The notes under the pieces: model-generated | Database searches by the model: none | The model's input: the letters and a program-made list of their open reading frames with translations, nothing else | Told to the model about the DNA's origin: nothing | In this document: in pieces, positions 1 through 64,000 of the stretch | How the letters are laid out: each line of letters begins with the position of its first letter | How positions within the stretch are numbered: the first letter of the stretch is position 1 | Position numbers and translations under genes: made by a program | Origin: a virus | IMG/VR virus record: IMGVR_UViG_3300009537_000002 | Span: 1-64,000 of that record | Direction: 5' to 3' (one strand) | Length of the DNA stretch: 64,000 nt

Positions 1-422
1 AGGAGCTCTCCTTCAGCCTCGGTGAGGAGACCGAAGAGCTTGTCGCTATCAAATGTCTTCTCGAGTGTCCAGGGCACCACTACATAGCGATACCCAGCTG
101 CTAAACATGCCTCTTTCTTAAGTTTATCCCTAAACTGAGTAGCATGGAAAGCATCCACTGCTTTATCCATGTTACCACCAAATGCTACAGGTTCGTAGTG
201 TTGTTTGCCATGGCACTCAATGACAAGTTTCAGGTGAGGAATGACCCAGTCAAAACGATGTGCACCGTTAGGATAGGAAGTATTCACGCGGTTGACATGA
301 TACTCCTGAAAGGAAGGATACCCCTTGAATGCAGAGTCGGTACGCAAGACCTCCCCAACCACCTTGTGGAGACGAGAGGCATTCTTGCGGTACTTGTACT
401 GGAAACGACTGTCCTTGCTCAC
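1..422 (-). CDS. VSR-like/PD-(D/E)XK-type endonuclease, 3' end outside window
   Basis: The frame is open from a GTG at 422 to the window edge, so the C-terminus is missing. The start overlaps the upstream stop as GTGA, with GGGAG about 9 bases upstream; an in-frame TTG 15 bases earlier is an alternative start. After a basic N-terminus the protein has a compact nuclease core: F-D-W at about residues 57-59, then V-I-E-C-H-G-K-Q-H-Y at about 67-76. A helix containing FRDKLKKEACLAAGY and a strand YRYVVVPW follow. This D...E-x-H-x-x-Q pattern followed by a D..K helix resembles very-short-patch-repair-like nucleases common in phages, some of which are homing enzymes. The family call is by motif only; target and role are unknown. 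Confidence 0.65.
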   Translation of the reverse strand, partial: MSKDSRFQYKYRKNASRLHKVVGEVLRTDSAFKGYPSFQEYHVNRVNTSYPNGAHRFDWVIPHLKLVIECHGKQHYEPVAFGGNMDKAVDAFHATQFRDKLKKEACLAAGYRYVVVPWTLEKTFDSDKLFGLLTEAEGEL

Positions 423-610
423 AACGTCATCTCCCAACCCTCTGGGTCCTCGAAAATCTCCATGAAGATCTCGTCTTCATGAGCCATAGCAGCATCCATG
501 ATCTGTGCATTAACGAGAATGTCTAGCTCTTGGCGCCTAATCTCGCTTGGAGACTTCTCACCAGTCAACTCAGCGGCTATGTCCTTGAATCGCTCACGCC
601 CGTTAGCCAT
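419..610 (-). CDS. Small acidic protein, unknown function (63 aa)
   Basis: The ATG at 610 follows a good GGGAGAGG ribosome site. The product is mostly helical and acidic: a basic first third (MANGRERFKDIAAELTGEK), then SPSEIRRQELDILVNAQIMDAAMAHEDEIF and an acidic end. It overlaps the upstream gene by 34 bases and the downstream nuclease gene by 4 bases (GTGA), which suggests translational coupling. No domain was recognised. Its place among DNA-metabolism genes hints at an accessory role, but nothing in the sequence shows it. Confidence 0.7.
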   Translation of the reverse strand: MANGRERFKDIAAELTGEKSPSEIRRQELDILVNAQIMDAAMAHEDEIFMEIFEDPEGWEMTL

Positions 611-921
611 GACCCTCTCCCTGTCGCAAACAATGTGTTAGCTATGGTGACCATATCGGTCAACTTTTTCTCTTCTGCGAATCTAGCTAGTTCGAGCGCA
701 AGATCATCATCCTTGATGAACTTACAGCTTGCAAAAACGTCTTTTGAGAAGTCTATGCTGGTGAGCACAGCCTCCTCGATGTACATATGGCCCGACTTGG
801 AACCACCGACACAAAGCATTACAATGAACTCTCGTAATCCTCGCGTGATCGTCCCCAAGTGAAGCATATGAGGGTTACCAGGTAGTCGGAAGATATTAGA
901 GTTCTTGACTCGGAATCTCAT
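577..921 (-). CDS. Hypothetical protein, 114 aa
   Basis: I chose the ATG at 921 (MRFRVKNSNIFRLPGNPH), because the longer open frame upstream only shadows the preceding zinc-ribbon gene. The overlap with that gene is then 26 bases. The N-terminal half has short beta-like stretches (REFIVMLCVGG, SGHMYIEEAVL). The C-terminal half looks helical and charged (DDDLALELARFAEEKKLTDMV). There are no transmembrane segments and no recognised catalytic motif. It belongs to a chain of small overlapping genes running from 1409 down to 419. Confidence 0.6.
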   Translation of the reverse strand: MRFRVKNSNIFRLPGNPHMLHLGTITRGLREFIVMLCVGGSKSGHMYIEEAVLTSIDFSKDVFASCKFIKDDDLALELARFAEEKKLTDMVTIANTLFATGRGSWLTGVSDSRT

Positions 922-1273
922 CAGTCGTGGCTTCCTCTCCCTCTTGCTCGCGTGAATCAAACTTCCCTTCCAAAGTGTCGAGGAAGTGATTGTAGTCACC
1001 GCCAACAACATCCCTAGTGTTGTGAAGCACTCGAGGCTCCAGAAAGTCCTTGCAACAGACACATCGCAGCAGCACATAGGGAATCGTAGAGGGCTTGGGC
1101 GGAACGTCCTGACCCAGTACGATATTATGGTCTGCCTTGTACCTGCTGACTCTTACTTGTTCAAACCACTGCGAACTGCAGCTTGGGCAGCTGATACATT
1201 CCAGGTCTCTCTTCTCAAGATTCTTCAGTATCTGATTCTGCTGACGTTCAAACTCAGCGTATGTCGCTACCAT
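896..1273 (-). CDS. Zinc-ribbon-like small protein, 125 aa
   Basis: The start is the ATG at 1273 (MVATYAEFERQQNQ), preceded by GGAGAA; a longer open frame would run through the preceding small gene. Four cysteines form two knuckles, C-I-S-C-P-S-C near residues 27-33 and C-V-C-C about 40 residues later, separated by strands. This is the layout of a treble-clef or zinc-ribbon fold. The helical N-terminus (EFERQQNQILKNLEKRDLEC) and an acidic tail flank it. Such proteins in phages often bind nucleic acid or host transcription machinery; that is inference only. It overlaps the acidic 51-aa gene upstream by 20 bases. Confidence 0.65.
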   Translation of the reverse strand: MVATYAEFERQQNQILKNLEKRDLECISCPSCSSQWFEQVRVSRYKADHNIVLGQDVPPKPSTIPYVLLRCVCCKDFLEPRVLHNTRDVVGGDYNHFLDTLEGKFDSREQEGEEATTDEIPSQEL

Positions 1274-1409
1274 CTTCTTCTCCTTCTTCTGGCTGATCTT
1301 CTTCAGACTTGATCTCGGGCAAAATGTCACCCGCTACCATCTGAGGAGCATCGTCATCATCCTTGAGGACACCGACTGTCTTGCCAGTTTCGTCTTTTAT
1401 CTTCAACAT
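1254..1409 (-). CDS. Small acidic protein, 51 aa
   Basis: The ATG at 1409 overlaps the upstream stop as TAATG and has a near-perfect AGGAGGTG ribosome site 8 bases away, which fixes the start. The product begins MLKIKDETGKTVGVLKDDDD and ends in a strongly acidic tail (SEEDQPEEGEEDGSDIR). No fold was recognised. Such short acidic proteins could mimic DNA or bind a basic partner, but this is speculation. Translation is probably coupled to the Cas4-like gene before it. Confidence 0.65.
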   Translation of the reverse strand: MLKIKDETGKTVGVLKDDDDAPQMVAGDILPEIKSEEDQPEEGEEDGSDIR

Positions 1410-2119
1410 TAGATAATACACCTCCTTCTGTACGGGCAAGTATTGCACCGGTCAGAAATTATTGGATAGTCAGCACCTTGTTCGATTGCTCTCACAACCT
1501 GTCTGAGCATCCTCTCAGCTCTATCGAGCTCTTCTGAACCTGAGAAGATGACATCATCTTTGATGCCACCTCTAGGGCCAATTGTGAGCCTCTGGTAGCA
1601 GACTGAATCAACTTCCAGCTCACGGGCCAATAGCCACATCTGGCCTCTGACCTCTATGTCATTATATAACTGCCAGCCTGACTGTACAACACTGGATACG
1701 CTAACGATCACTGGTGGTTCACTCACCTTGATAACAGGAATGGTCGACTCGATAACAGTGGAGGAGACTTGGGCAAAGAGAGTGAGGCCAGGATAGGCTA
1801 ACGATTGGTCATGCAAAAGGGTCTGCCTGTACCAACTGTTCAGGAAGTTTAACACCTGCTCTGAACAGATTTTTCCTGCCTTCCAACCTTCTGTGTCGTC
1901 TACGTCAATGTCTTGAAAGACCTCACGGTCTACCCATCCGAGTACAGTACGCCAATCCGGCTTGAAACCCGTCTCTGTTGCTCTAGCGTAACTCTTTTGG
2001 ATGACTCTCTCTGCTATCTTGGCTTGCTTTGTCCGCTCGTCTGGGTGTTCACCCTTCTGATTGCGAAAACGCCTGAAGCAGAGAGAAGCATCTTTAATCG
2101 GGCCTAGTGTCGTTCTCAC
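1409..2119 (-). CDS. Cas4/RecB-like protein with degenerate nuclease centre
   Basis: The start is a GTG at 2119; an in-frame TAA lies just upstream, so the gene cannot extend further. Cysteine placement is that of Cas4-type iron-sulfur nucleases: Cys14 in the first helix, then Cys225-x2-Cys228-x5-Cys234 at the extreme C-terminus (RCNTCPYRRRC). A helix with QMWLLARELE fits the position of the Q-x-x-x-Y motif. The expected G-x-x-D and D/E-x-K catalytic motifs are absent; the corresponding region reads IPVIKVSEPPVIVSVSSV. I infer a structural or regulatory relative of the intact nuclease at 6778-7677. It might instead be a very divergent active enzyme. Confidence 0.6.
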   Translation of the reverse strand: MRTTLGPIKDASLCFRRFRNQKGEHPDERTKQAKIAERVIQKSYARATETGFKPDWRTVLGWVDREVFQDIDVDDTEGWKAGKICSEQVLNFLNSWYRQTLLHDQSLAYPGLTLFAQVSSTVIESTIPVIKVSEPPVIVSVSSVVQSGWQLYNDIEVRGQMWLLARELEVDSVCYQRLTIGPRGGIKDDVIFSGSEELDRAERMLRQVVRAIEQGADYPIISDRCNTCPYRRRCII

Positions 2120-2627
2120 TGGTCTGTGTGTTTACCGTCACTTTGACGAAGTTGATCTTCTTGTCCTTGATCAGCTGTTGAAGCATGCGCTGATCCTTGG
2201 ACAGCCTCGAGCTCTTTCCAGTTTTGATGTCAACAAAATCGACGCGGCCTTCGTGGATAGTTCCGTCTGGTCTCATGCCTGCCTTATTGATCTCTGGGAA
2301 CTTGATACACATGAAGTCTACGATGTTACCCAGTGGAATGATCCTGTCATACTGTGCTTCGAGCTCAATGTATCCAATCAGCTCTCCGAGTGCACCTTTC
2401 TTGGTGTTGGTGGATGACTGGATAGAGTGAAGTACTTTGTTGGGTAGAGCTTGAATAGCTTGTTGCAACGGGTCCATGTTAACCGTCACTTGGGCAGGTT
2501 CCTGCTTACGTAGAATGTCACTTTGAAGAACCTGTGCCTGACTGCCTACCAGATTCTTAATACTCACGATACCGTAGATCAGTACAACCAACAGCACTAA
2601 AGCAGCAACGATAATCCATATTGTCAC
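2094..2627 (-). CDS. Membrane-anchored Holliday-junction-resolvase-like endonuclease
   Basis: The 177-aa product starts with one transmembrane segment (about residues 4-23, WIIVAALVLLVVLIYGIV) and a linker. A nuclease-like domain follows: G81-E82 in GELIGYIELE, D104 in NIVDF, then VDFVDIKTG with D130, D133 and K135, and a basic helix. This order matches the endonuclease family related to archaeal Holliday junction resolvases (PF10107 type), whose members often carry an N-terminal membrane helix. The start overlaps the upstream gene by ATGA. It could process DNA branches at the membrane or degrade host DNA; the role is inferred. Confidence 0.7.
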   Translation of the reverse strand: MTIWIIVAALVLLVVLIYGIVSIKNLVGSQAQVLQSDILRKQEPAQVTVNMDPLQQAIQALPNKVLHSIQSSTNTKKGALGELIGYIELEAQYDRIIPLGNIVDFMCIKFPEINKAGMRPDGTIHEGRVDFVDIKTGKSSRLSKDQRMLQQLIKDKKINFVKVTVNTQTSENDTRPD

Positions 2628-3622
2628 AGCACAGCTCCTACGAACAGAGACACAGCCCAGCCTTCTGAGATAATGTAAGTCACATGCGGCGCCAACCAGA
2701 TGTTACTGAACAACGGCAAGTGTTGTCCTACATTAAAAGCCACAGGGCTAACGCCAACACCAGGGCGATTATCAGCAAGGTCGAAAGAGACACGTAGAAA
2801 CCTCCAGTCAAGATCGTTCACAGTACGACCGTACGCGAACGGAGAAAAGCCCAATGACCCACCAAGCGATAAGTCAGGTGGAGTAAGCTTAGCACCAGCG
2901 AGCGCGCCCACATCAATGTGAGGAGCCCACCAGAAGAATTGTTTGTCGTCTGGTTTTTCAACTACCACAGCAAATTTCGTTACCGGGACCTTCAGAATGC
3001 GCTCCTTGGTCTTGCGATCAATCTCCCACACATTGGCGTAGTGATTGATGGCACCGGATGGTGTATGAGACTCCACAAATTGGAGTTCAAAGTCCATCAT
3101 GAGCTCATATCTGTGCTCAAACAGAACTTCACGCTCAGGACCAGTGATGGGAGTGACACGAGTCTCCAGTTTGAGACGACTGTCCTCGTACTTACCAAAC
3201 AAGTGACTGACAGGTTGTAAGGTTTGTTCAGTAATAGCCTCGTACATCTTACCCCGAACTAGATTGAGCTCAGCAGGCACTTCAATCGTCTTGCCTTCAA
3301 CATAAACAACCTCTGTCTTTTGAGCCTTCGCTTTCTTTTTCAACGTTCTGTACTGAAACTCAAGTTCACCATACCGGGTCATCAAAGCCTTCCTGGCCTT
3401 GATCTCACTAGCAACATCCTTCTCAAGTTTGCCGATGTAGTCCTGAGCATCACCGAACTTAGTTAGTGCACGACCCTTCTCAAGATCGGCCTGCATCAAC
3501 TGCTTGTTCAGCTGGTCATTCGCATCCATCAGCTCAGCGCGGTCGCATCCAGCCTTACCCAACAGACCTAGACTAGCGGTCAGAGCTGTTGTCAGCAGGA
3601 TCGACAGTAGCTTGCTTTTCAT
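2624..3622 (-). CDS. Secreted coiled-coil protein with beta-rich C-terminus
   Basis: The 332-aa protein has a signal peptide (MKSKLLSILLTTALTASLGLLGKAGC). The Cys after KAG could be a lipoprotein site, but the preceding residues fit a lipobox poorly. Residues about 28-105 are a charged coiled coil. The middle is mixed alpha/beta. The last 100 residues are alternating aromatic and glycine-rich strands (e.g. LSLGGSLGFSPFAYG, WRFLRVSFDLAD, ending in VSLFVGAVL), like outer-membrane strands. It probably acts in the periplasm or outer membrane, perhaps in lysis or envelope modification. No specific family was recognised. Confidence 0.7.
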   Translation of the reverse strand: MKSKLLSILLTTALTASLGLLGKAGCDRAELMDANDQLNKQLMQADLEKGRALTKFGDAQDYIGKLEKDVASEIKARKALMTRYGELEFQYRTLKKKAKAQKTEVVYVEGKTIEVPAELNLVRGKMYEAITEQTLQPVSHLFGKYEDSRLKLETRVTPITGPEREVLFEHRYELMMDFELQFVESHTPSGAINHYANVWEIDRKTKERILKVPVTKFAVVVEKPDDKQFFWWAPHIDVGALAGAKLTPPDLSLGGSLGFSPFAYGRTVNDLDWRFLRVSFDLADNRPGVGVSPVAFNVGQHLPLFSNIWLAPHVTYIISEGWAVSLFVGAVL

Positions 3623-3719
3623 TCTTCTTCTCCTTCTTCTTTTCGAAAGTATTTGCCCAGTTGTCTTCTACCTGTTTATCAGGCACCAATTGGGGTCGTC
3701 TCTTACTACCTTTACCCAT
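3573..3719 (-). CDS. Small basic protein, 48 aa
   Basis: A short frame starts one base after the preceding stop (TGA-T-ATG) and overlaps the next gene by 50 bases. The product is hydrophilic and basic (MGKGSKRRPQLVPDKQVEDN...FEKKKEKKNEK). It has no membrane segment. The ribosome site is weak, so translation may rely on coupling to the preceding gene. The A-rich Lys stretch also contains the ribosome site of the next gene (GAAGGAGAAGAAG). No function can be given. Confidence 0.5.
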   Translation of the reverse strand: MGKGSKRRPQLVPDKQVEDNWANTFEKKKEKKNEKQATVDPADNSSDR

Positions 3720-3720
3720 A

Positions 3721-3870
3721 TCACACCGTTTCGTGTTTAGGGAAGTACTCGTTGATGAAGAAGTCTTCGTACCCTTCTAGTTCTTCTTCAGTCAGACCGA
3801 ACTCACGCAAGTCCATCTTGTCCTGTAGCAGCTCATCGGCCGCCTGGAGGTACTTCAGTAAGGCCCACAT
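3721..3870 (-). CDS. Small acidic protein, 49 aa
   Basis: I chose the ATG at 3870, preceded by ACGGGG. The longer frame from 4050 would run entirely through the preceding membrane-protein gene. The product (MWALLKYLQAADELLQDKMD...) is acidic and helical, with an aromatic end (GYEDFFINEYFPKHETV). It overlaps the preceding gene by 16 bases. No family was recognised. Confidence 0.55.
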   Translation of the reverse strand: MWALLKYLQAADELLQDKMDLREFGLTEEELEGYEDFFINEYFPKHETV

Positions 3871-4175
3871 ATTAGTTCCCCGTCCGGGGGTATTGGTATT
3901 CCGTAAGCCTCGTGTGCTCTTCTGAACCACAGGTTTCTGTCCTCGCAAAGTTCTGAGTCGTAGCTCGCGTCCAGACATGTGTTTGCTGCCGTGCGCCAAA
4001 TCTCTGCTTGCTCCTCGTAATGATCTCGGTGTTTCAAACATGTTGACCACTCTCTTTCAATAAATACAATAATCCGGCCTGAACCGAACATAAGCGAAAA
4101 GGCGATTATAAGCACGGAGCTTATAACCACCAAAACGCTTATAACTTTAAGCCGCTGGACGATTCGAGTTCGCAT
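3855..4175 (-). CDS. Single-pass membrane protein with Cys-containing domain, 106 aa
   Basis: The start at 4175 (MRTRIVQRLKVISVL) gives a basic N-terminus followed by one hydrophobic helix, about residues 9-30. The rest is hydrophilic, with five cysteines (STCLKHRD, NTCLDAS, ELCEDRN, LICGPY region), probably exported and disulfide-bonded. It overlaps the end of the primase-helicase gene by 29 bases and the next small gene by 16. The topology suggests an anchored periplasmic protein, perhaps lysis-related or superinfection-related. No family was recognised. Confidence 0.6.
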   Translation of the reverse strand: MRTRIVQRLKVISVLVVISSVLIIAFSLMFGSGRIIVFIEREWSTCLKHRDHYEEQAEIWRTAANTCLDASYDSELCEDRNLWFRRAHEAYGIPIPPDGELICGPY

Positions 4176-6765
4176 AGACCCCATCAGAGCCACCGCACTT
4201 GTTGAAGATGTCCCAACCTTGCTTACGTTGCTCGTCATCATCCTTGTCCATGTCGAGGCGTTCCATCATCATGAACATGGCTCGAGCTGGTTTCCAACCC
4301 TTGTCACGAACAATCTGAGTGACCTCGTCATAGACAGCCTTGTGTCCAACTGAGTCTTCGCCTTGAGCTTCCTTCTCTTTACGACGCCAGTTGTTTACCA
4401 TCTCAGCAGTTGCTCCAATGAAGTAGGAGGAGGCTGGGAAGAACTGGAAGTACATCCTGTCCTTGAACGAGGTGATCTTGTTCTTGCCAACTTGTACTTC
4501 GATAACAGGAAGACGATCGCCCTGGTTGTCACGGTGGACCATGGTTGCTGCGGCGCCCTTCTCATGTAGCTCATTGTGTACGTGAGCGATGAGATTGGCA
4601 TCGTATTCAATCTGAATGGTCTCGCTGATGTCCTGGTTACCAGCCTTCTTGTTGTCCTGTGTCTTCCTGTATTCAACAGTCGTAATGACGCAAATGTGAT
4701 GCTTGGTAGCCAAGCCCTTCATCACCTTAGACAGCTCCTTGAAGCGGGTTCGTTCGTCACCACGGATATTCTGGAAGTCCGACAGCTTGTGGAAGTTGTC
4801 GAGGACATAGACGATGTTCCTGTCTGGGTACTTCTCCTTCATTCTACGAATGAGGTTGTCAGCGTAGGAGATAGAGATACCATCGTTTGCATCCTTAATG
4901 AGCAGGCGGCCACGTTTGGCCAGGTCAACGATATTGTTGTATCCCTCGTTACGGTCCTCGTGAACCAGAGAATCAATGGAATCACGAGCTGCATAGTTGG
5001 GATTCATCACATGATTGAGCTCAAGTCGCGTGTTGCCCTTACCTAGGCAGATGAACTTCGGTAGTACCTGTTCGAAGGTATCGTCGATGGTATGATAGAT
5101 GACACACGCATCATTGTCCTTCTCTTTGGTAGCAATATCCCACATAAGCTTACACATGAAAGAAGTTTTACCCGAGTTAGGTTTGCCACCAATGACCATC
5201 CACACATCCTTCTTCCAGTTGCCCGCAAGATTGTTCTGGAGTTCATGAAGATCAGTAGAGAGGACAAAGCCTGTGAATGATCCGTCCAGGCCCTCTTCGT
5301 AATCTTTCTGTTCCAGAATACGAGAGACAAAGGCATCTTCACTGAATGCATCTTCCTCATACTTCCTGGCAATGTCATACAGGTTAACATCAGCCTCATG
5401 AAGGAAGTGTTGAATGTTCAAAGGATCACGCTTGATCTCCGTGGCCAGCTTGTCGGCAATGTTCTGCATCTCTCGAGTCTTAGCTGCGTCCTTGACGTTC
5501 TGGAGCCTGTTGAGTTCACGTTGGACGGTCTTCAGGGTGTAGCCAGTCATCTGAGCTAGCTCATGACACATCTTTTCCTGCTTGATGTAGGAGGTCTCGT
5601 TGACGATGAGCGGAATCATGCTCGTGCAGACCATCTCAGAGTCAGCGTCATCGCCAAACTGATTGAGTCTCCACTTGAAAGCAGAGTGCTGAATGAGCTT
5701 CTTGAACTTCTCTACACCATGCTCACCGATGAAATCGTCAGGGTCCTTTCCTTGGGGGATAATAACGATTCGCACTTTGAGGTCCTTATGACCTGACAGC
5801 ACGTTGTCGAGTAGTCTAGCAGTAGCTTCCTGTCCAGCCTTGTCACCGTCCAAGCAAAGCACAACGTCGTAGATGTTATGATCTTTGAGGACGTAGATGT
5901 GATCTTGAGTTAGAGCAGTGCCGCCAATAGCAGCGCAATTCCAAAATCCATGCTCATTCGCAGTAGCCACATCACCATACCCTTCAAAGATGTAAAGGGG
6001 AGTAGACTTACGACCTTTCTTTTCAAGAAAGCGATCAAAGCCGAATAGACGCTTGGACTTCTGGTAGATGTTGCACTTAACACCAGTGCTCTTTTGATTG
6101 ACATACTTTGCACCCTTTCCTTCTACGTGGTTCAGGTCTCTGGAGGCGAATCCGACAGGTCGTCCATCACCATCACGAATCGTGAAGACGAGTCGCTCAG
6201 CTCCAAAGATTGCTTCTCGGTTGAGGTCAACTTCGTTAAGGAATTGAGCTGTGAAACCAGCCTGCTTAAGGCTATCTCTGAAGCTACGATAGTCGTGGAC
6301 AGATCCGATTCCAAGGTCACGACATGTCCCTGGACTCCATCCACGTTCCCCAATTGCTTCGTTAAATCTATCAGCCTGTTTGCCACCGATAACAAGCTCA
6401 CTTGCAATTCGGTAAGCTCGGTATGTGTCAAGCTCGTACAGCTCTTCTTCTGTGAGGGGCTCATGTTCCAATGGTACCCCATACTTCTCAGCTAGGAAAG
6501 GGAGTGTTTCAGTAATGAAACCCTGACCGCTGATAGGTAGGCCCTCAAGTTGAGATACTGCATTGAAGATGGTACCAGAAGCACCACAACCAAAACAGTT
6601 CCATGCGTCACCAGAAGGGACGATGCCACAACTGGGATTGGAGTCTTCATGCTCGGGGGTTAAGCAGGAGAATAGCTTCTTTGTATTGAAACCCTTCTCT
6701 TGTAGATAGTCTTCGAGGCGCGGATAGATAGCATCTACCGCCTGTTGATAGTTACGAACTCTCAT
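4147..6765 (-). CDS. Bifunctional DNA primase-helicase
   Basis: The 872-aa protein fuses a DnaG-like primase to a DnaB/T7-gp4-like helicase. A CHC2 zinc site is visible as Cys34, His39, Cys57 and Cys60 (NCFGCGASG). The TOPRIM core has Glu261-Gly262 in YIFEGYGDVA and Asp306-Gly-Asp308 in LCLDGDKAG. The helicase Walker A is G526-GKPNSGKT-534, with a later Walker-B-like NIVYVLDNFHKL. It would synthesise primers and unwind DNA at the phage replication fork. The start ATG has AGGAAAG upstream, and the gene follows the RecB-like nuclease by 12 bases. No DNA polymerase gene is in the window. Family recognition is strong; the sequence looks intact. Confidence 0.95.
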   Translation of the reverse strand: MRVRNYQQAVDAIYPRLEDYLQEKGFNTKKLFSCLTPEHEDSNPSCGIVPSGDAWNCFGCGASGTIFNAVSQLEGLPISGQGFITETLPFLAEKYGVPLEHEPLTEEELYELDTYRAYRIASELVIGGKQADRFNEAIGERGWSPGTCRDLGIGSVHDYRSFRDSLKQAGFTAQFLNEVDLNREAIFGAERLVFTIRDGDGRPVGFASRDLNHVEGKGAKYVNQKSTGVKCNIYQKSKRLFGFDRFLEKKGRKSTPLYIFEGYGDVATANEHGFWNCAAIGGTALTQDHIYVLKDHNIYDVVLCLDGDKAGQEATARLLDNVLSGHKDLKVRIVIIPQGKDPDDFIGEHGVEKFKKLIQHSAFKWRLNQFGDDADSEMVCTSMIPLIVNETSYIKQEKMCHELAQMTGYTLKTVQRELNRLQNVKDAAKTREMQNIADKLATEIKRDPLNIQHFLHEADVNLYDIARKYEEDAFSEDAFVSRILEQKDYEEGLDGSFTGFVLSTDLHELQNNLAGNWKKDVWMVIGGKPNSGKTSFMCKLMWDIATKEKDNDACVIYHTIDDTFEQVLPKFICLGKGNTRLELNHVMNPNYAARDSIDSLVHEDRNEGYNNIVDLAKRGRLLIKDANDGISISYADNLIRRMKEKYPDRNIVYVLDNFHKLSDFQNIRGDERTRFKELSKVMKGLATKHHICVITTVEYRKTQDNKKAGNQDISETIQIEYDANLIAHVHNELHEKGAAATMVHRDNQGDRLPVIEVQVGKNKITSFKDRMYFQFFPASSYFIGATAEMVNNWRRKEKEAQGEDSVGHKAVYDEVTQIVRDKGWKPARAMFMMMERLDMDKDDDEQRKQGWDIFNKCGGSDGVYANSNRPAA

Positions 6766-6777
6766 TGTCTTTCCTGT

Positions 6778-7677
6778 CTAGGCTAGTAGCCTTTGATTCT
6801 TGTAGCTCTGCCCTTGGTTACAAAACGGAAGGGCAGCACAGTAGTTGCAACGTCTGACTTTAGCTGGTCGATCCTGGATGAATCCAGCAATCTTCTTCGT
6901 TCTCATGTACGTTTCAGCTTCTTGTCTTGTGTCACATAGTTTAGTTGCTCTCTTACCACCACGCTTCATGACTGCAAACTTGTCGTCGCTCATCCAGAGC
7001 TCTTCACGAGTGCAGCCAGGAAGATCATCATCAGACAGGTCCTTGTTCGCCTCAATAAGCTCGAGCCTGGATAGAATCCACTCCTCGATCTCTTCGAGTG
7101 ACATCAATTCAATGCGATGTCCTGGAGCAATTCGCTGCTGAGGATACTTGTTGTCTTGCTTCGCCTTCGACGACTGCCAGTCAGTGAAGAAGAAGTCAAT
7201 GAATCCATGGTCAGTAACAGAATAGTCTAGAGACAACAGCCACCTGTAGACGGATAGCTGCAGTCTGTAATCGTCGTCCTTTCCTCCATAGATGAAAGCC
7301 CACACGGATGTGGTCTTAACGTCTCGAAGGGTAACAGTACCATCCTCATTGTGTTCGAGGATATCGTACTTGCCAGTGACTTCGTACTCAATGTCTCCAA
7401 CCATAATGGTTCGAAGAGCACGCTGTTCCTTTTGAACATTCTCAGTTCGGACCTTCTCAATCGAATCGTGAATAGCGCTTCCCACGCTAGCAGCTACTCG
7501 ATCAGACACATCAGTCTCCAACTCTTCTCTGTGACGCACCGTGATCAGATGAGCTCGAGTTGGCTTCATCATAGTGGTTGCACTGATGGTCAGCGGATTG
7601 TAGTTGTGATCGTAGTCGTCGTGGATTAGCCAGTCTACTATGTACTGAGGATAGTTCAGCTTATTTGTAAATTCCAT
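6778..7677 (-). CDS. Cas4/RecB-family PD-(D/E)XK exonuclease
   Basis: The 299-aa protein shows the full RecB-type nuclease motif series: G66-SAIH (His70), G-K-Y-D105, D119-V-K121 and Q140-x-x-x-Y144. Cys222 and Cys277-x2-Cys280-x5-Cys286 (CNYCAALPFC) provide four candidate iron-sulfur ligands. Related phage proteins act as 5'-3' or bidirectional DNA exonucleases in recombination and replication. The gene lies directly before the primase-helicase gene, consistent with such a role. There is no CRISPR context, so the Cas4 resemblance reflects fold only. The degenerate relative at 1409-2119 may be a partner. Confidence 0.85.
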   Translation of the reverse strand: MEFTNKLNYPQYIVDWLIHDDYDHNYNPLTISATTMMKPTRAHLITVRHREELETDVSDRVAASVGSAIHDSIEKVRTENVQKEQRALRTIMVGDIEYEVTGKYDILEHNEDGTVTLRDVKTTSVWAFIYGGKDDDYRLQLSVYRWLLSLDYSVTDHGFIDFFFTDWQSSKAKQDNKYPQQRIAPGHRIELMSLEEIEEWILSRLELIEANKDLSDDDLPGCTREELWMSDDKFAVMKRGGKRATKLCDTRQEAETYMRTKKIAGFIQDRPAKVRRCNYCAALPFCNQGQSYKNQRLLA

Positions 7678-7689
7678 GTCTCTCTAATC

Positions 7690-7902
7690 TTAAGGTGCAG
7701 TCTCAAGAGCAGCTACTTTGCTCTCAAGAGTCGTCACTCGCGTCTGGAGATCGTCAATCTCACTCTGGCGAATATTGAGCAAGGCCACCAATTGGGCCTT
7801 TGTAGGCTGATTGTTCACCGCCGTCTGCAGGTCGTTGAGAGCTCTCTCAATGGCCAGGAAACGGTTCTCAATAGCATTTGCTTCTGCTGGTGAGAGTGCC
7901 AT
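7690..7902 (-). CDS. Short coiled-coil protein, 70 aa
   Basis: The ATG at 7902 (MALSPAEANAIENRFLAIER) overlaps the preceding stop as TAATG and has AGGAG upstream. The product is almost wholly helical. Its C-terminal heptads (LQTRVTTLESKVAALETAP) form a typical coiled coil, likely a dimer or trimer. It may be an oligomeric structural or lysis accessory protein. No domain beyond the coiled coil was recognised. Confidence 0.65.
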   Translation of the reverse strand: MALSPAEANAIENRFLAIERALNDLQTAVNNQPTKAQLVALLNIRQSEIDDLQTRVTTLESKVAALETAP

Positions 7903-8192
7903 TACCTTTCTCCTGCCGCTGGTGGTGGACCTTGTTGAATTGTCGGTCTTCCTGCACCGACAGTCAAGCCATCCTTCTTCCCGATGGACCATTTATTCGC
8001 AACGTTTCCGCCGCAGTAGACAAAAAGTACTCCAAGCACAGCTGTGATCAGCTCACTGTACAGCTTAACGAAGACTGGGTTGAGACCTGCTACCCCAAAG
8101 CCCGCTAGGAGGACAAAGAGACAGATGATAGACATTCTGTACTTGCGGCCATCGGGAATGCTAGGAGTTTTGATCTTCTTTCTAAAAGCCAT
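7902..8192 (-). CDS. Two-helix membrane protein, holin-like
   Basis: The start at 8192 (MAFRKKIKTPSIPDGRKYR) overlaps the upstream stop as TAATG. Two hydrophobic segments follow a basic N-terminus: about residues 20-38 (MSIICLFVLLAGFGVAG) and 47-66 (ELITAVLGVLFVYCGGN). The polar tail is Gly/Pro-rich. Size (96 aa), topology and charge fit a holin. Neighbours are small membrane or secreted proteins, so a lysis role is plausible. Many small phage membrane proteins look the same, so the call is tentative. Confidence 0.55.
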   Translation of the reverse strand: MAFRKKIKTPSIPDGRKYRMSIICLFVLLAGFGVAGLNPVFVKLYSELITAVLGVLFVYCGGNVANKWSIGKKDGLTVGAGRPTIQQGPPPAAGER

Positions 8193-8551
8193 TATTTCAC
8201 CTGCCACTTGAATTTCATTGGGTATACTTTGAGACCCTTGTCATTAGCCTTCTTCACGATGAATTTGTAATATTCATCGGCTTCCTTCTTGCTGTGGAAG
8301 TCCTGACACAAAGGCTCATAGGCACCCTTGAGCTTCCACTGCTTTTTCACAGCTTCAGCAAAAGCCTTCTCTCTGGTCTTGTAGTGCTTACCAGAATTCT
8401 TGTTGCTATTCTGAATATCAGAGACTATGAGAGCGGGTGTTTGGTTGAGGAACCCGATCTGCATACAGTTCCATAGCTGGGGCATTGGCATACCAGCGCT
8501 TGCGAGTTGTGGAAGCCCAAGTATTACAAGCAGTGTCATCAACTTTTTCAT
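8192..8551 (-). CDS. Secreted small protein with signal peptide, 119 aa
   Basis: The N-terminus is a classical signal peptide (MKKLMTLLVILGLPQLASAG) with cleavage likely after ASA. The mature part is basic, with two cysteines (WNCMQIGFL and EPLCQDFHS) that could form a disulfide, and a charged helical end (KKEADEYYKFIVKKANDK). It likely acts in the periplasm. It sits between the holin-like and spanin-like genes, so lysis or envelope interaction is a reasonable guess. No family was recognised. Confidence 0.65.
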   Translation of the reverse strand: MKKLMTLLVILGLPQLASAGMPMPQLWNCMQIGFLNQTPALIVSDIQNSNKNSGKHYKTREKAFAEAVKKQWKLKGAYEPLCQDFHSKKEADEYYKFIVKKANDKGLKVYPMKFKWQVK

Positions 8552-8555
8552 ATCG

Positions 8556-8954
8556 TTACTCGTTTGCTAGTTTGTCTAGCGCCTTTTCAATCTTGTCCAA
8601 TGTCCTAGTGGTTTGTGTTCGCCACTGATCATCGGCTGCTCCTTTTATCTGGAGCTCAATTACTTCTGCCCTAAGTTTATCAGTCTCAGCCTTCCAAAGC
8701 ACTTCCTTTTTGTCTCTGTCTTCTTTGATCTCACTGATCTGAGTAGAGACAGTAGACAGTTCAGCCTTGGTCATACCCCAGTTCACACCGAGACCGATGA
8801 TTACAGCCAAAATGCTTATTACCGTGGTTAGCCATTTGAGGATCTTGCCGGATGAATCAACAGCCTGGCTTACTGTACCATGTTGTTGTGTTGCTTCGGC
8901 GGCCTCCAGGCGTCCCCTGAGTCGAGCAACTTCTTGCTCGAGTTCATCAGACAT
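8556..8954 (-). CDS. Coiled-coil membrane protein, spanin- or holin-like, 132 aa
   Basis: An N-terminal coiled coil (LEQEVARLRGRLEAAEATQ) precedes one transmembrane segment, about residues 38-58 (ILKWLTTVISILAVIIGLG). A second, longer coiled coil runs to the C-terminus. A central membrane helix between coiled coils occurs in some phage holin/spanin-type proteins and in some tail or membrane scaffold proteins. It is next to other membrane genes, hence the tentative lysis grouping. No enzymatic motif is present. Confidence 0.55.
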   Translation of the reverse strand: MSDELEQEVARLRGRLEAAEATQQHGTVSQAVDSSGKILKWLTTVISILAVIIGLGVNWGMTKAELSTVSTQISEIKEDRDKKEVLWKAETDKLRAEVIELQIKGAADDQWRTQTTRTLDKIEKALDKLANE

Positions 8955-8970
8955 CCTATTCAGTCTCCTG

Positions 8971-9723
8971 CTATTGAGATCGGTCTATGTGTCTATCTAC
9001 AAATTCTACGACGTGATCCCCTCTTGTAGCAAGGGCACCGTCCTTCAAATTGTGATCGTACAAGTACCTTACCACGATGCCAATAACCTTTCCATTCCAG
9101 ATTACGGGACAACCTGAGGAACCTGGCTCAATGTTTACGGCCAAAAACATCAGCTCTCTTGGTGTTAGATGTGGAGGGTCCTGGCTCGTCATGGAAATAA
9201 TGAATCCATCACGACGGACTGGAAAATACCCAGAAGGAGCTCCAATGACGACGATTGGATCCTCGACTTCCACAACACTCATGTCTCCATGGAGTTCAAG
9301 GGGAGGAAGACCATGGTCCTCAGATTTAATGAGACACATATCGTGAGGAGCCTTCTTGTTCTTTTCGGCGTTAGCGACGATAGTGGCTTCAGCATAGTCT
9401 ACAATCTCACCGTGTCTGTCAGCGATCTGAACCTTCATTTTCTTGGAGGCCAAGCCTTCTTTGTTCTTTTCTTGTAGACGAGTACAGTAATGCCCCGCTG
9501 TTAGGAAGTGATCTTTGCTGACAGCAAAGCCTGTCGCTTGGTAGCGTGAGTGGCCCTTCTCACCAGGTTGCAGAAGTAGCTTGACGATGCTCTGACGATA
9601 CTGGACGTGGGTGTTCTGTGGTTGGATAGTCACACGCTGAATCTTGGTGATACACGACATGCACGACATGCCAATAAACATACTTAAGAGTGCAGCACAT
9701 ATGATCCGTTCAATCCAACGCAT
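8971..9723 (-). CDS. Secreted trypsin-like serine protease
   Basis: The 250-aa protein has an N-terminal signal or anchor segment (about residues 6-24) ending in MSCMSC, where either Cys could be lipidated although the lipobox is weak. The chymotrypsin-fold triad is complete: His78 in TAGHYC, Asp128 in HDMCLIK and Ser203 in EPGSSGCPV. Length and spacing match secreted S1-family proteases. It probably acts outside the inner membrane. Possible substrates are host envelope proteins or phage virion proteins; neither is shown. Such proteases are unusual in phage genomes. The next gene downstream starts 17 bases after its stop. Confidence 0.8.
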   Translation of the reverse strand: MRWIERIICAALLSMFIGMSCMSCITKIQRVTIQPQNTHVQYRQSIVKLLLQPGEKGHSRYQATGFAVSKDHFLTAGHYCTRLQEKNKEGLASKKMKVQIADRHGEIVDYAEATIVANAEKNKKAPHDMCLIKSEDHGLPPLELHGDMSVVEVEDPIVVIGAPSGYFPVRRDGFIISMTSQDPPHLTPRELMFLAVNIEPGSSGCPVIWNGKVIGIVVRYLYDHNLKDGALATRGDHVVEFVDRHIDRSQ

Positions 9724-9763
9724 CCACTAATGGTATCATCGAGATCCAATTTGGTCTAGCTAG

Positions 9764-10744
9764 CTATACGATATGCCCCACAGCGGCCAAGTCAGACTGA
9801 AGCATATCATTGACCAAGTCTTTGAATGACGTCTCTGGTTCCCATCCAAGCAGTTTTTTGGCTTTCGAACTGTCACCAAGAAGTACATCAACCTCAGCAG
9901 GTCGATAGAATCTTGGGTCTACCTCAACATATTTGCGGTAGTCGCCGAGTCCGGCATAATCAAATGCAATTGCACAGAACTCTCGAATAGAGTGAGTCTC
10001 TCCAGTAGCCAAAACAAAGTCTTCTGGCTGGTGATAGTTGAGCATTCGATACATACCATCTACATAGTCGCGAGCGTGTCCCCAATCTCGTTTTGAGTCG
10101 AGGTTGCCAAGGTAAAGCTTTTGCTGACGTCCGTCCACGATGTTGGCCACACCCAAAGTAATCTTCCGCGTGACAAAATTGGGGCCGCGCCGAGGAGACT
10201 CATGGTTAAACAGAATACCATTGCAAGCAAACATCTTGTACGCTTCGCGGTAGTTGACCGTAATCCAGAAGCCGTAAAGCTTGGCACACCCATATGGAGA
10301 GCGTGGATAAAACGCTGCAGTCTCATCTGTGAGCGTTTCCCCATCTTGACCTCCGAATAGTTCTGACGTTGACGCCTGATAGAATCTAGTATGTATACCT
10401 GAGTCACGGATTGCCTCCAAGCAGTTAAGTACGCCCAGGCCAGTAGCCTGGAGAGTGTATGTGGGTTGTTTGAATGAGGAGCCTACGTGGGACTGGCTTG
10501 CCAGGTTGTAGAACTCATCGGCCTTTGCTAGCTTGCAAAGTTTGTTGAGACTAGGAGGGTCGAGTAGGTCGCCTTCGATGATCTCTAGGTCTTTCTCGTT
10601 CTCTAGATGTGCTGAGCATCCGAGGTCGTTATTGGATGTACGGCGCTTGAAGCCATACACTTTGTAATCTTTCTCGAGCAGGAGTTCAGCGAGGTATGAA
10701 CCATCTTGGCCGGTGACCCCTGTAACTATTGCTGTCTTCTTCAT
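9764..10744 (-). CDS. gmd: GDP-mannose 4,6-dehydratase
   Basis: This extended short-chain dehydrogenase/reductase converts GDP-mannose to GDP-4-keto-6-deoxymannose, a precursor of fucose, rhamnose, perosamine and related sugars. The NADP site G9-VTG-QDG15 is at the N-terminus. The catalytic set lies in ASTSELFGG (Thr about 126, Glu128) and YGCAK (Tyr151, Lys155). The Gmd-specific region NHESPRRGPNFVTRKIT is intact. At 326 aa it is near family length. The ATG at 10744 overlaps the previous stop as ATGA with GAGG upstream; a TTG six bases earlier is the alternative. No reductase or epimerase gene is in the window to complete a pathway. Confidence 0.93.
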   Translation of the reverse strand: MKKTAIVTGVTGQDGSYLAELLLEKDYKVYGFKRRTSNNDLGCSAHLENEKDLEIIEGDLLDPPSLNKLCKLAKADEFYNLASQSHVGSSFKQPTYTLQATGLGVLNCLEAIRDSGIHTRFYQASTSELFGGQDGETLTDETAAFYPRSPYGCAKLYGFWITVNYREAYKMFACNGILFNHESPRRGPNFVTRKITLGVANIVDGRQQKLYLGNLDSKRDWGHARDYVDGMYRMLNYHQPEDFVLATGETHSIREFCAIAFDYAGLGDYRKYVEVDPRFYRPAEVDVLLGDSSKAKKLLGWEPETSFKDLVNDMLQSDLAAVGHIV

Positions 10745-11661
10745 TTCCAATCCTCTGGATGTGGTATCACATCAAATGTTGCTTCCACAATCTCGTCGGA
10801 GATTGGGATGTGTGTTTCCCGGATAGGTTTTCCGTTACACACGTTCTCTAGTATAACAACTTCGGCCGGGCTGCTGCCAATCAACATCGTGTCCAAATGT
10901 TCTATGTAGTACATGCCCCGAGTCCAACCTCGTTTAGCAAGTTCGCTACCACCTTCGGTGCTCGTCTCTTGATAGAGCACACGGCGGATGTCCCATGTCA
11001 CAGGATCGAGCGTAATCGTCCTAGACTTACGAGAGTTGTTGATTGCAATCTCACCAGTTGGTAGTTCCCAGATATCATGTGAACCACGGAGCAGTTCCTG
11101 GTTTTCCAAAACTACCTTGTCGCTTTCTCTTTCAAATACGATTGCCGCTTTTGCGCACAGTCCATACTTATCTGAAAAAGAGTTGAAGTGTAGCGTGTCG
11201 TTGTTGCCCTCATCACTATCAGGAGGAGAAAGACCGGGATGAATACTTGTGTAGTCAGAGAAACAAACCCACTGACTTGCATGTGGATGAAACTTCCAGA
11301 TGGCATTCTGTCGCGTGTTGGTTACCAACAAAGTACTGGGAAACGCCTCGTAGATCTGATGAATGTCCTGACACCTCTTTGACCAGTAACCTTTGTAGAT
11401 ATGCATAGATTCGGGCTCGATTTCAAAAATGCCGTCAAAGCCAGCAGCATACAAATAATCTCGTCCAAGAGATTTGTTCTGAACAAATGCCAGTCCTCGA
11501 GCTCCTCGAGTTCCTCCTCGTGGATTCTTCAAGTCAAACATTGCAAGAGGTAGACGGACTGAATTCAGAATCTCTCCGGACTCAACATCTACACAGTAGA
11601 CACGGCTGGATTCTTCCTTGTTCTTCCCTCTCCCTACTGTACTGACAAATACTCTCTTCAT
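10741..11661 (-). CDS. Beta-propeller-like protein in glycan cassette, 306 aa
   Basis: The protein is built from short repeated beta stretches, e.g. SSRVYCVDVESGEIL, DYLYAAGFDGIFEIE, TLLVTNTRQNAIWKF and GEIAINNSRKSRTITL. These read like propeller blades of the kind seen in NHL or SMP-30-like folds. There is no signal peptide or membrane segment. It overlaps both neighbours by ATGA, so it is co-translated with the glycosyltransferases and Gmd. A role in sugar transfer, lactonase-type chemistry or recognition is possible. No specific family or catalytic residues were identified. Confidence 0.6.
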   Translation of the reverse strand: MKRVFVSTVGRGKNKEESSRVYCVDVESGEILNSVRLPLAMFDLKNPRGGTRGARGLAFVQNKSLGRDYLYAAGFDGIFEIEPESMHIYKGYWSKRCQDIHQIYEAFPSTLLVTNTRQNAIWKFHPHASQWVCFSDYTSIHPGLSPPDSDEGNNDTLHFNSFSDKYGLCAKAAIVFERESDKVVLENQELLRGSHDIWELPTGEIAINNSRKSRTITLDPVTWDIRRVLYQETSTEGGSELAKRGWTRGMYYIEHLDTMLIGSSPAEVVILENVCNGKPIRETHIPISDEIVEATFDVIPHPEDWK

Positions 11662-12713
11662 TTCAGCTGCTCCAAAAACAATCTAAGACGCCCTTCCTCG
11701 AGATCAAAGTCCACACACTCCCTGAATCTATTGTATGCATTCTCACACATCTTGGCATGTCTCTCTGGCTCAGAGTGGTACTTCAAGGCCTCTACAATCT
11801 CCGTTCCTGTACGTATAGAGGTGTCTATACACGTAACACCATCTTGTAGTAATTCTGAGGCCAGACAGCCCCTGTAGTGGGCCCCATACACTACTGCAGG
11901 CCTACCACATGCATATGAGGAGTAGAGAACATGACCATACCCGTCTCCTCCTGGCTTATAATGCCACGTAAACGCTGAATCTTTCATAGCATTAGCCACC
12001 GCCGGTGCCCCCTGCAATTGCAACTGCATCCCTGCACCATAGGTAGTACCCACCCATCCTGGTAGTGCACTCATAACATTAGTGAAAAGACTAGGCTTTT
12101 TCATGTAATGAACATAACTGTTAATGATGTTGTGAAACTTAGGGGGCTCGTATTTGAATACATCTAGGTCAAATTCCTGGTGATATGACACTATTTGCTG
12201 GTTATGACCTGGATGGTACCCATCAATTCGTGCTGATACCATTGCATTTTGCACCCCAGGGGGGATCTGCCAGTTGTTTCCCATCTGAAATACGAGTTTT
12301 GCATGTGGTTGGCACTGTTGAATCAGTGTTTGGTAGGGCACAACGTGCTGTGGCATGCTTGCGATGACGATATCGAAGTCCATTTCACGGAATTTATCGA
12401 GTCTCACTGCTCGATGAGTGGTCCCGAACGTTAAATCCTTGATGTAATACACCCCATCTTCGATTGTGTAGTGCAAATTCTTGCGTTCAACCTCTGGAAG
12501 CGGGTCCCCATGCACGTCATGAGGCACTTCGGTACCCTGATGTAGTCCTAAAAACTGTTCTGCAGTGTTTGGATGGTTGTAAACTTTCCAAAATCCTTGT
12601 TCCCACCACTCTTTTCCGATGGGTCGATACAATTCCCACCCTAATCTTGTCTCGAAAAGACGATATAGAGAGTGAAATAGTGCTTGATGATGGAAATCAG
12701 CTAGTACTTTCAT
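11658..12713 (-). CDS. Glycosyltransferase-like protein (GT-B type)
   Basis: The ATG at 12713 (MKVLADFHHQALFHSLYRLF) overlaps the upstream stop as ATGA. The 351-aa product shows GT-B features: FDIVIASMPQHV in the N-terminal Rossmann-like half, and a C-terminal donor-binding-like stretch (KPGGDGYGHVLYSSYACGRP, then AHYRGCLASELL). It ends in a helical tail typical of GT4-like folds. It should transfer a nucleotide-activated sugar, but donor and acceptor are unknown. Similarity to classic families is weaker than for the genes at 16889-20353. Confidence 0.6.
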   Translation of the reverse strand: MKVLADFHHQALFHSLYRLFETRLGWELYRPIGKEWWEQGFWKVYNHPNTAEQFLGLHQGTEVPHDVHGDPLPEVERKNLHYTIEDGVYYIKDLTFGTTHRAVRLDKFREMDFDIVIASMPQHVVPYQTLIQQCQPHAKLVFQMGNNWQIPPGVQNAMVSARIDGYHPGHNQQIVSYHQEFDLDVFKYEPPKFHNIINSYVHYMKKPSLFTNVMSALPGWVGTTYGAGMQLQLQGAPAVANAMKDSAFTWHYKPGGDGYGHVLYSSYACGRPAVVYGAHYRGCLASELLQDGVTCIDTSIRTGTEIVEALKYHSEPERHAKMCENAYNRFRECVDFDLEEGRLRLFLEQLK

Positions 12714-13477
12714 GGTTTCCTCGCATTGATACGATCCATATTGTCTCTCACCCAATGAATTAAACCAAAATCAAAGGTGTTCCACTGTTTGATACGTGCA
12801 AAAACGTCTGAATCAAGTGTTGTTCTCGAGGGACGAGCCTCTGATTTGTTCTCTACCAGCATTGTTTCAGGTACTTTCCACCCGAATCGCTCTGAAAGAG
12901 CAGGCCATGCAGCATTCAAACCACCTGAGAACCCAATCCAAGCGAAAGATTCATCAATGTTGTGCTCTGCTAACGCTAAATTCACCCCATTAACAGGCTT
13001 TGGGCCCATGTCAGCCTTCTTTCCACTGATATGCAGCCCTGAAACTTGCCTAACCTGGTGATTATTCATCTGATCAAACAGTAGTTCTGCTATGTAAGGG
13101 TCTAGTTGCTTGTACGTATCCTCTTGAAAACATTGGTCTAATGTCAAAGTTTGTAAAGCATTGTAAAGCACATGACCCTTACACCTGTCTTCTCTAAGAT
13201 AGTAGTAGGTAGATAGAACCCTATCTACAGGATGACGCAGTAATGTCAGATACTTACACTTCTGTGGTAGCTTTCTATGGGTACCCCACGGGGCATGCCC
13301 ACTGATATACCTTAGACCCCTCAATTGCTCCTCAGTCATGTTGTGTAGGGCCCTAGGGTGGTCTACAGACATATTGATAGGGCATAATTGTTCTGGGGGG
13401 TAGTTAGGACGTACCCCTGCGGTAAAAGACGTACCTGCACACTTAAATATGTGCATAAAGATTAATGTTTCTGTCAT
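12710..13477 (-). CDS. PAPS-dependent sulfotransferase
   Basis: The start at 13477 (MTETLIFMHIFKCAGTSF) overlaps the upstream stop as ATGA. The 5'-phosphosulfate loop H9-IFKCAGTS17 with Lys12 is the hallmark of the sulfotransferase fold and resembles the HIPKTAGTS form of carbohydrate sulfotransferases. The 3'-phosphate motif LLRHPVDRVLSTYYYLR carries Arg81 and Ser89. SGHAPWG at about 59-65 supplies a His usual in the heparan-sulfate-type group. The enzyme would move sulfate from PAPS to a sugar hydroxyl, probably on the glycan made by the surrounding genes. It is rare in phages. Confidence 0.85.
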   Translation of the reverse strand: MTETLIFMHIFKCAGTSFTAGVRPNYPPEQLCPINMSVDHPRALHNMTEEQLRGLRYISGHAPWGTHRKLPQKCKYLTLLRHPVDRVLSTYYYLREDRCKGHVLYNALQTLTLDQCFQEDTYKQLDPYIAELLFDQMNNHQVRQVSGLHISGKKADMGPKPVNGVNLALAEHNIDESFAWIGFSGGLNAAWPALSERFGWKVPETMLVENKSEARPSRTTLDSDVFARIKQWNTFDFGLIHWVRDNMDRINARKP

Positions 13478-14481
13478 GTTATGGGTCTCAGGATGTTTCC
13501 TAGGGTACCTTCGTGTTGGGATACCGCAGCTCGAGATAAACCACACCCCTTTATGCTTCTGTTCACAGCTTCCTTATACTGTAGGTTAAAATAGGCTGCA
13601 GGAGAAGACTGAGGGACAGGGAAGAGCTTGTTCATCATTGACCACCATGCAAACTTCTTTTCGAAATGAACTCTAATCGTATGATCAGGAACAGGAGGAA
13701 ACCCCTTTGGTTTGTTCCAGTTTTTGTTACCAATTGGGATCATATTCTCATCGAGAAGATGACCATTGAGAGTTGTCGAGCCGGAACCAACGTGGATCCA
13801 AGGAGGAGGAATCTTATTTTCTCTGATGACATCAATGAGTCTCCATTGTTTTATTTGGTGGACAGACAAGCCCAGGGCTCTAAGTTGAATAGAAGCCCAA
13901 ACGAATGTATCGCCACCGGTCTCTTGGGTTGGAGTAAAATCGAGCTCAGGAATGAATACGCCAGGAGCATATCTCTTTGCTCTGAAATTACAGTCTGTCT
14001 TTCGCAGGTCTTCTGTCCGACACGCAAACAACGAGGGCCAGAAGTTTGGTTGTAATGCCTCGTCACCTGTCAGACCGAACTTGCGTGCTGTCGCCTTGAT
14101 GATTTGTGGACCAACGCAACCACGCATTGATCCAACCATGTCTTTGTGTCCGCTCTCTACAATGTGAAACCAATTCTGCACTGCGTCTGGAGTTTGTACG
14201 TAGAAGTCATCCTCGAGAATGAGGACATGGTCTTCACCTACTATCTTGAGTAGTTCAGTTAGAGCGGGACCGTGATCGATGAACTTATGATGATGGATGA
14301 TTGTTGCTTCACAACTCAGGAAGAGGTCGTTCACATATTGGAAGATGGGATCCTCGGCCGGTGAGTTCAAACAAACGTAGAGCTTATCAACGTGTTGCTT
14401 GATATACTTTTTGTATGATGATACCCACCCGGCGCAGATGTATGGATCTCCTGGAGTGGGCAACAAGATCGCCCGGCTCAT
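13474..14481 (-). CDS. Glycosyltransferase-like protein (GT-A type)
   Basis: The 335-aa protein begins with a GT-A-like Rossmann strand (AILLPTPGDPYICAGWVSSY). It has an acidic metal-binding candidate E90-DD92 in HVLILEDDFYV, followed by a helix and GSMRGCVG. The C-terminal part contains HVGSGSTT, which may bind the sugar or acceptor. There is no membrane anchor. It overlaps the sulfotransferase gene by ATGA. Sugar and acceptor cannot be predicted. A related non-transferase fold is possible but less likely in this cassette. Confidence 0.65.
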   Translation of the reverse strand: MSRAILLPTPGDPYICAGWVSSYKKYIKQHVDKLYVCLNSPAEDPIFQYVNDLFLSCEATIIHHHKFIDHGPALTELLKIVGEDHVLILEDDFYVQTPDAVQNWFHIVESGHKDMVGSMRGCVGPQIIKATARKFGLTGDEALQPNFWPSLFACRTEDLRKTDCNFRAKRYAPGVFIPELDFTPTQETGGDTFVWASIQLRALGLSVHQIKQWRLIDVIRENKIPPPWIHVGSGSTTLNGHLLDENMIPIGNKNWNKPKGFPPVPDHTIRVHFEKKFAWWSMMNKLFPVPQSSPAAYFNLQYKEAVNRSIKGCGLSRAAVSQHEGTLGNILRPIT

Positions 14482-14489
14482 CTCTTCTC

Positions 14490-15164
14490 CTAATAGACGT
14501 CATTCAGAGCGATGATATTGTCGTCTGTCTTCCTGGTCTTCTGGAATAATACCATTCCACGAGGGTTAGGTACATGGATCAGTTGCACTTGGAAATCTGT
14601 GATGTAGCTCTGGAGTTTGGGTCTCCACTGACCGTATGGCCAGTCCAGTACGCCATGATATGTCTGCCCGTGTCTTCCTAGACTAGGATGAAGATCGTGA
14701 ATGGCAATCAGCCCTCCTTCTTTCACATTGGGCCAGAACCTGATGAACTCGTCGAAACGAAACTGTGGCTCTGAGTCCAGGAAAAGAAAATCGATGTCTT
14801 CTGGCATTTCTGCCGTGAGCGAAGACTCGAGGACTCCTTTGATCCTGTGCTTTAGATCGAGATCAAACCATAGAGCGTTTGCGTTCTGCAACAGAGGAGG
14901 AATGACCTCATATGTAGTCAGCTGTCCGGACCGATTATCCTCCAAAGCCTGGGCAATGTACGCACTCGAGATGCCAAGGTGTGTGCCTGTCTCAACAACA
15001 ATGTTTGGTCGCCAAGCTCGCACGAGACCGTAGAGCATCTCTGCTACCTCCACTTCAACTCCTCCAGAGTTGAACATAGAGTACTTCTGATTTGGGTCAG
15101 ACACTTCCGGCTCAATCTTAAGCCGTTTGGTCCTTGCTAGCATACTGTCTGTAAGACTACTCAC
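14490..15164 (-). CDS. SAM-dependent methyltransferase
   Basis: The GTG at 15164 has GGAG seven bases upstream and overlaps the previous gene by eight bases. The 224-aa product has motif I VVETGTHLGISSAY, an acidic strand after it (LTTYEVIPP), DFLFLDSEPQF as the post-motif strand, and IAIHDLHPSLG later. This is the class I methyltransferase layout seen in macrocin/TylF-like and related sugar O-methyltransferases. It probably methylates a sugar of the glycan assembled by this cassette. The target is inferred from context only. Confidence 0.8.
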   Translation of the reverse strand: MSSLTDSMLARTKRLKIEPEVSDPNQKYSMFNSGGVEVEVAEMLYGLVRAWRPNIVVETGTHLGISSAYIAQALEDNRSGQLTTYEVIPPLLQNANALWFDLDLKHRIKGVLESSLTAEMPEDIDFLFLDSEPQFRFDEFIRFWPNVKEGGLIAIHDLHPSLGRHGQTYHGVLDWPYGQWRPKLQSYITDFQVQLIHVPNPRGMVLFQKTRKTDDNIIALNDVY

Positions 15165-16176
15165 CGAGATACTCCTTCCATGACGCAGAGATCATATCTT
15201 TGTTAAAATGTCGAATCGCACTGTCACGACCATTCTTACTGACCTTGGCTGCCAGCTCATCATTGGTCAACAAGACCTGAATGATCTTCTGTAGCTGCAC
15301 TGGGTCATCAGATACAAACCCGTTGAATCCATTTTGGATTAAGTCAGGTACCTCATACAACTGGTGGTTCTGCAGATGTGCCGCGTTGCCATGCTGTGGA
15401 CCAATGGCCACAATAGGAATGCCAGTCATCCACGCTTCCATGAAGTTGAGAGTGTAAGATGCAGGATGAGTACCGGTATAGAAGTAGACTCGATTGGTCC
15501 TCATCTCTTCCTTGAGCTGCTCATACGGAACAGCACCACTAGTCCAGTCCTGCCCTTCATTGCCTGGACCAAAAAGATGACGATCGAATGGACGCGTCAC
15601 TTGTTCAAACAACGAGTAGTTACAGGCAACATCTCTGCTCTTCATGTTCTGAGCGAACGTGACAACTCTCTTCTTCTCTCCTGTCCAACCTCCATACTGC
15701 TCTGGGTCTTTGTAGAAGCGAATGAGTGCGTTCTGACCAGCGAAGCCGGGGATGTTGGCTTCACGAGGAGAATAGCGAACTACTTCAACTCCTTGGGCCA
15801 CATACTGACCCATGGCTTGCTCTGTAGAAGTTACAGACTGTCCAATGGTTCGCCAGATGACGCGAGTGTCTTTGAGAGCCTTCCAGTTACCTGAAATCCA
15901 ACGTGGCAGGTGCATGACGATGACACAGTCGAAATTGTCTACAAACTCTTTCGTGAGACAGTCTCTAGAGTCAATACCAGGCTCAGCTAGCTTGCTGTAT
16001 TGTTCCAGCCACTCGGGACGAATGGTCATACCAGGAATAGAAGGACGCTTATTGTCATGAGGAGTGACGGGATTCACATAGGCTCCTGCCGGAAATACTT
16101 CGTGTCCCATCTCGTGTAGCATCTTCACTTCCTCATACTCGAGGATAGAATGACAGGACAAATAGAGGATCTTCAT
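15157..16176 (-). CDS. Glycosyltransferase, GT4-like (GT-B)
   Basis: The start at 16176 (MKILYLSCHSILEYEEVKML) overlaps the upstream stop as TAATG. The N-terminal domain has the Rossmann-like MKILYLS strand and a V-I-V-M-H-L-P segment. The C-terminal donor domain includes PASYTLNFMEAWMTGIPIVA and GFNGFVSDDPVQLQKII, both typical of GT4 enzymes. The last helix is standard for the fold. The product would be a retaining sugar transferase in the cytoplasm. Substrates are unknown. Confidence 0.8.
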   Translation of the reverse strand: MKILYLSCHSILEYEEVKMLHEMGHEVFPAGAYVNPVTPHDNKRPSIPGMTIRPEWLEQYSKLAEPGIDSRDCLTKEFVDNFDCVIVMHLPRWISGNWKALKDTRVIWRTIGQSVTSTEQAMGQYVAQGVEVVRYSPREANIPGFAGQNALIRFYKDPEQYGGWTGEKKRVVTFAQNMKSRDVACNYSLFEQVTRPFDRHLFGPGNEGQDWTSGAVPYEQLKEEMRTNRVYFYTGTHPASYTLNFMEAWMTGIPIVAIGPQHGNAAHLQNHQLYEVPDLIQNGFNGFVSDDPVQLQKIIQVLLTNDELAAKVSKNGRDSAIRHFNKDMISASWKEYLGE

Positions 16177-16892
16177 TAGAGCTCCCTCACCCACAGCGAC
16201 TGCTGCAGGTCAAATAGGCACTTCCAACCCTCCTCGACAAGGATAGGTTTCAGGAGGCCTGGCTTGCCACCACCGGGCAATCTGTTGTCATCAATCAAAA
16301 CTATAGAGTTATCATTTAATTGATCTTCCACAGCCTTGAACTCACGCACCGTGTGCTCCTGGCAAGGGTAGACGATGTCAGCGAATTTCTTCTGAAGCTC
16401 CTCGTGTGGGATCTTCTTCATGATCTCCATGGCTGTGTCGAAGTCTGGATCATAGGCTTTGGCCATTTCAAAGATCGGGTAGTCCCAGGAGTCTAGGTAG
16501 AGCAGGTCAATCTCTCCCATCCATTCCTGAAGGAACACGGCCGAATCATTGTGGTAGGTGTAGACCTTATTCATGTTCTGTGGTGCCCATGGAGCGATAC
16601 ACTTCTCTGCTACAGACAAGTGATAGACATTGTTGTCTACAACATGCAGCTCGCCACCATAGCGAGCGATGTATTCAGCAAAGATACTTGTGGACATACC
16701 AGCGCCAAGATCATCTTCCTGACGCTGGCACCCGGTCTCCACGATCACGGGAGGTTTGTCCCGTTGAACGAGCATATTCATGGCCAACTGAAACGTGTAG
16801 AAGCGTGAGTTGGAACCATCTGCGTAGTATTTCTGGAAGAACCACTGATCGTCTGTGTCTGTGAACACTAGGTCTTGCACGTGTTCTTTCAT
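16176..16892 (-). CDS. SAM-dependent methyltransferase-like protein
   Basis: The 238-aa product carries PVIVETGCQRQEDDLGAGMS at motif I, with a longer loop than usual, then LHVVDNN as the acidic strand and IDLLYLDSWD as the third motif. IVLIDDNRLPGGGKP near the C-terminus supplies a metal- or substrate-binding acidic patch, as in class I methyltransferases acting on sugars. It overlaps the upstream gene as ATGA and the downstream one as TAATG. It resembles the neighbour at 14490-15164 only in fold. The target is probably a sugar. Confidence 0.7.
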   Translation of the reverse strand: MKEHVQDLVFTDTDDQWFFQKYYADGSNSRFYTFQLAMNMLVQRDKPPVIVETGCQRQEDDLGAGMSTSIFAEYIARYGGELHVVDNNVYHLSVAEKCIAPWAPQNMNKVYTYHNDSAVFLQEWMGEIDLLYLDSWDYPIFEMAKAYDPDFDTAMEIMKKIPHEELQKKFADIVYPCQEHTVREFKAVEDQLNDNSIVLIDDNRLPGGGKPGLLKPILVEEGWKCLFDLQQSLWVREL

Positions 16893-18010
16893 TTTGATAA
16901 CTCCTTCTGAATCTCTTCAAGCCTACTCTTCATCCTGTTACCAAGGACATCATAGTTGAGCTTCTCGATGACCTCGTTCTTACCCGCTGCGCCGGTTGCT
17001 GCCGCATAGTCACGATTCTCAAACATCCTGCGCATCTTACGACGTGCATCCAAAACGTCAGGCTGTGCCCACTTCATGTCTCCTGTGTAGAGAGGCCATG
17101 GCATCCCATACGTTGGTGTCATCATATAGTCAATATTGTCCTGGGTTCCCATGAAGTCTTCTTGACCGCCATATGCTGTCGCCAACACAGGATTGCCCGC
17201 TAGCATTGCCTCTACAAAAGGAATGCCGAAGCCTTCGCAACGATGCAATGCAACATAGCAGTCACCTTCGTTGTGTAGAGCTCGAATCTGAGCTCGAGAC
17301 AACAAGGAGGAGATGAGGAGAATCTTGGGGTAGGACTTCAGGTAGAGCTTACTCTTGATCGCCTTGATGCTGTTCCTAATATTGTTTGCTTCCTGCGGGT
17401 TACTGGGGTTGACCAAGTAGGTCTTCAATACCAAGGCTACAGGATCAGAGCGTTTGAACTCTGTCAGATAAGCCTTGAGCAGGTCGAGCGGGTTCTTTCG
17501 CTCCGTCCACTGGAAGATAGAATAGAAGACAAAGTCTTCATGGCTAACATTAGCCACCACGGTCTCGCTGCTTTCTTCTTCAGGCAGGTCGGTCTCAAAT
17601 GGATGAGGCATAACCTGTACAGGCACGGTAATTCCTGACTCTTCAAATGCGACTTTGTTGTGCTCTGATGGCACCCATACTTCTTGGAGCTGATTGATCA
17701 TCGGCACCCAGTCTGTTGGTAGTCTATCTGTTTCCCATGCACAGTATCCAATGTTGTACTTATCTTCTTTGACGAGGTTCTTGTAGTTCTGCGGAGTCAG
17801 GTGAAGAACCTGGATGTCACCTTCGGGGTTACGGCCGATGAGACTTTGCACAAGCGTCCCAATTCTACCCAGGTCAGAACGATATCCTTCAAATGACACT
17901 GCTTTTACATTGACGGTGACACCAACGTGGTCGAGTGCTGCAATATGATTACGAGCCGCTTCTGCATATCCACTTGAATCTAGACATGCACTCACATAAG
18001 TAATGTTCAT
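16889..18010 (-). CDS. Glycosyltransferase family 4-like
   Basis: I chose the ATG at 18010 (MNITYVSACLDSSGYAEAAR), two bases after the upstream stop. The 373-aa GT-B protein has YNIGYCAWETDRLP and VWVPSEHNKVAFEESG in the acceptor half. FSIFQWTERKNP-type sequence begins the donor half. The GT4 signature is HRCEGFGIPFVEAMLAGNPV, with the E-x7-E pair that holds the nucleotide sugar. It ends in a long basic-acidic helix. It is one of two adjacent GT4 genes, suggesting sequential sugar additions. Confidence 0.88.
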   Translation of the reverse strand: MNITYVSACLDSSGYAEAARNHIAALDHVGVTVNVKAVSFEGYRSDLGRIGTLVQSLIGRNPEGDIQVLHLTPQNYKNLVKEDKYNIGYCAWETDRLPTDWVPMINQLQEVWVPSEHNKVAFEESGITVPVQVMPHPFETDLPEEESSETVVANVSHEDFVFYSIFQWTERKNPLDLLKAYLTEFKRSDPVALVLKTYLVNPSNPQEANNIRNSIKAIKSKLYLKSYPKILLISSLLSRAQIRALHNEGDCYVALHRCEGFGIPFVEAMLAGNPVLATAYGGQEDFMGTQDNIDYMMTPTYGMPWPLYTGDMKWAQPDVLDARRKMRRMFENRDYAAATGAAGKNEVIEKLNYDVLGNRMKSRLEEIQKELSK

Positions 18011-18011
18011 C

Positions 18012-19268
18012 TTAAACCTCTTCCGAAATGACAAGCGGCGTGTCGTCGTTGAAGTTGTCTACTTCGTCAAATAGATCAACCCACTGCTTGGTTACTATTT
18101 GCCAATCATGTTCAACGGCCCAGTTTCGAGCTTGTTGTACAACAGGGTTCTTCTTCTTGGGGCCAGCGTTGTATACCTTGAGGAGCTGTTCCACAATATC
18201 CGGTATGAGACCCTTAGGACGAAAGCCCGAGGAGTCGATCCAAAGCTTGTCCTTACAGTCATACATGTAGCCACGTTCTGATTCAGAACCGAGCTGCTGA
18301 GGCATGCACGTGTTGTTAGGCGCCACTACTGGGACACCCGCTGCCATTGCCTCTGTCACAGTCAGGCCCCATCCCTCACCCAAGTGGGTGGTGAGAAACA
18401 CATCACCACAATTGTAGAACTGATTGAGAATGTAGGTTGGAGCTGGTTGAGACGGAGAGTATCTTCCTGGAAAAACTACATCAGTCGCTGGGTTGAGACC
18501 AAGATCCGCTAATACCTTCCGAAGGTCAGAGCCCTGGTCTACGATTGATGTGTGACAGTACATGATTGAGTTAGGAACGATTTTCCTGAACTCCTTGAAC
18601 GCCAAGATAGAGTAGGGGAATTGTTTCCTGGTAGAGTTCCGGTTGATAGCCACAACTACGAAGGTATCTGGATCAACATTTAGATACTGCTTTTTCCACG
18701 CGGCAATAGATTCATCGCCCATTGGCTGGAAGGCAGTGGAGTCCACACCATGTGGAATTTCTCGGACCTTCGTTCTGAGGTGTGGCTTAGCTTTGATTGT
18801 TTCGATCTTGCCATGGGCCGTGTAGCACACAGCCATATCTACTGAGTCTAACATGTCAGATGCATCGCCAGGAACATGGCAATCGACAGGGTAGTAGTAG
18901 ACAAACTTTGGAGGCTTGATGTTCTTCATCACACACTGTTCACGCAGTTGGGTAATGAACGATGCAACCCGGTGTGTTATGAACAGATCGTTCAAAATCC
19001 AGACCATATCGTACTGGTTCTTTTGAAGAGCCTGGGCGAACATCTTTACGCCATGAGGATCGTTCACTGGGTCGGCAATCTTGGCCGGTCTCATTTGCCA
19101 AGGAACTTCTTCCTTGTCTACGAAATCGCCATGGAAGTTGATAGCCAACTGGTGGATATCATACTTGCCAGTTGCATGGAGAGCTCCAATCACATGCTTG
19201 GACACCACACCGAAGCCAGTGCCTGCGGTAGGTGAATCGCTCCAGCACAGAACCTTCTTCTTCTCCAT
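18012..19268 (-). CDS. Glycosyltransferase family 4
   Basis: This 418-aa GT-B enzyme has an N-terminal GTGFGVVSKHVIGALHATG glycine-rich loop, the phosphate-binding VAINRNSTRKQFPYSILAF at the start of the donor domain, and the signature HLGEGWGLTVTEAMAAGVPV. The acceptor half includes YYYPVDCHVPGD. The start overlaps the upstream stop as TAATG. It is the most canonical transferase of the cassette. Length is normal for the family and no key residue looks missing. Confidence 0.9.
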   Translation of the reverse strand: MEKKKVLCWSDSPTAGTGFGVVSKHVIGALHATGKYDIHQLAINFHGDFVDKEEVPWQMRPAKIADPVNDPHGVKMFAQALQKNQYDMVWILNDLFITHRVASFITQLREQCVMKNIKPPKFVYYYPVDCHVPGDASDMLDSVDMAVCYTAHGKIETIKAKPHLRTKVREIPHGVDSTAFQPMGDESIAAWKKQYLNVDPDTFVVVAINRNSTRKQFPYSILAFKEFRKIVPNSIMYCHTSIVDQGSDLRKVLADLGLNPATDVVFPGRYSPSQPAPTYILNQFYNCGDVFLTTHLGEGWGLTVTEAMAAGVPVVAPNNTCMPQQLGSESERGYMYDCKDKLWIDSSGFRPKGLIPDIVEQLLKVYNAGPKKKNPVVQQARNWAVEHDWQIVTKQWVDLFDEVDNFNDDTPLVISEEV

Positions 19269-20353
19269 TAGATGACCTCCGTTTCAATCTGCATGGGTTT
19301 GATACTATCTAGTAGTTCCAAAATATTCACTTTCTCAGTGTTATTCAAATGTTCTACGCACTTTTCTACAATAGACTGTGGGGTAATCCTGTCCCAACAG
19401 GCATATCCGGTCGGACAATGGTCATAGAAGCACGGACAAGCCGGGATATCAGCACCTTCCCAGATGGCCGTAGCGGCCTCGTAGTGATTTATTCGGCTCT
19501 GGGGTGGGGATGGACCAAATAAACCGACTGTGGGGACGCCTAGAGCTCCTGAGAGGTGCAATATTGAGGAGTCAGGACACAAGACAAGGTCACAGTGGAC
19601 CATGACACCGGCAATTCCACGGATATCTAGATCTTTCAGATAGACACTTCCGGGGATGTTGTCCCATAGAACGTCGCTGTTGTCGTCAGAACTGTGAGCG
19701 AGAATGACCGCCCTAACACCAAAATTCTGGTAGAGGCTGATGAGAGCTTGCTTGACCTTGGTGTGGATACCGGATCTGGCCTTTGATGAAGAGAACGGTT
19801 GGACCAACACCATCTTTTCGTTCTGGTTGACTCCTCGAAGGAGAAGTTCACCGCTCTCGATCTCTTCTCTCTGGATGTAGTATTTAGGTACAGGATCCTC
19901 AAGCTTTACTCCTGCGTGCATTGCAAACAGATCGATCCTACTTGGGGGCATTGCTCTTGGCTTCTCGTGCTTGATTGCTGGACAATGGAGGTTCACCACT
20001 AGATCAAAGGTGAGATCATCCATCAAGTCTCGTTCTATTATATGAGAGATGTTGTGATTGTACTTGAGTACTTTTACCAGGGCACCATCTAGGTACCTGG
20101 TGTTAGTAGCGAATGTAATCTCTGCGGCCTCGAACATCTGTTTAATTGCTGTGACGGTCGGGGTGGCTGTGAGAACATCGCCGATGCCTTCTCCTCTAAC
20201 TACACAGATGCGTGGCTGCTGTGTGCGCAGCAGTTGGTGTAGTCTAGAGAGTTTGATAGCTGGTCTGTCACGAGCGGCTCCCTTGGGGAGCTTCATGCGC
20301 CCGCCGAACTGAACTACACCATCAGAACTGAGGGTGACTTTTTGTGTTGCCAT
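19268..20353 (-). CDS. Glycosyltransferase family 9 (heptosyltransferase-like)
   Basis: GT9 enzymes add heptose or related sugars to lipopolysaccharide cores. The 361-aa protein has the GT9 N-terminal loop VVRGEGIGDVLTATP and the C-terminal donor motif CPDSSILHLSGALGVPTVGL followed by FGPSPPQSR. A four-cysteine cluster, CPCFYDHCPTGYAC, near the C-terminus is typical of some GT9 members. It is the first gene transcribed in the cassette. GT9 in a phage suggests either modification of host lipopolysaccharide or virion glycosylation. Confidence 0.88.
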   Translation of the reverse strand: MATQKVTLSSDGVVQFGGRMKLPKGAARDRPAIKLSRLHQLLRTQQPRICVVRGEGIGDVLTATPTVTAIKQMFEAAEITFATNTRYLDGALVKVLKYNHNISHIIERDLMDDLTFDLVVNLHCPAIKHEKPRAMPPSRIDLFAMHAGVKLEDPVPKYYIQREEIESGELLLRGVNQNEKMVLVQPFSSSKARSGIHTKVKQALISLYQNFGVRAVILAHSSDDNSDVLWDNIPGSVYLKDLDIRGIAGVMVHCDLVLCPDSSILHLSGALGVPTVGLFGPSPPQSRINHYEAATAIWEGADIPACPCFYDHCPTGYACWDRITPQSIVEKCVEHLNNTEKVNILELLDSIKPMQIETEVI

Positions 20354-20356
20354 GCG

Positions 20357-21355
20357 TTACATGCTTGCCGCTAGGAGGCATCCTCTTGCGACCGCTCTGA
20401 GCGGGTCTTTTGCTGGTCTAACTCCGGAGACCTCAAGAGGGAAGTCACCTTGTCCCAACCTGTCACGAAAAGCTTCCACAAACCCGGAAGCTCTCGACGT
20501 ACCGCCAGAGACCACAACAGGTATAGCGGCAGTAAACTTAGGAAGATCACCACTCCCTGCAAGCCGTGAGCCAAGGCTCCTAACAGTGTAATCAATGAGA
20601 CGAAGGTAGTAAGAGGATACTGCGTTAAGAATCGGATTGTCCGACTCAGTACCCACTGTAAAGTTTCCATTTTCTTTCTCCACTTGGACTATTGTGTCCT
20701 TTTGAGCAGTTGATTGCGCAGCCATGCGATCGATCCAGTCTCCGCTCTTTGTAGTAGAGAAACGAAGTACAGGCTCGCCTGACGACATAACGCAGACATT
20801 AACCATTCCAGCCCCAAACGACAAACAGATGCCAGTATAGTCATCATCTTCTAACTCCGAGTAGCAGATTGCTTCTGCCTCGTTAAGCGACTGGGCGTTC
20901 CAGCCGAGCTCACCCAGGTCCTTCTTGAGGACATCTTCGTGGTAACCAGTATTGAACTCCTCATCACCCTGGTCCATGGGCTCTGCTGGAACAGAATAGA
21001 CTAGGGTTTCACCGGGAGTTGCTGGTAGGCCAACAAGTTGGGTGAAGATAAACTTGAGCACCCTGCGTGCTTCAGGCTCGAGGGGATTCATGACCCCACG
21101 CCTGAGAGGACGGAGTGCTGTTGCATTTCTTTCGATTGCTTTGTCGATGGCATCTTGTCCTACGACTACGTAGGAGCCATCCTCGTCTTTGAAGTAGGCC
21201 AGGTTAGCCAAGCCTTTCTCCATCATCTTGCCAGCGATAGGTGTAGCTGGCTTCATGCGATAGAACGCATCACGGAACTCTGTATAGCTCAGACCTTCTT
21301 CAGACTCAGTAGCTTTGATGATGAATGAGGTTCCTACATCTAATCCAATACCCAT
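20357..21355 (-). CDS. Actin/ParM/MreB-like ATPase
   Basis: The 332-aa protein has the actin-superfamily layout. Phosphate-1 is IGLDVGTSF (residues 3-11) with Asp6. The connect-1 region has NEAEAICYSE near 158-167. Phosphate-2 is CLSFGAGMVNVCV (177-189), where the usual Asp is Ser179. The adenosine motif is VVSGGTSRASGF (281-292). Length matches ParM-type filaments. It may form filaments that position phage DNA or organise the infected cell, as phage actins and tubulins do elsewhere. It directly follows a small membrane protein gene. Loss of the phosphate-2 Asp may alter ATP turnover. Confidence 0.8.
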   Translation of the reverse strand: MGIGLDVGTSFIIKATESEEGLSYTEFRDAFYRMKPATPIAGKMMEKGLANLAYFKDEDGSYVVVGQDAIDKAIERNATALRPLRRGVMNPLEPEARRVLKFIFTQLVGLPATPGETLVYSVPAEPMDQGDEEFNTGYHEDVLKKDLGELGWNAQSLNEAEAICYSELEDDDYTGICLSFGAGMVNVCVMSSGEPVLRFSTTKSGDWIDRMAAQSTAQKDTIVQVEKENGNFTVGTESDNPILNAVSSYYLRLIDYTVRSLGSRLAGSGDLPKFTAAIPVVVSGGTSRASGFVEAFRDRLGQGDFPLEVSGVRPAKDPLRAVARGCLLAASM

Positions 21356-21775
21356 TTACTTCTCCTTCTTCTTGCGGAGGGCTGCCAACTTAGATTTGCT
21401 TTTCCCAAGACCTTTGTCAACAACCTTTTGTTCTTTGGTAGCACCATCGAGATTCGTGGCCTCTACGTTCATTTTGAGGTTGGTTGGGATGACTGATTCG
21501 TCGATTTCGACCGGAGCCATACCAGCCCCACCAATACTAGTATTCCTACCGACACGACCAATCGTAATCGTTCTGAGATCATCTCTAAACTCCTGCATGA
21601 CTGTTCTAAATTCTTTGCCCATCTCTTTGGCTATCTTGCGGGCGAGCTCATCTGTGTTGACGGAAGACCGATCCCCCCCACCAAAAGTAGCAAACTCACT
21701 GGGTTTTCTAGTCTTTCGCATAGCTACCCCTGCAATGAAAAGAAGCAAACAGCCCACGGCTGCTAACTCCCACAT
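21356..21775 (-). CDS. Membrane-anchored basic protein next to the actin-like gene
   Basis: One N-terminal transmembrane helix (MWELAAVGCLLLFIAGVAMR) precedes a charged helical region (DELARKIAKEMGKEFRTVMQ). A Gly-rich linker and a strongly basic tail (GLGKSKSKLAALRKKKEK) follow. It ends immediately before the actin-like gene starts and begins at a TAATG overlap with the gene before. The order suggests a membrane or DNA-binding adaptor for the filament, by analogy with plasmid segregation pairs. That is inference from position; no family was recognised. Confidence 0.6.
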   Translation of the reverse strand: MWELAAVGCLLLFIAGVAMRKTRKPSEFATFGGGDRSSVNTDELARKIAKEMGKEFRTVMQEFRDDLRTITIGRVGRNTSIGGAGMAPVEIDESVIPTNLKMNVEATNLDGATKEQKVVDKGLGKSKSKLAALRKKKEK

Positions 21776-22173
21776 TACATCACGATTACTTCGAAGACGC
21801 CTGAGACTGTGACAAGCTCCATGTCTGAAACAGGCATGTCATTGTCTAGCTCGTAGGTCTCTCCAGCAGCCAAAGGTATGAGAGCTCCTGTATCATCCTT
21901 GTATCGGATGCCAGAAGTGAGATTCACTACTCCCAGATTGAACTGATTGAAGTCGTCTTCAAGTAGCTCACGCTGCGGAAACATATTTTGATAGACATTG
22001 AACCTGAAGCTCATGTCAGAAACGCCACACTCAATGTTGATCTTTGTTGCGGGCTTACCAAGAGAGTCCTGGAACATAAGGACGTCACCAGTCCCACCGT
22101 CAGCATCTGTAAAGCGCTGACTGCGCTCGTTGGCAGGTACGCCTGGGTTAACCTTTTTGACAATGTCGGCCAT
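21775..22173 (-). CDS. Small beta-rich structural protein, 132 aa
   Basis: The product starts MADIVKKVNPGVPANERSQR and is beta-rich thereafter (IECGVSDMSFRFNVYQN, GVVNLTSGIRYKDDTG), ending DMELVTVSGVFEVIVM. The composition is that of a virion accessory or tail-tip protein. It is the last gene of the baseplate/fibre block before the actin pair and follows the fibre gene by 12 bases. It contains the VSGV tetrapeptide common in these virion genes. No family was recognised. Confidence 0.6.
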   Translation of the reverse strand: MADIVKKVNPGVPANERSQRFTDADGGTGDVLMFQDSLGKPATKINIECGVSDMSFRFNVYQNMFPQRELLEDDFNQFNLGVVNLTSGIRYKDDTGALIPLAAGETYELDNDMPVSDMELVTVSGVFEVIVM

Positions 22174-22185
22174 TGACTTCCTCCA

Positions 22186-23832
22186 TTAGATTGTAGCCCA
22201 GCTATCACCACCGAATGCACAAAACGTAGCCGTTTCAAATGCACCACTCACAGTGAGAGAGGGCTGTCCGTCGATTGTTTGAACACCTGATGCCAGCACA
22301 TTCAAAGGAGCTAGCCCAGATGTCACATTTTTGACCACAATACACTGACCATCAATGCCAGCTGCAGTTGGTAGTGTAACATTAATGCCGGAAACAATCA
22401 TATCCGCCAGCACCAAATCTCCAGCTACGGCCACATAGGCACCACTGATTACGCTTGTTGGGTTATATCTAGGCTGTACACCAGCCACGGGCACCCAGTC
22501 AGCACCGTCATACTCAAGGGCATCACCGGCAACCAATCCACCCAAAGCTGTGTCGCCAAGATCTCCCATTTCGAGTTCGTCATTCACCCATTGACTACCA
22601 ACTCGAACCAGAGTCTCACGATCAGATGGACCAGAGACTGCCACATCAGATAGGTCTCCAACAGAAGACTCAACCGACACCAGCTCACGCCAATCATTGC
22701 CATCAGACATACGAGGCGTATCCTCAGCAATAGCGTAGGCAAACATACCTCGATAAGAGGCAGCAGCAGGCAGAGCGGCTACATTGGTAAAGTCCGAACG
22801 GAACCTGCTTCCACTACCATTGGCATGGATGACACCATCAAAGTAACCATCTCTCCATCTAAGCGGTGTACCGTCATCACCAATGTCTCGAGTGTTGTTA
22901 ACATCAGGCGTAATATTAGAAGCGACACCAGTAAATACTGGAGCAGCAGGAGTTGAGGCAATCCAGATAGAACCGTTGTAGGTCAATACCTGATTGATAC
23001 TTGGCGAGGTTGTTACATCAGTGAGATCGTTCAGTGCCTGATTCAGACCTGAAGCTCCGGTCGGGAACGACACACCGGTACCAGCAATCATGTTCAACAG
23101 AACATCTCCACTACCAGTCTCAGTGATCCTTAGAGCCCCAGTAGTGACGTCTACTGTCAACGTGTACTCAACGTCAGATGGAGCCTCTGAATCTGCTGAG
23201 TTAGCAATCATCGTCAAAGACGCTGGACCAAGATAGATGTCACGAATACGATTGGTTGGGCTACCAATATCGAATGTATCGTCAATCGATGGTAGGTAAG
23301 GCTGAGCTACGGCACTTAAGTCTAGCGTTGAAGAGACAAGCGACAGAGCATTGACCTGGGTCATGACCTCCAGCAATGCTTCTTCTACATTAGCCGAAGC
23401 ATAGAGACCTGGGGCATCGGCAAATGAGATTTGGGTTGCAGTTAGCGTGGTGTTACTGATCTGATTCTCAAGATCATCACGAATGGTGTTGACCGTGGAA
23501 TAGACCGCATCGAATTGCTCGAGCACTGAATTGGGACGTGTAGTAGCGGTATTGAAATACAGAGAGTTGACCGAAGCAGTAGCATTCTGGTCTACATAGA
23601 GGTTTGCTCCATCCAGGCCGTTGGCAAAAGCATCAACGCCTGCGCTAGGGACACCATTGGGAAGCGACTCTGTTAGGGGGACAAGCCTATTGTTCCACTG
23701 GCTGTTAAGATTGGCCAGATCAATGGCAAGTTCCTCGTTGGTGTCGTTAATTTGGTCCGAGGATGTTGGGCCCCGCTTCCTGGCATTACGCTTCTGAAAC
23801 TGGAGCTGAATGACTTCTAGCTTATCGGTCAC
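22186..23832 (-). CDS. Tail fibre-like protein, 548 aa
   Basis: The start is a GTG at 23832 with GGAGG upstream. A short charged N-terminus, which could attach to the baseplate, precedes an Asn/Thr/Ser-rich body of short beta repeats (e.g. DIGSPTNRIRDIYLG, DIGDDGTPLRWRDGYFDG, GDLSDVAVSGPSD, GDLGDTALGG). These are typical of trimeric fibre shafts. The C-terminal 100 residues form a compact beta domain (VISGAYVAVAGDLVLADMIV...). It probably contributes to host recognition. No intramolecular chaperone or enzymatic domain was seen. Confidence 0.7.
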   Translation of the reverse strand: MTDKLEVIQLQFQKRNARKRGPTSSDQINDTNEELAIDLANLNSQWNNRLVPLTESLPNGVPSAGVDAFANGLDGANLYVDQNATASVNSLYFNTATTRPNSVLEQFDAVYSTVNTIRDDLENQISNTTLTATQISFADAPGLYASANVEEALLEVMTQVNALSLVSSTLDLSAVAQPYLPSIDDTFDIGSPTNRIRDIYLGPASLTMIANSADSEAPSDVEYTLTVDVTTGALRITETGSGDVLLNMIAGTGVSFPTGASGLNQALNDLTDVTTSPSINQVLTYNGSIWIASTPAAPVFTGVASNITPDVNNTRDIGDDGTPLRWRDGYFDGVIHANGSGSRFRSDFTNVAALPAAASYRGMFAYAIAEDTPRMSDGNDWRELVSVESSVGDLSDVAVSGPSDRETLVRVGSQWVNDELEMGDLGDTALGGLVAGDALEYDGADWVPVAGVQPRYNPTSVISGAYVAVAGDLVLADMIVSGINVTLPTAAGIDGQCIVVKNVTSGLAPLNVLASGVQTIDGQPSLTVSGAFETATFCAFGGDSWATI

Positions 23833-23846
23833 CTAGAGCTGCCTCC

Positions 23847-26162
23847 TTAGCCAAGTTTGATCTTGTAAGAATGGAGCGTAGGGGCTACCTCTGCGTCCTC
23901 TGTTATCAAATCCGCCCTGAGTCTCAAGTACTTACGTAGCTCGTTAACCAGGTTAAATCTTAGCACAAAACGCTCATTCTGAAAATCTGGGTTGTTCTCG
24001 TCTATTTTGACAACAAAGACCCTGGTGGGATCATTGGTATCATTTGGTGTATCATGTGATTTTGGTGCATCTACGTCCAGAGCATACACGTCGTACCTGT
24101 CCGCTGCAACGTTGTTCACAAGGTCGAAAATGCTGATACGACTCAGGGCGCTCTCTGCGAACACATCAGCACCAGCATAAATCTTCTCCTCTGTATCTGG
24201 GTAAGTGGAACCATAAGCATAACCTTCAATCAGGAGTTTGTGGTTGAATGGATAGAGAGGATCAGCAGCTTGAAGGGCTGCAAGAGAAGTCAGGTTTGGT
24301 GTCACCTCACGCCAGTTGTCCTTATGCACCCTGATGGTATGTATCCCTCTGTCTCGATTAGAGTCACCTGGAATACCAGACTTACCAGTGAGAACACTAT
24401 TGTCTACCAAATTAGAGTAGGTCACATCATCGACAACGATGTTGCTGTCACCCACATCAATGGCCATGCCATCTGGATTTTGGATTTCAATCACACACAC
24501 GTAGAAGGGATCCTCGAAACCCCACCCCCTCTGAACGTCACGGACTAGGTTGTCCACTACGTTTGGAGTGAAGCCTTTAGCTCCCACATTTCTGAAGACT
24601 ATCATATTGTCCTCATCGATGTTGAGGGCTGTGCCCGGCGTGCCACTGTCTGAAGTCTTGATCTGATAATTCAAGATACGCTCATTGGAGTTACTGAATG
24701 CATACCGTGAAGTGGTAGTTGCTGTACGGGTACCCTGAACAACAATACCTGTAGATGGATTTTTGCTGAGCACCGTAAAGATGCCACCAGGGTTCACAAA
24801 GTCTGTGTTGGTTGCTCGGCCATCATAGGAGACTTTGACTACCTCGCTGTCTACCGTATCGAGCTCGGTCTCTCCAATGATGTTCTCCAAGATATCTCCC
24901 ACATTGATGATGAACGGATGAACTGGGTCAGCACGTTGCAGAGGAGAGATAGGAACCCAGGTGCCTCCGGTAGGATCAAGATCGGAGTCTAAGGGAAGAG
25001 CGGGGTCATTGCTGGCTGTGACGAAATAGTTGATATCCGTGTTTTCCTCTACCCTCTCACACGTCTCGAGTGTCAACTTCTCAAACTCCTTGACTCCACC
25101 TTCAGGGAGAGCAATCGACAACGGTGTAGAAATGAAGATACTAGGTGTCTCCACATCAAAGCCTTGTTCAAAAAACTGGATGTTCTTGAAGCCAAATTGA
25201 TAGCTGAAGAAGTCGATACCACTAGATGGATCCGGCCCTCTCTTGGTGAGGATGAATTTGACCCACTGTGCTTGCACCGTTGGGAATGAGAACACAGCTG
25301 TAGTTCTGGCCTCAAACGTGAATGTGTTTGTTGGCAGTTGATTGAAGTTCCTGTTGTCAGCAGAGTAAAGCGGCGTAATAAACACAGGACTGCTCTCCGA
25401 GGAGTCGTGGAGCTCAAGAAAGATCCTTGAAATGTCCACAGGTCCATCTGGGCTGAGCCGCACGGTGAGCTCACACGTCACAGGCTTCTGAGTCCGCATG
25501 TTAATGGTCGTCCACCATGTCTTAGACTCTTGATGGAAGATATTCGTGAGTGCACTCTTTACCGCATCTACACGAGAGATCTGATCGACGGTAGATCGTA
25601 CTTTGAAGGTGACATCATCTATACCATCGAGGTCGTTCAAGAATACCCGAGTCTCACCTGTATCCTCGTCTACTCCCATTTCCACTGTGGCTGATGATAG
25701 GTCAATCTCAGCAGTTGTATTAGTCAGGTCTACAAAATTAGTATCGGTGAAGTTGTCGATAAGAATACTGTGATATCCTTCTGTGTCCTGAGTAAGCAGA
25801 AGAAGATTCTCAATGCGTTCCTCCAAATCGATAAGCCTCTTCTCAATACTGTTGGATTCAAGTCCCCAGCGTTCAAACGCTCGAGAGTTTACTTCGGCCA
25901 AACTGAGCAACTCCTTGTAGAGCACCCTGGTGTCTTGCCTGATAGCAAGAAACGTATTCTTGAAGAGCTCAGCAGATGAATTGTCCAACCGGTCAACCAG
26001 ATAGGTTGACGCCAGAAACTGAGGTATACTCAAGTCCAAGGCGGCTAGCTCCGATTCAATCTGGTCTACCACGTCTTGTGCGGACACAGCAATCCCTCGA
26101 GACAACCTGTCTTTGATGAAGTCTTCAGTCAGCAGCTGTTGATATGTATTCTCGATGGCCAT
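23847..26162 (-). CDS. Baseplate/tail surface protein with helical head and beta domains, 771 aa
   Basis: An N-terminal helical region, residues 1 to about 130, ends in a coiled coil (NSIEKRLIDLEERIENLLLL). A series of beta-sandwich modules follows. One stretch near residues 200-290 (KSALTNIFHQESKTWWTTIN, then VTCELTVRLSPDG and DISRIFLELHDSS) looks like a galactose-binding/discoidin-type domain. Later modules share a DP-x-HPFI-x-x-G segment with neighbouring genes. The architecture matches the next two genes upstream, so this looks like a duplicated family. A role in cell-surface binding is inferred. Confidence 0.65.
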   Translation of the reverse strand: MAIENTYQQLLTEDFIKDRLSRGIAVSAQDVVDQIESELAALDLSIPQFLASTYLVDRLDNSSAELFKNTFLAIRQDTRVLYKELLSLAEVNSRAFERWGLESNSIEKRLIDLEERIENLLLLTQDTEGYHSILIDNFTDTNFVDLTNTTAEIDLSSATVEMGVDEDTGETRVFLNDLDGIDDVTFKVRSTVDQISRVDAVKSALTNIFHQESKTWWTTINMRTQKPVTCELTVRLSPDGPVDISRIFLELHDSSESSPVFITPLYSADNRNFNQLPTNTFTFEARTTAVFSFPTVQAQWVKFILTKRGPDPSSGIDFFSYQFGFKNIQFFEQGFDVETPSIFISTPLSIALPEGGVKEFEKLTLETCERVEENTDINYFVTASNDPALPLDSDLDPTGGTWVPISPLQRADPVHPFIINVGDILENIIGETELDTVDSEVVKVSYDGRATNTDFVNPGGIFTVLSKNPSTGIVVQGTRTATTTSRYAFSNSNERILNYQIKTSDSGTPGTALNIDEDNMIVFRNVGAKGFTPNVVDNLVRDVQRGWGFEDPFYVCVIEIQNPDGMAIDVGDSNIVVDDVTYSNLVDNSVLTGKSGIPGDSNRDRGIHTIRVHKDNWREVTPNLTSLAALQAADPLYPFNHKLLIEGYAYGSTYPDTEEKIYAGADVFAESALSRISIFDLVNNVAADRYDVYALDVDAPKSHDTPNDTNDPTRVFVVKIDENNPDFQNERFVLRFNLVNELRKYLRLRADLITEDAEVAPTLHSYKIKLG

Positions 26163-29100
26163 TAAACTACCGTACCCTTCGTAATTACCCTAAGAGCAAA
26201 ATCTTTCAACACAGGAGAGAACTTGGCTTGAAGGTCAGAGATGTCCTCTCTGGTCTCAGCAACATAGTCGTAGTTTACCAGATACAGAGGAGCTCTGTTA
26301 TCCAGAGAGGCACGAGGTAACTGAAGGTGTCTCAGCACTTCCTTGTCCAAAATGGTCACAGTTTGGTTAGTGACATCTACTTCGAAAGAGTCTAAATCAA
26401 GCTGGCGAGCAATACGATACTCAGCACGATAGTCAGTGAACTGGAAGTTTGCTTCCATTGCAAATGCACCAGACCCGCCCGGATTGATTGACCTCTGAGT
26501 GTATATCTTACCCAACTTATAGTCTACAGAGTAAAGACCGTTACCCGAGAAGGCAGGAGAAGCGAAAAAGTATGTCACTGTCCCAGGAGCAGACTGAGTG
26601 GTCGTTGTGTAAAAGTCCACTTGACCATACGTTGGAGATAGCGCTACACGATCAATAGCATACTCCCCAGGAGCAGCAGGTGTACCACCTACCAGCGTGG
26701 CAAACAATGTGGTGTTAGAGAAGAATACTGGATGGTCAGTAGTCAGAGTAGAGATGTTTTCCTTCAACTGGAAGGTAGCTACATCGGCAGTTGGAACAAG
26801 ATTAGTAGGAATAGACTCAGTGGTTTGCAAGAACTGTCCCCCTAGCTCCTCGGCTCCGTTAATAAAATCCACTTCCTTTACAAACGGATGATTTGGATCA
26901 CCCATGTCCAAGTCAACACCACTAACAGTTACCGACAGGTCCAAGGTTCCTTTAACCACAGACAGGTTGGGAAGATCCAACACCTTGAGACCGGCAGTAG
27001 TTGGTAGGGTCTGTTCACTGACGGTGCTTGTGGCCCAGGCTCTCTCCTTGATAGTAACACTGTCACGAAGAATGTTGGTTGTGGCCCAATCCCAATCATC
27101 TACGGTCAGCTCTGTGACTGGTTGATACAAATAGGTCGCCGATGCATCCTCTGTGGCTGACAGAGGGGTAAATGTATAGACAATGCCCTCGTCGGTATCA
27201 ATGGACCAGTCACCTGCGTCGATGAGCTCATCGCGTCCATTGACGAATGTTTTCGGAGAAGCGTCCATGCTCTGTGCCAACAGAGCTCTAGTAATGTCGC
27301 TAAAGTCAGTGATATTCTCTCTCTTGAGACGAATGACCGTAGCCTTCCGTGGAAATGTCTCGGTTTCTGACTTGATAGGATCGAACCGCTTGATAGCAAA
27401 CGCATCCTTGTTGTTGCTGGTTGGGAAATCCAACTGAGCAATATGGTCGTCTTCTGTTTCAGAAGGGAAGAGTCTCTCAGCATCGAAGTAGACACCGATC
27501 GGCTGGTTGTCAGCTGGAGTCAGCGTGTTAGTGAGACTATCACCAAATTCGAGAACACCATTGTTAGGGTTGAAGGTATACAACTTAAAGTTTTGCAGGT
27601 TGTCAAAATCAATGGTAAATGTACTCAAAGGAGCTGTCGCATGAGTCCATTCTTCACCACCCACCTCTACATGAATCCACTCGCTGGCCGGTACCTCCTC
27701 AGTTTGGTAGGCACCACCACTCAGAACTTTCTTCACAGGTCGAGGAAAGTTTTTGAAAGGAAGCCTAAACCGTCTGGTGTCTAGCCCATCCTGAGCATGA
27801 CCCACGATGTACTGAGCCTCATCATCACCACGACTACCGAACATAGGATCGATCACATTGACAGTCTGGTCTACAGGATTACGCTCGAGGTCAATGGTGA
27901 AAGGTGAGGCCTGTGGCACAGGATGTAGCTCAGCTGCTTGAAGAACTCTTTTGTTCAGGGTAGATGAGCCCTCTTCGAATTGTTCGTCGTCGCGCTTGAA
28001 CGAGGCCTTCAAACGAATCGCCTTGACTGGCACGGGAGTGACAATCTGGTCCTCATCTCCTGTGTTGAAGTCCAGAATCTCTCGAACAGAATCTACACCT
28101 GAAGGACCATCAAATTCCTTGGGCTGCAATTGATGCCAGCTTGCACCGTCATCTGGCGAGACAAAGTACTCAATGTTCGCCAGCTCAGACTGAGTAGTGG
28201 GGTTCTGGTTGGTTTCCAGTAACACCTTCTTGATCTCACGCAAAGATTCAAAGGGTACAGAGACAATCTCTCCTTCGTTCTCATAAGCGAAACAGCGGAT
28301 GTCGATGTCACGAAGGCCGATGGCATATCTTAGTCTCTCCCCTGATGGAGTGTTGATAAGGAATGGCTCAGTCTGTCTGAACACAAAGTGTACATACTTC
28401 ACCTTGCGTGGGGTGAATGTGTAGAGGCCCTGGCCAGCAAACTTAGAAGTAGAGGGCGCAAGAGAGAAGATGTTCTCTTCATCCTGTGTGGTGAAACCAG
28501 CAACGGGTACGTCATCCTTAATGGACGTGTATGCCTGACCGTCGATGCTGGTCTCAATCTCATCGATCTGAATGACAGTCTTAGTACCAAAGTTATTTGG
28601 GTTCACCCTAATGTGATTGATAACCTTTTCTTCACCCAAGTTGATGGTGATATCCAACACCAGGGGTTCCTTGTCGTCAGCATTGCGAAGAACCACACGC
28701 TCGTATTCAAACCAGGTGTCGGGATTGTTGTCCAGCAGAACAGCCAGGTTGCCATTGAATGGCACACCAACCTCTTGGTTATTACCAATGGAACCATTGG
28801 AGTTTGGATTCACGATCGGAATCTCTTTGACTACAATGATAGATTCTTGAGCATTATCTACCGGCAGAGTGACAATGCCTTCTGCCTGGTTGATCTCACA
28901 CTCAGATGCATTCAACAGACCACTATTCACGTCAACTTTAGACAGGTCGTTGAAACTGTCCTTGAAGAAGAACGCATCCTTAGACGGGTTCAAAGAGAAG
29001 AGAATGTAGTCACCTAGTTTTGAATCCACGGCCTTAAGCCTAGAGGTCAGCCTGTTGGACTCTGTAGTGATGAAATTGAAGTTCGACACAGTGAGGTCTT

Positions 29101-29404
29101 CGATGTTTTCGAGCTCGGCGAAGGTGGTTGTGAGATCATCCAACACCTGGGTCCAGATTTTGTTGTAGAGATCAGCATCAGGCAAATCATCTGTACGGAC
29201 GGCCTCGATGAGCTCCTTGTCCAATTGTGGTTCCTGAAGATCTTTGTAGAACTCACGGATAATCCTAATGGCTTCAAAGATGTAGGCCTCTTGTGTCTGC
29301 AGAGTCTCGTTACCAAGCGCTCCCGACAGTGTGGCTGTCAGGCGCTCGAGCTTAGTCTTTAGTAGCTGACTCTTGTCTTCCAAGAGAAACTTGTTGCCAG
29401 TCAT
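26162..29404 (-). CDS. Large baseplate/tail surface protein with galactose-binding-like domain, 1080 aa
   Basis: The N-terminal 130 residues are helical (e.g. LTATLSGALGNETLQTQEAY, DLTTTFAELENIEDL). Around residues 225-305 lies a discoidin/F5-8C-like module: DNNPDTWFEYERVVL, LVLDITINLGEEKVINHIRV and a following strand EIETSIDGQAY. More beta-sandwich modules follow, with a VSGVDLDMGDPNHPFVKEVD segment and a compact C-terminal domain (SFEVDVTNQTVTILDKEVLR). It overlaps both neighbours by TAATG. The protein is a likely receptor-contacting virion component. No enzymatic motif was found. Confidence 0.65.
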   Translation of the reverse strand: MTGNKFLLEDKSQLLKTKLERLTATLSGALGNETLQTQEAYIFEAIRIIREFYKDLQEPQLDKELIEAVRTDDLPDADLYNKIWTQVLDDLTTTFAELENIEDLTVSNFNFITTESNRLTSRLKAVDSKLGDYILFSLNPSKDAFFFKDSFNDLSKVDVNSGLLNASECEINQAEGIVTLPVDNAQESIIVVKEIPIVNPNSNGSIGNNQEVGVPFNGNLAVLLDNNPDTWFEYERVVLRNADDKEPLVLDITINLGEEKVINHIRVNPNNFGTKTVIQIDEIETSIDGQAYTSIKDDVPVAGFTTQDEENIFSLAPSTSKFAGQGLYTFTPRKVKYVHFVFRQTEPFLINTPSGERLRYAIGLRDIDIRCFAYENEGEIVSVPFESLREIKKVLLETNQNPTTQSELANIEYFVSPDDGASWHQLQPKEFDGPSGVDSVREILDFNTGDEDQIVTPVPVKAIRLKASFKRDDEQFEEGSSTLNKRVLQAAELHPVPQASPFTIDLERNPVDQTVNVIDPMFGSRGDDEAQYIVGHAQDGLDTRRFRLPFKNFPRPVKKVLSGGAYQTEEVPASEWIHVEVGGEEWTHATAPLSTFTIDFDNLQNFKLYTFNPNNGVLEFGDSLTNTLTPADNQPIGVYFDAERLFPSETEDDHIAQLDFPTSNNKDAFAIKRFDPIKSETETFPRKATVIRLKRENITDFSDITRALLAQSMDASPKTFVNGRDELIDAGDWSIDTDEGIVYTFTPLSATEDASATYLYQPVTELTVDDWDWATTNILRDSVTIKERAWATSTVSEQTLPTTAGLKVLDLPNLSVVKGTLDLSVTVSGVDLDMGDPNHPFVKEVDFINGAEELGGQFLQTTESIPTNLVPTADVATFQLKENISTLTTDHPVFFSNTTLFATLVGGTPAAPGEYAIDRVALSPTYGQVDFYTTTTQSAPGTVTYFFASPAFSGNGLYSVDYKLGKIYTQRSINPGGSGAFAMEANFQFTDYRAEYRIARQLDLDSFEVDVTNQTVTILDKEVLRHLQLPRASLDNRAPLYLVNYDYVAETREDISDLQAKFSPVLKDFALRVITKGTVV

Positions 29405-31500
29405 TACACTTCCTCGAATTTGGTGAGATCTTTACAGGCACCCATGAGTGTATATTCCTCGACAGCGGGCGTCAAAGTAGCCTCTGCTGCATTTTGGCGT
29501 AAAATGATCACGAGGAAAACATTAGAGTCCTGATTGGCATCATCTTCACCAATACGATTCAAAATAACAATCTGACCAGCACACATCCTAGCAGAGAGAT
29601 CACCCACAAGGTCAACAGTATTCAGCCCACCGACTTGAGTGAACTCACTGAGGTTCTTTGGTAGCGCCTGGGTGCTGGAAGTTACTGGGTTATAGGAGAT
29701 GGTAAAGATATCACCTGGAAGTCTATCAAGGATCTGCACCTTGAACTTCATCGGCGTCCCATTGCCAGGTGTCCGGTCTGCCACAGTGGATACATCCTGC
29801 CACCCATCAGAAGCTAAAGGGACACCTGTATTGTCTGTAATCAATACTCCATTACGATAGACCTTGATGTTACCATCGGTACGATTTGTGAAGAACATGG
29901 CTTCACCCAAATCGGGTTCAGACAAAGTGGTAGCGCTCTTACCTGTGAGCACGAGCCTTTCATGTTCAACTCTACCAACTTCCAAAGGCAAGACCGGGAA
30001 GGTAGTCGTCTGAAGCAATTGGCCCTCACTGTCAACATCTTGCTTAACCACCCAGTATTCAATGCTTCCTATAAAATAGGTATTGCTGGTTTCTCCCACC
30101 AATAGAGTACTGTCATCAGTCAAAGAAGTGTCGTTAGTAATGTCATACGTCGTACTGGTAAACTTCACATCCTGACCAAGACCTTCGAGATAAGGTCGAG
30201 ATTCAAGGGTCCGAAGACCCAGTTCTCCAACGCCACAAACTTCCAACGGAGAAGAGATGTAGATGCTACGGTTCTGATGTTCTGTAAGTCCAACCCTTAC
30301 ATTATCAATACCGGTAGTAAAGTCATAGCCCTGGAACTCTTGTCTGGTACGTTGCTTGAGACCTAGCACTGCTTTGATTTTGGGAGACGCAATAGCCTCG
30401 TCTAGTTCCTTACTTAGACTGTCGGGTTTTGGCTCAACCTTCAGTGGAGGCTGATCAAGTGCCTGACCAAACAATGGTTGTACATCTTCATTGAATTGGA
30501 AGTTGGTCTTACAGGAGTTGTCGTTGCGAAAGGTGATAATGATTCTATCTGTGGCAATCTTGCGGAACCTAATACTAGCAGGTGCATCAATGAAACGTTC
30601 TGGGATACCCAGGTTGACGACTGTGTTGTTGCCATCAACATAGCTGATATCCTCAACAACTATACCAAATTGAGCGGCTGGTTCGATTTCAATGATATTG
30701 ATTTCACGTACTGTGCCGAGATTCAGCTCGACCTTAACCTTCACGAACTCTTTCTTTTCAGAGAATAGCAAAGACTGAATCCAGTAAGTTCCTTGGGTGT
30801 CGTCGACTATATTACGCAAGTTGGTGCCAGCAGGTTCTACTATCAACTCACTTTGTGGCGATTCTGAATCAAAGATCTGACGGACATCGGCAACTGTATA
30901 GAAGGGACTCAGATCAGTTGCAAGAACCAACCTTTCGCCAATGAGCTCCACATCCGCGTCTTGTGACGTGGGAATTAACTCACCTAGCTCTCGAGGGTCA
31001 CGGAAGAGGAGAGTTGCCTGTGTACCCTGCCGCTGTGTACGTTCATCTTTGGACTCTCTGAATGTAGAGAAGATAGCAGAGTCAAACCCCCTGGTATCTT
31101 TGTTAAGAAATTCGAAGAGAGTAATCTTGGAGTCTAGCTCGTTCACACCAGCGCGAAGGTTTTTCAGGATCACATCACGGACAATAGCCTCGTGGGAACG
31201 CTGAACCTCGTCGATGTTATTGGCCTCTTCAAATCCAGCAGACAGATCATCTTCTACTCGATCGAGCATGAAGTTATATGTCTCAGAATCAATGTCCTCA
31301 CCTTGCTCTGCCATCCAGTGTTTGAGAGAAGGGGTTAGTACAGTGGAGGTTAGATCGAACATCAGACCCTGAAGTTTCTGGGTAAACTCTTGAACTGAAC
31401 GAATCTGTCCAGAGTTACGTTGCTGAGACAGGAGTTTGAGGATCTGCTCAGACTGTCTCTTGCCAATAGTGCCAGCAAATTTCTGAAGGTACTGTGCCAT
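29404..31500 (-). CDS. Baseplate/tail surface protein, third member of the family, 698 aa
   Basis: Like its two downstream neighbours, it has a helical N-terminus (about 170 residues, SEQILKLLSQQRNSGQIRSV etc.). A beta module follows with DDTQGTYWIQSLLFSE, VKVELNLGTVREINIIEIEP and a loop strand resembling the discoidin-like module of the 1080-aa protein. Middle and C-terminal modules are beta-rich. Shared domain order and tandem position suggest duplication followed by divergence. Its function is probably in the baseplate periphery. The N-terminal helices may anchor the protein. Confidence 0.65.
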   Translation of the reverse strand: MAQYLQKFAGTIGKRQSEQILKLLSQQRNSGQIRSVQEFTQKLQGLMFDLTSTVLTPSLKHWMAEQGEDIDSETYNFMLDRVEDDLSAGFEEANNIDEVQRSHEAIVRDVILKNLRAGVNELDSKITLFEFLNKDTRGFDSAIFSTFRESKDERTQRQGTQATLLFRDPRELGELIPTSQDADVELIGERLVLATDLSPFYTVADVRQIFDSESPQSELIVEPAGTNLRNIVDDTQGTYWIQSLLFSEKKEFVKVKVELNLGTVREINIIEIEPAAQFGIVVEDISYVDGNNTVVNLGIPERFIDAPASIRFRKIATDRIIITFRNDNSCKTNFQFNEDVQPLFGQALDQPPLKVEPKPDSLSKELDEAIASPKIKAVLGLKQRTRQEFQGYDFTTGIDNVRVGLTEHQNRSIYISSPLEVCGVGELGLRTLESRPYLEGLGQDVKFTSTTYDITNDTSLTDDSTLLVGETSNTYFIGSIEYWVVKQDVDSEGQLLQTTTFPVLPLEVGRVEHERLVLTGKSATTLSEPDLGEAMFFTNRTDGNIKVYRNGVLITDNTGVPLASDGWQDVSTVADRTPGNGTPMKFKVQILDRLPGDIFTISYNPVTSSTQALPKNLSEFTQVGGLNTVDLVGDLSARMCAGQIVILNRIGEDDANQDSNVFLVIILRQNAAEATLTPAVEEYTLMGACKDLTKFEEV

Positions 31501-31946
31501 TACATTCCACCCGGCCTATCGACCACATCAAACACAGGTTGCTCACCAATTACCATTTCTAACTTCAGCCATTTCCCAGTCCATCTGGGATTCACATACT
31601 GCAAATGACTACATGGTTGATGTTTGATTTCGAATCCTCCTACTGTAATTATCTTGTACTGTCGATGTCCATCCGAACACATGTACGTATCTAGATTACC
31701 AAACTTTCTGTACAGGGTTCTTCTCACCAACTTGCTGTTGTTATCCAAAAAATTGGTTTCGAATGTATCTGACTGCCAGTACTCACCTGGGCCCGCTAGT
31801 ACAATTGTTTGATCATCATGACATATCTCGACATGACTGATCCCTTCTAGTCTACCTCTACTCCAGCTAGCAAGCCTAGCCTCAACTTGGTGATCGAGAC
31901 CAAGCTCGTGGGTTCCATCGACAAAATGCTTCACCCACCCTCTCAT
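31500..31946 (-). CDS. Hypothetical virion-associated protein, 148 aa
   Basis: The protein is rich in aromatic and His residues (MRGWVKHFVDGTHELG, HVEICHDDQTIVLAG, GFEIKHQPCSHLQYVNP). It looks like a single small alpha/beta domain with no membrane segment. It sits among tail-surface genes with a TAATG overlap to the family above. Its composition is unlike the Thr/Ser-rich fibres around it, so it may be an assembly factor or enzyme rather than a fibre. No family was recognised. Confidence 0.55.
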   Translation of the reverse strand: MRGWVKHFVDGTHELGLDHQVEARLASWSRGRLEGISHVEICHDDQTIVLAGPGEYWQSDTFETNFLDNNSKLVRRTLYRKFGNLDTYMCSDGHRQYKIITVGGFEIKHQPCSHLQYVNPRWTGKWLKLEMVIGEQPVFDVVDRPGGM

Positions 31947-31955
31947 GACACTTCC

Positions 31956-32504
31956 TTAAGATGTGTATGTGTAGCGCAAACGCTGATCGAACTGACGCAC
32001 GCCAACAGTGCCTTCATCAGAAGGGATTTCGATACGTCCCTTGAATCTGACATTGGGTGAAGTGCCAGCTTGAACAGTCCCTGCCGCACCAGTTAGTCCC
32101 ATCTGAGTAGCCAGTAGAATCTTGTTCGCTTCAGAATCACCCACCCCAGTACGAAACACATTGTACGTGGTCCCAGACTTGTCACTAAAGGTAGGCCAGC
32201 TTCCCAAGAATCCGCCAGTGGCGTCCATATTCAGCTCATAGCCTCCAAATGCAGCGGCCGTTGCACCGTCTCCCCAGGCCAACAGCTCTGCTAAATCATT
32301 GGGGGCAGAACTACTGCCACCATATGTACCAGACTTCTCGGCCATATAGAAACCACAATCAGTGATCTGATTGACACCATCATGACGCAGAAAGACCTCC
32401 TGTTCACTCAGAACAGACCCGCTGGTGTCTGATCCGTAATTCAAGGGTTCAGATATGGCGGCTCCACCATTCGTAGAACTCCATGTGATGTTGATAACAG
32501 GCAT
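31956..32504 (-). CDS. Beta-rich virion protein, 182 aa
   Basis: The product is Gly/Ser/Thr-rich and beta-patterned (MPVINITWSSTNGGAAISEP, EVFLRHDGVNQITDCGFYMA, RFKGRIEIPSDEGT), ending RQFDQRLRYTYTS. It has the look of a small jelly-roll or Ig-like tail decoration protein. It lies between the FnIII-like gene and the 148-aa gene. No catalytic motif is visible. Confidence 0.6.
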   Translation of the reverse strand: MPVINITWSSTNGGAAISEPLNYGSDTSGSVLSEQEVFLRHDGVNQITDCGFYMAEKSGTYGGSSSAPNDLAELLAWGDGATAAAFGGYELNMDATGGFLGSWPTFSDKSGTTYNVFRTGVGDSEANKILLATQMGLTGAAGTVQAGTSPNVRFKGRIEIPSDEGTVGVRQFDQRLRYTYTS

Positions 32505-32526
32505 TATTGGCCTCCTTACGATTCTA

Positions 32527-32853
32527 TCATACTACAGTAAACTGCATCTCCAAGGCATTGTTAGTAGTAATTTTTGGTGAAAACGTTCTGGCTCCAATGG
32601 GTTTCACGGGCCTTGTGCTTTGGTCAGCAGCACCGGACGTCGTCGGCCCAAGTGGTTGAGAGATCAAGGGAACAAAGTTTCCCTGGGAGTCTAAGGTGCC
32701 ACCTACGATGCTCACATAATAGAGCGTGTCGCTCTTTAAGCCAGTAATTGTATAGGTTTGCAATCCGTCTACTCTGTCGAGAGGCATTGCATTAGCAAGA
32801 ATCCACGGTCCATCCTGGGTAGTAGCATAGTAGATATTGAACTTAGTACTCAT
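32527..32853 (-). CDS. Fibronectin type III-like small protein, 108 aa
   Basis: The ATG at 32853 (MSTKFNIYYATTQDGPWILA) overlaps the end of the upstream gene by 11 bases. The sequence follows the FnIII strand pattern: KFNIYYATTQDGPW, then LQTYTITGLKSDTLYYVSIV with the conserved L-x-x-x-T-x-Y-x-x-x-I core. A second partial strand set follows. Such single FnIII-like proteins occur in phage tails, where they are thought to stabilise or bind surfaces. The start was chosen because the longer frame duplicates the upstream coding region. Confidence 0.65.
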   Translation of the reverse strand: MSTKFNIYYATTQDGPWILANAMPLDRVDGLQTYTITGLKSDTLYYVSIVGGTLDSQGNFVPLISQPLGPTTSGAADQSTRPVKPIGARTFSPKITTNNALEMQFTVV

Positions 32854-34798
32854 CGCTAGTCCACTCCAAGGTAATTGAGTCTCCTCCAGGGAATACACCA
32901 CTCACAGAGACATCAACACCATACGCCTTGGCTGCTGGATACACACCCGCTGCCGTGTGTCTCTCAACAATATCTCGCACTTGGTTTTGGGTAAAGTTAC
33001 CACCAGCATCCTCGAGAATGTCGACAGGTACTTCAACCAGATAGGAAGCATTACCTGGGTATGGCGTGCCATCCCAGTAGCCCTCGTCCCAGAACCACTG
33101 AACTTCGGGGCTGGTCGGTAGAATCTCTTCAACCTCAGTATCAATGATCCCGCCTCCTCGGCGTCTTGAATCTATCCTTGAGAGTTCAGATGGATGGGCA
33201 GCCGGTGCCGACGTAATATCACCAAGTACAAGGAAGTCACCGAGCTGGGTGCCTTCCACAGTGAAACTGTCAACGAACAACACATGAGGCTCTGCTGGTT
33301 TCCAAGCGGGGAACTCTTCGTAATAGAGATCGACACCACTAACTGTGTAGAGCTGAGTGTCGTTATCAAAGTCAGGCCAGTTGGACTCAACCACTCGGCC
33401 TGTTTCGTCAGACTTCAGGAAGAACAATGTTTGAGACTTACTTGTGCTTGCGGTGTCTGGATCAATAAACAGGCTGACTCGAGAAGATAAAGCATTACGA
33501 TTGCTGATCGGATTGAAGTTGACCAGTGTAAATTCATACTTGTCCTCATTATAGAAGTAGCTGCTAGTGACTTTCCATCCACTCTTTAGTGGCAGCCCGT
33601 CAATGTCTACAAAACCAGTTGCATGATCAACACTACGAATGCCCAGCCTGGTAGCATTGCTCCATTGAGTCCAAGCTTTTCCGTTGGTTGCGACATTTCC
33701 AACAATGCTAGAATCAGTTGTGAAAGCGGCCTGTCCAACGTCATCGGCATCATTGATCATCAAGCTAACAAAAAGAGACAGATCATCGTCCTCAAAGATA
33801 TTCTCTTGATCTAACTTAACCAGAGTACCACTCAAGATAGTAGAAGTTTCTGTTCCTACATTCTTGATAGGTGGTTCAGGTGTAAACACCTGGCTCAAGA
33901 ACTCAGCGATGTGATACTTACGTAGGCCACCATTGACATTGGTAAAAAACTTACCGTTGGTGACACGCACAAACCATGAGTCTTGAATCCCCTGGGGCAC
34001 CGGAGGTAGAATTTCGATTCGTGCTGCAGACAAAGGCTCAAACGCATAGTCACTTACAATAGGCAATGTGACCTCAAATCCAGAGGCAATCTCTTCGATT
34101 AGGTAAACTTTGCGACCATCTGTTTTGATAGTCAAAGTGGGTGTTAGGTCGTCAAACTCTGCGACACGGAACACTGTCTCATTGTCCAGTAGATTTACGT
34201 GTGTGTTGATGGTTCCGTTATCGTTGACGACAAACTTCACATAGTAGGCAGTGAAGTTGCCAGAGTCCGTGAAGCTAGAATCTAGATTGTTGTAGACAAT
34301 ACCCAGGGTGCGATCGATCTTGAGTTCAGACACACGAATAGGCTGCAGCAACCCATCTAGCAATGTGACCTCGAGTAGACTAACACCTGTTGCTAGATTT
34401 CCATTAGCATCTCGAGGTATCAGATCAGAACTCAGTGTGTGCTTAAAAAACAGAGGCAACGGACTAATTGTATTAGTCTCGTCTACAAAGACATCGGTAA
34501 CAACAAAGTTCTCTGTGTTGATAGTAAATACTTTGACGTTAGAGACCGTTGTGAAGCTCAGGTCACGAACACGGTTAGCCTGCAACGAAGTAGAACGGTC
34601 AGCAATGGACAGATTGGCCGAAGATGATACATCCCGACCACCAACAAAGGAGACATTAACCGCAACAGCAGGGACACTACTTCGGTATACTACCTCTTCA
34701 CGACGCTTGATAACGTTGATCTGGGTATCAACATTAGTGTCAAAGTTAACTGACCCAACCGTGAATTCATGTCCCAGCCCATCAATTGATACTGTCAT
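32843..34798 (-). CDS. Tail/baseplate adhesin-like protein, 651 aa
   Basis: The protein is beta-rich throughout, with repeated strand-turn units (GHEFTVGSVNFDTNVDTQIN, FTTVSNVKVFTINTENFVVT, YTVSGVDLYYEEFPAW). A hydrophobic, Pro-rich linker marks the domain boundary near RIEILPPVPQGIQDSWF. The C-terminal 90 residues form another domain including VPVDILEDAGGNFTQNQV. The start at 34798 follows the previous gene by 10 bases. A virion surface function is likely. No enzymatic motif was identified. Confidence 0.65.
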   Translation of the reverse strand: MTVSIDGLGHEFTVGSVNFDTNVDTQINVIKRREEVVYRSSVPAVAVNVSFVGGRDVSSSANLSIADRSTSLQANRVRDLSFTTVSNVKVFTINTENFVVTDVFVDETNTISPLPLFFKHTLSSDLIPRDANGNLATGVSLLEVTLLDGLLQPIRVSELKIDRTLGIVYNNLDSSFTDSGNFTAYYVKFVVNDNGTINTHVNLLDNETVFRVAEFDDLTPTLTIKTDGRKVYLIEEIASGFEVTLPIVSDYAFEPLSAARIEILPPVPQGIQDSWFVRVTNGKFFTNVNGGLRKYHIAEFLSQVFTPEPPIKNVGTETSTILSGTLVKLDQENIFEDDDLSLFVSLMINDADDVGQAAFTTDSSIVGNVATNGKAWTQWSNATRLGIRSVDHATGFVDIDGLPLKSGWKVTSSYFYNEDKYEFTLVNFNPISNRNALSSRVSLFIDPDTASTSKSQTLFFLKSDETGRVVESNWPDFDNDTQLYTVSGVDLYYEEFPAWKPAEPHVLFVDSFTVEGTQLGDFLVLGDITSAPAAHPSELSRIDSRRRGGGIIDTEVEEILPTSPEVQWFWDEGYWDGTPYPGNASYLVEVPVDILEDAGGNFTQNQVRDIVERHTAAGVYPAAKAYGVDVSVSGVFPGGDSITLEWTSDEY

Positions 34799-34808
34799 AT
34801 ATGAATCC

Positions 34809-37487
34809 TTAGTTACTAATGTCCACTGTCATACCATAGAGTTGTACGGTGTTGTTAACATTGGCTACGGACATTTGCGCACGAACTTCCACTGCCGTAG
34901 TCGTTGCAAGGTCTACAGAAACTTGGCTTGACCCGTGTCTAATGTCTGTCAAAGTCGGAGAGTTCCAATATATTGTAGTCCCTTGTCCCACAAAGTGAGT
35001 AGTGCCAGTATCCACGTCTTGAATATTAAAGACAGCATCGATCACAAAGTCATCATTTTGTGCATATGCATCGGCAGAGGTGTTCGCAACACTGACGCCA
35101 TCGAAGTACAGATGGAATATCACAGTGCCACCTGCGCCAGAGCCAACATTAGTTCCATGAGCACGAACCCTCACGGTTGTGCCCTCAACAAGAGTGTTAG
35201 CCGGAATCGTATGGCTCTGCGCAAAGGCTGTTAGAGCAGCTGTATTAGAAATTGTGTCTGAACTGTTTGTGCCTGCAAATACATTCTGCACCATAGTGCC
35301 GTCGTGGATACCCTTAACGCCTTCCTCGTCCATGGTGCAAATCTTAGTCCATGTCACTGCATCACCAGAGCTCGCTGAGTCGGGTGCTGTGTAGAAACCA
35401 AATTCACCGTAGTTGTTGTCTTCGATTATTTGCAGGCGAGCTCCAGGCTCATTTTCGTGGATGTATTCCCAGGCACTTCCAGCAGTTGCAAATGCATTCC
35501 AATACATGTTGACCCGGCCGTTGCCATCCTGTGTCGACACAACGAACGCACCATCTACATCCAATATGGCAAGACTTGTCCCAGATATAGTTCCTCCAAT
35601 ACCTGAGCCAGAGTCAGCATCGAAATCCTCTACTTGTCCCAGCTGTATATTACCCTCGACCGTAAGACCACTGGTTAGGTTAGTGACCTGGGTAGTCGTT
35701 TTGACTCCTGTATTACCGTCAATGAATGTTTCACCACTGTTTCGCACGCGGAGGAGCAACTTATCCCAGGTAGATCCAGCACTGAATGTACTATCTCCAA
35801 AAACGGAAAATGAGTCACTGTCGTCGTTTGCAGAAATCTTTAATACAATGTGGCCACCGGCTACACCTTGTAGAGTCGTACCAAAAGCACTACCACCTTG
35901 CAGTGTAATGCTCTCGCTTGGAATGATCCTTAACTCATTGCTGCTACCTTGCTGCTGAACACGGAAAGAAGGAATGCCTCCTGGGCTGGCAACATAGACG
36001 CTCACTCCTGAGTGACTACCGAAGTAGATTCTGCGACTCTCTGTTGGAGTAGAATCCAAGTAAATACCACCACCAGCATCCGCATTAGATGCCATGACAA
36101 GATCGCCCAACATAGCGTTGTCATTTGGATCACGACGGCGTGCTCCACTCTCACCTTGTGAACCTGCTCGAGAGAGCAAAGACACGTGAGTATCCTTTTC
36201 CCATCTACTGCCAAACCAACGAGGCACATCTGTTGGATATCGAGCATCATGACCATTCGTCGTGTAGCTAGATGTTGGTGGATTCTGGTCGTCGAGATCG
36301 TCATGGGACATCACGGCCGTTTGGTCACCAGTGTTGTCGTGCCTGTGACGTAGCATCCTGGAGATGGCTTGCCACATAGAACGCGCCACAGGACCACCAC
36401 AAGTGATCAATACTAGACCAGAAGAATTGTAGCTGGCCTCGGTCTCGTCAGCAGTAGAGACAGAACTGAAATCAAACTCAGAAGATGAAACCTGGATCAC
36501 CCATGGATTGCCTGACTGAGAGCCTACTGGCTTTGAAAAGACAACGTCTTCAATGACGGTCTTTGTAGTCGCATTATAGAGGTACAGAAATCCGCTAGGA
36601 TATTCTGCCCCTGAAGCAAGGCTGCTGTGCGCATCGAGAATCTCTTTTGGCAGATGATATCTGTAGTGCTCATGTGCCAAGGCCGCAATGGATGAGCTCT
36701 GCCAGTATTTGAATGGAGGACCAGCCACCGTACCTCTGTTGTTGGCATCACCAGCTTCTGTAGAAGTTGGATACTTGTCAGGGCGTGACTCTTCGCCTGC
36801 GTGACCTGTGCCCAGGGCGCCAAATGTAATGGGCATACGCGGCGGGAGATGAATCAAAAAGTTGCCTGTGTCGGTTGAGACACGACAAGAAGTGAAGTCT
36901 GTTTGACGAGGATCGGGAATAACACCAGGCAGAACCTCTTGCCCAGTTTCCCACGTAGTTGGATCAACGGTGTAGCGAAGAATGGTGGTAGCAGCAAATT
37001 CGCTGTCCACCCTAAACTTGCCATCGGAATCAGAGACATACCACTCATCAGATAGAGGCGCCCCATTGTTAGGGTCGCCGACGTCATACTCGTTGGTCTT
37101 TCGAGATCCCACACCAAATACCGTAGGGCCTGCGACTTGAGCTGGAGTGGTTCCGGTCTTTGGTGCCCAATTGAGATACCCAACGATTTCTTCACTGTTC
37201 CTCTCTCCAAGCCTCTCGTCAAACTCGAAGTCATTTGTGAGGTAATAGAGTGCTGGATTCAGATACTTGTTTTCACCAAGTAGTCTAGCCAAGTTGGGGA
37301 TCTGGTTAGGATTGTCAGTCAGGATGGAGTCCCCAGATTGATTCCACAAATCACCGATAGCCTTCTCGAGAACGGCTGAGCCGCTCCTGGACTGTGTCGC
37401 AACAGCGGTAAGTTTCTCGGCCGTAGGCTGCTCGCCATCTGAGAACGAGATGTTTAATGGCTGAGTTTTACGGAGCTTGTCGGTCAT
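34809..37487 (-). CDS. Tail fibre-like protein, 892 aa
   Basis: Residues 1 to about 60 form a charged attachment-like N-terminus (MTDKLRKTQPLNISFSDGEQ) similar in style to the fibre gene at 22186, whose start also reads MTDKL. The body contains a Tyr/His-rich domain (AALAHEHYRYHLPKEILD, DDLDDQNPPTSSYTTNG) and then a long Gly/Ser/Thr repeat region (DAGGGIYLDSTPTESRRIYF, TSGLTVEGNIQLGQVED). It ends in a compact beta-sandwich (TVIFHLYFDGVSVANTSADA). This is typical for a side tail fibre or receptor-binding protein. The start has GGAGG upstream. Confidence 0.7.
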   Translation of the reverse strand: MTDKLRKTQPLNISFSDGEQPTAEKLTAVATQSRSGSAVLEKAIGDLWNQSGDSILTDNPNQIPNLARLLGENKYLNPALYYLTNDFEFDERLGERNSEEIVGYLNWAPKTGTTPAQVAGPTVFGVGSRKTNEYDVGDPNNGAPLSDEWYVSDSDGKFRVDSEFAATTILRYTVDPTTWETGQEVLPGVIPDPRQTDFTSCRVSTDTGNFLIHLPPRMPITFGALGTGHAGEESRPDKYPTSTEAGDANNRGTVAGPPFKYWQSSSIAALAHEHYRYHLPKEILDAHSSLASGAEYPSGFLYLYNATTKTVIEDVVFSKPVGSQSGNPWVIQVSSSEFDFSSVSTADETEASYNSSGLVLITCGGPVARSMWQAISRMLRHRHDNTGDQTAVMSHDDLDDQNPPTSSYTTNGHDARYPTDVPRWFGSRWEKDTHVSLLSRAGSQGESGARRRDPNDNAMLGDLVMASNADAGGGIYLDSTPTESRRIYFGSHSGVSVYVASPGGIPSFRVQQQGSSNELRIIPSESITLQGGSAFGTTLQGVAGGHIVLKISANDDSDSFSVFGDSTFSAGSTWDKLLLRVRNSGETFIDGNTGVKTTTQVTNLTSGLTVEGNIQLGQVEDFDADSGSGIGGTISGTSLAILDVDGAFVVSTQDGNGRVNMYWNAFATAGSAWEYIHENEPGARLQIIEDNNYGEFGFYTAPDSASSGDAVTWTKICTMDEEGVKGIHDGTMVQNVFAGTNSSDTISNTAALTAFAQSHTIPANTLVEGTTVRVRAHGTNVGSGAGGTVIFHLYFDGVSVANTSADAYAQNDDFVIDAVFNIQDVDTGTTHFVGQGTTIYWNSPTLTDIRHGSSQVSVDLATTTAVEVRAQMSVANVNNTVQLYGMTVDISN

Positions 37488-37517
37488 CCTTGTGTCCTCC
37501 GGGCATAATTGTCTTGA

Positions 37518-39914
37518 TTATACAGAGAAATGCCCACTTGGTAAAATGTCGTTAGGATTGAGGTATGTAATCTGGTCCATCACTGATGCTACTGTAACAC
37601 CCGTAGACTTCAACCTCCACCCCAGTGGAATTTCAGCAGGACAGTCCATTGGTTCCACAACATCCAAGCCAGACAGGGTTGGGTCTCCTGTACCAGTAGG
37701 TGGCATCAAGGACGCAATTGTCATAGATACAGTATCACCTCGACGGGTCCTCCTGAACCATTCCACATAGCTCTCATAGATACCTGATACGTGTACAAAG
37801 TCTCTCTCGTCTAGATAGGCACGATAGAAGTCAGCAATTCCAGAGGTGGCATCGATTGAACCATCAGAGATATCAAAGACGTCCTTGTGTTTGGTCAGCA
37901 AACCTGCGGGTATATCATTTAGCACATCACAGAAGAATGTACCATTGACACTATCTGGCACTTGAACCTCAAGCTCAATAACGTTGGAGAAGATTCTCCT
38001 ATTGGTGCGACTGTTCGTAACAAACGCCTGCATGCTAGTCTGGGCATCACCAACGGCAAAGTATGCCTTTGTGTCGCTTGAGCCAGGCAAGTCTAGCAAG
38101 GTGCCCGAGTAGGTCATTCGGAGAATCGGCGCTGATGCTGTACCAATGTTTTCCACAGAGCTAGGATGCAAAGGTACTAGGATACCAGGCTCAATAAAGC
38201 CGGTATGTGGATTCATGGTTCCTGCCCGAGTTGTTAGCATCAGAGTCTTCTTGCCCTTCGCAATCTCACTGACGCCGTATGTCTCAATGGGCAGAAGGTC
38301 ATTGTTGGTGCGGTACTGCTCTTCGAATGCTTGTGTGGCTTGAACACCGCTGACAATATTTTCATCATCTAGGTAATCGGTGTAGTAAGTGGCCTCATCA
38401 GCTTCAGCAATGCCCAGCACCTCATCAAAGGCGTGTACCTTGTAGAGGAAGATACCACTGACAGTAGTTGGTGGAACCACACCAGCAACATCAATAACAG
38501 TGTCACCGCCAGAGTGGCTAACTACTGTTGAAGCTCGACCGAGCCCTTGTACTGTCACTGGAGAGTTGTAGAACGTTCTAGCATTACCGTCAGAGCCAGT
38601 GATGGCAGTAGTCTCTGTAGCTGTTGCACCAAATGTACCAACCTGTGGATCTAAGATTTGGAACGTGACTTCTTGTCCCTCGAGAACGTCGCCATCAGCG
38701 CTTCTCACCTCTGCAATCATTTCACCAATGTTGTTGCCCAACTGAATGATAAACGGATTCACTTGAGGCAAAGTAGAGGTCAATGTAATAGAAGCAGGAT
38801 CAACAGCCTGTGTGGTCACCTGTACAAACCCTCTACTGGCAGATGATTGTACGGGATTCGTATCTGCAGCAGCAGAGTAGGCCAGGATGTCATCAAGTGT
38901 GCCCTCTGGTTCATATTGAGCAGCCACAGCAGTTGTGTAGTAGACACCAATGCGGGAACCAACTGTTGGGATAATACCCATACCGGTAGACAGAAGCGCA
39001 TCGTGGTCACCGAAGGTTAGCGTGCCACGGTCTTTGTCCATCTTCACTTCTACTCCAGAGACAGAGAAATCGGTCAATGGATCAATAACGGTCCACTCTG
39101 TTGGAACGTTAGGATCCAACCAACTCCAGACTTCTACATCCTGACTTGGGTCAACAGGAGACAGTGTCATCTGGAAGGACTGATCAGCATTACCATCCGA
39201 CACACCAACAAGATCTAGCGCATTGATAGCAGCTGGGTCAGCCGTGCCAGAGACCGTGAGTGTGATTGCTCCACCCACCAATTCATTGTATTCACCATTG
39301 AGTCTAAGCTGAGGAGGACGAAAGCTAGTGTCCAAGATAAATTCAGGTTCTTCTCCAGAAACCGTGAACGCTACCTTCTTGCGGAAGTTCCGCCTCACTT
39401 CGTGTCTAGCAAGAACCCTGTTGAACTGCCAGTTGCGCACAAAAATCGGAATAGTAGGCTTGTAGTTCTGGGTCAGGGTCAGTACCTGTTGACCGTTGTC
39501 AACACCAGTAGTCGTGAAGTATTCGGTCAGGTGAGAGTCACTAAAAAGGAACCACTCTTCATCACGCACATAGAAGTATCCATGTTGTAGTTGTGGTGCC
39601 CAAACATCTACACCTGACAACGTAACTTCCTGGATGTCCAGAAGTAGCAGATCCTCATTGTCACCGAAACCTGATTGTAGATCAGCTTCGTCAATACCTG
39701 ATAACGTTGGATCCCAAATAGACGGAGCGAACGCTGCAGCTCGAAACTCACCTTCCTCAGGCCACGACCGACCGTCCCACTTCCACCCCTGAATAGTCTT
39801 GTCGGTGCCTGGATGTGGAACAGTAGTGAACTGCGATTGCTGACCGATCAACTTGTCTTCCACTCTTGTGAATACATGAGTGATCGTATCAATGTTAACT
39901 GTGAAGGCTGGCAT
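37518..39914 (-). CDS. Multi-domain tail adhesin with Big_1-like Ig domain, 798 aa
   Basis: A series of beta-sandwich modules is visible. Residues about 374-480 read like a bacterial Ig-like group 1 (invasin-type) domain: ASITLTSTLPQVNPF, then MIAEVRSADGDVLEGQEVTF, TGSDGNARTFYNSP and ASTVVSHSGGD. At least eight SG[V/I/L] tripeptides occur at apparent strand edges, e.g. LSGVD, VSGVE and VSGIY. The protein probably sits on the baseplate or tail surface and may contact the host envelope. No catalytic motif was seen. It overlaps the next gene upstream by TAATG. Confidence 0.68.
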   Translation of the reverse strand: MPAFTVNIDTITHVFTRVEDKLIGQQSQFTTVPHPGTDKTIQGWKWDGRSWPEEGEFRAAAFAPSIWDPTLSGIDEADLQSGFGDNEDLLLLDIQEVTLSGVDVWAPQLQHGYFYVRDEEWFLFSDSHLTEYFTTTGVDNGQQVLTLTQNYKPTIPIFVRNWQFNRVLARHEVRRNFRKKVAFTVSGEEPEFILDTSFRPPQLRLNGEYNELVGGAITLTVSGTADPAAINALDLVGVSDGNADQSFQMTLSPVDPSQDVEVWSWLDPNVPTEWTVIDPLTDFSVSGVEVKMDKDRGTLTFGDHDALLSTGMGIIPTVGSRIGVYYTTAVAAQYEPEGTLDDILAYSAAADTNPVQSSASRGFVQVTTQAVDPASITLTSTLPQVNPFIIQLGNNIGEMIAEVRSADGDVLEGQEVTFQILDPQVGTFGATATETTAITGSDGNARTFYNSPVTVQGLGRASTVVSHSGGDTVIDVAGVVPPTTVSGIFLYKVHAFDEVLGIAEADEATYYTDYLDDENIVSGVQATQAFEEQYRTNNDLLPIETYGVSEIAKGKKTLMLTTRAGTMNPHTGFIEPGILVPLHPSSVENIGTASAPILRMTYSGTLLDLPGSSDTKAYFAVGDAQTSMQAFVTNSRTNRRIFSNVIELEVQVPDSVNGTFFCDVLNDIPAGLLTKHKDVFDISDGSIDATSGIADFYRAYLDERDFVHVSGIYESYVEWFRRTRRGDTVSMTIASLMPPTGTGDPTLSGLDVVEPMDCPAEIPLGWRLKSTGVTVASVMDQITYLNPNDILPSGHFSV

Positions 39915-40813
39915 TATAACCCCCAGTTAGCTGGAAAAACACTCATCAGCTCATTGATAACATCTGCACCTAGCGCAGTGGGTAGCCCATTGGAATCGAC
40001 ACCGTCGTCGCCCGTGATTTGTTCAAACATCTTGGTCTTGAAATCATCAGACTGCAGGTTATGGATAACAACCGGACTGGACTCTGCAACGAAGTTGTCG
40101 TTGCGATAGGAGTATTTCACAAAGGAGCCTGAGGCAGGAGCAGCTCTAGCTAGGATGAGCCCTTCTTTGTGATTGATAGTGTAATCCCCCGGCCGCTCAA
40201 GCTCAATCTCGGTGTTCACCAGTCTAGTCAGATTAGGTGAACGAACAGTTACGGTACCAGGAATTAGATTGTTGTTAGCCAAGACAATCCTGGAACCAGC
40301 TCCACTGATCTGTTCCACAGGGATCTGTACCACAGAGCTCTGATTGAAGATTGTCATAGACCTCTTGTTGGCAGGAATCAGACCCGTGAGGGTGGCCACA
40401 AAGAACCCTGTGCCATTGATGGTATTCCTGAGCTCTTCCAGAGTCCATGACCCTCCTTCTCGGTCAAATCTCTCAATGGTTTGCAGAATAGTCCTCTGCC
40501 CGAAGTCGCTATAGAGGATACATTTGGTCTCTTCGAAGACTACGGCAGGACTAGGCAGGAGGGGGTCATCATTGCTGTTCTTGAGAGGAACGATAGTCAT
40601 CGTGTCCTCTATCTCCAGACCAAGCTCTCGAGTGATGCCATTGATAAGACCACGGTAGGTGGACCCCGCCCTGCGAACAAACACGTCCAGAAGCCGCTTC
40701 TTGTAAGCGGGATTTCTCTCTGCCTCCAAACGAATGAGTCCGAGCAAAACACCATGGCGATCAAACTCATTGAACACCTGATGTGACTCAGGGACTGCGC
40801 TAATCCTAGCCAT
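39914..40813 (-). CDS. Baseplate-associated protein, 299 aa
   Basis: The N-terminal 75 residues are helical and basic (VLLGLIRLEAERNPAYKKRL, STYRGLINGITRELG), like wedge proteins that dock on the J/gp6 ring. The rest is beta-rich (RTILQTIERFDREGG, IPVEQISGAGSRIVLANNNL, GDYTINHKEGLILARAAPAS). It follows the 543-aa gene with an 8-base overlap. Position directly after the J-like and 543-aa genes suggests a baseplate or fibre connector. No specific family was recognised. Confidence 0.6.
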   Translation of the reverse strand: MARISAVPESHQVFNEFDRHGVLLGLIRLEAERNPAYKKRLLDVFVRRAGSTYRGLINGITRELGLEIEDTMTIVPLKNSNDDPLLPSPAVVFEETKCILYSDFGQRTILQTIERFDREGGSWTLEELRNTINGTGFFVATLTGLIPANKRSMTIFNQSSVVQIPVEQISGAGSRIVLANNNLIPGTVTVRSPNLTRLVNTEIELERPGDYTINHKEGLILARAAPASGSFVKYSYRNDNFVAESSPVVIHNLQSDDFKTKMFEQITGDDGVDSNGLPTALGADVINELMSVFPANWGL

Positions 40814-42437
40814 CGGTCTCGATTCCTACCTCCTCGTAGTTTTCATGGAAGTACATGATTTTGTTTTCATAGTCGATCAACATTATATCCTTGTGCAGGT
40901 CAATACGGTAGTACTTGCCTGCAGCTAGGACCCACATCTTTTGATCGGCATCAAAATCGATACCCTCAATAGGATCGGGCACGAAGCTACTAATGTCGAT
41001 GGTGGTCACGGGAGTTTTGAATCTCGCCCTAAAAATCCTACGCCAGTTCTGTACCTCACCATCTACAAAGGTAGCCTCAAGCACCACAAGATACTCACCG
41101 CGCTGAGTAGTTGGAATAGAGATCAAGTTCTCTACGGTGCGTGTGATAGGTGTACCTTCAGGAACCTTATTCACGAAGTCGGAGGTAAATGCCACAGCTA
41201 CACCATCTAACAGGCCAAACTTCTGACCATCTGGGCGTTGATACCAGACACGATACTCAGCTAGCTCCTTAAGTGGTCGAGCATGCCATGGTTCAAATTC
41301 AATGTCTTCGCCCAGCAATACGTCATAGGTATCGTACTCAAACTGAACGTGTGCACCAGCAGTGCTGTCTCGTGTTGCGTCTACACCAGACACAGTATTC
41401 TCGCTAAGGTCATAGGCATAAAGTTTGTTGTCGGCTGTTGCCACCCAGGCCAGGTCTTTGTAAGGCTGCAATGCTACATCTACACCACTCACCGTGATGT
41501 TGACTCCACTGATTGTGTCAGCTGTATCAACCAGTAGCTCCCAACTCTCCTTGACGTCCTTGGAAGAGAAGCCCAGGACTAGTTGCTGCCATTCGTCTGT
41601 TATGTACTCGATGCGATCTAATGTAGGAATAGTTCCATTGTGGCCCAGATCCCAGAACTCATCAATCTTCTGTCTGTTCGGAGAGTACTTGATATTCCAC
41701 GGAGAGATGTAGGGACCACCATTGAAGTCAGCAGAGGTTATATCAATCTGAACCCCATCTTCCATATCAAAGGCCTGGACAGAAATAACCGTCTTCCAAT
41801 CCTTGCGAGTCTTCTGCTTTTGGTCCCAACCAAAAATGAGAGTCTCTTCCTCAAACGTGTCTTTTCTGGTCTCACCACGCAGAGTGACCATACCGCGCTT
41901 AAGGCGATTGTCTTCCACAGACAAGTACTCAACACCACCGGTAGTCTCGACAAAGATATCTCCGCCTTGAAGATGGTGTTGAAAGAGTCCAGTGACCGGA
42001 GCGTCAGGGAAATCTAGAGTGAGAAGACTGTGGTCTACACCACTGACCACTTCACCAAGGGTTGCACGGTTGGCAATAGATGTGTACCAGAAGCTCTCAA
42101 TATCATTGTCATCGGCCAAGGCGACGGGATACCAAATGCCGCTGAACAACCCACTTGTAGTAGGAGCAACAGGACAAGGGAAGAGAGGGTCAGTATTATC
42201 TTCGTCAAACTCAAAGGTGACCCCGAGTTGCACTCGATAGGTCAGGTCGATCTCATCTAGATTGGCTGTGGTCAGATACTGGTTATCACGCAGGAGCCTG
42301 AGCTGCTTCTCGAGCTTCTCGATAGGGAGACCCATACTGTTGAGGGTCTGGTACCCAAGCGATTGTTCGTCGATCCTGGTCTTGCTCCACGACGGAAATA
42401 CGTTGACAAGCTCTTGAGAAACATCACTCTTCTTCAT
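40806..42437 (-). CDS. Baseplate wedge/fibre connector-like protein, 543 aa
   Basis: The N-terminus is helical (MKKSDVSQELVNVFPSWSKT, EKLEKQLRLLRDNQYLTTAN) and probably docks to the baseplate. The remainder is beta-rich, with Trp/Tyr-rich strands and several VSGVD segments (about residues 130, 318-325 and 355). The C-terminal unit FDADQKMWVLAAGKYYRIDL reads like a single propeller-type blade. It follows the J-like protein with TAATG overlap, the position where P2 gpI or T4 gp7/gp8-type proteins occur. A specific homology is not evident. Confidence 0.6.
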   Translation of the reverse strand: MKKSDVSQELVNVFPSWSKTRIDEQSLGYQTLNSMGLPIEKLEKQLRLLRDNQYLTTANLDEIDLTYRVQLGVTFEFDEDNTDPLFPCPVAPTTSGLFSGIWYPVALADDNDIESFWYTSIANRATLGEVVSGVDHSLLTLDFPDAPVTGLFQHHLQGGDIFVETTGGVEYLSVEDNRLKRGMVTLRGETRKDTFEEETLIFGWDQKQKTRKDWKTVISVQAFDMEDGVQIDITSADFNGGPYISPWNIKYSPNRQKIDEFWDLGHNGTIPTLDRIEYITDEWQQLVLGFSSKDVKESWELLVDTADTISGVNITVSGVDVALQPYKDLAWVATADNKLYAYDLSENTVSGVDATRDSTAGAHVQFEYDTYDVLLGEDIEFEPWHARPLKELAEYRVWYQRPDGQKFGLLDGVAVAFTSDFVNKVPEGTPITRTVENLISIPTTQRGEYLVVLEATFVDGEVQNWRRIFRARFKTPVTTIDISSFVPDPIEGIDFDADQKMWVLAAGKYYRIDLHKDIMLIDYENKIMYFHENYEEVGIETDG

Positions 42438-43657
42438 TACGCTGACCTAAATAGAATTGGTGTTGCCCCCGCAAATCGGTTCTCCACAATCATTCTTTCG
42501 TCAGCCTCTGGGTCGAAGTCATCAATGAGAGTACTCCTGACCTTGTTGTCTTCTAGTCTAGACGGTCTGAAGAGAAACAGATTGTCGAAGGGCTTTATGG
42601 TACTGCCCACTTTCTTAATCAAATCAGAAGTGGCCAATGTCCGCTCTAGTGCTTCTTGTACGACAAATTCCTCCCCAATGTCCAGGTTGTTGATATAATC
42701 TGTGACGTTCTGTGTAGCAGCCTCAAGGACCTGTGTCTCCTCGTCTGTAGTCAACAACCGACGATATTGTAACGTCCCAACTAAGGAAAAGCCTAGCTCC
42801 GAAGGGCCACGCACATTAGTAACAATCCCTTGGGATGTCACGTTAGACACAGACGTCTGAACAGTAGAGATTAGATCCACAGACACCGTTGGGGTGACAG
42901 ACTTGACCAAGACGTCATAGGTACCGATTCCACGATGGAAAGGCAGCACAGTAATGTCGGCCACACCAGGCACAACCAGAGCAGCTAGCCTAATAGCAGT
43001 AGCGTTAGCTTGCTCAGCAGATAGCGTTGCGTTAGCGATACGAAAACGATAGTTAGTGTCTGTCTCGACATCTCCACCATTGATTACATCAGCATCATTG
43101 GTGACCTTGAGAGTGTCATTGATGGAGTCCGTGTAGCCCGTAAAGTTGTGGAACCTGAGCTGGTTACGACCAACGTTCTGAGTGGACCCAGTCCTGGCGG
43201 CCTCCACTGATACAAAGGCCTCATCATCTGTTGCAGGCAAAACTGTGTCCACAATCACCCGATAGCGGACACCACTTGCTCCTGCTTCTGTGCTAATGAT
43301 TGTTCCGGCCGTAACAGTAATTGAGGATCCACCGTTGATGTCTCCAAAGGTGCCGATATCCACAGCAAACCGAACATTACGATCTTCAACCGAGACAGCA
43401 GCAGCCTGTTCACCTAGTCTAGCAATACCCATCATGTCGCCAAAGAAGTTCAGGAAGTCACCTTCAGCGGCATCCAGAAAGGCCTGAGCAAAATTCAGGT
43501 CAAAGGTGCTGTACATACGCCCAAGCTTCCTGCTGACAGCTTCAGCAAGACCACGCATCTTACTGCCTGGAGAGCTTCTAGTGATGATTGTGGAGTTGAC
43601 CAGGTCATTGATCATCTCACCGAAAATTCGTTCTTGGCTTTGGGCAAACAGCGGCAT
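42437..43657 (-). CDS. Baseplate J/gp6-like wedge protein
   Basis: The 406-aa protein has the layout of baseplate J-family proteins. A helical N-terminus (IFGEMINDLVNSTIITRSSP, RGLAEAVSRKLGRMYSTFDL, then FLNFFGDMMGIARL) is followed by beta domains. The characteristic ETDTNYRFRIANATLSAEQA segment leads to AALVVPGVADITVLPFHRGI. These proteins form the inner ring of contractile-tail baseplates. Position after the gp25-like gene matches P2, Mu and T4-like baseplate order. Length is typical (350-480 aa). The call supports a contractile tail. Confidence 0.85.
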   Translation of the reverse strand: MPLFAQSQERIFGEMINDLVNSTIITRSSPGSKMRGLAEAVSRKLGRMYSTFDLNFAQAFLDAAEGDFLNFFGDMMGIARLGEQAAAVSVEDRNVRFAVDIGTFGDINGGSSITVTAGTIISTEAGASGVRYRVIVDTVLPATDDEAFVSVEAARTGSTQNVGRNQLRFHNFTGYTDSINDTLKVTNDADVINGGDVETDTNYRFRIANATLSAEQANATAIRLAALVVPGVADITVLPFHRGIGTYDVLVKSVTPTVSVDLISTVQTSVSNVTSQGIVTNVRGPSELGFSLVGTLQYRRLLTTDEETQVLEAATQNVTDYINNLDIGEEFVVQEALERTLATSDLIKKVGSTIKPFDNLFLFRPSRLEDNKVRSTLIDDFDPEADERMIVENRFAGATPILFRSA

Positions 43658-43659
43658 AC

Positions 43660-44136
43660 TTAGGCTCCTCTAGCGTCCCGAGTTATCTGGCTTTCTTCCA
43701 GGAAGAACACACTGTCCTCAAGAGTATCATATAGGAACGTCACGACAACAGGCTCTCCAATGCTGATATTGTTACCAGAAGTAGCCGTAGCTTCAACATT
43801 AAGCATAATCAAGGCTTGGTGTCTGCCCACTGGAATCACACGAACGCTCACGTCCTCTGACCTGAGAATACCAGCAGCTACGAGTCGACTTTTGAATCTG
43901 CTACGCATGGCCTCTCCAACTTCTCGAGAGTTGGGTTCGCCACGGAACTCAGACATGTTAGCTCCCAGGTTGGGATGCATCTGCCAGTCATTGAACTCAG
44001 ACCTAGCTATTGTATGGATCTCATTGAGGAGAGAGCGCAACAGGTCATCTTCGGTGTCCTTAAGGTCACCGTCCTTGCCCAAGATGAAATCCCCATCCCA
44101 AGTCCAGTCTAGGTCAATGCTGTCATAGTTAGCCAC
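43660..44136 (-). CDS. gp25/gpW-like baseplate wedge protein
   Basis: The 158-aa protein begins MANYDSIDLDWTWDGDFILG and contains LRSLLNEIHTIARSEFNDWQ followed by HPNLGANMSEFRGEP. The D-L-x-x-x-x-x-x-x-x-L-x-x-x-I-x-x-x-L helix before a P-x-x-G segment is typical of gp25-type (and DUF2634-type) wedge proteins. It lies just upstream of the J-like gene, as in most contractile injection systems. It would help trigger sheath assembly. The gene follows the preceding one by about 10 bases. Confidence 0.75.
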   Translation of the reverse strand: MANYDSIDLDWTWDGDFILGKDGDLKDTEDDLLRSLLNEIHTIARSEFNDWQMHPNLGANMSEFRGEPNSREVGEAMRSRFKSRLVAAGILRSEDVSVRVIPVGRHQALIMLNVEATATSGNNISIGEPVVVTFLYDTLEDSVFFLEESQITRDARGA

Positions 44137-44146
44137 GGTCCCCTCC

Positions 44147-44503
44147 TTAGGCGATGCTTGCTGGGTTCATTAGTGCTGTCATGAACCCCATGTCCTTCAT
44201 GATTGTGGTGATAAATGCTAGGGGAGGAAACGGGATCTGCCCTGGCATTGGTGTCACCAAAGTAGTTGGGATCATCTGTACAAAGTCGTTCATCTTGACG
44301 AACAATCCACCATTTCGTATATTTTCTGATGTTACATTCAAGACGATTGATTTCCCTGTGATAATTGTTCCATTCTTGGAAGTGGCCACGAAGTTGTTAC
44401 GGTTAGCAACCATATAGGCCTTTTCCTCTGCTACCATGAATCCAGCTTGAGAGTCCTTGGTGGCTGTCCAAATCTTCACGTTAGCCTTTTGTTTCTGTGC
44501 CAT
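44147..44503 (-). CDS. Small baseplate-region protein, 118 aa
   Basis: The ATG at 44503 (MAQKQKANVKIWTATKDSQA) has a strong AAGGAGG ribosome site; the longer frame to 44614 only shadows the spike gene. The sequence is beta-rich (IITGKSIVLNVTSENIRNGG) and ends in a hydrophobic, Met/Pro-rich tail (PGQIPFPPLAFITTIMKDMG). Lying between the OB-fold protein and the gp25-like protein, it may be a spike-tip or PAAR-like component. The glycine/proline pattern of PAAR is not clear, so I leave the function open. Confidence 0.55.
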   Translation of the reverse strand: MAQKQKANVKIWTATKDSQAGFMVAEEKAYMVANRNNFVATSKNGTIITGKSIVLNVTSENIRNGGLFVKMNDFVQMIPTTLVTPMPGQIPFPPLAFITTIMKDMGFMTALMNPASIA

Positions 44504-44513
44504 TGCTGCCTCC

Positions 44514-44978
44514 TTAGATGGAAATACCACCAGTAAAAATCTCGTGTACCTGAGTGGCCAGCTCGTTCGATCTTGTCTTCTTACGTCCTGTTCCAAAGAT
44601 TGCCTCACCGGCATCGCTGATGACTTCCACTACAGATTCTCGACCAGGAATATGCTTACCACGCCAATAGATGCGCACAATCAAGCCTTTCCTGAGAGCA
44701 CCATATAGCTGGTGAATCACAGTGATAGGTTGCAGAATAGGTAGCAGAGCTCCCTCACCCTGTTGGTCAGGGCCAGCGCCAATACGAATCCTATTGCCAC
44801 CACGATCAAAGATGTCCACACGGACGGTCGATTTGTCTTCGTCTACATCGGCAACAACACCATAGCTGATACGAACCTGTTCGTCTTTGGGTTCACCGCC
44901 TCTCTGCATCGACTGATCGAAGGTCTTCTGAACGGGATTTGTGTGCAGTGGTTTACCAGCTTGAGAACCCTTCAACAT
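44514..44978 (-). CDS. OB-fold baseplate/spike-base protein
   Basis: The 154-aa protein contains an OB-like barrel: ISYGVVADVDEDKSTVRVDI, then LLPILQPITVIHQLYGALRK, and GLIVRIYWRGKHIPGRESVV. This resembles the N-terminal OB domains of T4 gp5 and P2 gpV spike-base proteins, including the Y-G...K-G-x-x-V element. It directly follows the hub gene and precedes wedge genes, the expected place for a central spike component. There is no beta-helix needle, so the spike tip must be another gene. Confidence 0.7.
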   Translation of the reverse strand: MLKGSQAGKPLHTNPVQKTFDQSMQRGGEPKDEQVRISYGVVADVDEDKSTVRVDIFDRGGNRIRIGAGPDQQGEGALLPILQPITVIHQLYGALRKGLIVRIYWRGKHIPGRESVVEVISDAGEAIFGTGRKKTRSNELATQVHEIFTGGISI

Positions 44979-44980
44979 TG

Positions 44981-47900
44981 TTACCTCGCAAATAGAGTAT
45001 CATAGAAGTCACCCTGAGTACGACCCACCCAAGCATTTGGCTGATACTTATCGTAAACATCACTGAGCATGAGACCAATACCCTCATCAGCTTCCTTGGC
45101 CCATTTAACAATCTCATCACCAATGCTCTGAACAAATGTACCTTCCGTCTTCTTAATTGGCAATCCTGCCACCATGGCATTGCCACCTTTTACTAGCGGG
45201 CTATATCGGAACGGATGAGCCAGCTGGCTACGAGTGATCAACTTCTTGAAAATAAAGGTACCAATCATACCAAAGGCTGTGTTTGATGTACCTTGAGACA
45301 GAGCGTTCTCAGAGCTGTTGAAGAACATGTTGGCAATCGGGGTAAATGCATAGTTTAATGCAACAGCTCCTGCTCCTGCTACGGATGCTACAGCAGCCAG
45401 TGAACTACCAGCGACTCCTACTGTTGTAGCCAAGTCTCCACTACCAACAGCACTTGTAGCTCCAGCAGCCACTGCACTAGGTGCACCGGTCATCAGGCTG
45501 GGCAGACTAGCGAGTCCCTGTTTTTGTAGAGCATACTCGGCCATCAATCCCATAGCATCACTAGTGCTCAGAGTTGTGTGTTGGTTTACGTGGACTATCA
45601 AGTCTGGTGTGATCTCTGTAATGAAACCTGTGTCTTGGGAAAATCTATGGACCACTTGTTCTACTTCGATAGGACCAAACATGTCAGAGTACTCATCAAA
45701 AACATAGCAAATGTCATGTGGCTTGATACGTGGGTTTCCTACAATGACAATAGAACCACGATAGCTTTCCTTGAGAGTGTTGTATAGAAGACCAACAGCA
45801 TAGCGCTTGGCCATCTCATATCCTACACAGTTAGGATACTGAGCAAAGAGCTCACGGACATCTTCGTCCTTCACAGCAGCATCAGCACGGAGTGTGAATG
45901 TTTGGAGGTCATCGAAGACTAGCTGTGCTGTCTCGTCGCTAACATCGGCCGCATCATCACCATACTGTAGAGTCACTGTGTTGAACACGTTGCCAGATGA
46001 CTCAATATTGTTCATCAAGATGTGCTGAGTGCTAGTCAGGACATGGTAGTTCCTGAATGGCTTGATGAAACCTTGGTCGAGAGCAAAGTTCTTAATCTTC
46101 TTTCTGATCCAGAACTTCCTGGCTTGCTCGTATGGGTCTAGATCTTTTTGAATATCGTCTGTGACCTGCGCAGCAGCAACTCCTGCAATTGCGCCAAGGC
46201 CTGGACCTGCAATTGCAACACCCACTGCCCCAGCTGCCAGTCCCACATTGGACGGTGCTGACTTGTTTGGATCGGTAGCCTTGTCGAGCTCGGTGCGACT
46301 ATCTCTAAGCGTATCGACAGCGTCTTGTACGACCTTCTCAATACCCTCAATCTTATTGTCCTCGTTGAATGAAGGATCTCGAGCAAAGTAAAGCTGGTCG
46401 GGAACACCAAAGAACATTGTCATCCTTGGACCCCACTTACCTTCGTAGGGTACGGGGTAGGCTATGTAGGATGGGTGGCGAAGGGTCATCTCCTGGAAGG
46501 TGTCCCACACCGTGCTGTGGTACAAAGTGTACTTGGCAGTGGAATCGAAGAGGCCCCAGATACCCCTGCCCTTTGGTGCAAAGATGTTGTCGTCCTGGGG
46601 ACTTGGCACAAAGTTCCACTCGTTGCGCAAAGATCCATAAGCCGTGTTGTTGGCCTTACCGCCCTCCCAACGACCAAAATGTACAACCTCTGGGAACGAG
46701 AGCATCTCTTCAAGAATCTTACCAGTACGCCCCGTGCTGGAAAGGAACCCACCGAATGTTTTTACCTCACCATGCTGGTTCTGAACGAGCTCAACGGCGA
46801 AGCTCTGACAGACGATCTGTACCATGTCATCACTTTCACTGAACGCAATGTCAGTGATAACGCCATTCAGTACGGTCTCGAGTTCATCTGGATCGTTGTT
46901 GTATCCTAAACGCAATTGCATCTGCTGACCCGGTTTAAGCATCAATGAAGCAATCGGATTTTCATCGGCCGTGTTGGTAAGCAGAGGATCATTGTAGTCC
47001 TCAGTCACAATACGACCATCTGCTCCTCTAGGATCATCTGGGTCAGCTAGCTCTCTGAATTTACGATTACTGAGCACACCACTAACATTGGTCATACTGA
47101 TGACCGCTAGGTCAACACCAACCTTTCTACTTCTGATTACCTTGATGTCCTTGATTGAACTATAGGAGAAGAAGTCATCAAAACCAAATCGCTTACGCTC
47201 ACCGAGGTCAGATTCAATGAAGTAGAGTCGGAACGTAGGGTATGCACGAAGTAGAGAGTAACCCTGACCATTGTGCATGTCTTTCTCGAGCTGTTCGATG
47301 CTTTTGGTGAAGAGAGACTCGTTTGTTGGATTGAGTCCAACAACAGGACCCTGACACACCCTTGCTTCACCTTTGAGCTTTGCTTCTGGATCAACAAACA
47401 GACCACCCGGATCGATCATACCAAAGTGAAGGTGCGCACCTGTGCTAGCACCGGAACTTCCAACACGACCAATAATTTGACCCTGGGCCACGGACACCGT
47501 ACCCAGGGCTGTCTTAGCATTAGCCAAAGCTGCATACTCACCTTCAAACAACATGTGAGAGTATGTGGTTTTCCAACCACCGTCATGTGCCAGTTCGATA
47601 CTGTTGCCTGAGTTCTTACGAGGCTGTTCGGCCTTGTCGGGATCCCATGGCTCATCACGAATGAAGGTGATATTGCCATCAGCAGCAGCACGGACAGGCA
47701 GGCCCAATGAACCTCCACGAGCAGAGATGTCTATGCCTTTGTGGGGTGTTATTTTCCTTTCAAAGTCACCACTCTGTAGAGCTTCTGCAAAACCCTTTTT
47801 GTCAAAACCATCCTTGTTGTTGAAGAACCCAACAATCTTTCCGGTATCTTTGTTCTTCAGCGCAATGGGGCTGATACGATCCAAATCGAACTTACTTGTC

Positions 47901-50887
47901 ACAACCCTATTATTTGGATCAGTTGGCCAAGTCCAAACAGGTTCCTTGTTAGGGTCTCGTGGCTGTGCAGGTACATATGCTGGTTCACCCTTGAACTCAA
48001 TCGAGTTTGTGCCAAAACGATGTCTGGCTTTGGCATAATGCTTCTCATTTGGAGTCAAAGTGGCACCAGGTCGTGTCTTGAGAACCATGAGACCTGGTGA
48101 ACGAGCTTCACCAAGCACACTGAATGCAGACAGGTCCATCTTGGGAAGGCTAATAGGCTCATCGTGGCGTGCTTCCGTCTGGATACTACATGCCAAGCCA
48201 TTCTCTACGTCGATGAGATCATCATAGTGGAACACGGCCTCGGACGCTTGAATCTGAGCCTTCACAGCCTCTTGTACTTCTTTGCGCTTTGCTTCGTCTT
48301 CATCACTCTCAAACACACTGGCCCAGAAACTTTTGTCGAATTGTGTGTTAGCAGACTCGAGTCTAATTTGATTAGCCAGGGCGGGACCCATCTTAGCCTC
48401 ATATGACTGTTCCACCCATGACTTCTCGGCACCAGCGCGCTGAGTTGCATCTTCTTGCGAAGCCTTGATAGCTTCGATTGCTTTCTGTTGCACCTTGAAC
48501 GGAATGAGGCTATTCACGTCATCAGTGAGTTGATTGTACATATAGAAGTCTGGTTGCAATAGAATGCTGAGCCCTTTCTGCCTGGCACCAAAAACACCAC
48601 GCTTAGCCGCCGTGAGTAATTCTTCAGTGGCCATCCGCATAGCACTCTCGTCTGACGTGCTGAGGATCTGAACAACCTGTCGTAGAGGAAAGTCTGGATA
48701 GCAATCACCACTACTGGCCATGATGTTCTCACTAAGCATCTCTCTCACAAGCTTGAACTGCGGAAGGTGGATGTGGTCAGTAAACGTAATCTTATCCAAG
48801 AAGGCCACAGAGAAGTGCAGCCAGTCCTGAAGAAATTCGTTGATGAAGTTGGCAACACGATTTACCTGGAGCTCCTCCACTGTGTCCACCTGGCTGGTTT
48901 GGATAGCGGCAAGAGTAGCATTCTGCACCTCGGTATCTCCGCGTTGGATCGCCCGGGCAGCAGCAACCGATGCTTGACCCATCTCTCGAGAGTTTTTAAT
49001 GTTTCGAGCTGCATCGCTGCGTGCTTCTTCAAGAGTACTTGGATCAAAGTGCACGCTGGCTCTCAATACTTGAGGAAGAAGAAATCTAATAGCCGGGAAC
49101 AGATCTTCCTGAAGTCGCTGAATACCCGGAGCATCATCGTTATCTAGAGAGAAGAATTCGCTACTAGGAGGTACGAGACTGTCAAATGCATCAAACAACT
49201 CTAGATAGAGGTTGTTGAATTCCTCGGCATATTCTTCACACAGAGTTCTAAATGCCTGGTTCCTGACAGGGTCGTTTGACGTCTTACCTTGTGGAGCATA
49301 CTTGTAGAGACCTACTGTATTTGCGATAGTTTTAAGCGACTCTGCGCTTCGACCGAACTGTCTCTCAAAGGTAAGATTCTTCAACAAGATCTCAGAGACC
49401 ATGTTTCGAATATCTTGTCTAGTCTGCATACGCTGTCCGGGCTGAATGCTCTCCTTTGTATTTGGCTCAATAGGATTGTCGATCAGTTCAAGACTAGCAG
49501 TATAGGTACCAGGCTGGCCTGGTACCGTACCAGTTATCAAAGCATTGGGAATGAAGTGGTGTAACCCACACATGTTGACCAAGCCATTGAACAGGCGAAT
49601 GTTTCTTTGACCCTGTGGGATGACCTTGAATTTGTGTGCCTGGTCTTCCACGGTGTTGTAGAAGCTAGTTAGAGCAGACAAAGAATCTTCGGATGTTGTG
49701 ACAATAGACAGGGTTACTACGCCGTCAACACTGCCGATGTGCTGGAAGGTAGGATATGGATGACCAATGAGAGGAAGTTGTGCCAGCACATTCTCAAAGC
49801 TGATGGTCAGACCAGTAACGATTAATCCACTGGATGGACCATTGAGTGCCAGATAACGAGATCGCTCGAGAAGCATTGTGCTTTCTGGCTCAGCCTGACC
49901 GACCTCTCTTCGTGGGGCTTGAGGCGTATCATTAAATGTAATAGCCTCCCCCTTGTTATTGAACACTGGATACCACACAGCGCGGTCAAGTAGAGAGAAC
50001 CTGTTGTCTGCACCAGGTGCCAAGGTATCATCCAAAATATCGTTGACCTTCTGAACAGTAAGTTTCTCGGGACCCATAGAAGTAATGTGTCCAAACGTTT
50101 CTTCTGCAAGAAGTAATCCGCGCTCACGACCACGCGCTGCCACCAAAGACTTGATTACCTGTGCGTTAGCGCTGGTTCTTTGATCTGACTTCTTGGACAC
50201 ACTGAGCGCAATTTCTTTTTGAAGTTGCTGCAGTGCCTCAAAGTCTCTCTCCAGTTCACGATACTGATCTACTGTAAGAGAAGCGAACTGCTGAAACCTC
50301 ATGCTGATGGCTTTGTCATCGAGCTTCTTGATCTTCTTGTAATCGTTTCGCTGTTGCTCAGCCCTGTACATAGTCTTCCAAGGCAGAGACTCAGCTGGGT
50401 TTGGAGTAGAGATAGCAGAGAAGAAATCCTTCTTGTAGCTCCAGTCCTTCAGAAACGCGTGGTAGTTGAACCACTGGAAAAAGAAGGTAACATCAACAGT
50501 ATTAGTTGAGTCGTTCTCTTTAGAGATGTGGAGCTGTTGCAACGCCAACACCATCTGAGGTTCGGGTGAGCCACCCAACACACTGTTGCGAACGAACTGA
50601 TTCTCTACGTAGCAGAATGGAGTGACACGAAACTGAGATACTAGATTGCGGAGCTGTTCTAGTCCGTTGTCGAGCTTGTTGTGACCGAATGCGCCTCGCG
50701 TAGTAGTCGTAAACTTCGCCGACACCATAATACGAATGGTTGAGAAGCCCGACTTGGACTTGATGGACGACCTAGTACGCAGGGTGTTCCACATGTGATT
50801 GACGGACTTCTTGTCAATCTGGATTTGTTCTGGTGGAATGTTGAGTACGATGTCGTTGATTTGGAAAAATCCATTATCTCCAGGCAT
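44981..50887 (-). CDS. Giant tail hub protein with embedded M23 peptidoglycan peptidase, 1968 aa
   Basis: Residues 1-150 form a beta domain typical of LysM-less tail proteins near the hub (MPGDNGFFQINDIVLNIPPE). Residues 170-900 are mostly helical, with a second similar beta unit at about 345-475. An M23 lysostaphin-type metallopeptidase spans about 985-1170, with zinc ligands H1049-x-x-x-D1053 and H1152-L-H1154, plus H1111. After it, residues about 1210-1500 resemble a gp27/gpD-like hub (GQQMQLRLGYNNDPDELETV...). Ala/Gly-rich segments and a C-terminal domain follow. It would form the tail tip and open peptidoglycan during DNA entry. Start ATG has AAGGGG. Confidence 0.85.
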   Translation of the reverse strand: MPGDNGFFQINDIVLNIPPEQIQIDKKSVNHMWNTLRTRSSIKSKSGFSTIRIMVSAKFTTTTRGAFGHNKLDNGLEQLRNLVSQFRVTPFCYVENQFVRNSVLGGSPEPQMVLALQQLHISKENDSTNTVDVTFFFQWFNYHAFLKDWSYKKDFFSAISTPNPAESLPWKTMYRAEQQRNDYKKIKKLDDKAISMRFQQFASLTVDQYRELERDFEALQQLQKEIALSVSKKSDQRTSANAQVIKSLVAARGRERGLLLAEETFGHITSMGPEKLTVQKVNDILDDTLAPGADNRFSLLDRAVWYPVFNNKGEAITFNDTPQAPRREVGQAEPESTMLLERSRYLALNGPSSGLIVTGLTISFENVLAQLPLIGHPYPTFQHIGSVDGVVTLSIVTTSEDSLSALTSFYNTVEDQAHKFKVIPQGQRNIRLFNGLVNMCGLHHFIPNALITGTVPGQPGTYTASLELIDNPIEPNTKESIQPGQRMQTRQDIRNMVSEILLKNLTFERQFGRSAESLKTIANTVGLYKYAPQGKTSNDPVRNQAFRTLCEEYAEEFNNLYLELFDAFDSLVPPSSEFFSLDNDDAPGIQRLQEDLFPAIRFLLPQVLRASVHFDPSTLEEARSDAARNIKNSREMGQASVAAARAIQRGDTEVQNATLAAIQTSQVDTVEELQVNRVANFINEFLQDWLHFSVAFLDKITFTDHIHLPQFKLVREMLSENIMASSGDCYPDFPLRQVVQILSTSDESAMRMATEELLTAAKRGVFGARQKGLSILLQPDFYMYNQLTDDVNSLIPFKVQQKAIEAIKASQEDATQRAGAEKSWVEQSYEAKMGPALANQIRLESANTQFDKSFWASVFESDEDEAKRKEVQEAVKAQIQASEAVFHYDDLIDVENGLACSIQTEARHDEPISLPKMDLSAFSVLGEARSPGLMVLKTRPGATLTPNEKHYAKARHRFGTNSIEFKGEPAYVPAQPRDPNKEPVWTWPTDPNNRVVTSKFDLDRISPIALKNKDTGKIVGFFNNKDGFDKKGFAEALQSGDFERKITPHKGIDISARGGSLGLPVRAAADGNITFIRDEPWDPDKAEQPRKNSGNSIELAHDGGWKTTYSHMLFEGEYAALANAKTALGTVSVAQGQIIGRVGSSGASTGAHLHFGMIDPGGLFVDPEAKLKGEARVCQGPVVGLNPTNESLFTKSIEQLEKDMHNGQGYSLLRAYPTFRLYFIESDLGERKRFGFDDFFSYSSIKDIKVIRSRKVGVDLAVISMTNVSGVLSNRKFRELADPDDPRGADGRIVTEDYNDPLLTNTADENPIASLMLKPGQQMQLRLGYNNDPDELETVLNGVITDIAFSESDDMVQIVCQSFAVELVQNQHGEVKTFGGFLSSTGRTGKILEEMLSFPEVVHFGRWEGGKANNTAYGSLRNEWNFVPSPQDDNIFAPKGRGIWGLFDSTAKYTLYHSTVWDTFQEMTLRHPSYIAYPVPYEGKWGPRMTMFFGVPDQLYFARDPSFNEDNKIEGIEKVVQDAVDTLRDSRTELDKATDPNKSAPSNVGLAAGAVGVAIAGPGLGAIAGVAAAQVTDDIQKDLDPYEQARKFWIRKKIKNFALDQGFIKPFRNYHVLTSTQHILMNNIESSGNVFNTVTLQYGDDAADVSDETAQLVFDDLQTFTLRADAAVKDEDVRELFAQYPNCVGYEMAKRYAVGLLYNTLKESYRGSIVIVGNPRIKPHDICYVFDEYSDMFGPIEVEQVVHRFSQDTGFITEITPDLIVHVNQHTTLSTSDAMGLMAEYALQKQGLASLPSLMTGAPSAVAAGATSAVGSGDLATTVGVAGSSLAAVASVAGAGAVALNYAFTPIANMFFNSSENALSQGTSNTAFGMIGTFIFKKLITRSQLAHPFRYSPLVKGGNAMVAGLPIKKTEGTFVQSIGDEIVKWAKEADEGIGLMLSDVYDKYQPNAWVGRTQGDFYDTLFAR
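47426..47743 (-). other. M23 peptidase catalytic core within the hub gene
   Basis: This segment encodes residues 1049-1154 of the hub. It holds HKGIDISARGG (His and Asp ligands), TTYSHM (a second-shell or catalytic His) and GAHLHFGM (His ligands). The full set needed for a zinc endopeptidase is present, so the domain is probably active against peptide cross-links of host cell wall. Confidence 0.85.
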
Positions 50888-50902
50888 TTACGGTTCGACC
50901 CC

Positions 50903-53900
50903 TTACATGAGCTTACTTGCGATCTCGTGTGGCGACAAGCGTGATCTGTTGTCTCTCAAGTTTACACTAGTATTTCTACCCATTCCAGCAAATCCAGATG
51001 CCAGGGCGGTGCCGTCTACACCTGCCGGTGCTCTTGCTGCGACTCGAGCTCCACCTGATGGTGGACTCATTGAGAGTCTAACGTTCTGGTTTCTCATAAC
51101 AAGAGGAGTAGTTGGTGAACCGACATCCTTTGTACCTGGGTGTACATCTTCTGGCCTCATCCTATTGACGGCCTTACGTCGATTCATGTTTAGTCTAGCA
51201 TCTGGGATCTTACCACGACCAGACCCTACTGTCTTTGGGGGGTCAGACAAGATGGCACCCAGCGCCAGTGTACCAGCAAACCCCAGACCGATAGCCTTAT
51301 GGTGACGCAGTAGACCTGCACCCAAAGCGCCCATCTTGTTAGTAGCAGTTGAATATGCAGTGGCCACCTTCTTCATCATACCAGGAGCTTCTTGCATACC
51401 CATGAAGGCTGTTCTTGCAGACAGCTCTGCAATTTCTATCTGCTTAGCACGAGCACCACGACCAGCAAGTAGCTCTGCAGTACGAGTGAATCCTGTGCGG
51501 TCGGCTTCATTGAGTGAACGCATCATCTCTCGAGTCGCAGAGTGCACGTTGATACCTTGAATTTGCTGAGCCATTTTAGTACCAGTAGCACTAGAAATAG
51601 CCTTGGCACCTTCTGCATCTAGATGAACGGTGCCCTGCAACATAGCCTTGGCTACTGTATCGTCTTTGACGATGGTTGCAATATTGCCTTCAAGTGTCTT
51701 GGCATCTCTGCCCTGCATAGCATCTGTGATGCTCATCATGAGACCTTGGAGTCCACCTTCAGCAGCTTCCAAAGCCGACATATGCTTAGCAGAGATAGGA
51801 GCTTGTTCGAGCCACTCCAACAGGAAACGAGCATCACTGGCAGCTGCACCCTGGCCAAACTTGGTGAGCGATCTCTTGGCTGCTGTCATTTCAAGTGACA
51901 GAGGAGCGATCCACTTCTGTCCGACTGACAACTTTTCCACCTCAGCCATCATCTGCTTGAGTGGAATGGTTTCAGCTCCAGTAGCAGCTTTACCAGCCTT
52001 GAAGAGCTGCATCCTTACCTGATGCTGCGTGTATCTGCGAGCGTACTCACTATCCTGTAGCATACTTGCTTTGCGAAGAGCTTCTTCGTTACGAGGACCC
52101 AACAAGAAAGTAGAATAGGCATCAGCGTCCTTGTCACCTGCCAAGCCAACTAATGGACCAAGTGTCAATGTCTTCTCTTCGAAAGCTCCACCTACCTCAG
52201 TGGCTACACGGACGTTCTTGGTTATTTCGGGCAAGACTATGAGATTGGATCGGCCTTCGACCATGCGCATACGAACTGGCTGCATAGAGAATTCACCAAG
52301 CAGCGGGTGGCGTCCTAGCATACCAGCGATCTCTCCACCTTTTTCAAACCTGGTCCTCATCGCCTCGAGTGCTTCAATGTCTCCCTTATAGAGACCTGTC
52401 TCAACCATTTCATTCCACATGCCAAGGAAATTCTCCCTGGTGATACCAACAACATTAGCTTCACGGATGGCAGTGGCTGCACCACCCACTCGCTGTGCAG
52501 AGACACCGCGAAGAAAACGAGAGCCTAGAACCTTACCACGTGCAACAGCACCAATGCCTTTGCCAGCAGGCACAAATTCTCTACGTAGTATGTCTCTTTG
52601 GAACCCTAACTGGCGGGTGAGTTCTTCTTGAGAGATCAATCCTTCCTCTGCTTGGCCCACCTTGGCAGCGATGTCACCATAGATTTCAGACAACCGACCT
52701 CGTGAGGTGACACCTGCATGTGTTTCATAGGGACGTAACTGAGTCATAATGTCCATTCCTGGAACATAGATTTCCTGACCAGCTCCTCGGATGACACCAC
52801 CACCGCGTTCTAGAAACTTCTGGAAGTTTTCGCCCTGTCTAAAGATAGCCGCACCAGCAGGAGCAGCAGTACCTGACATAGTAGCAAGAGTCTTCTGTAG
52901 CTCCTGGTGCGCAATGAGAGTTTCAGGAGAGGTAGCAGCCAGACGCTGCATGAGTTCTTCACTGACGTCTCCACCTGCTGTACCCAAAGCACCACCCTTA
53001 AGAATGTCGAACACACGAGGTTCAACAGAGCCAAGCCCACCGACATCCAACATTGGACCGCCATAAGCAAACTCTGGCAGACCCATCGCAGTGCCACGTT
53101 GAAGTGCCTCTTCAAAAGTACCAAGCGCCTTACCACGCAATCCAGCACGAGCCAACATTGCAGACACAACACCACGTCCACCTTTTTCAGCTGTACCACC
53201 CATAACATATGGAACAGCACCAAATGCTTCACCAAACTCACGCTCTGTGACGTCCATCATGCCAACAGCAAATTGCATTGCTCTTTCAGTAAACCTTCTG
53301 TGACTGAATGCTCCACCTTTGAATGCTTGAGCAGCAAACGCTTCACCTGGTGCTGCCATGAATCGTGCTTGAGCTCGAGTGAACGGAGCTCCGCGGCGCT
53401 CAAGAATCCCTTGAAGTGAGTCAACCATCTGTCTACGATGGAGAGCTCGATTTTTTCTGAGTTCATCCATGCTGATAATGATGTCTACATTACGATCATG
53501 AATACCAAGTTGTCTGAGTGCACCACCAAAAGCCTGTTCTTCTCTAAAGAGAGCTAGGGCTTTAGCACCACCAAACAACTTGCCGCCATGAGCAAACTGG
53601 TGACGGCGAAGAATTTCTACAGAGACCTCTTCACCAGCAGCACGACGAACACCAGTGATAGCGGCACCCTCAGGTAAAGTGAATGGCTTGCCTTCAGGAG
53701 TGAGGCCGAGTACTTCTCCTCCTCTGATACCTCCACCAGCAATGTCTTCCCGAGCTCGAATAAGCTTCTGAGTCACAGATTCTTCGAAGATCATCTTGTC
53801 GCCTGTGCGAGCTCGAAACAAGGTTTCACCTTCGCCCATGGCCTGTTGTTGCATAAAGCTTTGTTCACCAATCATTAGCCTTGGATCTACATAAGCAGCC

Positions 53901-55294
53901 TTGAGTTTTGGACGGACAGCATTGGAGTAGGCCAAGGCCTCACCTTCAGCTTGGACGGCACGATAGTATCCACTACCTTTCTGACCAAGAGCCTTCATGC
54001 TCTCTTCTGCGATTTGGAATTCACGAAAGATCTGTTCTGGACGACGTGAATAGTCTACGGGACCAAGGGCATAGCGTTCCCATTCTGCCGTTGACAACAT
54101 GCCTTCGGCTAAACCTTTCGGGCCTACACCACCACGAAGACCCAACTCTCTACCAGCGGCAGATCCCATAGCAACACGGATCTCATCGTCGGTCATTGCG
54201 CGGAAACCTGGACGATACTCGGCTCCACCTCTGCGAACACCCACAGGTGCGACCATCTCAACGGCCATCCCACGAAGTGCTTCACGTTGAGCCTGAGCAG
54301 CGGTGCGACTTTCGAGTATGTTGGCAGGAGTAGTTTCCAGTTCTCCAAAGATCCTTCCTCTCAGCTGCTTAATCGCACGCTCTACATCGCCTTGTGTTTT
54401 GAGTCGTCCACCAATTTCAGGAGCGATACCACGCTCAAGCTCCTGGAGAAACATTTCAGTACGACCGATACGCTGGAGTTTTCCTCCTTCGCCCATAACT
54501 ACAAAGTCTGGAGCGATACGACGTGTCTGTAGTGCCATGCCTTCAGCTATCATCCCACCTGATACCTGAGGCAATTGCACACGAACATCGCCAACACGAG
54601 TGCCTTCAAAGATCACGTTCCAGGCTCCCAACCCCTCACCTGCAAGTTCAGGCCGTGTGATACCGAACATCTGTCGGCCAGTTCCACCCATAGCTGCTTG
54701 AACACGTTCGATGCCAGACATGAAAGGAGCAGGGATAGGAGTAGCCATTGCGATAGTTGCCTTTGGAGACAAACCTTGAATCTGGTTCACTCCCACAAAG
54801 TTGGGTAGACCAAATTGTGTGGCTTGGGCAGTGAGTGTTCCAACGTTTCTTTCGAAGCGCTGCCAAATACGACCTGCAGCTACAGAGGTTTGACCAGCCA
54901 TTGTGGCCGAGATTGCCGAGCGAGCTTCCGCTGGGGTCATGTTCATGATGCCTTCGGTAAGACCCAGCATCTGCTTTCTTGTGAACGGATCGACAGACTG
55001 AGTTGCCCACGCCCAGGCTCTACGTTGAACATCGGTCCTGCTGTACTGCATGAATCGATTGACGTCTTCGATGCTAGGGATAGGTGGGCCGCGGCGTGAT
55101 GCCTGCCTGCCAAGAGTACGCATGGCCTGGTCAATGCCAGCCTCGCGTGGTTGTTTCAGTGATCCTTCAACGTGGATACCTTTCAATGCAGCAGCAATAC
55201 CCACAGTGAGAGGAGTAGCAGCAATAGCAGTTCTGAGTAGACTACCACCGCTACGATCCGGAAACTGAGGATCGCTATCTCTACGTTCAGCCAT
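50903..55294 (-). CDS. Putative single-chain two-barrel RNA polymerase, probably virion-associated, 1463 aa
   Basis: By eye, two catalytic signatures of multisubunit-type RNA polymerases occur in order. A beta-type motif, VSVEILRRHQFAHGGKLF then GGAK, has Lys572 and Lys578, compared with GDKMAGRHGNKG in bacterial beta. NVDIIISMDELRKNRALHRR at 602-621 follows, compared with VDIVLNPLGVPSRM. A beta-prime-type motif has LGRHPLLGEFSMQ (993-1005) and MVEGR, then GPLVGLAGDKDAD (1046-1058), compared with LNRAPTLHRLGIQ, LIEGK and HPLVCAAYNADFDGD. Asp1054, 1056 and 1058 would be the metal-binding triad. The N-terminus is Ala/Gly-rich with a hydrophobic stretch. The gene lies between the tape-measure-like and hub genes, so the enzyme may be packaged and injected. 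Main alternative: a tape-measure or ejection protein with chance motif similarity. Confidence 0.68.
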   Translation of the reverse strand: MAERRDSDPQFPDRSGGSLLRTAIAATPLTVGIAAALKGIHVEGSLKQPREAGIDQAMRTLGRQASRRGPPIPSIEDVNRFMQYSRTDVQRRAWAWATQSVDPFTRKQMLGLTEGIMNMTPAEARSAISATMAGQTSVAAGRIWQRFERNVGTLTAQATQFGLPNFVGVNQIQGLSPKATIAMATPIPAPFMSGIERVQAAMGGTGRQMFGITRPELAGEGLGAWNVIFEGTRVGDVRVQLPQVSGGMIAEGMALQTRRIAPDFVVMGEGGKLQRIGRTEMFLQELERGIAPEIGGRLKTQGDVERAIKQLRGRIFGELETTPANILESRTAAQAQREALRGMAVEMVAPVGVRRGGAEYRPGFRAMTDDEIRVAMGSAAGRELGLRGGVGPKGLAEGMLSTAEWERYALGPVDYSRRPEQIFREFQIAEESMKALGQKGSGYYRAVQAEGEALAYSNAVRPKLKAAYVDPRLMIGEQSFMQQQAMGEGETLFRARTGDKMIFEESVTQKLIRAREDIAGGGIRGGEVLGLTPEGKPFTLPEGAAITGVRRAAGEEVSVEILRRHQFAHGGKLFGGAKALALFREEQAFGGALRQLGIHDRNVDIIISMDELRKNRALHRRQMVDSLQGILERRGAPFTRAQARFMAAPGEAFAAQAFKGGAFSHRRFTERAMQFAVGMMDVTEREFGEAFGAVPYVMGGTAEKGGRGVVSAMLARAGLRGKALGTFEEALQRGTAMGLPEFAYGGPMLDVGGLGSVEPRVFDILKGGALGTAGGDVSEELMQRLAATSPETLIAHQELQKTLATMSGTAAPAGAAIFRQGENFQKFLERGGGVIRGAGQEIYVPGMDIMTQLRPYETHAGVTSRGRLSEIYGDIAAKVGQAEEGLISQEELTRQLGFQRDILRREFVPAGKGIGAVARGKVLGSRFLRGVSAQRVGGAATAIREANVVGITRENFLGMWNEMVETGLYKGDIEALEAMRTRFEKGGEIAGMLGRHPLLGEFSMQPVRMRMVEGRSNLIVLPEITKNVRVATEVGGAFEEKTLTLGPLVGLAGDKDADAYSTFLLGPRNEEALRKASMLQDSEYARRYTQHQVRMQLFKAGKAATGAETIPLKQMMAEVEKLSVGQKWIAPLSLEMTAAKRSLTKFGQGAAASDARFLLEWLEQAPISAKHMSALEAAEGGLQGLMMSITDAMQGRDAKTLEGNIATIVKDDTVAKAMLQGTVHLDAEGAKAISSATGTKMAQQIQGINVHSATREMMRSLNEADRTGFTRTAELLAGRGARAKQIEIAELSARTAFMGMQEAPGMMKKVATAYSTATNKMGALGAGLLRHHKAIGLGFAGTLALGAILSDPPKTVGSGRGKIPDARLNMNRRKAVNRMRPEDVHPGTKDVGSPTTPLVMRNQNVRLSMSPPSGGARVAARAPAGVDGTALASGFAGMGRNTSVNLRDNRSRLSPHEIASKLM
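52121..52315 (-). other. Beta-prime-type double-psi barrel signature (R-x-P ... D-x-D-x-D)
   Basis: The segment encodes residues 994-1058. RHPLLGEFSM aligns with the R-x-P-x-L-H element. After an extra insert of roughly 22 residues, GPLVGLAGDKDAD aligns with HPLVCAAYNADFDGD. The three aspartates are encoded at 52133-52135, 52127-52129 and 52121-52123. Confidence 0.68.
53429..53629 (-). other. Beta-type double-psi barrel signature in the putative RNA polymerase
   Basis: The segment encodes residues 556-622. It contains the lysine pair K572 and K578 (codons at 53579-53581 and 53561-53563), then NVDIII followed by a basic helix. In bacterial beta the two lysines are eight residues apart rather than six, and about 22 residues separate the second lysine from the VDIVLN aspartate, against 26 here. 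Confidence 0.6.
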
Positions 55295-58200
55295 TATACC
55301 AATCCGTCTAGAGCAGCATCATAGTCGACGTCTTGCTCAATGTCGATATCAACACCAGGGAAGTTCCTGTGGAACACACTGGCCCGAGCTCCTTGTGGAA
55401 TTAGGAGTTCATCTATTCTATCCTGCATTTCTCCTGGACTCAATTGCTCTGGGTTCATCAGAGGAGCAATAGCGGACTCGTTGATGAATGGTTTGTTCAC
55501 CAACGCTTGTGCACGCGAAGGCCACAGGTCAAAGTCATGCATGTCTTCACCCATACTCTGCACCACCTTAAGCTTCACATCTTCCAGGTCAACAGACGGA
55601 TGCCATCCTACCCAGTCATCACCAGGCAACGGTACTTCAGAGAGCAGCTTAGTTCTACGGTACCAGTCTCCATAGTTCTCACCAGGTAGCTTGGTCGCTA
55701 CATACTCAGCAAACAACTCTTCGTTGTTTGGGAAACCTTCTGATCGAGCTTCATCTCTGATTTGTTCCAGAATGATATCTGCCTCAGCGATCTGGTCTTC
55801 TGACAATAGTCCAGCCTTCTCTGCTTTCTCTACATCCTGTTTGAACTGTAGCTTCCAGCGAGCAATGTAGAGAGCCTTCTCATTGTCAGGAACGAGCTCG
55901 AGGATCTTTGATCTCTCTTCCACAGTATCAGCTGCAGCAAATGAATTGAAGTAGTCTCGCTCACGTCTGGGGAGAGAACGGAAGATGTGAGAGAAGTTGT
56001 ATGTGAATGGATTGAGGCCAAACAACGTCTCGTTCTTCTTAGCTTCAAACTCTTTCACGGCAGCAGTGTCACCGCTCATCCTAGCCAGGTTCGAAAGTCT
56101 TGCTTGCTTTGTGTATTCTAGGACATCAAAGTACTGCTCGAGACCACGTCTTTCCTTGATGTGTTCGGGAATGGAATCGAAGCCCATCGACTCACCTACC
56201 TTGGTAAGGAACGGACGGATGAAGTCACGCATTGGATGTGACCAGAACGCGTTCTCCGTACCATAGATCTGACTGTTCTCATAGTCTTCAATTGCTGTTC
56301 GTTGGTGAATGAGTTTGGCTGCGGGTGATACTGGCGTGAGGACATCCAAAGATGTCTCAGCGTTGTGAGCTAACATTTCCCAGTAGCCACCAAAGAACTT
56401 GGCAAAGACACCCTGCTCTGGTTTTTCTGACGCCTTGATCCTATTGAGTTCTGCTAGTACTCCTTTTGATTCATCCTTGTAGTAAGCTCCTTCATCGTCT
56501 ATGTCCCCAGTAGGACTCAGGTATTCGTATTCTGCGAACCTTCTCTTGATCTTCCTTTCCTTGAGTTGAGCTTCGGTCATCTTGTAGATGCCTTCCTCAT
56601 ACTCGCTCCAAGTCTCTAATTTCCTTTGGCTTCTGATGCTCTGCAGCATGGACTTGTACTTGTCACTGTACGGAGCCACATCAGCGAGGATCTTGTACCT
56701 GTGGATATCAGGGTAGTCTTCAGGTTTGAAGTTCTGGAGCTCTGGGAAGCGGGCTGCATAACCGGCCCCTGGGAGCCGTAGCTCGCCCTCCTGGACCTTT
56801 GTATAGGGATCTCCATGAAGGAAGTCAGGAGACTTCTCTCCGGGCCCTGGGAGCCACTCAGGCATCATGTTTCTAATTGGGTTGTACAGAGGGATCTGAC
56901 GCCTTCTGTGAGGGTACAAACGCCTCAAAGCCTCTGTGGTTCCCAGTCCACCACCGATTTCAAGGTCCCAATAGTCTCTCTCAGTGCCAAAAGCACGTCG
57001 AGCGGACTCCAAACGCATGGTTTGGTCGAAAAAGTCAGCAGATCCAGTCAGTGCTTCCTTGATAGAAGAGATGGTGAAACCTGGAAGACCGATCATTTCA
57101 GTCATTCTGTAGGCTTGTTCACCTGCTGTTCCTGTCAGATTGAAGGGGGTTTCAGCACGTCCAGGTGGAAGCTCTCCCAGTTCAGCTGCACGGCGCTCGC
57201 CAAAGCCAGGAGCCATGGCCAATTGTTCGCCACCAGGCCCCATCCACTCCTCAGTGTGCATCAAGACAGGTGGCTTGATGAGCCTACCAATCGTGTTGGC
57301 GAGAAGAGGTCCGATAAATGGAACATCTTCAAATGGGAGACTGGTGATAGGGTATGGTCGTTCTTCGTAGAACTCTCTCTCGAGATCATACGTGAACTCT
57401 TGTCTCCACCACTGTTGTAATGGAGTCGGCGGCTTGTCTCCCCAAATGGAGACTTCTTTTGACCTCTGTTGCATACGGGCATACCAGTGAGGTCTGTAGT
57501 ACATGATTCGGTTGCCTTCCCATGGTGTGCGACCAAACTCCCACCATCTACCCTTTCTGATTGGTACTTCCTGTTGACCAGAGTAGATGCGTTCGAGCTC
57601 GTCTGGCCTAGTGGAAGGAACCAGTGCACCAGGTAGGAAAGGAGCAATAAGTGCTAACCCGAGGCCTGCACCAGCGAGACCAGCCAGCTTGGTGGGTCCC
57701 ATCTTGCCAACGAATGGATAAGCCTTATCTCCAAAGAGCCGACCAAAACGGCCCATCAGTCCCTCGGTGCCAAACTTAGTGATTTGCTCAGATGCCAGTG
57801 TACGTGCAGCAGCAGGACCAATGCCCTTCGCATATTGCAATTGAGCCATCTTGCCTACTTGTGCTGCGTAGGAGATGCCAGCCGCGCCGAAGGCACCCAT
57901 AATTGGGAATGCTAGAAGTCGAGATAGGTCGGTGCTACCAGGGGCTAGTCTTTCTTGTGCTTCACGGTATGCGTGAAGACCAGTAACTTCGGCCACGCTA
58001 GAGGCTAACTGATTAGCACCAGTCCAAATCGAAGCAAGTCCCGCAGTGAGTCCTTGGTTTAAAACAGTTTCATCAAAGACACTGGCCTCACGGAACATGT
58101 AGTCGAGTGATTGATAACCAAGAGCAAGTCCACCAGCTACAGCACCATACTTCCAAGCCAAACGGCCCAGCATTTGAGTGCCCGAACCATATGGGACAGC

Positions 58201-59094
58201 CAGTTGAATCCTTCTGCCGGTCAGGTTGTACAGCAGATCTTGAGCTCCACCGAACACCGTTCTAAACGGCTGCATTTCGAATGGTGCTTCAAGCAGTCGA
58301 TTGAAACGAGAAACAAACTCAGTGCCAATGGCGCCAAGCTGTCTACCTGCATAACCCCACGGTGTTTGCGCTCCAATGATTTGACGATGGAACTTGCCTG
58401 TTGCTAGACCAAGTTCTTCTCCAAACATACGAGCGTCGCCAGCTGCCATACCGAAACGAGCTCCAGTGCCAAAGCCCATTGAACGTGCATAGCCTGAGCC
58501 AAGATGTTTACCAGCAATAGAACCTAAGTATGACTCGCTCTCTCTCAGGACAGGATCAGAAATAGGACTGATCATCGCACCTGCATAGCGCAGAGCAACG
58601 TCACCGGTCTGACCAAAGTAGAGACTGCCACCACGGAATGTTACACCTTCTTTGAGTACTCGAGCATGAGTACCTGGTGCATCACCTGTTAGCTGAGCAA
58701 GGTATCTTGCATATCCACGACCTGCATCAGAACGAAGAAATGTTCCGGCAACAGAGAAGCCTTGTCGTGCCTGAGTGGTGAACTGAGAGAAGAAAGTAGA
58801 AGCCTGGAAGGTACGAAACACACCACCCGGTGAGTACTCTTCGATAGCACGTAGACCACCAACATAGTAATCCCACATCCTCCTACCACCACCGACTGGG
58901 ATGAAACCGCCTGCCAGTATTCCACCAGCAACAGCTCCAGCAGTCAGCATGCCAGATGTTGGATGTGCCTCCTCATAGAAACCACTCGGTGGGCGGTTGG
59001 TCCACACATCTGGTTGCTGACGCGGATCACCCATGGATGGCCCATAATAGGCACGTGTATCCGTGAGGCTAAATCTGTTGGGGTACCTTGGCAC
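55294..59094 (-). CDS. Tape-measure-like/ejection protein, 1266 aa
   Basis: The start is a GTG at 59094 overlapping the preceding stop as TAGTG; no clear ribosome site is seen. The N-terminal half is Ala/Gly-rich with hydrophobic segments (LTAGAVAGGILAGGFIPVGG, LAGLAGAGLGLALIAPFLPG), as expected for tape-measure or pore-forming proteins. The middle is Trp/Tyr/Pro-rich (RWWEFGRTPWEGNRIMYYRP, PFIGPLLANTIGRLIKPP). The C-terminal third is charged and helical. Position right after the chaperone-like pair is the standard tape-measure position. The rest of that function may lie in the next gene. No enzymatic motif was found. Confidence 0.7.
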   Translation of the reverse strand: MPRYPNRFSLTDTRAYYGPSMGDPRQQPDVWTNRPPSGFYEEAHPTSGMLTAGAVAGGILAGGFIPVGGGRRMWDYYVGGLRAIEEYSPGGVFRTFQASTFFSQFTTQARQGFSVAGTFLRSDAGRGYARYLAQLTGDAPGTHARVLKEGVTFRGGSLYFGQTGDVALRYAGAMISPISDPVLRESESYLGSIAGKHLGSGYARSMGFGTGARFGMAAGDARMFGEELGLATGKFHRQIIGAQTPWGYAGRQLGAIGTEFVSRFNRLLEAPFEMQPFRTVFGGAQDLLYNLTGRRIQLAVPYGSGTQMLGRLAWKYGAVAGGLALGYQSLDYMFREASVFDETVLNQGLTAGLASIWTGANQLASSVAEVTGLHAYREAQERLAPGSTDLSRLLAFPIMGAFGAAGISYAAQVGKMAQLQYAKGIGPAAARTLASEQITKFGTEGLMGRFGRLFGDKAYPFVGKMGPTKLAGLAGAGLGLALIAPFLPGALVPSTRPDELERIYSGQQEVPIRKGRWWEFGRTPWEGNRIMYYRPHWYARMQQRSKEVSIWGDKPPTPLQQWWRQEFTYDLEREFYEERPYPITSLPFEDVPFIGPLLANTIGRLIKPPVLMHTEEWMGPGGEQLAMAPGFGERRAAELGELPPGRAETPFNLTGTAGEQAYRMTEMIGLPGFTISSIKEALTGSADFFDQTMRLESARRAFGTERDYWDLEIGGGLGTTEALRRLYPHRRRQIPLYNPIRNMMPEWLPGPGEKSPDFLHGDPYTKVQEGELRLPGAGYAARFPELQNFKPEDYPDIHRYKILADVAPYSDKYKSMLQSIRSQRKLETWSEYEEGIYKMTEAQLKERKIKRRFAEYEYLSPTGDIDDEGAYYKDESKGVLAELNRIKASEKPEQGVFAKFFGGYWEMLAHNAETSLDVLTPVSPAAKLIHQRTAIEDYENSQIYGTENAFWSHPMRDFIRPFLTKVGESMGFDSIPEHIKERRGLEQYFDVLEYTKQARLSNLARMSGDTAAVKEFEAKKNETLFGLNPFTYNFSHIFRSLPRRERDYFNSFAAADTVEERSKILELVPDNEKALYIARWKLQFKQDVEKAEKAGLLSEDQIAEADIILEQIRDEARSEGFPNNEELFAEYVATKLPGENYGDWYRRTKLLSEVPLPGDDWVGWHPSVDLEDVKLKVVQSMGEDMHDFDLWPSRAQALVNKPFINESAIAPLMNPEQLSPGEMQDRIDELLIPQGARASVFHRNFPGVDIDIEQDVDYDAALDGLV

Positions 59095-60137
59095 TATCTA
59101 CGTCGGCGGGCTGCTTTCCTTTCTTTACGCTTTCTGGCTTCTTCGCGAACCTTGAGTAACTTAGGCAGCTCTTCCTTTGCTGCGTCTAAAGCTTTTTGTG
59201 CACGATCGACATTGGCGAGTCTGTTCTTCTCCATGCGCTCGAGTGCAGCAGCCTTCCTTTCCTCCGGTGTGAGAATTTTGAGTTCTTTACCTTCTCTCAA
59301 ATCTTCTAGATATCCTTCATAAACTTCAGCCGTCTCACCAGTCTTAATGATCTGTTCTACCGCATCGCCACCAATGAAAGTTTGATGTTCTCGGATATCA
59401 GCCTTACTGATGATTGTACGCTCTTCGGGGGCAATTGAAAGTGGTGGTGGCTTTGCATCACCAGCCAGCTCTGCCTGACGACCCATGATCTGTTCACGTG
59501 CAGCTGTTCTAGATTGCTTGACAGAATCTGGCACTGTAATGCCCTGCTGCTCATAGTAACGATCCATCATCTCAGAGTTCTCTTGTCTTCTCTTGGCTCG
59601 TTCTGCTTCTGCATCAACTTGAGCCTCAGCAGCTGCTTCTGGGTGATCAAAGTGTAGAGGCTCAGTAATAATGCCAGTCTGCAACATCTTTCTCTCACCC
59701 ATTGCCACCCTGAGCATCAGCGTAGAATAGTCCATCTCGTAGACTTCTTCTGGCTTATACGCAGGAAAAGCCTGGCACACAAAATTAACCAAGTCGTTAA
59801 GAATCTTAGTGGCAGCAGTACGGTTGAAGTCCATCACCTGGTTGAGCTCTTCAACGTTAGATGGACCAGAGTAGGACAAAATTGTGGCGACTACTGTGGC
59901 AACAATACCCGCCTTTAGTTGATTGATGCCCTTAACTAGAGCTGTGTCGAGTACACACTTCTTGAAAATCTCATCCTCCAGATAAGCCGGTGGATGTGCG
60001 CCCAAAGCAAGCGCGTCTTGATGTTCAATAAATTCCCCCATAGAGAGAGGACGCCATGGGATGATCTGGCCTGTTGGTAATCTGGTTGCAAAGGCATCGC
60101 CGTGCTCCTCTCTCAGATAGAGCAACTGTTCTTGCAT
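59094..60137 (-). CDS. Tail assembly chaperone-like protein, 347 aa
   Basis: The first 70 residues (PTGQIIPWRPLSMGEFIEHQ ... IFKKCVLD) match the pattern of the preceding 160-aa gene: a P-x-G strand, an R-P-[LI]-[ST] turn with EF helix, and a C-V-L segment. This is typical of tail assembly chaperones that coat the tape measure. The middle is helical, and the last 150 residues form a long charged coiled coil with a very basic end (EARKRKERKAARRRR). It starts one base after the previous stop. No slippery frameshift site is needed, because both proteins have their own starts. Confidence 0.65.
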   Translation of the reverse strand: MQEQLLYLREEHGDAFATRLPTGQIIPWRPLSMGEFIEHQDALALGAHPPAYLEDEIFKKCVLDTALVKGINQLKAGIVATVVATILSYSGPSNVEELNQVMDFNRTAATKILNDLVNFVCQAFPAYKPEEVYEMDYSTLMLRVAMGERKMLQTGIITEPLHFDHPEAAAEAQVDAEAERAKRRQENSEMMDRYYEQQGITVPDSVKQSRTAAREQIMGRQAELAGDAKPPPLSIAPEERTIISKADIREHQTFIGGDAVEQIIKTGETAEVYEGYLEDLREGKELKILTPEERKAAALERMEKNRLANVDRAQKALDAAKEELPKLLKVREEARKRKERKAARRRR

Positions 60138-60138
60138 G

Positions 60139-60621
60139 TTAGAGCTTGACTACAAACTGAGACGCATAAGCAGGATTGACAAAGTTAGACTGCTGCAGGA
60201 TCTGCTCGTGCAGAGTGCTCATGCTTCCTGCCTTTTTCTCTAGGGCTTCCAAACCCGGAGGAGATCCCCAAAGAACACAGTTCTCGACAATCTTCTGTTC
60301 GACGTCGAAGCTGGTCATTGGATTGCCCTGCTGTTGTGATTGGGCAATGTACATTTGGAGATTAACGAACTCTTCTCGGGTAATGGGTCTGAAAATAAAG
60401 ATCTCTGTTTCTCCTAGCGGAGAACACAGCACTTCACCAAACTCCTGCTTCCACTTCTCAATAGCAGCGTCGTCAGGTGCGCCAGAGAACGTCTGAAGGA
60501 TTTCCCCCAGCGTCTTTTCCTTTGGTTCTTCTTGTGTCTCTTCTGGCTCTGCTTTCTGCTCTGGTTCTATTGGCTCTGGTGGTCTCGAGAGATCCATCTC
60601 GGCCTTCTTTTCATCAGTCAT
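60139..60621 (-). CDS. Tail assembly chaperone-like protein, 160 aa
   Basis: An acidic, Pro/Glu-rich N-terminus of about 36 residues precedes a compact domain. It contains FRPITREEFVNLQMYIAQSQ (R78-P79) and VEQKIVENCVLWGSPPG (Cys115), then LHEQILQQSNFVNP. The R-P-x-[ST]-R-x-E-[FY] plus C-V-L-x-P pattern is found in chaperone-like proteins preceding tape measures in large phages. It is related to the N-terminus of the next gene. The ATG at 60621 has a strong GGAGG site located just after the inserted HNH gene. Confidence 0.7.
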   Translation of the reverse strand: MTDEKKAEMDLSRPPEPIEPEQKAEPEETQEEPKEKTLGEILQTFSGAPDDAAIEKWKQEFGEVLCSPLGETEIFIFRPITREEFVNLQMYIAQSQQQGNPMTSFDVEQKIVENCVLWGSPPGLEALEKKAGSMSTLHEQILQQSNFVNPAYASQFVVKL

Positions 60622-60631
60622 GATACCTCCA

Positions 60632-60670
60632 TTAGATCAATGTTCTTGCTATGAATGTATATTGCTCCTG
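60632..60670 (-). repeat. Copy 1 of duplicated gene end (QEQYTFIARTLI-stop), end of HNH gene
   Basis: These 13 codons encode the same 12 residues plus stop as 61204-61242. I count eight base differences over 39 positions, all synonymous. By position this may be the original end of the tail gene, now fused to the HNH reading frame. Confidence 0.85.
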
Positions 60671-61204
60671 AAGCCTTTGTAGATCAAGGAAGTTATTGCT
60701 AACTTCCTGTTCATAGCTAGTCTTGCCAATATGACAACTTTTACACAATAGTTGGCAATTGTCGATACTTCCTGTTCCGCCAATACATACAGGAATGATG
60801 TGATCAAATTCGCCTTTTTGAAAGAGGCCTTCACGGCAAATATTACACTTGTCTTCCTGGCCAAGCCTAACTGCTTTCATTGCGATTGCGCTAAACCTGT
60901 TTTTTCGATGCTTGATTTGAGACCTATCAGCAACATATCTAGGGTGGTTCTTGCCAGAGGCTCTAAAAATGGCTGGATCATTTTTATTGAACTGGTGGCG
61001 ATAAGGACCACTAGCGATGTTTTCGATATTCTTTTTTTGAATTTTCTCTAGGTACTCAGAGTGTTTATAGAGTCCGAGTCTCCTCGCTTTGATTCTAGTG
61101 GCAGGTAGAGAACGATTTAAGGTCTTAGCAACAACACTGTCAGAAGTCGTAGGAAAAATACATTTGAGAGTTTCGATTTCAAAATCCGTCCATTTAGAAG
61201 CCAT
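60632..61204 (-). CDS. Free-standing HNH homing endonuclease
   Basis: The 190-aa protein has an N-terminal helix-turn-helix-like region (KWTDFEIETLKCIFPTTSDS, then SLPATRIKARRLGL) and an HNH zinc-bound core. Cys120-x2-Cys123, D134-H135 in GEFDHIIPVC, Asn149, and Cys154-x2-Cys157-His158 are all present. The last 12 residues (QEQYTFIARTLI) are identical to the end of the upstream tail gene but encoded by different synonymous codons. The gene looks more A+T-rich than its neighbours and sits inside the tail operon with TAATG overlap. It is a mobile insertion that leaves both flanking genes intact. Confidence 0.9.
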   Translation of the reverse strand: MASKWTDFEIETLKCIFPTTSDSVVAKTLNRSLPATRIKARRLGLYKHSEYLEKIQKKNIENIASGPYRHQFNKNDPAIFRASGKNHPRYVADRSQIKHRKNRFSAIAMKAVRLGQEDKCNICREGLFQKGEFDHIIPVCIGGTGSIDNCQLLCKSCHIGKTSYEQEVSNNFLDLQRLQEQYTFIARTLI

Positions 61205-61242
61205 TAGATTAGTGTCCTGGCAATGAAGGTGTATTGTTCCTG
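61204..61242 (-). repeat. Copy 2 of duplicated gene end (QEQYTFIARTLI-stop), end of tail gene
   Basis: This copy ends the 284-aa tail gene. Its codons differ from copy 1 at GAA/GAG, TAC/TAT, ACC/ACA, ATT/ATA, GCC/GCA, AGG/AGA and CTA/TTG. The stop and the next bases (TAATGG) are shared. Confidence 0.85.
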
Positions 61243-62058
61243 GATAGGAAGTCCGTCAATCTGTATTTGCTTAGACTTACCAAGGATATAGACATTCCTA
61301 ATACGTTCGATCGTATGGTTGGCGTAGTCGTCACCGGCAAAATCACCAAAGGTTACGTACAAGTCGAATGGGTTGAGCCTATTGTCGTCCGCCCGGCGAT
61401 CTTCTTGATCTAGCTGGGCTGGACTCTTTCTCCAAAGGGCGTTTTCAAAGGCTTCAAAGCGATTCTCTGCGCGTCCAACAGATCTCTCTTCTGGATCTGT
61501 AGCAGCACGGAACCTCTGAGTAGAGGCAAAACCACCCAAGTTGGCACCAAGAGAATTAGCAGCAAAGAAGTCTCGGAAGTCTTCCTCGATCCTAGCCTGT
61601 TGATCTCCTTCTTGTTGCCTACGTGCCAAGTCTAGGAGGAACTGGTTTCGTTCAAATACAGATGTTTCACCATTGACGATCTGTTCGATGTTCTGTCTCT
61701 CAGCATCACCAGGTCGGCCGCCCACGTCTTTGACATTGTCAAATGGACCCTGGGTCCTAGCAGTCAGAGATGTCTTGTTGCGATGAAGTTTTCGATAGCG
61801 ATCCAAGATTAACCACAGGTAGCCAGCTTCTTTGAAGTTGACTGTGAACGTGCCGGTAACCAAGATGTGACCTTCGGATACATCGTCGAACAAAGTAGAA
61901 GCATACCCGTAGATTGGAGAACGAGATTGCGTGTATCCGTACGCCAAGGTGGTGACTTCATCTACCCAGACGTCACCAATGTATAGTGATACCTGAGCAC
62001 CAGAGAAGTACTCAACGTTATAGACACCACGACGTACTACATTTGCTTCCTGTCCCAT
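61204..62058 (-). CDS. Tail-tube-like structural protein, 284 aa
   Basis: The protein shares a pattern with the two upstream genes: an early glycine-rich strand pair (GYTQSRSPIYGYASTLFDDV, then ILVTGTFTVNFKEAGYLWLI) and a final segment IQIDGLPIQEQYTFIARTLI like SEQQMTYVARTLIG in the gene at 63340. The central 110 residues are a helical, Arg-rich insert (LARRQQEGDQQARIEEDFRD). It probably forms a tube, completion or connector part of the tail. Its 3' end is duplicated in the following HNH gene. The start overlaps the upstream stop as TAATG. Confidence 0.65.
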   Translation of the reverse strand: MGQEANVVRRGVYNVEYFSGAQVSLYIGDVWVDEVTTLAYGYTQSRSPIYGYASTLFDDVSEGHILVTGTFTVNFKEAGYLWLILDRYRKLHRNKTSLTARTQGPFDNVKDVGGRPGDAERQNIEQIVNGETSVFERNQFLLDLARRQQEGDQQARIEEDFRDFFAANSLGANLGGFASTQRFRAATDPEERSVGRAENRFEAFENALWRKSPAQLDQEDRRADDNRLNPFDLYVTFGDFAGDDYANHTIERIRNVYILGKSKQIQIDGLPIQEQYTFIARTLI

Positions 62059-63287
62059 TATCTATTCGTTAGCCTCCTGCGAACTCCCAGTCTAAGCAGG
62101 TGTTCGTTGTACGCATCATTGTCGAACAACAGACTAGAACCAGTGAGGTCTTTGTCATCCTTGTCGTTGAACATGCCACGCTGCAAGCGACTAAGTCTGA
62201 ATCTACCACGAGATGTCATGATGTCAGCATCGCGACACACATAGTTCATTGTTCCTTCCGACAATAGGTCCTCAATAGAGAACACCTTACCGTCAGTGAC
62301 AAACTCAACTCCGTAGAGTCTCAAGTCAGACAAAGCACCATATTCATTGGCAAAGACTAGGGTAAGATCGATTGGAGGTAGCTGGTCAGGAAGGAATGTA
62401 GATAGTTCGGCATCACGTTCTCCATAGGTTCTCGAGTTGCCCATGCGGCGAATCAGATCAGCCAGAGCGTGCTCGTTGAAGATAGTAAAGATCATTGACC
62501 CACCAATGGTACGGGTGCCGCGTGTATATCCCTTGGCATATGAATGCCCAAGGGCCCTAACAGCATTCTTTTCTCGGAAGCTTTGTAGGGAGATAGTTTG
62601 TAGAGTACCCAACACTACCGTGTCACTAGATCGACCATCTCCCGCCGCGCCGATACGCTCAAGATTGTCGATCCTGTCTGTGAACTCAGTAACCTTGGCT
62701 CCGTAGAGTTGTCTGAGAGTGAAGGCTTGGCGCTTCATTCTGGCTGTACCGATAAAGCTAATATTCCCGCCCTTCAGAATGTTGCCGATCAACAGGTTCA
62801 CAGCCTTATCGTTCTCTGCGCCACCAGGAAATGGAAGTCCCGTTGCAGCAATAAAGAGCTCTCGTCTCTGTGCATAGTCTGACACAAGAGAAGGATCACC
62901 GAACCCTTGCTGCTGTGCCAGGCCATCTAAACCACCGTTGATGAGATTGTCACACCCATCTACTACCAACTGAGCCTCTGAGCGCTGTGAGTTCAACTGC
63001 TCAAGCTTCTCTTCTAACCAATTATTGCTATCATAGAGGTGTGCAACAACCTTGAGGTCAACACCCGAGAAGGATGAACTCAGGAAGTTGATACTGGCCT
63101 CAGCGCCTTGCTGGGCAGGTAACGTTTTGAAAGCTTCGTCGACAGCTAGCCTAGTCTCTGCCAATTCGAAAATAGCAGGATCATCTAGGTCAATTCTGTT
63201 TTCTGCATTGCCAGGTCCTGGCGTAATCGGCTTTCTAGCAACGACCCGCTCACCAGATCTACTGGTTCTACGAATGTTAGCAGTCAT
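62058..63287 (-). CDS. Tail-tube-like structural protein, 409 aa
   Basis: The N-terminal 60 residues are hydrophilic and Arg-rich. FSGVDLKVVAHL near residue 75 matches FSGVDIKGV in the upstream gene. A helical region leads to the shared core: ALGHSYAKGYTRGTRTIGGS, MIFTIFNEHALADLIRRM, then NEYGALSDLRLYGVEFVTDG and FSIEDLLSEGTMNYVCRDAD. This core recurs in the neighbouring genes and resembles phage tube-type subunits with an M/L-x-x-YG-x-x-F-x-x-x-G turn. It is preceded by a terminator, so it may be expressed below the upstream gene. Ribosome site is AGGAAC. Confidence 0.65.
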   Translation of the reverse strand: MTANIRRTSRSGERVVARKPITPGPGNAENRIDLDDPAIFELAETRLAVDEAFKTLPAQQGAEASINFLSSSFSGVDLKVVAHLYDSNNWLEEKLEQLNSQRSEAQLVVDGCDNLINGGLDGLAQQQGFGDPSLVSDYAQRRELFIAATGLPFPGGAENDKAVNLLIGNILKGGNISFIGTARMKRQAFTLRQLYGAKVTEFTDRIDNLERIGAAGDGRSSDTVVLGTLQTISLQSFREKNAVRALGHSYAKGYTRGTRTIGGSMIFTIFNEHALADLIRRMGNSRTYGERDAELSTFLPDQLPPIDLTLVFANEYGALSDLRLYGVEFVTDGKVFSIEDLLSEGTMNYVCRDADIMTSRGRFRLSRLQRGMFNDKDDKDLTGSSLLFDNDAYNEHLLRLGVRRRLTNR

Positions 63288-63303
63288 TGTTTAGTTCCTT
63301 GTG

Positions 63304-63325
63304 AAAAGGGGCCCTTCCGGGCCCC
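63304..63325 (-). terminator. Rho-independent terminator or attenuator
   Basis: Read on the minus strand, GGGGCCC-GGAA-GGGCCCC forms a perfect seven-pair G+C stem with a four-base loop, followed directly by TTTT. It lies between the stop of the 63340 gene and the start of the 409-aa gene, so it may lower expression of everything downstream relative to an abundant virion protein. Confidence 0.85.
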
Positions 63326-63339
63326 GTTCCGATTGATCA

Positions 63340-64000
63340 TTAGCCAGTAGGTGCACTAGCCGCTCCGCTCCTTGCGAGAGCATCACTGATCTTCTGATCC
63401 TTGACTGGTCGCCACCCGATGAGGGTACGTGCCACATACGTCATCTGTTGTTCAGAGACGATGTCATCAATGGATACACCATATCCTTCGTTAAGGATTT
63501 CACAGCCGTAAATTCTCATTACAGCAAGAGATCCATACTCATTGGCCGCAGCCAGAGTAATGTCAAACGGAGGAATTTGGTCAGAGAACCATGGAGCTAC
63601 AACCTCCTGGTCTCCACCTACGGTAGAGATAGGAGATTCTTGACCGGCAATACCTACACCCAAAGCGGCACCTTGCAACTGAGCACCCAGAGCACCAGTC
63701 TCTGGGGCGGTTACGATGCTTTCGGGACGGATATCGTCAACGTCAGAGAGGAAGAGTAGCTGCTGGGCAGCATTCTGCGCCTCGACGTCTTGGCCAAAAG
63801 TGGAGATCAGCGCATGGCGGTCGAATACCAAGAAAATCAAGGTACCGGCGATACCACGCTTACCACGGGAGTATGCTCGGGGGTCAGCCGAACCCATAGT
63901 ATAGAGAGGGGCCTTCTCTCTCGTAATCGAGTACGAGATGGCCTGCAACTCTGCGATCACCTGATTAGCAAAGACACCCTTGATGTCTACGCCGGAAAAG
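63340..64000 (-). CDS. Tail-tube-like structural protein, 5' end outside window
   Basis: The frame is open across the window edge; a GTG at 63960 is internal, because the upstream in-frame sequence FSGVDIKGVFANQ matches the related gene at 62058. The visible part has GSADPRAYSRGKRGIAGTLI and FLVFDRHALIST, an Ala/Gly-rich insert of about 60 residues, then NEYGSLAVMRIYGCEILNEG and SIDDIVSEQQMTYVARTLIG. This pattern is common in tail tube or major virion subunits of large phages. A strong terminator follows its stop, consistent with high expression. Confidence 0.7.
   Translation of the reverse strand, partial: FSGVDIKGVFANQVIAELQAISYSITREKAPLYTMGSADPRAYSRGKRGIAGTLIFLVFDRHALISTFGQDVEAQNAAQQLLFLSDVDDIRPESIVTAPETGALGAQLQGAALGVGIAGQESPISTVGGDQEVVAPWFSDQIPPFDITLAAANEYGSLAVMRIYGCEILNEGYGVSIDDIVSEQQMTYVARTLIGWRPVKDQKISDALARSGAASAPTG

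Follow-up and report, generated by a model that had tools for sequence, protein, structure and literature searches.

A volactin-family actin and its constant membrane-type partner in a tailed phage

The gene pair and its actin

The window, the whole 64,000-nucleotide stretch analysed here, is part of a 103,635-base IMG/VR virus record that also carries primase-helicase, baseplate, tail-fibre and virion structural genes; the virus is a tailed phage. Two adjacent genes of the window encode a small protein, called the adaptor here, and an actin-like protein (Table 1). We found their open reading frames joined stop-to-start (TAA directly followed by ATG), with a GGAG stretch within the 3′ end of the adaptor gene. 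The sequence-only reading of this DNA had claimed a small membrane protein with a basic tail directly before the actin gene, and the hydrophobic N-terminus, the stop-to-start junction and the basic tail of the adaptor bear this out. An overlapping ORF inside the actin gene (20371-20670, 99 aa) has no family match in Pfam or PHROGs and was taken as a chance reading frame.

Table 1. Positions of the actin and adaptor genes and of their notable parts
Feature	Positions	Strand	Basis
Volactin-family actin, 332 aa	20357..21355	(-)	Pfam PF25216, AlphaFold, MamK match
Adaptor/anchor protein, 139 aa, directly upstream of actin	21356..21775	(-)	upstream position in 81/81 clade A loci
Ser179, phosphate-2 loop (SFGAGMVN), Ser replacing Asp	20819..20821	(-)	alignment to MreB Asp
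Adaptor N-terminal hydrophobic (membrane) helix, residues 1-19	21719..21775	(-)	Kyte-Doolittle 2.06
Adaptor central conserved element IDESVIPTNL, residues 91-100	21476..21505	(-)	adaptor alignment
Adaptor C-terminal tail VVDKGLGKSKSKLAALRKKKEK, residues 118-139, proposed actin-binding part	21359..21424	(-)	conserved in alignment

The window actin matches the Pfam Volactin profile PF25216 with residues 1-330 (209.2 bits against a cut-off of 35, E = 1.4e-61), covering 1-321 of the 321 profile positions, and falls below the cut-offs of the Salactin and MreB_Mbl profiles. PHROGs gave no meaningful match for the actin or the adaptor, and a sequence search of solved structures returned a single match for the actin, at E 0.25. 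The actin-fold signature claimed earlier was confirmed, with phosphate-1 GLDVGT and adenosine GGTS motifs present. The fold itself, on which that claim could have failed, was predicted by AlphaFold2 from an alignment of 43 viral rows and is that of an actin, at high confidence (pLDDT 93.2, pTM 0.90). Among solved structures the best match is MamK (5ljv_A, Z 29.2, 292 residues, rmsd 2.7), followed by BeeR (Z 27.8) and MreB (Z 26.8), with 18-23% identity to the window actin over aligned residues; among viral models, Foldseek ranked Hsp70 first. The window actin is a full-length volactin-family member with a predicted actin fold and nucleotide-binding motifs.

Of these closest solved folds, MreB has Asp in its phosphate-2 loop whereas the window actin has Ser: Ser179 aligns with the Asp of the E. 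coli MreB motif. The earlier reading had singled out this substitution as an exception in the signature; it is real, but it is no oddity of the window protein. We found Ser in 87 of 87 distinct clade A actins (the window's own clade, drawn from 152 loci), in all 43 rows of the viral alignment, in 14/14 bacterial volactins on the tree and in 2/2 haloarchaeal ones, the latter both being plasmid-borne. Hence, the Ser is no defect, since it is common to every volactin-family sequence examined. Because Haloferax volactin forms dynamic filaments in cells, as described in the passages available from PMC10869688, the Ser loop is, by analogy, probably compatible with dynamic filaments.

The adaptor and its changing neighbours

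Relatives of the window actin are encoded in 112 stretches picked up by scanning viral contigs. Eighty of the 112 were kept, and together with the window they gave 81 clade A loci with the adaptor upstream of the actin in 81/81, although these loci are non-independent and some contigs are near-copies. With relatives encoded by 112 viral stretches and the order of the two genes unchanged in all 81 loci, the pairing is far beyond chance. A profile built from 22 adaptors finds the adaptor in 80 of the 81 loci; in the 81st (L047) the contig begins 166 bases before the actin, and the adaptor tail is in frame there. The gap between adaptor and actin is at most 118 bases, except in L022 and L023, where one other gene lies between; this gene encodes 276 aa and is methyltransferase-like by eye. 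A later scan, which used a loose pattern and shared many contigs with the first, gave a tail-bearing ORF upstream in 72/72 loci, 70 of them within 150 bases. Searching with the adaptor as query, we found an actin GLDVGT start 10 to 130 bases downstream in six of six loci, two of which are contigs already found.

An N-terminal hydrophobic stretch is present in 75 of the 80 adaptor rows (52 of 56 distinct), and in 73 of those 75 rows Lys and Arg are richer after the stretch than before it, a charge pattern that suggests a cytosolic adaptor tail. Among the exceptions, L002 regains the stretch with a rarer start codon, L064 has it after an over-long start, L063 starts with identical sequence, and L003 and L060, both among the window's nearest relatives, are without a clear membrane helix. 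Five clade A adaptors gave no family match above cut-off (five searched in Pfam, three in PHROGs), the window adaptor having a sub-threshold Pfam match to DUF3253 (E 0.06). Genetically, the adaptor is the actin's invariable partner; it consists of an N-terminal membrane helix, assigned by hydropathy, a linker and a C-terminal tail that is conserved.

At their C-termini, clade A adaptors share a pattern of the type DDIxSSVSKLAQLKxK. We translated the L024 adaptor, a relative of the window's, through its stop into the actin and modelled the product with AlphaFold. The read-through model has a helix at residues 2-28 and disorder at 29-61 (pLDDT below 50); residues 71-100 have pLDDT blocks of 82, 93 and 87, with a strand at 78-83 and a helix at 86-98, and the artificial joint at 101-110 (pLDDT 63) leads into the actin. 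The confidence values of this one model suggest that the tail docks on the actin. As described in passages of PMC5173319, a peptide of arcadin-2 and of ParR binds a hydrophobic groove of their respective actins.

We surveyed the neighbouring genes in 25 chosen loci, grouped by eye into five gene contexts. The actin family occurs in 25/25 loci and BLAST groups 18 adaptors into one family, the remainder having diverged further or been missed by the ORF picking; every other neighbour family occurs in 6 of the 25 at most, and actin and adaptor are the only families that cross all contexts. In the window's context, shared with its closest relatives, tail-fibre and virion structural genes come before the pair and glycosyltransferase-like genes after it. 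Downstream of the window actin, 9764-20353 holds sugar-nucleotide and glycosyltransferase-like genes, with Glyco_transf_9 at 19268-20353 and the rest assigned by eye. The context of L012 has DNA polymerase III alpha and IMP dehydrogenase near the pair, that of L014 has a gp32-like SSB, UvsX/RecA, a 5′-3′ exonuclease and a DnaB-like helicase, and two further contexts, with few of their genes tested, have no clear function. Hence, the pair travels as a unit, because its other neighbours change between phage lineages, and since the context differs between lineages it does not fix one function. The genetic link between actin and membrane protein that had been claimed for the window is upheld by this retention of the pair.

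Relatives and similar tails beside other volactins

Scanning with a sister sequence found 257 viral stretches (80 kept; 72 with new identifiers, many on contigs already found). Annotated phage records held two relatives, from uncultured phages of 485 and 595 kb, and these two sequences as queries led to clade B (108 stretches, 80 kept) and to clade C (8 loci). One clade C actin gene (L176:6001-8178) is split by an intein that carries an HNH domain and is inserted immediately behind the phosphate-2 loop (ISFGSGMTN). A bacterial query found a further viral lineage with a volactin-like actin (L214:3631-4993), whose upstream protein of 103 aa is without a membrane stretch and has a basic tail at its end. 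A viral scan with a haloarchaeal volactin as query found no relative.

A genome scan yielded two MAG contigs with clade A members. In the phylum of one MAG, a volactin-family search gave 2/198 genomes above cut-off, one being the MAG's own clade A copy and the other a marginal match (35.6 bits; G137, equal to L213) that was left out of the tree. In the phylum of the other MAG it gave 16/200, comprising the MAG's own clade A copy, one contig-end fragment and 14 that were retrieved. Counting weaker family matches at E 0.001, the totals are 5/198 (2 above cut-off) and 54/200 (16 above).

In the tree, clades A, B and C, the haloarchaeal volactins and the bacterial volactins each lie on one side of a well-supported branch, and clade A, the window's, is a deep lineage of its own (support 100/99). 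The five lineages lie at similar distances, with 30-38% mean identity. Unrooted, the tree separates A and B from C, haloarchaea and bacteria (support 98/95); an MreB root falls on a long branch. That the phage gene was recently acquired from haloarchaea was considered and is unsupported, given the similar distances and this unrooted split.

Because a 24-column HMMER profile of the tail gave nothing useful, we used an ungapped position matrix of the clade A tails, and as a second choice, made after seeing the unweighted results, a weighted one. With the unweighted matrix, 2319, 1223, 199 and 7 of 5000 shuffles scored at least as high as the proteins of L171, L173, L172 and L175, respectively, and for the two haloarchaeal proteins 165 and 1 of 5000 did so. 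With the weighted matrix, the best window in the whole protein lies 2-10 residues from the C-terminus in 6/6 clade C partners, compared with 118/1008 background ORFs, and between 0 and 74 of these 1008, which come from phage loci, score as high as the partner tails. The partner in L169 and L170 is that of L082, and L174 is cut before its partner. Clade C partners have no membrane stretch, or a borderline one (1.6) in L171 and L176, and carry a FIPS element that resembles the adaptor's central element by eye. Twelve clade B partners were measured; all are without a membrane stretch and have a different tail. Clade B partners (L089-L168) are proteins of about 75 aa upstream of the actin that end in WAIPDF...KINFGKK, in 69/81 loci by a loose pattern, and by eye alone this tail is like part of the DUF7139 tail described below.

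Among bacterial volactins, ORF picking places one or both of two proteins, X and Y, before the volactin in 12/14 loci (L201-L212), with the gene order X, Y, volactin. Ten X were seen, with a FimV N-terminal domain in 2/2 tested, and eleven Y, of 136-155 aa. L199 and L200 have no X or Y partner; in L199 a SpoIIE-like phosphatase gene precedes the volactin and an AsmA gene follows it. The hydrophobic stretch of X ends 76-84 residues before the C-terminus (10/10), and Y has one or two such stretches in its first 51 residues (11/11). Both share the layout of the phage adaptor: a membrane-type stretch, a long hydrophilic part and a tail. When windows were sought in the last 35 residues only, the best one stopped 1-7 residues short of the C-terminus in 10/10 X and 2-4 short of it in 11/11 Y, a weak test given that restriction; it is the best in the whole protein in 5/10 X and 10/11 Y, and in the rest another part scores higher. 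Of 143 background ORFs, 0-13 score as high for X and 0-10 for Y, and of 2000 shuffles 10-477 and 10-93, respectively, the weakest X being those of L206, L208, L202 and L212 (477, 292, 189 and 156).

The two haloarchaeal volactins (Haloarcula plasmid and Natrinema megaplasmid) are preceded by a DUF7139 gene, whose protein has four hydrophobic stretches. By tblastn of a plasmid collection, the same 4 records match volactin and DUF7139 protein, always side by side, three of the records being Haloarcula and two of these one strain; H. volcanii has both families above cut-off, which speaks to presence only. The long C-terminal tail of the Natrinema DUF7139 protein holds two matrix matches, SSGVDQQVAGLKGLKG and SSTVDDQTAKLKELRE; that of Haloarcula has one, SNDVDDAVDGLRQLQG, at the matching place, and a second repeat by eye only. 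Of the 1008 background ORFs, again from phage loci, 43 and 1 reach their best scores.

A membrane-type stretch precedes the tail in X (10/10), Y (11/11) and DUF7139 (2/2). From these comparisons, a similar tail seems to occur near the C-terminus of unrelated proteins whose genes adjoin volactin genes in other phages, bacteria and haloarchaea, with weak statistics for several single proteins; members of X, of Y and of clade C are each related among themselves, which leaves few independent cases. From one lineage to another the anchor part seems to be replaceable, with the tail kept.

A proposed membrane-anchored filament system

We favour, with reasonable confidence, the reading that the pair is a membrane-anchored actin filament system of a tailed phage. 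The family, the predicted fold, the constant pairing, the membrane-type stretch and the conserved tail are observed; docking, anchoring, filaments and a role in infection are what we infer. The adaptor tail would dock on an actin subunit, perhaps in the end-exposed hydrophobic groove used by ParR, arcadin-2 and WH2 peptides, and the docked adaptor would hold or start filaments at the inner membrane. Less certainly, the filaments may, in the way proposed for AlpA-AlpC, position phage DNA or its replication factory at the membrane of the infected cell. The filaments probably organise phage DNA or assembly, and in the window's own lineage a late role in virion assembly is about as likely as DNA placement. 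The sequence-only reading had likewise proposed a membrane-linked filament: its actin fold, membrane protein and genetic linkage hold, and the filament is kept as the best explanation.

The nearest known system is volactin of Haloferax volcanii (VolA, HVO_2015), of the same PF25216 family at full length. Haloarchaeal plasmid volactins are 34-35% identical to the window actin and share with the phage pair the Ser phosphate-2 loop and a membrane protein encoded upstream; the window actin differs in being phage-borne, with a small partner that has one membrane stretch and is not DUF7139. In Haloferax, it is the tips of the volactin filaments that attach to the membrane; no anchor is named in the available passages of that account (PMC10869688). 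The same source reports an effect on cell shape, and in the window the pair comes after tail-fibre and virion structural genes and before glycosyltransferase-like ones; both points fit a filament that serves virion assembly or host-envelope remodelling, not DNA placement. We regard this as somewhat improbable for the pair, which in two other contexts (L012 and L014 annotated) sits among DNA polymerase, recombinase, SSB and helicase genes. An actin-fold ATPase that does not polymerise, of chaperone or kinase-like type and with an incidental neighbour, is scarcely credible. It would accord with the replaced phosphate-2 Asp and with Hsp70 leading the Foldseek viral models, yet every family member examined has the Ser, Haloferax volactin polymerises, the solved matches are led by filament proteins and the neighbour is constant.

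In the crenactin cluster, the C-terminal peptide of arcadin-2 binds the actin groove, as proposed here for the phage tail, and by itself depolymerises crenactin (PMC5173319), whereas the phage partner looks like an anchor. The phage tail is also a short C-terminal helix in the read-through model, and it could by this precedent be a regulator: by occupying the groove that subunits need for contact with one another, it would hold the actin as monomers or cap membrane-bound filaments, making the pair a switch more than a scaffold. We consider this unlikely: sequestration needs no membrane helix, yet 75 of the 80 adaptor rows have a membrane-type stretch, as do the measured bacterial and haloarchaeal partners. 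Segregation of the ParM or AlpC kind, with the adaptor bound to a centromere-like site on phage DNA, is very unlikely. AlpA of the Corynebacterium prophage CGP3 is, like the phage adaptor, encoded upstream of a phage actin, AlpC, whose filaments are proposed to guide DNA to the membrane (PMC4446434), and the pairs of two contexts adjoin replication genes. However, AlpA binds DNA (PMC4446434, as far as its available passages go), whereas the phage adaptor is a short protein that has a membrane-type stretch and in which no DNA-binding domain can be recognised, the five adaptors searched giving no family match above cut-off (DUF3253 at E 0.06 for the window's). ParMRC resembles the proposed pair in having an actin with a groove-binding partner (ParM:ParR, PMC5173319), but its order is reversed, actin first (PMC4446434), and the adaptor's membrane-type stretch is a further difference. 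No iterated repeats lie within 19268-22300, only two-copy short ones, and the operon promoter may be further upstream.

Returning to the membrane-anchored filament system, we tentatively propose, with some doubt, a general anchoring code: a short C-terminal tail on unrelated adjacent membrane proteins may recruit volactin-family filaments to the membrane in phages, in bacteria (FimV-like and two-helix proteins) and in haloarchaea (DUF7139). The volactin family is known from haloarchaea; in the portions of the open-licence literature consulted, we found no phage volactin, no membrane-anchored phage version and no shared tail. The present work places the family in several hundred viral stretches (257 and 108), on contigs up to 533 kb, and in bacterial genomes, and it names candidate volactin anchors with a short tail. 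The phage pair would also be another kind of phage cytoskeleton beside the tubulin-like PhuZ and the prophage actin AlpC. If the anchoring code is true, DUF7139 would be one of the proteins that fix Haloferax volactin to the membrane, with phages having an anchored form of their own.

Follow-up and report, generated by a model that had tools for sequence, protein, structure and literature searches.

The stretch of DNA analysed here (the window) is the first 64,000 nucleotides of a virus record of 103,635 bases (103.6 kb). The 1463-residue open reading frame that a preliminary description had reported at 50903-55294 is real and intact, and it lies on the minus strand; translation of the plus strand is full of stops. 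Its product, P0001, is flanked by two other large proteins:

55294..59094, minus strand: P0002, the upstream neighbour, 1266 aa with hydrophobic segments, a candidate tape-measure or pore protein.
50903..55294, minus strand: P0001, 1463 aa, a putative single-chain two-barrel RNA polymerase (open reading frame, translation, AlphaFold2 and Foldseek results, match to the beta-prime profile).
44981..50887, minus strand: P0003, the downstream neighbour, 1968 aa, a baseplate hub that contains an M23 peptidase and has related hubs in Acinetobacter phage ME3, Bacillus phage KLEB27-3 and Moorella phage MTATph1.

The start codon of P0001 overlaps the stop codon of P0002, for which a family search gave no match, and the order of pore-like protein, P0001 and hub is retained in the relatives checked. 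A tail sheath gene is found just outside the window, and downstream there is a baseplate wedge gene; therefore, the tail is contractile. The placement of P0001 had been likened to that of a tape measure, and this holds: the site between a membrane-segment protein and a baseplate hub is the tape-measure position of the 0305phi8-36/ME3 lineage. The tail/structural block also contains an HNH endonuclease-like gene (window 60632-61204, minus strand), possibly a homing gene. Two adjacent genes near the tail sheath (window 61204-62058 and 62058-63287, minus strand) both match phrog_9206, the PHROG called 'major head protein'; instead of capsid proteins they may encode tail-tube paralogs.

What kind of protein is encoded at this position? 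Comparison of P0001 with Pfam, PHROG and the PDB by sequence, in single and profile searches, gave no useful match. With P0001 alone as query, nothing was found in viral contigs and the phage collection, and no relatives were found in GTDB genomes. Relatives were reached via the neighbouring hub gene, followed by profile and motif-pattern scans, and 10 diverse full-length proteins (21-50% identical) were identified in IMG/VR. A second motif scan gave one true, partial relative with the motif GDFDFD (L043); two further candidates that it produced, L041 and L044, matched by chance and were dropped. The alignment discussed below comprises 11 proteins, complete or almost complete in length, that are 21-50% identical to P0001. 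The elements of P0001 that bear on its identity are the following:

51335..54097, minus strand: residues 400-1320, the modelled polymerase region (AlphaFold2 and PDB fold matches).
53561..53581, minus strand: lysine pair K572..K578 (KLFGGAK), candidate beta-type catalytic lysines at a spacing of 6, invariant in the 11 proteins and presumed to belong to a beta-type barrel.
51980..52609, minus strand: residues 896-1105, the beta-prime-type double-psi barrel region (hhalign match and isolated AlphaFold2 model).
52517..52540, minus strand: residues 919-926, R-G-K-V-L-G-S-R, a conserved core element in the first barrel half, with R919, G924 and S925 invariant.
52280..52312, minus strand: residues 995-1005 (RHPLLGEFSMQ), an R-x-P-x-L/I-x5-Q element.
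52121..52135, minus strand: residues 1054-1058, a catalytic-type D-K-D-A-D, its aspartates invariant in the 11 aligned proteins.
51782..51823, minus strand: residues 1158-1171, L-L-E-W-L-E-Q-x-P-I-S-x-K-H, highly conserved, a candidate bridge-helix or trigger-loop element.

The motifs on which the preliminary description had based a polymerase reading are in place: K572 and K578 with the VDIII segment that follows them, R995, P997 and L999 of R-x-P-x-L (995-999), and D1054, D1056 and D1058 within PLVGLAGDKDAD. Two of the differences that it had listed are also real. The lysines are 6 residues apart, compared with 8 in E. coli beta (GDKMAGRHGNKG), and an insert before the aspartates extends the distance from the arginine to the first aspartate to 59 residues, compared with 35 in E. 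coli beta-prime; this distance ranges from 53 to 89 among the aligned proteins. By contrast, the supposed 'G-K/R linker' near residue 920 is a conserved R-G-x..x-G-S element, which aligns not with a linker but with the beginning of the barrel in beta-prime (LLGKRVDYSGRS); residues 919-926 align with NLLGKRVDYSGRS of beta-prime. In E. coli beta-prime, R425 and Q435 precede NADFDGD and have the same spacing as the arginine and glutamine of the 995-1005 element.

Across the alignment, 53 of the 1463 positions of P0001 are invariant, and these include K572, K578, R919, R995, P997, G1000, S1003, Q1005, D1054, D1056 and D1058. The two lysines and three aspartates, whose conservation in homologs had been proposed as a check, are therefore all in the invariant set. 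Only three of the 45 aspartates are invariant, namely D1054, D1056 and D1058, and five of the 56 lysines, K572 and K578 among them. Of the eight motif residues named, only L999 varies (isoleucine elsewhere) and the other seven are invariant; a residue-type-matched hypergeometric calculation for the seven gives ~3e-9, a value that is only indicative because chemistry guided the choice of residues and the sequences have a common ancestry. The canonical DxDGD is present in five of the 11 aligned proteins (exactly GDFDGD in one), and the canonical motifs seen among the relatives of P0001 are GDFDGD, GDTDGD and GDVDGD; the residue in the last spacer position is variable (DKDAD, DFDFD). The pattern R.P.[LI].{5}Q...D.D.D occurs in all 11 aligned proteins, in 2 of 20,000 shuffles of P0001 and in 1 of the 342 open frames of the window.

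Has the polymerase fold been kept while catalysis was lost, leaving a structural tape-measure or ejection protein? The variable last spacer residue would fit such a history, as would the location of P0001 in the position held by orf146 in the 0305phi8-36 lineage (PMC2147016). This alternative is nevertheless unlikely, given that the sole invariant aspartates are the catalytic ones and that neither lysine changes among strongly diverged relatives. Moreover, gp66 of crAss-like phages, a proven polymerase, also lacks the last glycine (DFDID).

Profile comparison points to a specific subunit. In hhalign, the profile of residues 896-1105 matched the bacterial beta-prime profile with E=2e-4 and a score of 33.5, compared with 27.9 for the best of 40 column-shuffled profiles. 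When segments of 210 residues were slid past the beta-prime profile, the score peaked at 32.6 for residues 911-1120, and the two best segments, starting at 911 and 981, both contain the motif; 42 control segments from two neighbouring gene families scored 19.3 or less. At a low threshold, the alignment to beta-prime extends over KTLTLGPLVGLA--GDKDAD.

The structure prediction called for in the preliminary description gave a fairly confident model. For residues 400-1320, AlphaFold2 with 11 sequences reached a mean pLDDT of 76.2 and a pTM of 0.73, and the PDB matches listed by Foldseek are to beta/Rpb2 and beta-prime chains of RNA polymerases; the viral matches include viral RNA polymerases and two proteins of phage ME3, and one BFVD match is labelled RNA dependent RNA polymerase. 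Residues 896-1105 modelled in isolation reached a pLDDT of 76.0, and every one of the 50 PDB matches listed is to an RNA polymerase of bacteria or plastids (E from 1e-4), on the beta-prime side as judged by chain letter and length; 61 PDB matches have E<=0.001. The Foldseek TM-scores are low, at 0.13-0.17 for the large model and 0.36-0.41 for the barrel, with an rmsd of 6-10 A or worse. Profile and predicted structure together show residues ~905-1080 of P0001 to be a beta-prime-like double-psi barrel. That P0001 is instead an unrelated tail protein with chance motifs is scarcely credible: it has no match among curated families, but the profile, fold and conservation tests are concordant, and coincidence is refuted as far as computation can do so.

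The case for a second, beta-type barrel consists of the invariant lysines and the beta/Rpb2 fold matches of the larger model; the lysine spacing is 6 and not 8, and the profile of the lysine region gave no hhalign signal to bacterial beta. Because residues 896-1105 alone find beta-prime, the beta matches of the 400-1320 model most likely come from another part of it, which would support the second barrel indirectly. A beta-like lysine barrel is thus suggested by the model, with weaker support than its partner. A specific match of K572/K578 to the lysines of crAss gp66 was considered and dropped. Residues 1158-1171 form a helix and then a loop in the AlphaFold2 model and contain invariant residues.

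The conservation of the motifs, the beta-prime profile match and the polymerase fold matches support the two-barrel RNA polymerase reading, which is therefore taken to be right: P0001 is likely to be a highly diverged, single-chain, two-barrel DNA-dependent RNA polymerase carried in the contractile phage tail. The two-barrel superfamily also includes QDE-1/RdRP and PolD (PMC10770324, PMC7824862), and the BFVD label mentioned above would suit an enzyme that copies a different template or makes a different product, for example an RNA-dependent RNA polymerase, a PolD-like DNA polymerase or an enzyme resembling a primase. Such an activity is very improbable, as the PDB matches are subunits of DNA-dependent RNA polymerases and the phage encodes its own primase-helicase (window 4147-6765).

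How does P0001 compare with known polymerases? In Thermus phage P23-45, the RNA polymerase gp96 forms one polypeptide with the tape measure, has been shown in virions and transcribes the first-entering genes (PMC10770324). Like P0001, gp96 is the single-chain product of a tail-module gene and has an R-x-P and DxDxD barrel, recognised by the same motif logic; DFDGD is shared by one relative of P0001. P0001 does not have the gp96-type layout, in which the polymerase domain is N-terminal on a giant tape-measure protein with M23; its 1463 residues form a protein of their own, the membrane-segment protein and the M23 hub are encoded by separate genes next to it, and the phage has a contractile tail. 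The gp66 protein of crAss-like phage phi14:2 (Phi14:2_gp077) is also a single chain with a non-canonical last spacer residue, and it is a structural virion protein, whereas the presence of P0001 in virions is presumed by analogy. It differs from P0001 in its larger size and gene neighbourhood, and there is no profile match between them.

With hhalign, sequence kinship of the P0001 family was not detected to gp96 (E=0.05, catalytic sites unaligned) or to gp66 (E=0.17). These comparisons are uninformative, because gp66 and gp96, both proven phage RNA polymerases, barely find each other in the same test (E=0.024). A specific kinship to crAss gp66 thus finds no backing. In profile-profile comparison, the kind of check that the preliminary description had proposed, beta-prime was matched, but there was no signal from the lysine region to beta, nor any to gp66.

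The YonO/QDE-1-type RNA polymerases, including orf99 of 0305phi8-36 (PMC2147016, PMC7824862), resemble P0001 in having two barrels on one chain. Unlike P0001, orf99 is a separate right-arm gene; a search of the 103.6-kb record, which may be incomplete, for a second polymerase found no Pfam RdRP match and no other convincing DxDxD. The virion RNA polymerases of phiKZ-like phages are packaged two-barrel enzymes for early genes but have several subunits, compared with the one chain of P0001. The N4 virion RNA polymerase is giant and injected but belongs to the unrelated T7-type family (palm/RRM fold).

In 0305phi8-36, orf146, the ORF directly before the hub, owes the name tape measure chiefly to its length; it can be aligned with its counterpart in a relative over no more than its last 60 residues (PMC2147016). 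ME3_36 and KLEB27-3 gp034 occupy the same position as orf146. ME3_36 carries REP..GGDHDQD, and the fold search supports it as a candidate homolog of P0001, the fold match being equated with ME3_36 on length. KLEB27-3 gp034 (L006:3061-10365; 2434 aa, annotated as 'structural protein') carries RYPTIN..KADYDGD, with a sub-threshold Pfam Rpb1_2 match (E=0.015) over this motif; it is a candidate tail-module RNA polymerase. MTATph1 CDS0027 (L005:3961-7890) belongs to the tail module and contains an exonuclease domain (RNase_T, E=5.4e-5); it shows a weak match to KLEB27-3 gp034, in the N-terminal part of the latter.

A second two-barrel RNA polymerase gene seems to be present near the end of the ME3 genome (L056, record 217000-234900; ~5117-9850, minus strand), interrupted by a group I intron (Rfam RF00028, E=5.7e-11). 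The sequence of ME3_309 closes with VRNPS, the next open frame (ME3_307 region) has SDVDGDH, and ME3_308, between them, resembles a homing endonuclease. In P0010 (L003:834-5714), a homolog of P0002, there is an in-frame intein-like insert at residues ~1185-1540 with a LAGLIDADG domain; LAGLIDADG_3 is above the Pfam cut-off and Intein_splicing just under it (E=1.3e-8).

The fold, the conserved catalytic residues and the tail-gene location together make a tail-carried, injected polymerase probable. The phage would thus probably carry its own transcription enzyme in the tail and inject it with the DNA, as judged from gene position and from P23-45 gp96 and crAss gp66; P0001 would most likely work like gp96. 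The beta-like barrel would contribute K572/K578, and the beta-prime-like barrel (~905-1080) R995 and the Mg2+-binding D1054/D1056/D1058, with the two barrels presumably facing each other for RNA synthesis. Placed in the tail with the pore/tape-measure-like protein on one side and the hub on the other, P0001 would exit with the DNA and transcribe the first-entering genes before host or newly made polymerase is available. Alternatively, P0001 might be an active RNA polymerase that is unpackaged and works late from a newly made pool, since its packaging rests on analogy. This is rather improbable: the gene sits in a structural block, flanked by those of the pore-like protein and the hub; the KLEB27-3 protein at the syntenic position carries a structural annotation; and ME3 has its apparent second, intron-split polymerase besides the tail-module protein.

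The open-access papers covered by the search contain no description of the P0001 family. The family appears to represent unreported tail-encoded, cellular-type RNA polymerases in phages without a recognised one. A 2021 survey of 224 jumbo phages reported an own RNA polymerase only in one group and two further phages (PMC7824862); ME3_36 together with ME3_309/ME3_307 suggests otherwise. It may even be, although this is a tentative and somewhat doubtful extension, that the tape-measure-position protein of the whole 0305phi8-36/ME3 lineage is an ancient, fast-diverging virion RNA polymerase that forms part of the DNA-injection apparatus. The cultured relatives ME3 and KLEB27-3 make the reading of P0001 testable. 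Taken with P23-45, P0001 suggests that a tail-borne polymerase coupling DNA entry to transcription evolved, or survived, well beyond the crAss-like and Thermus phages.
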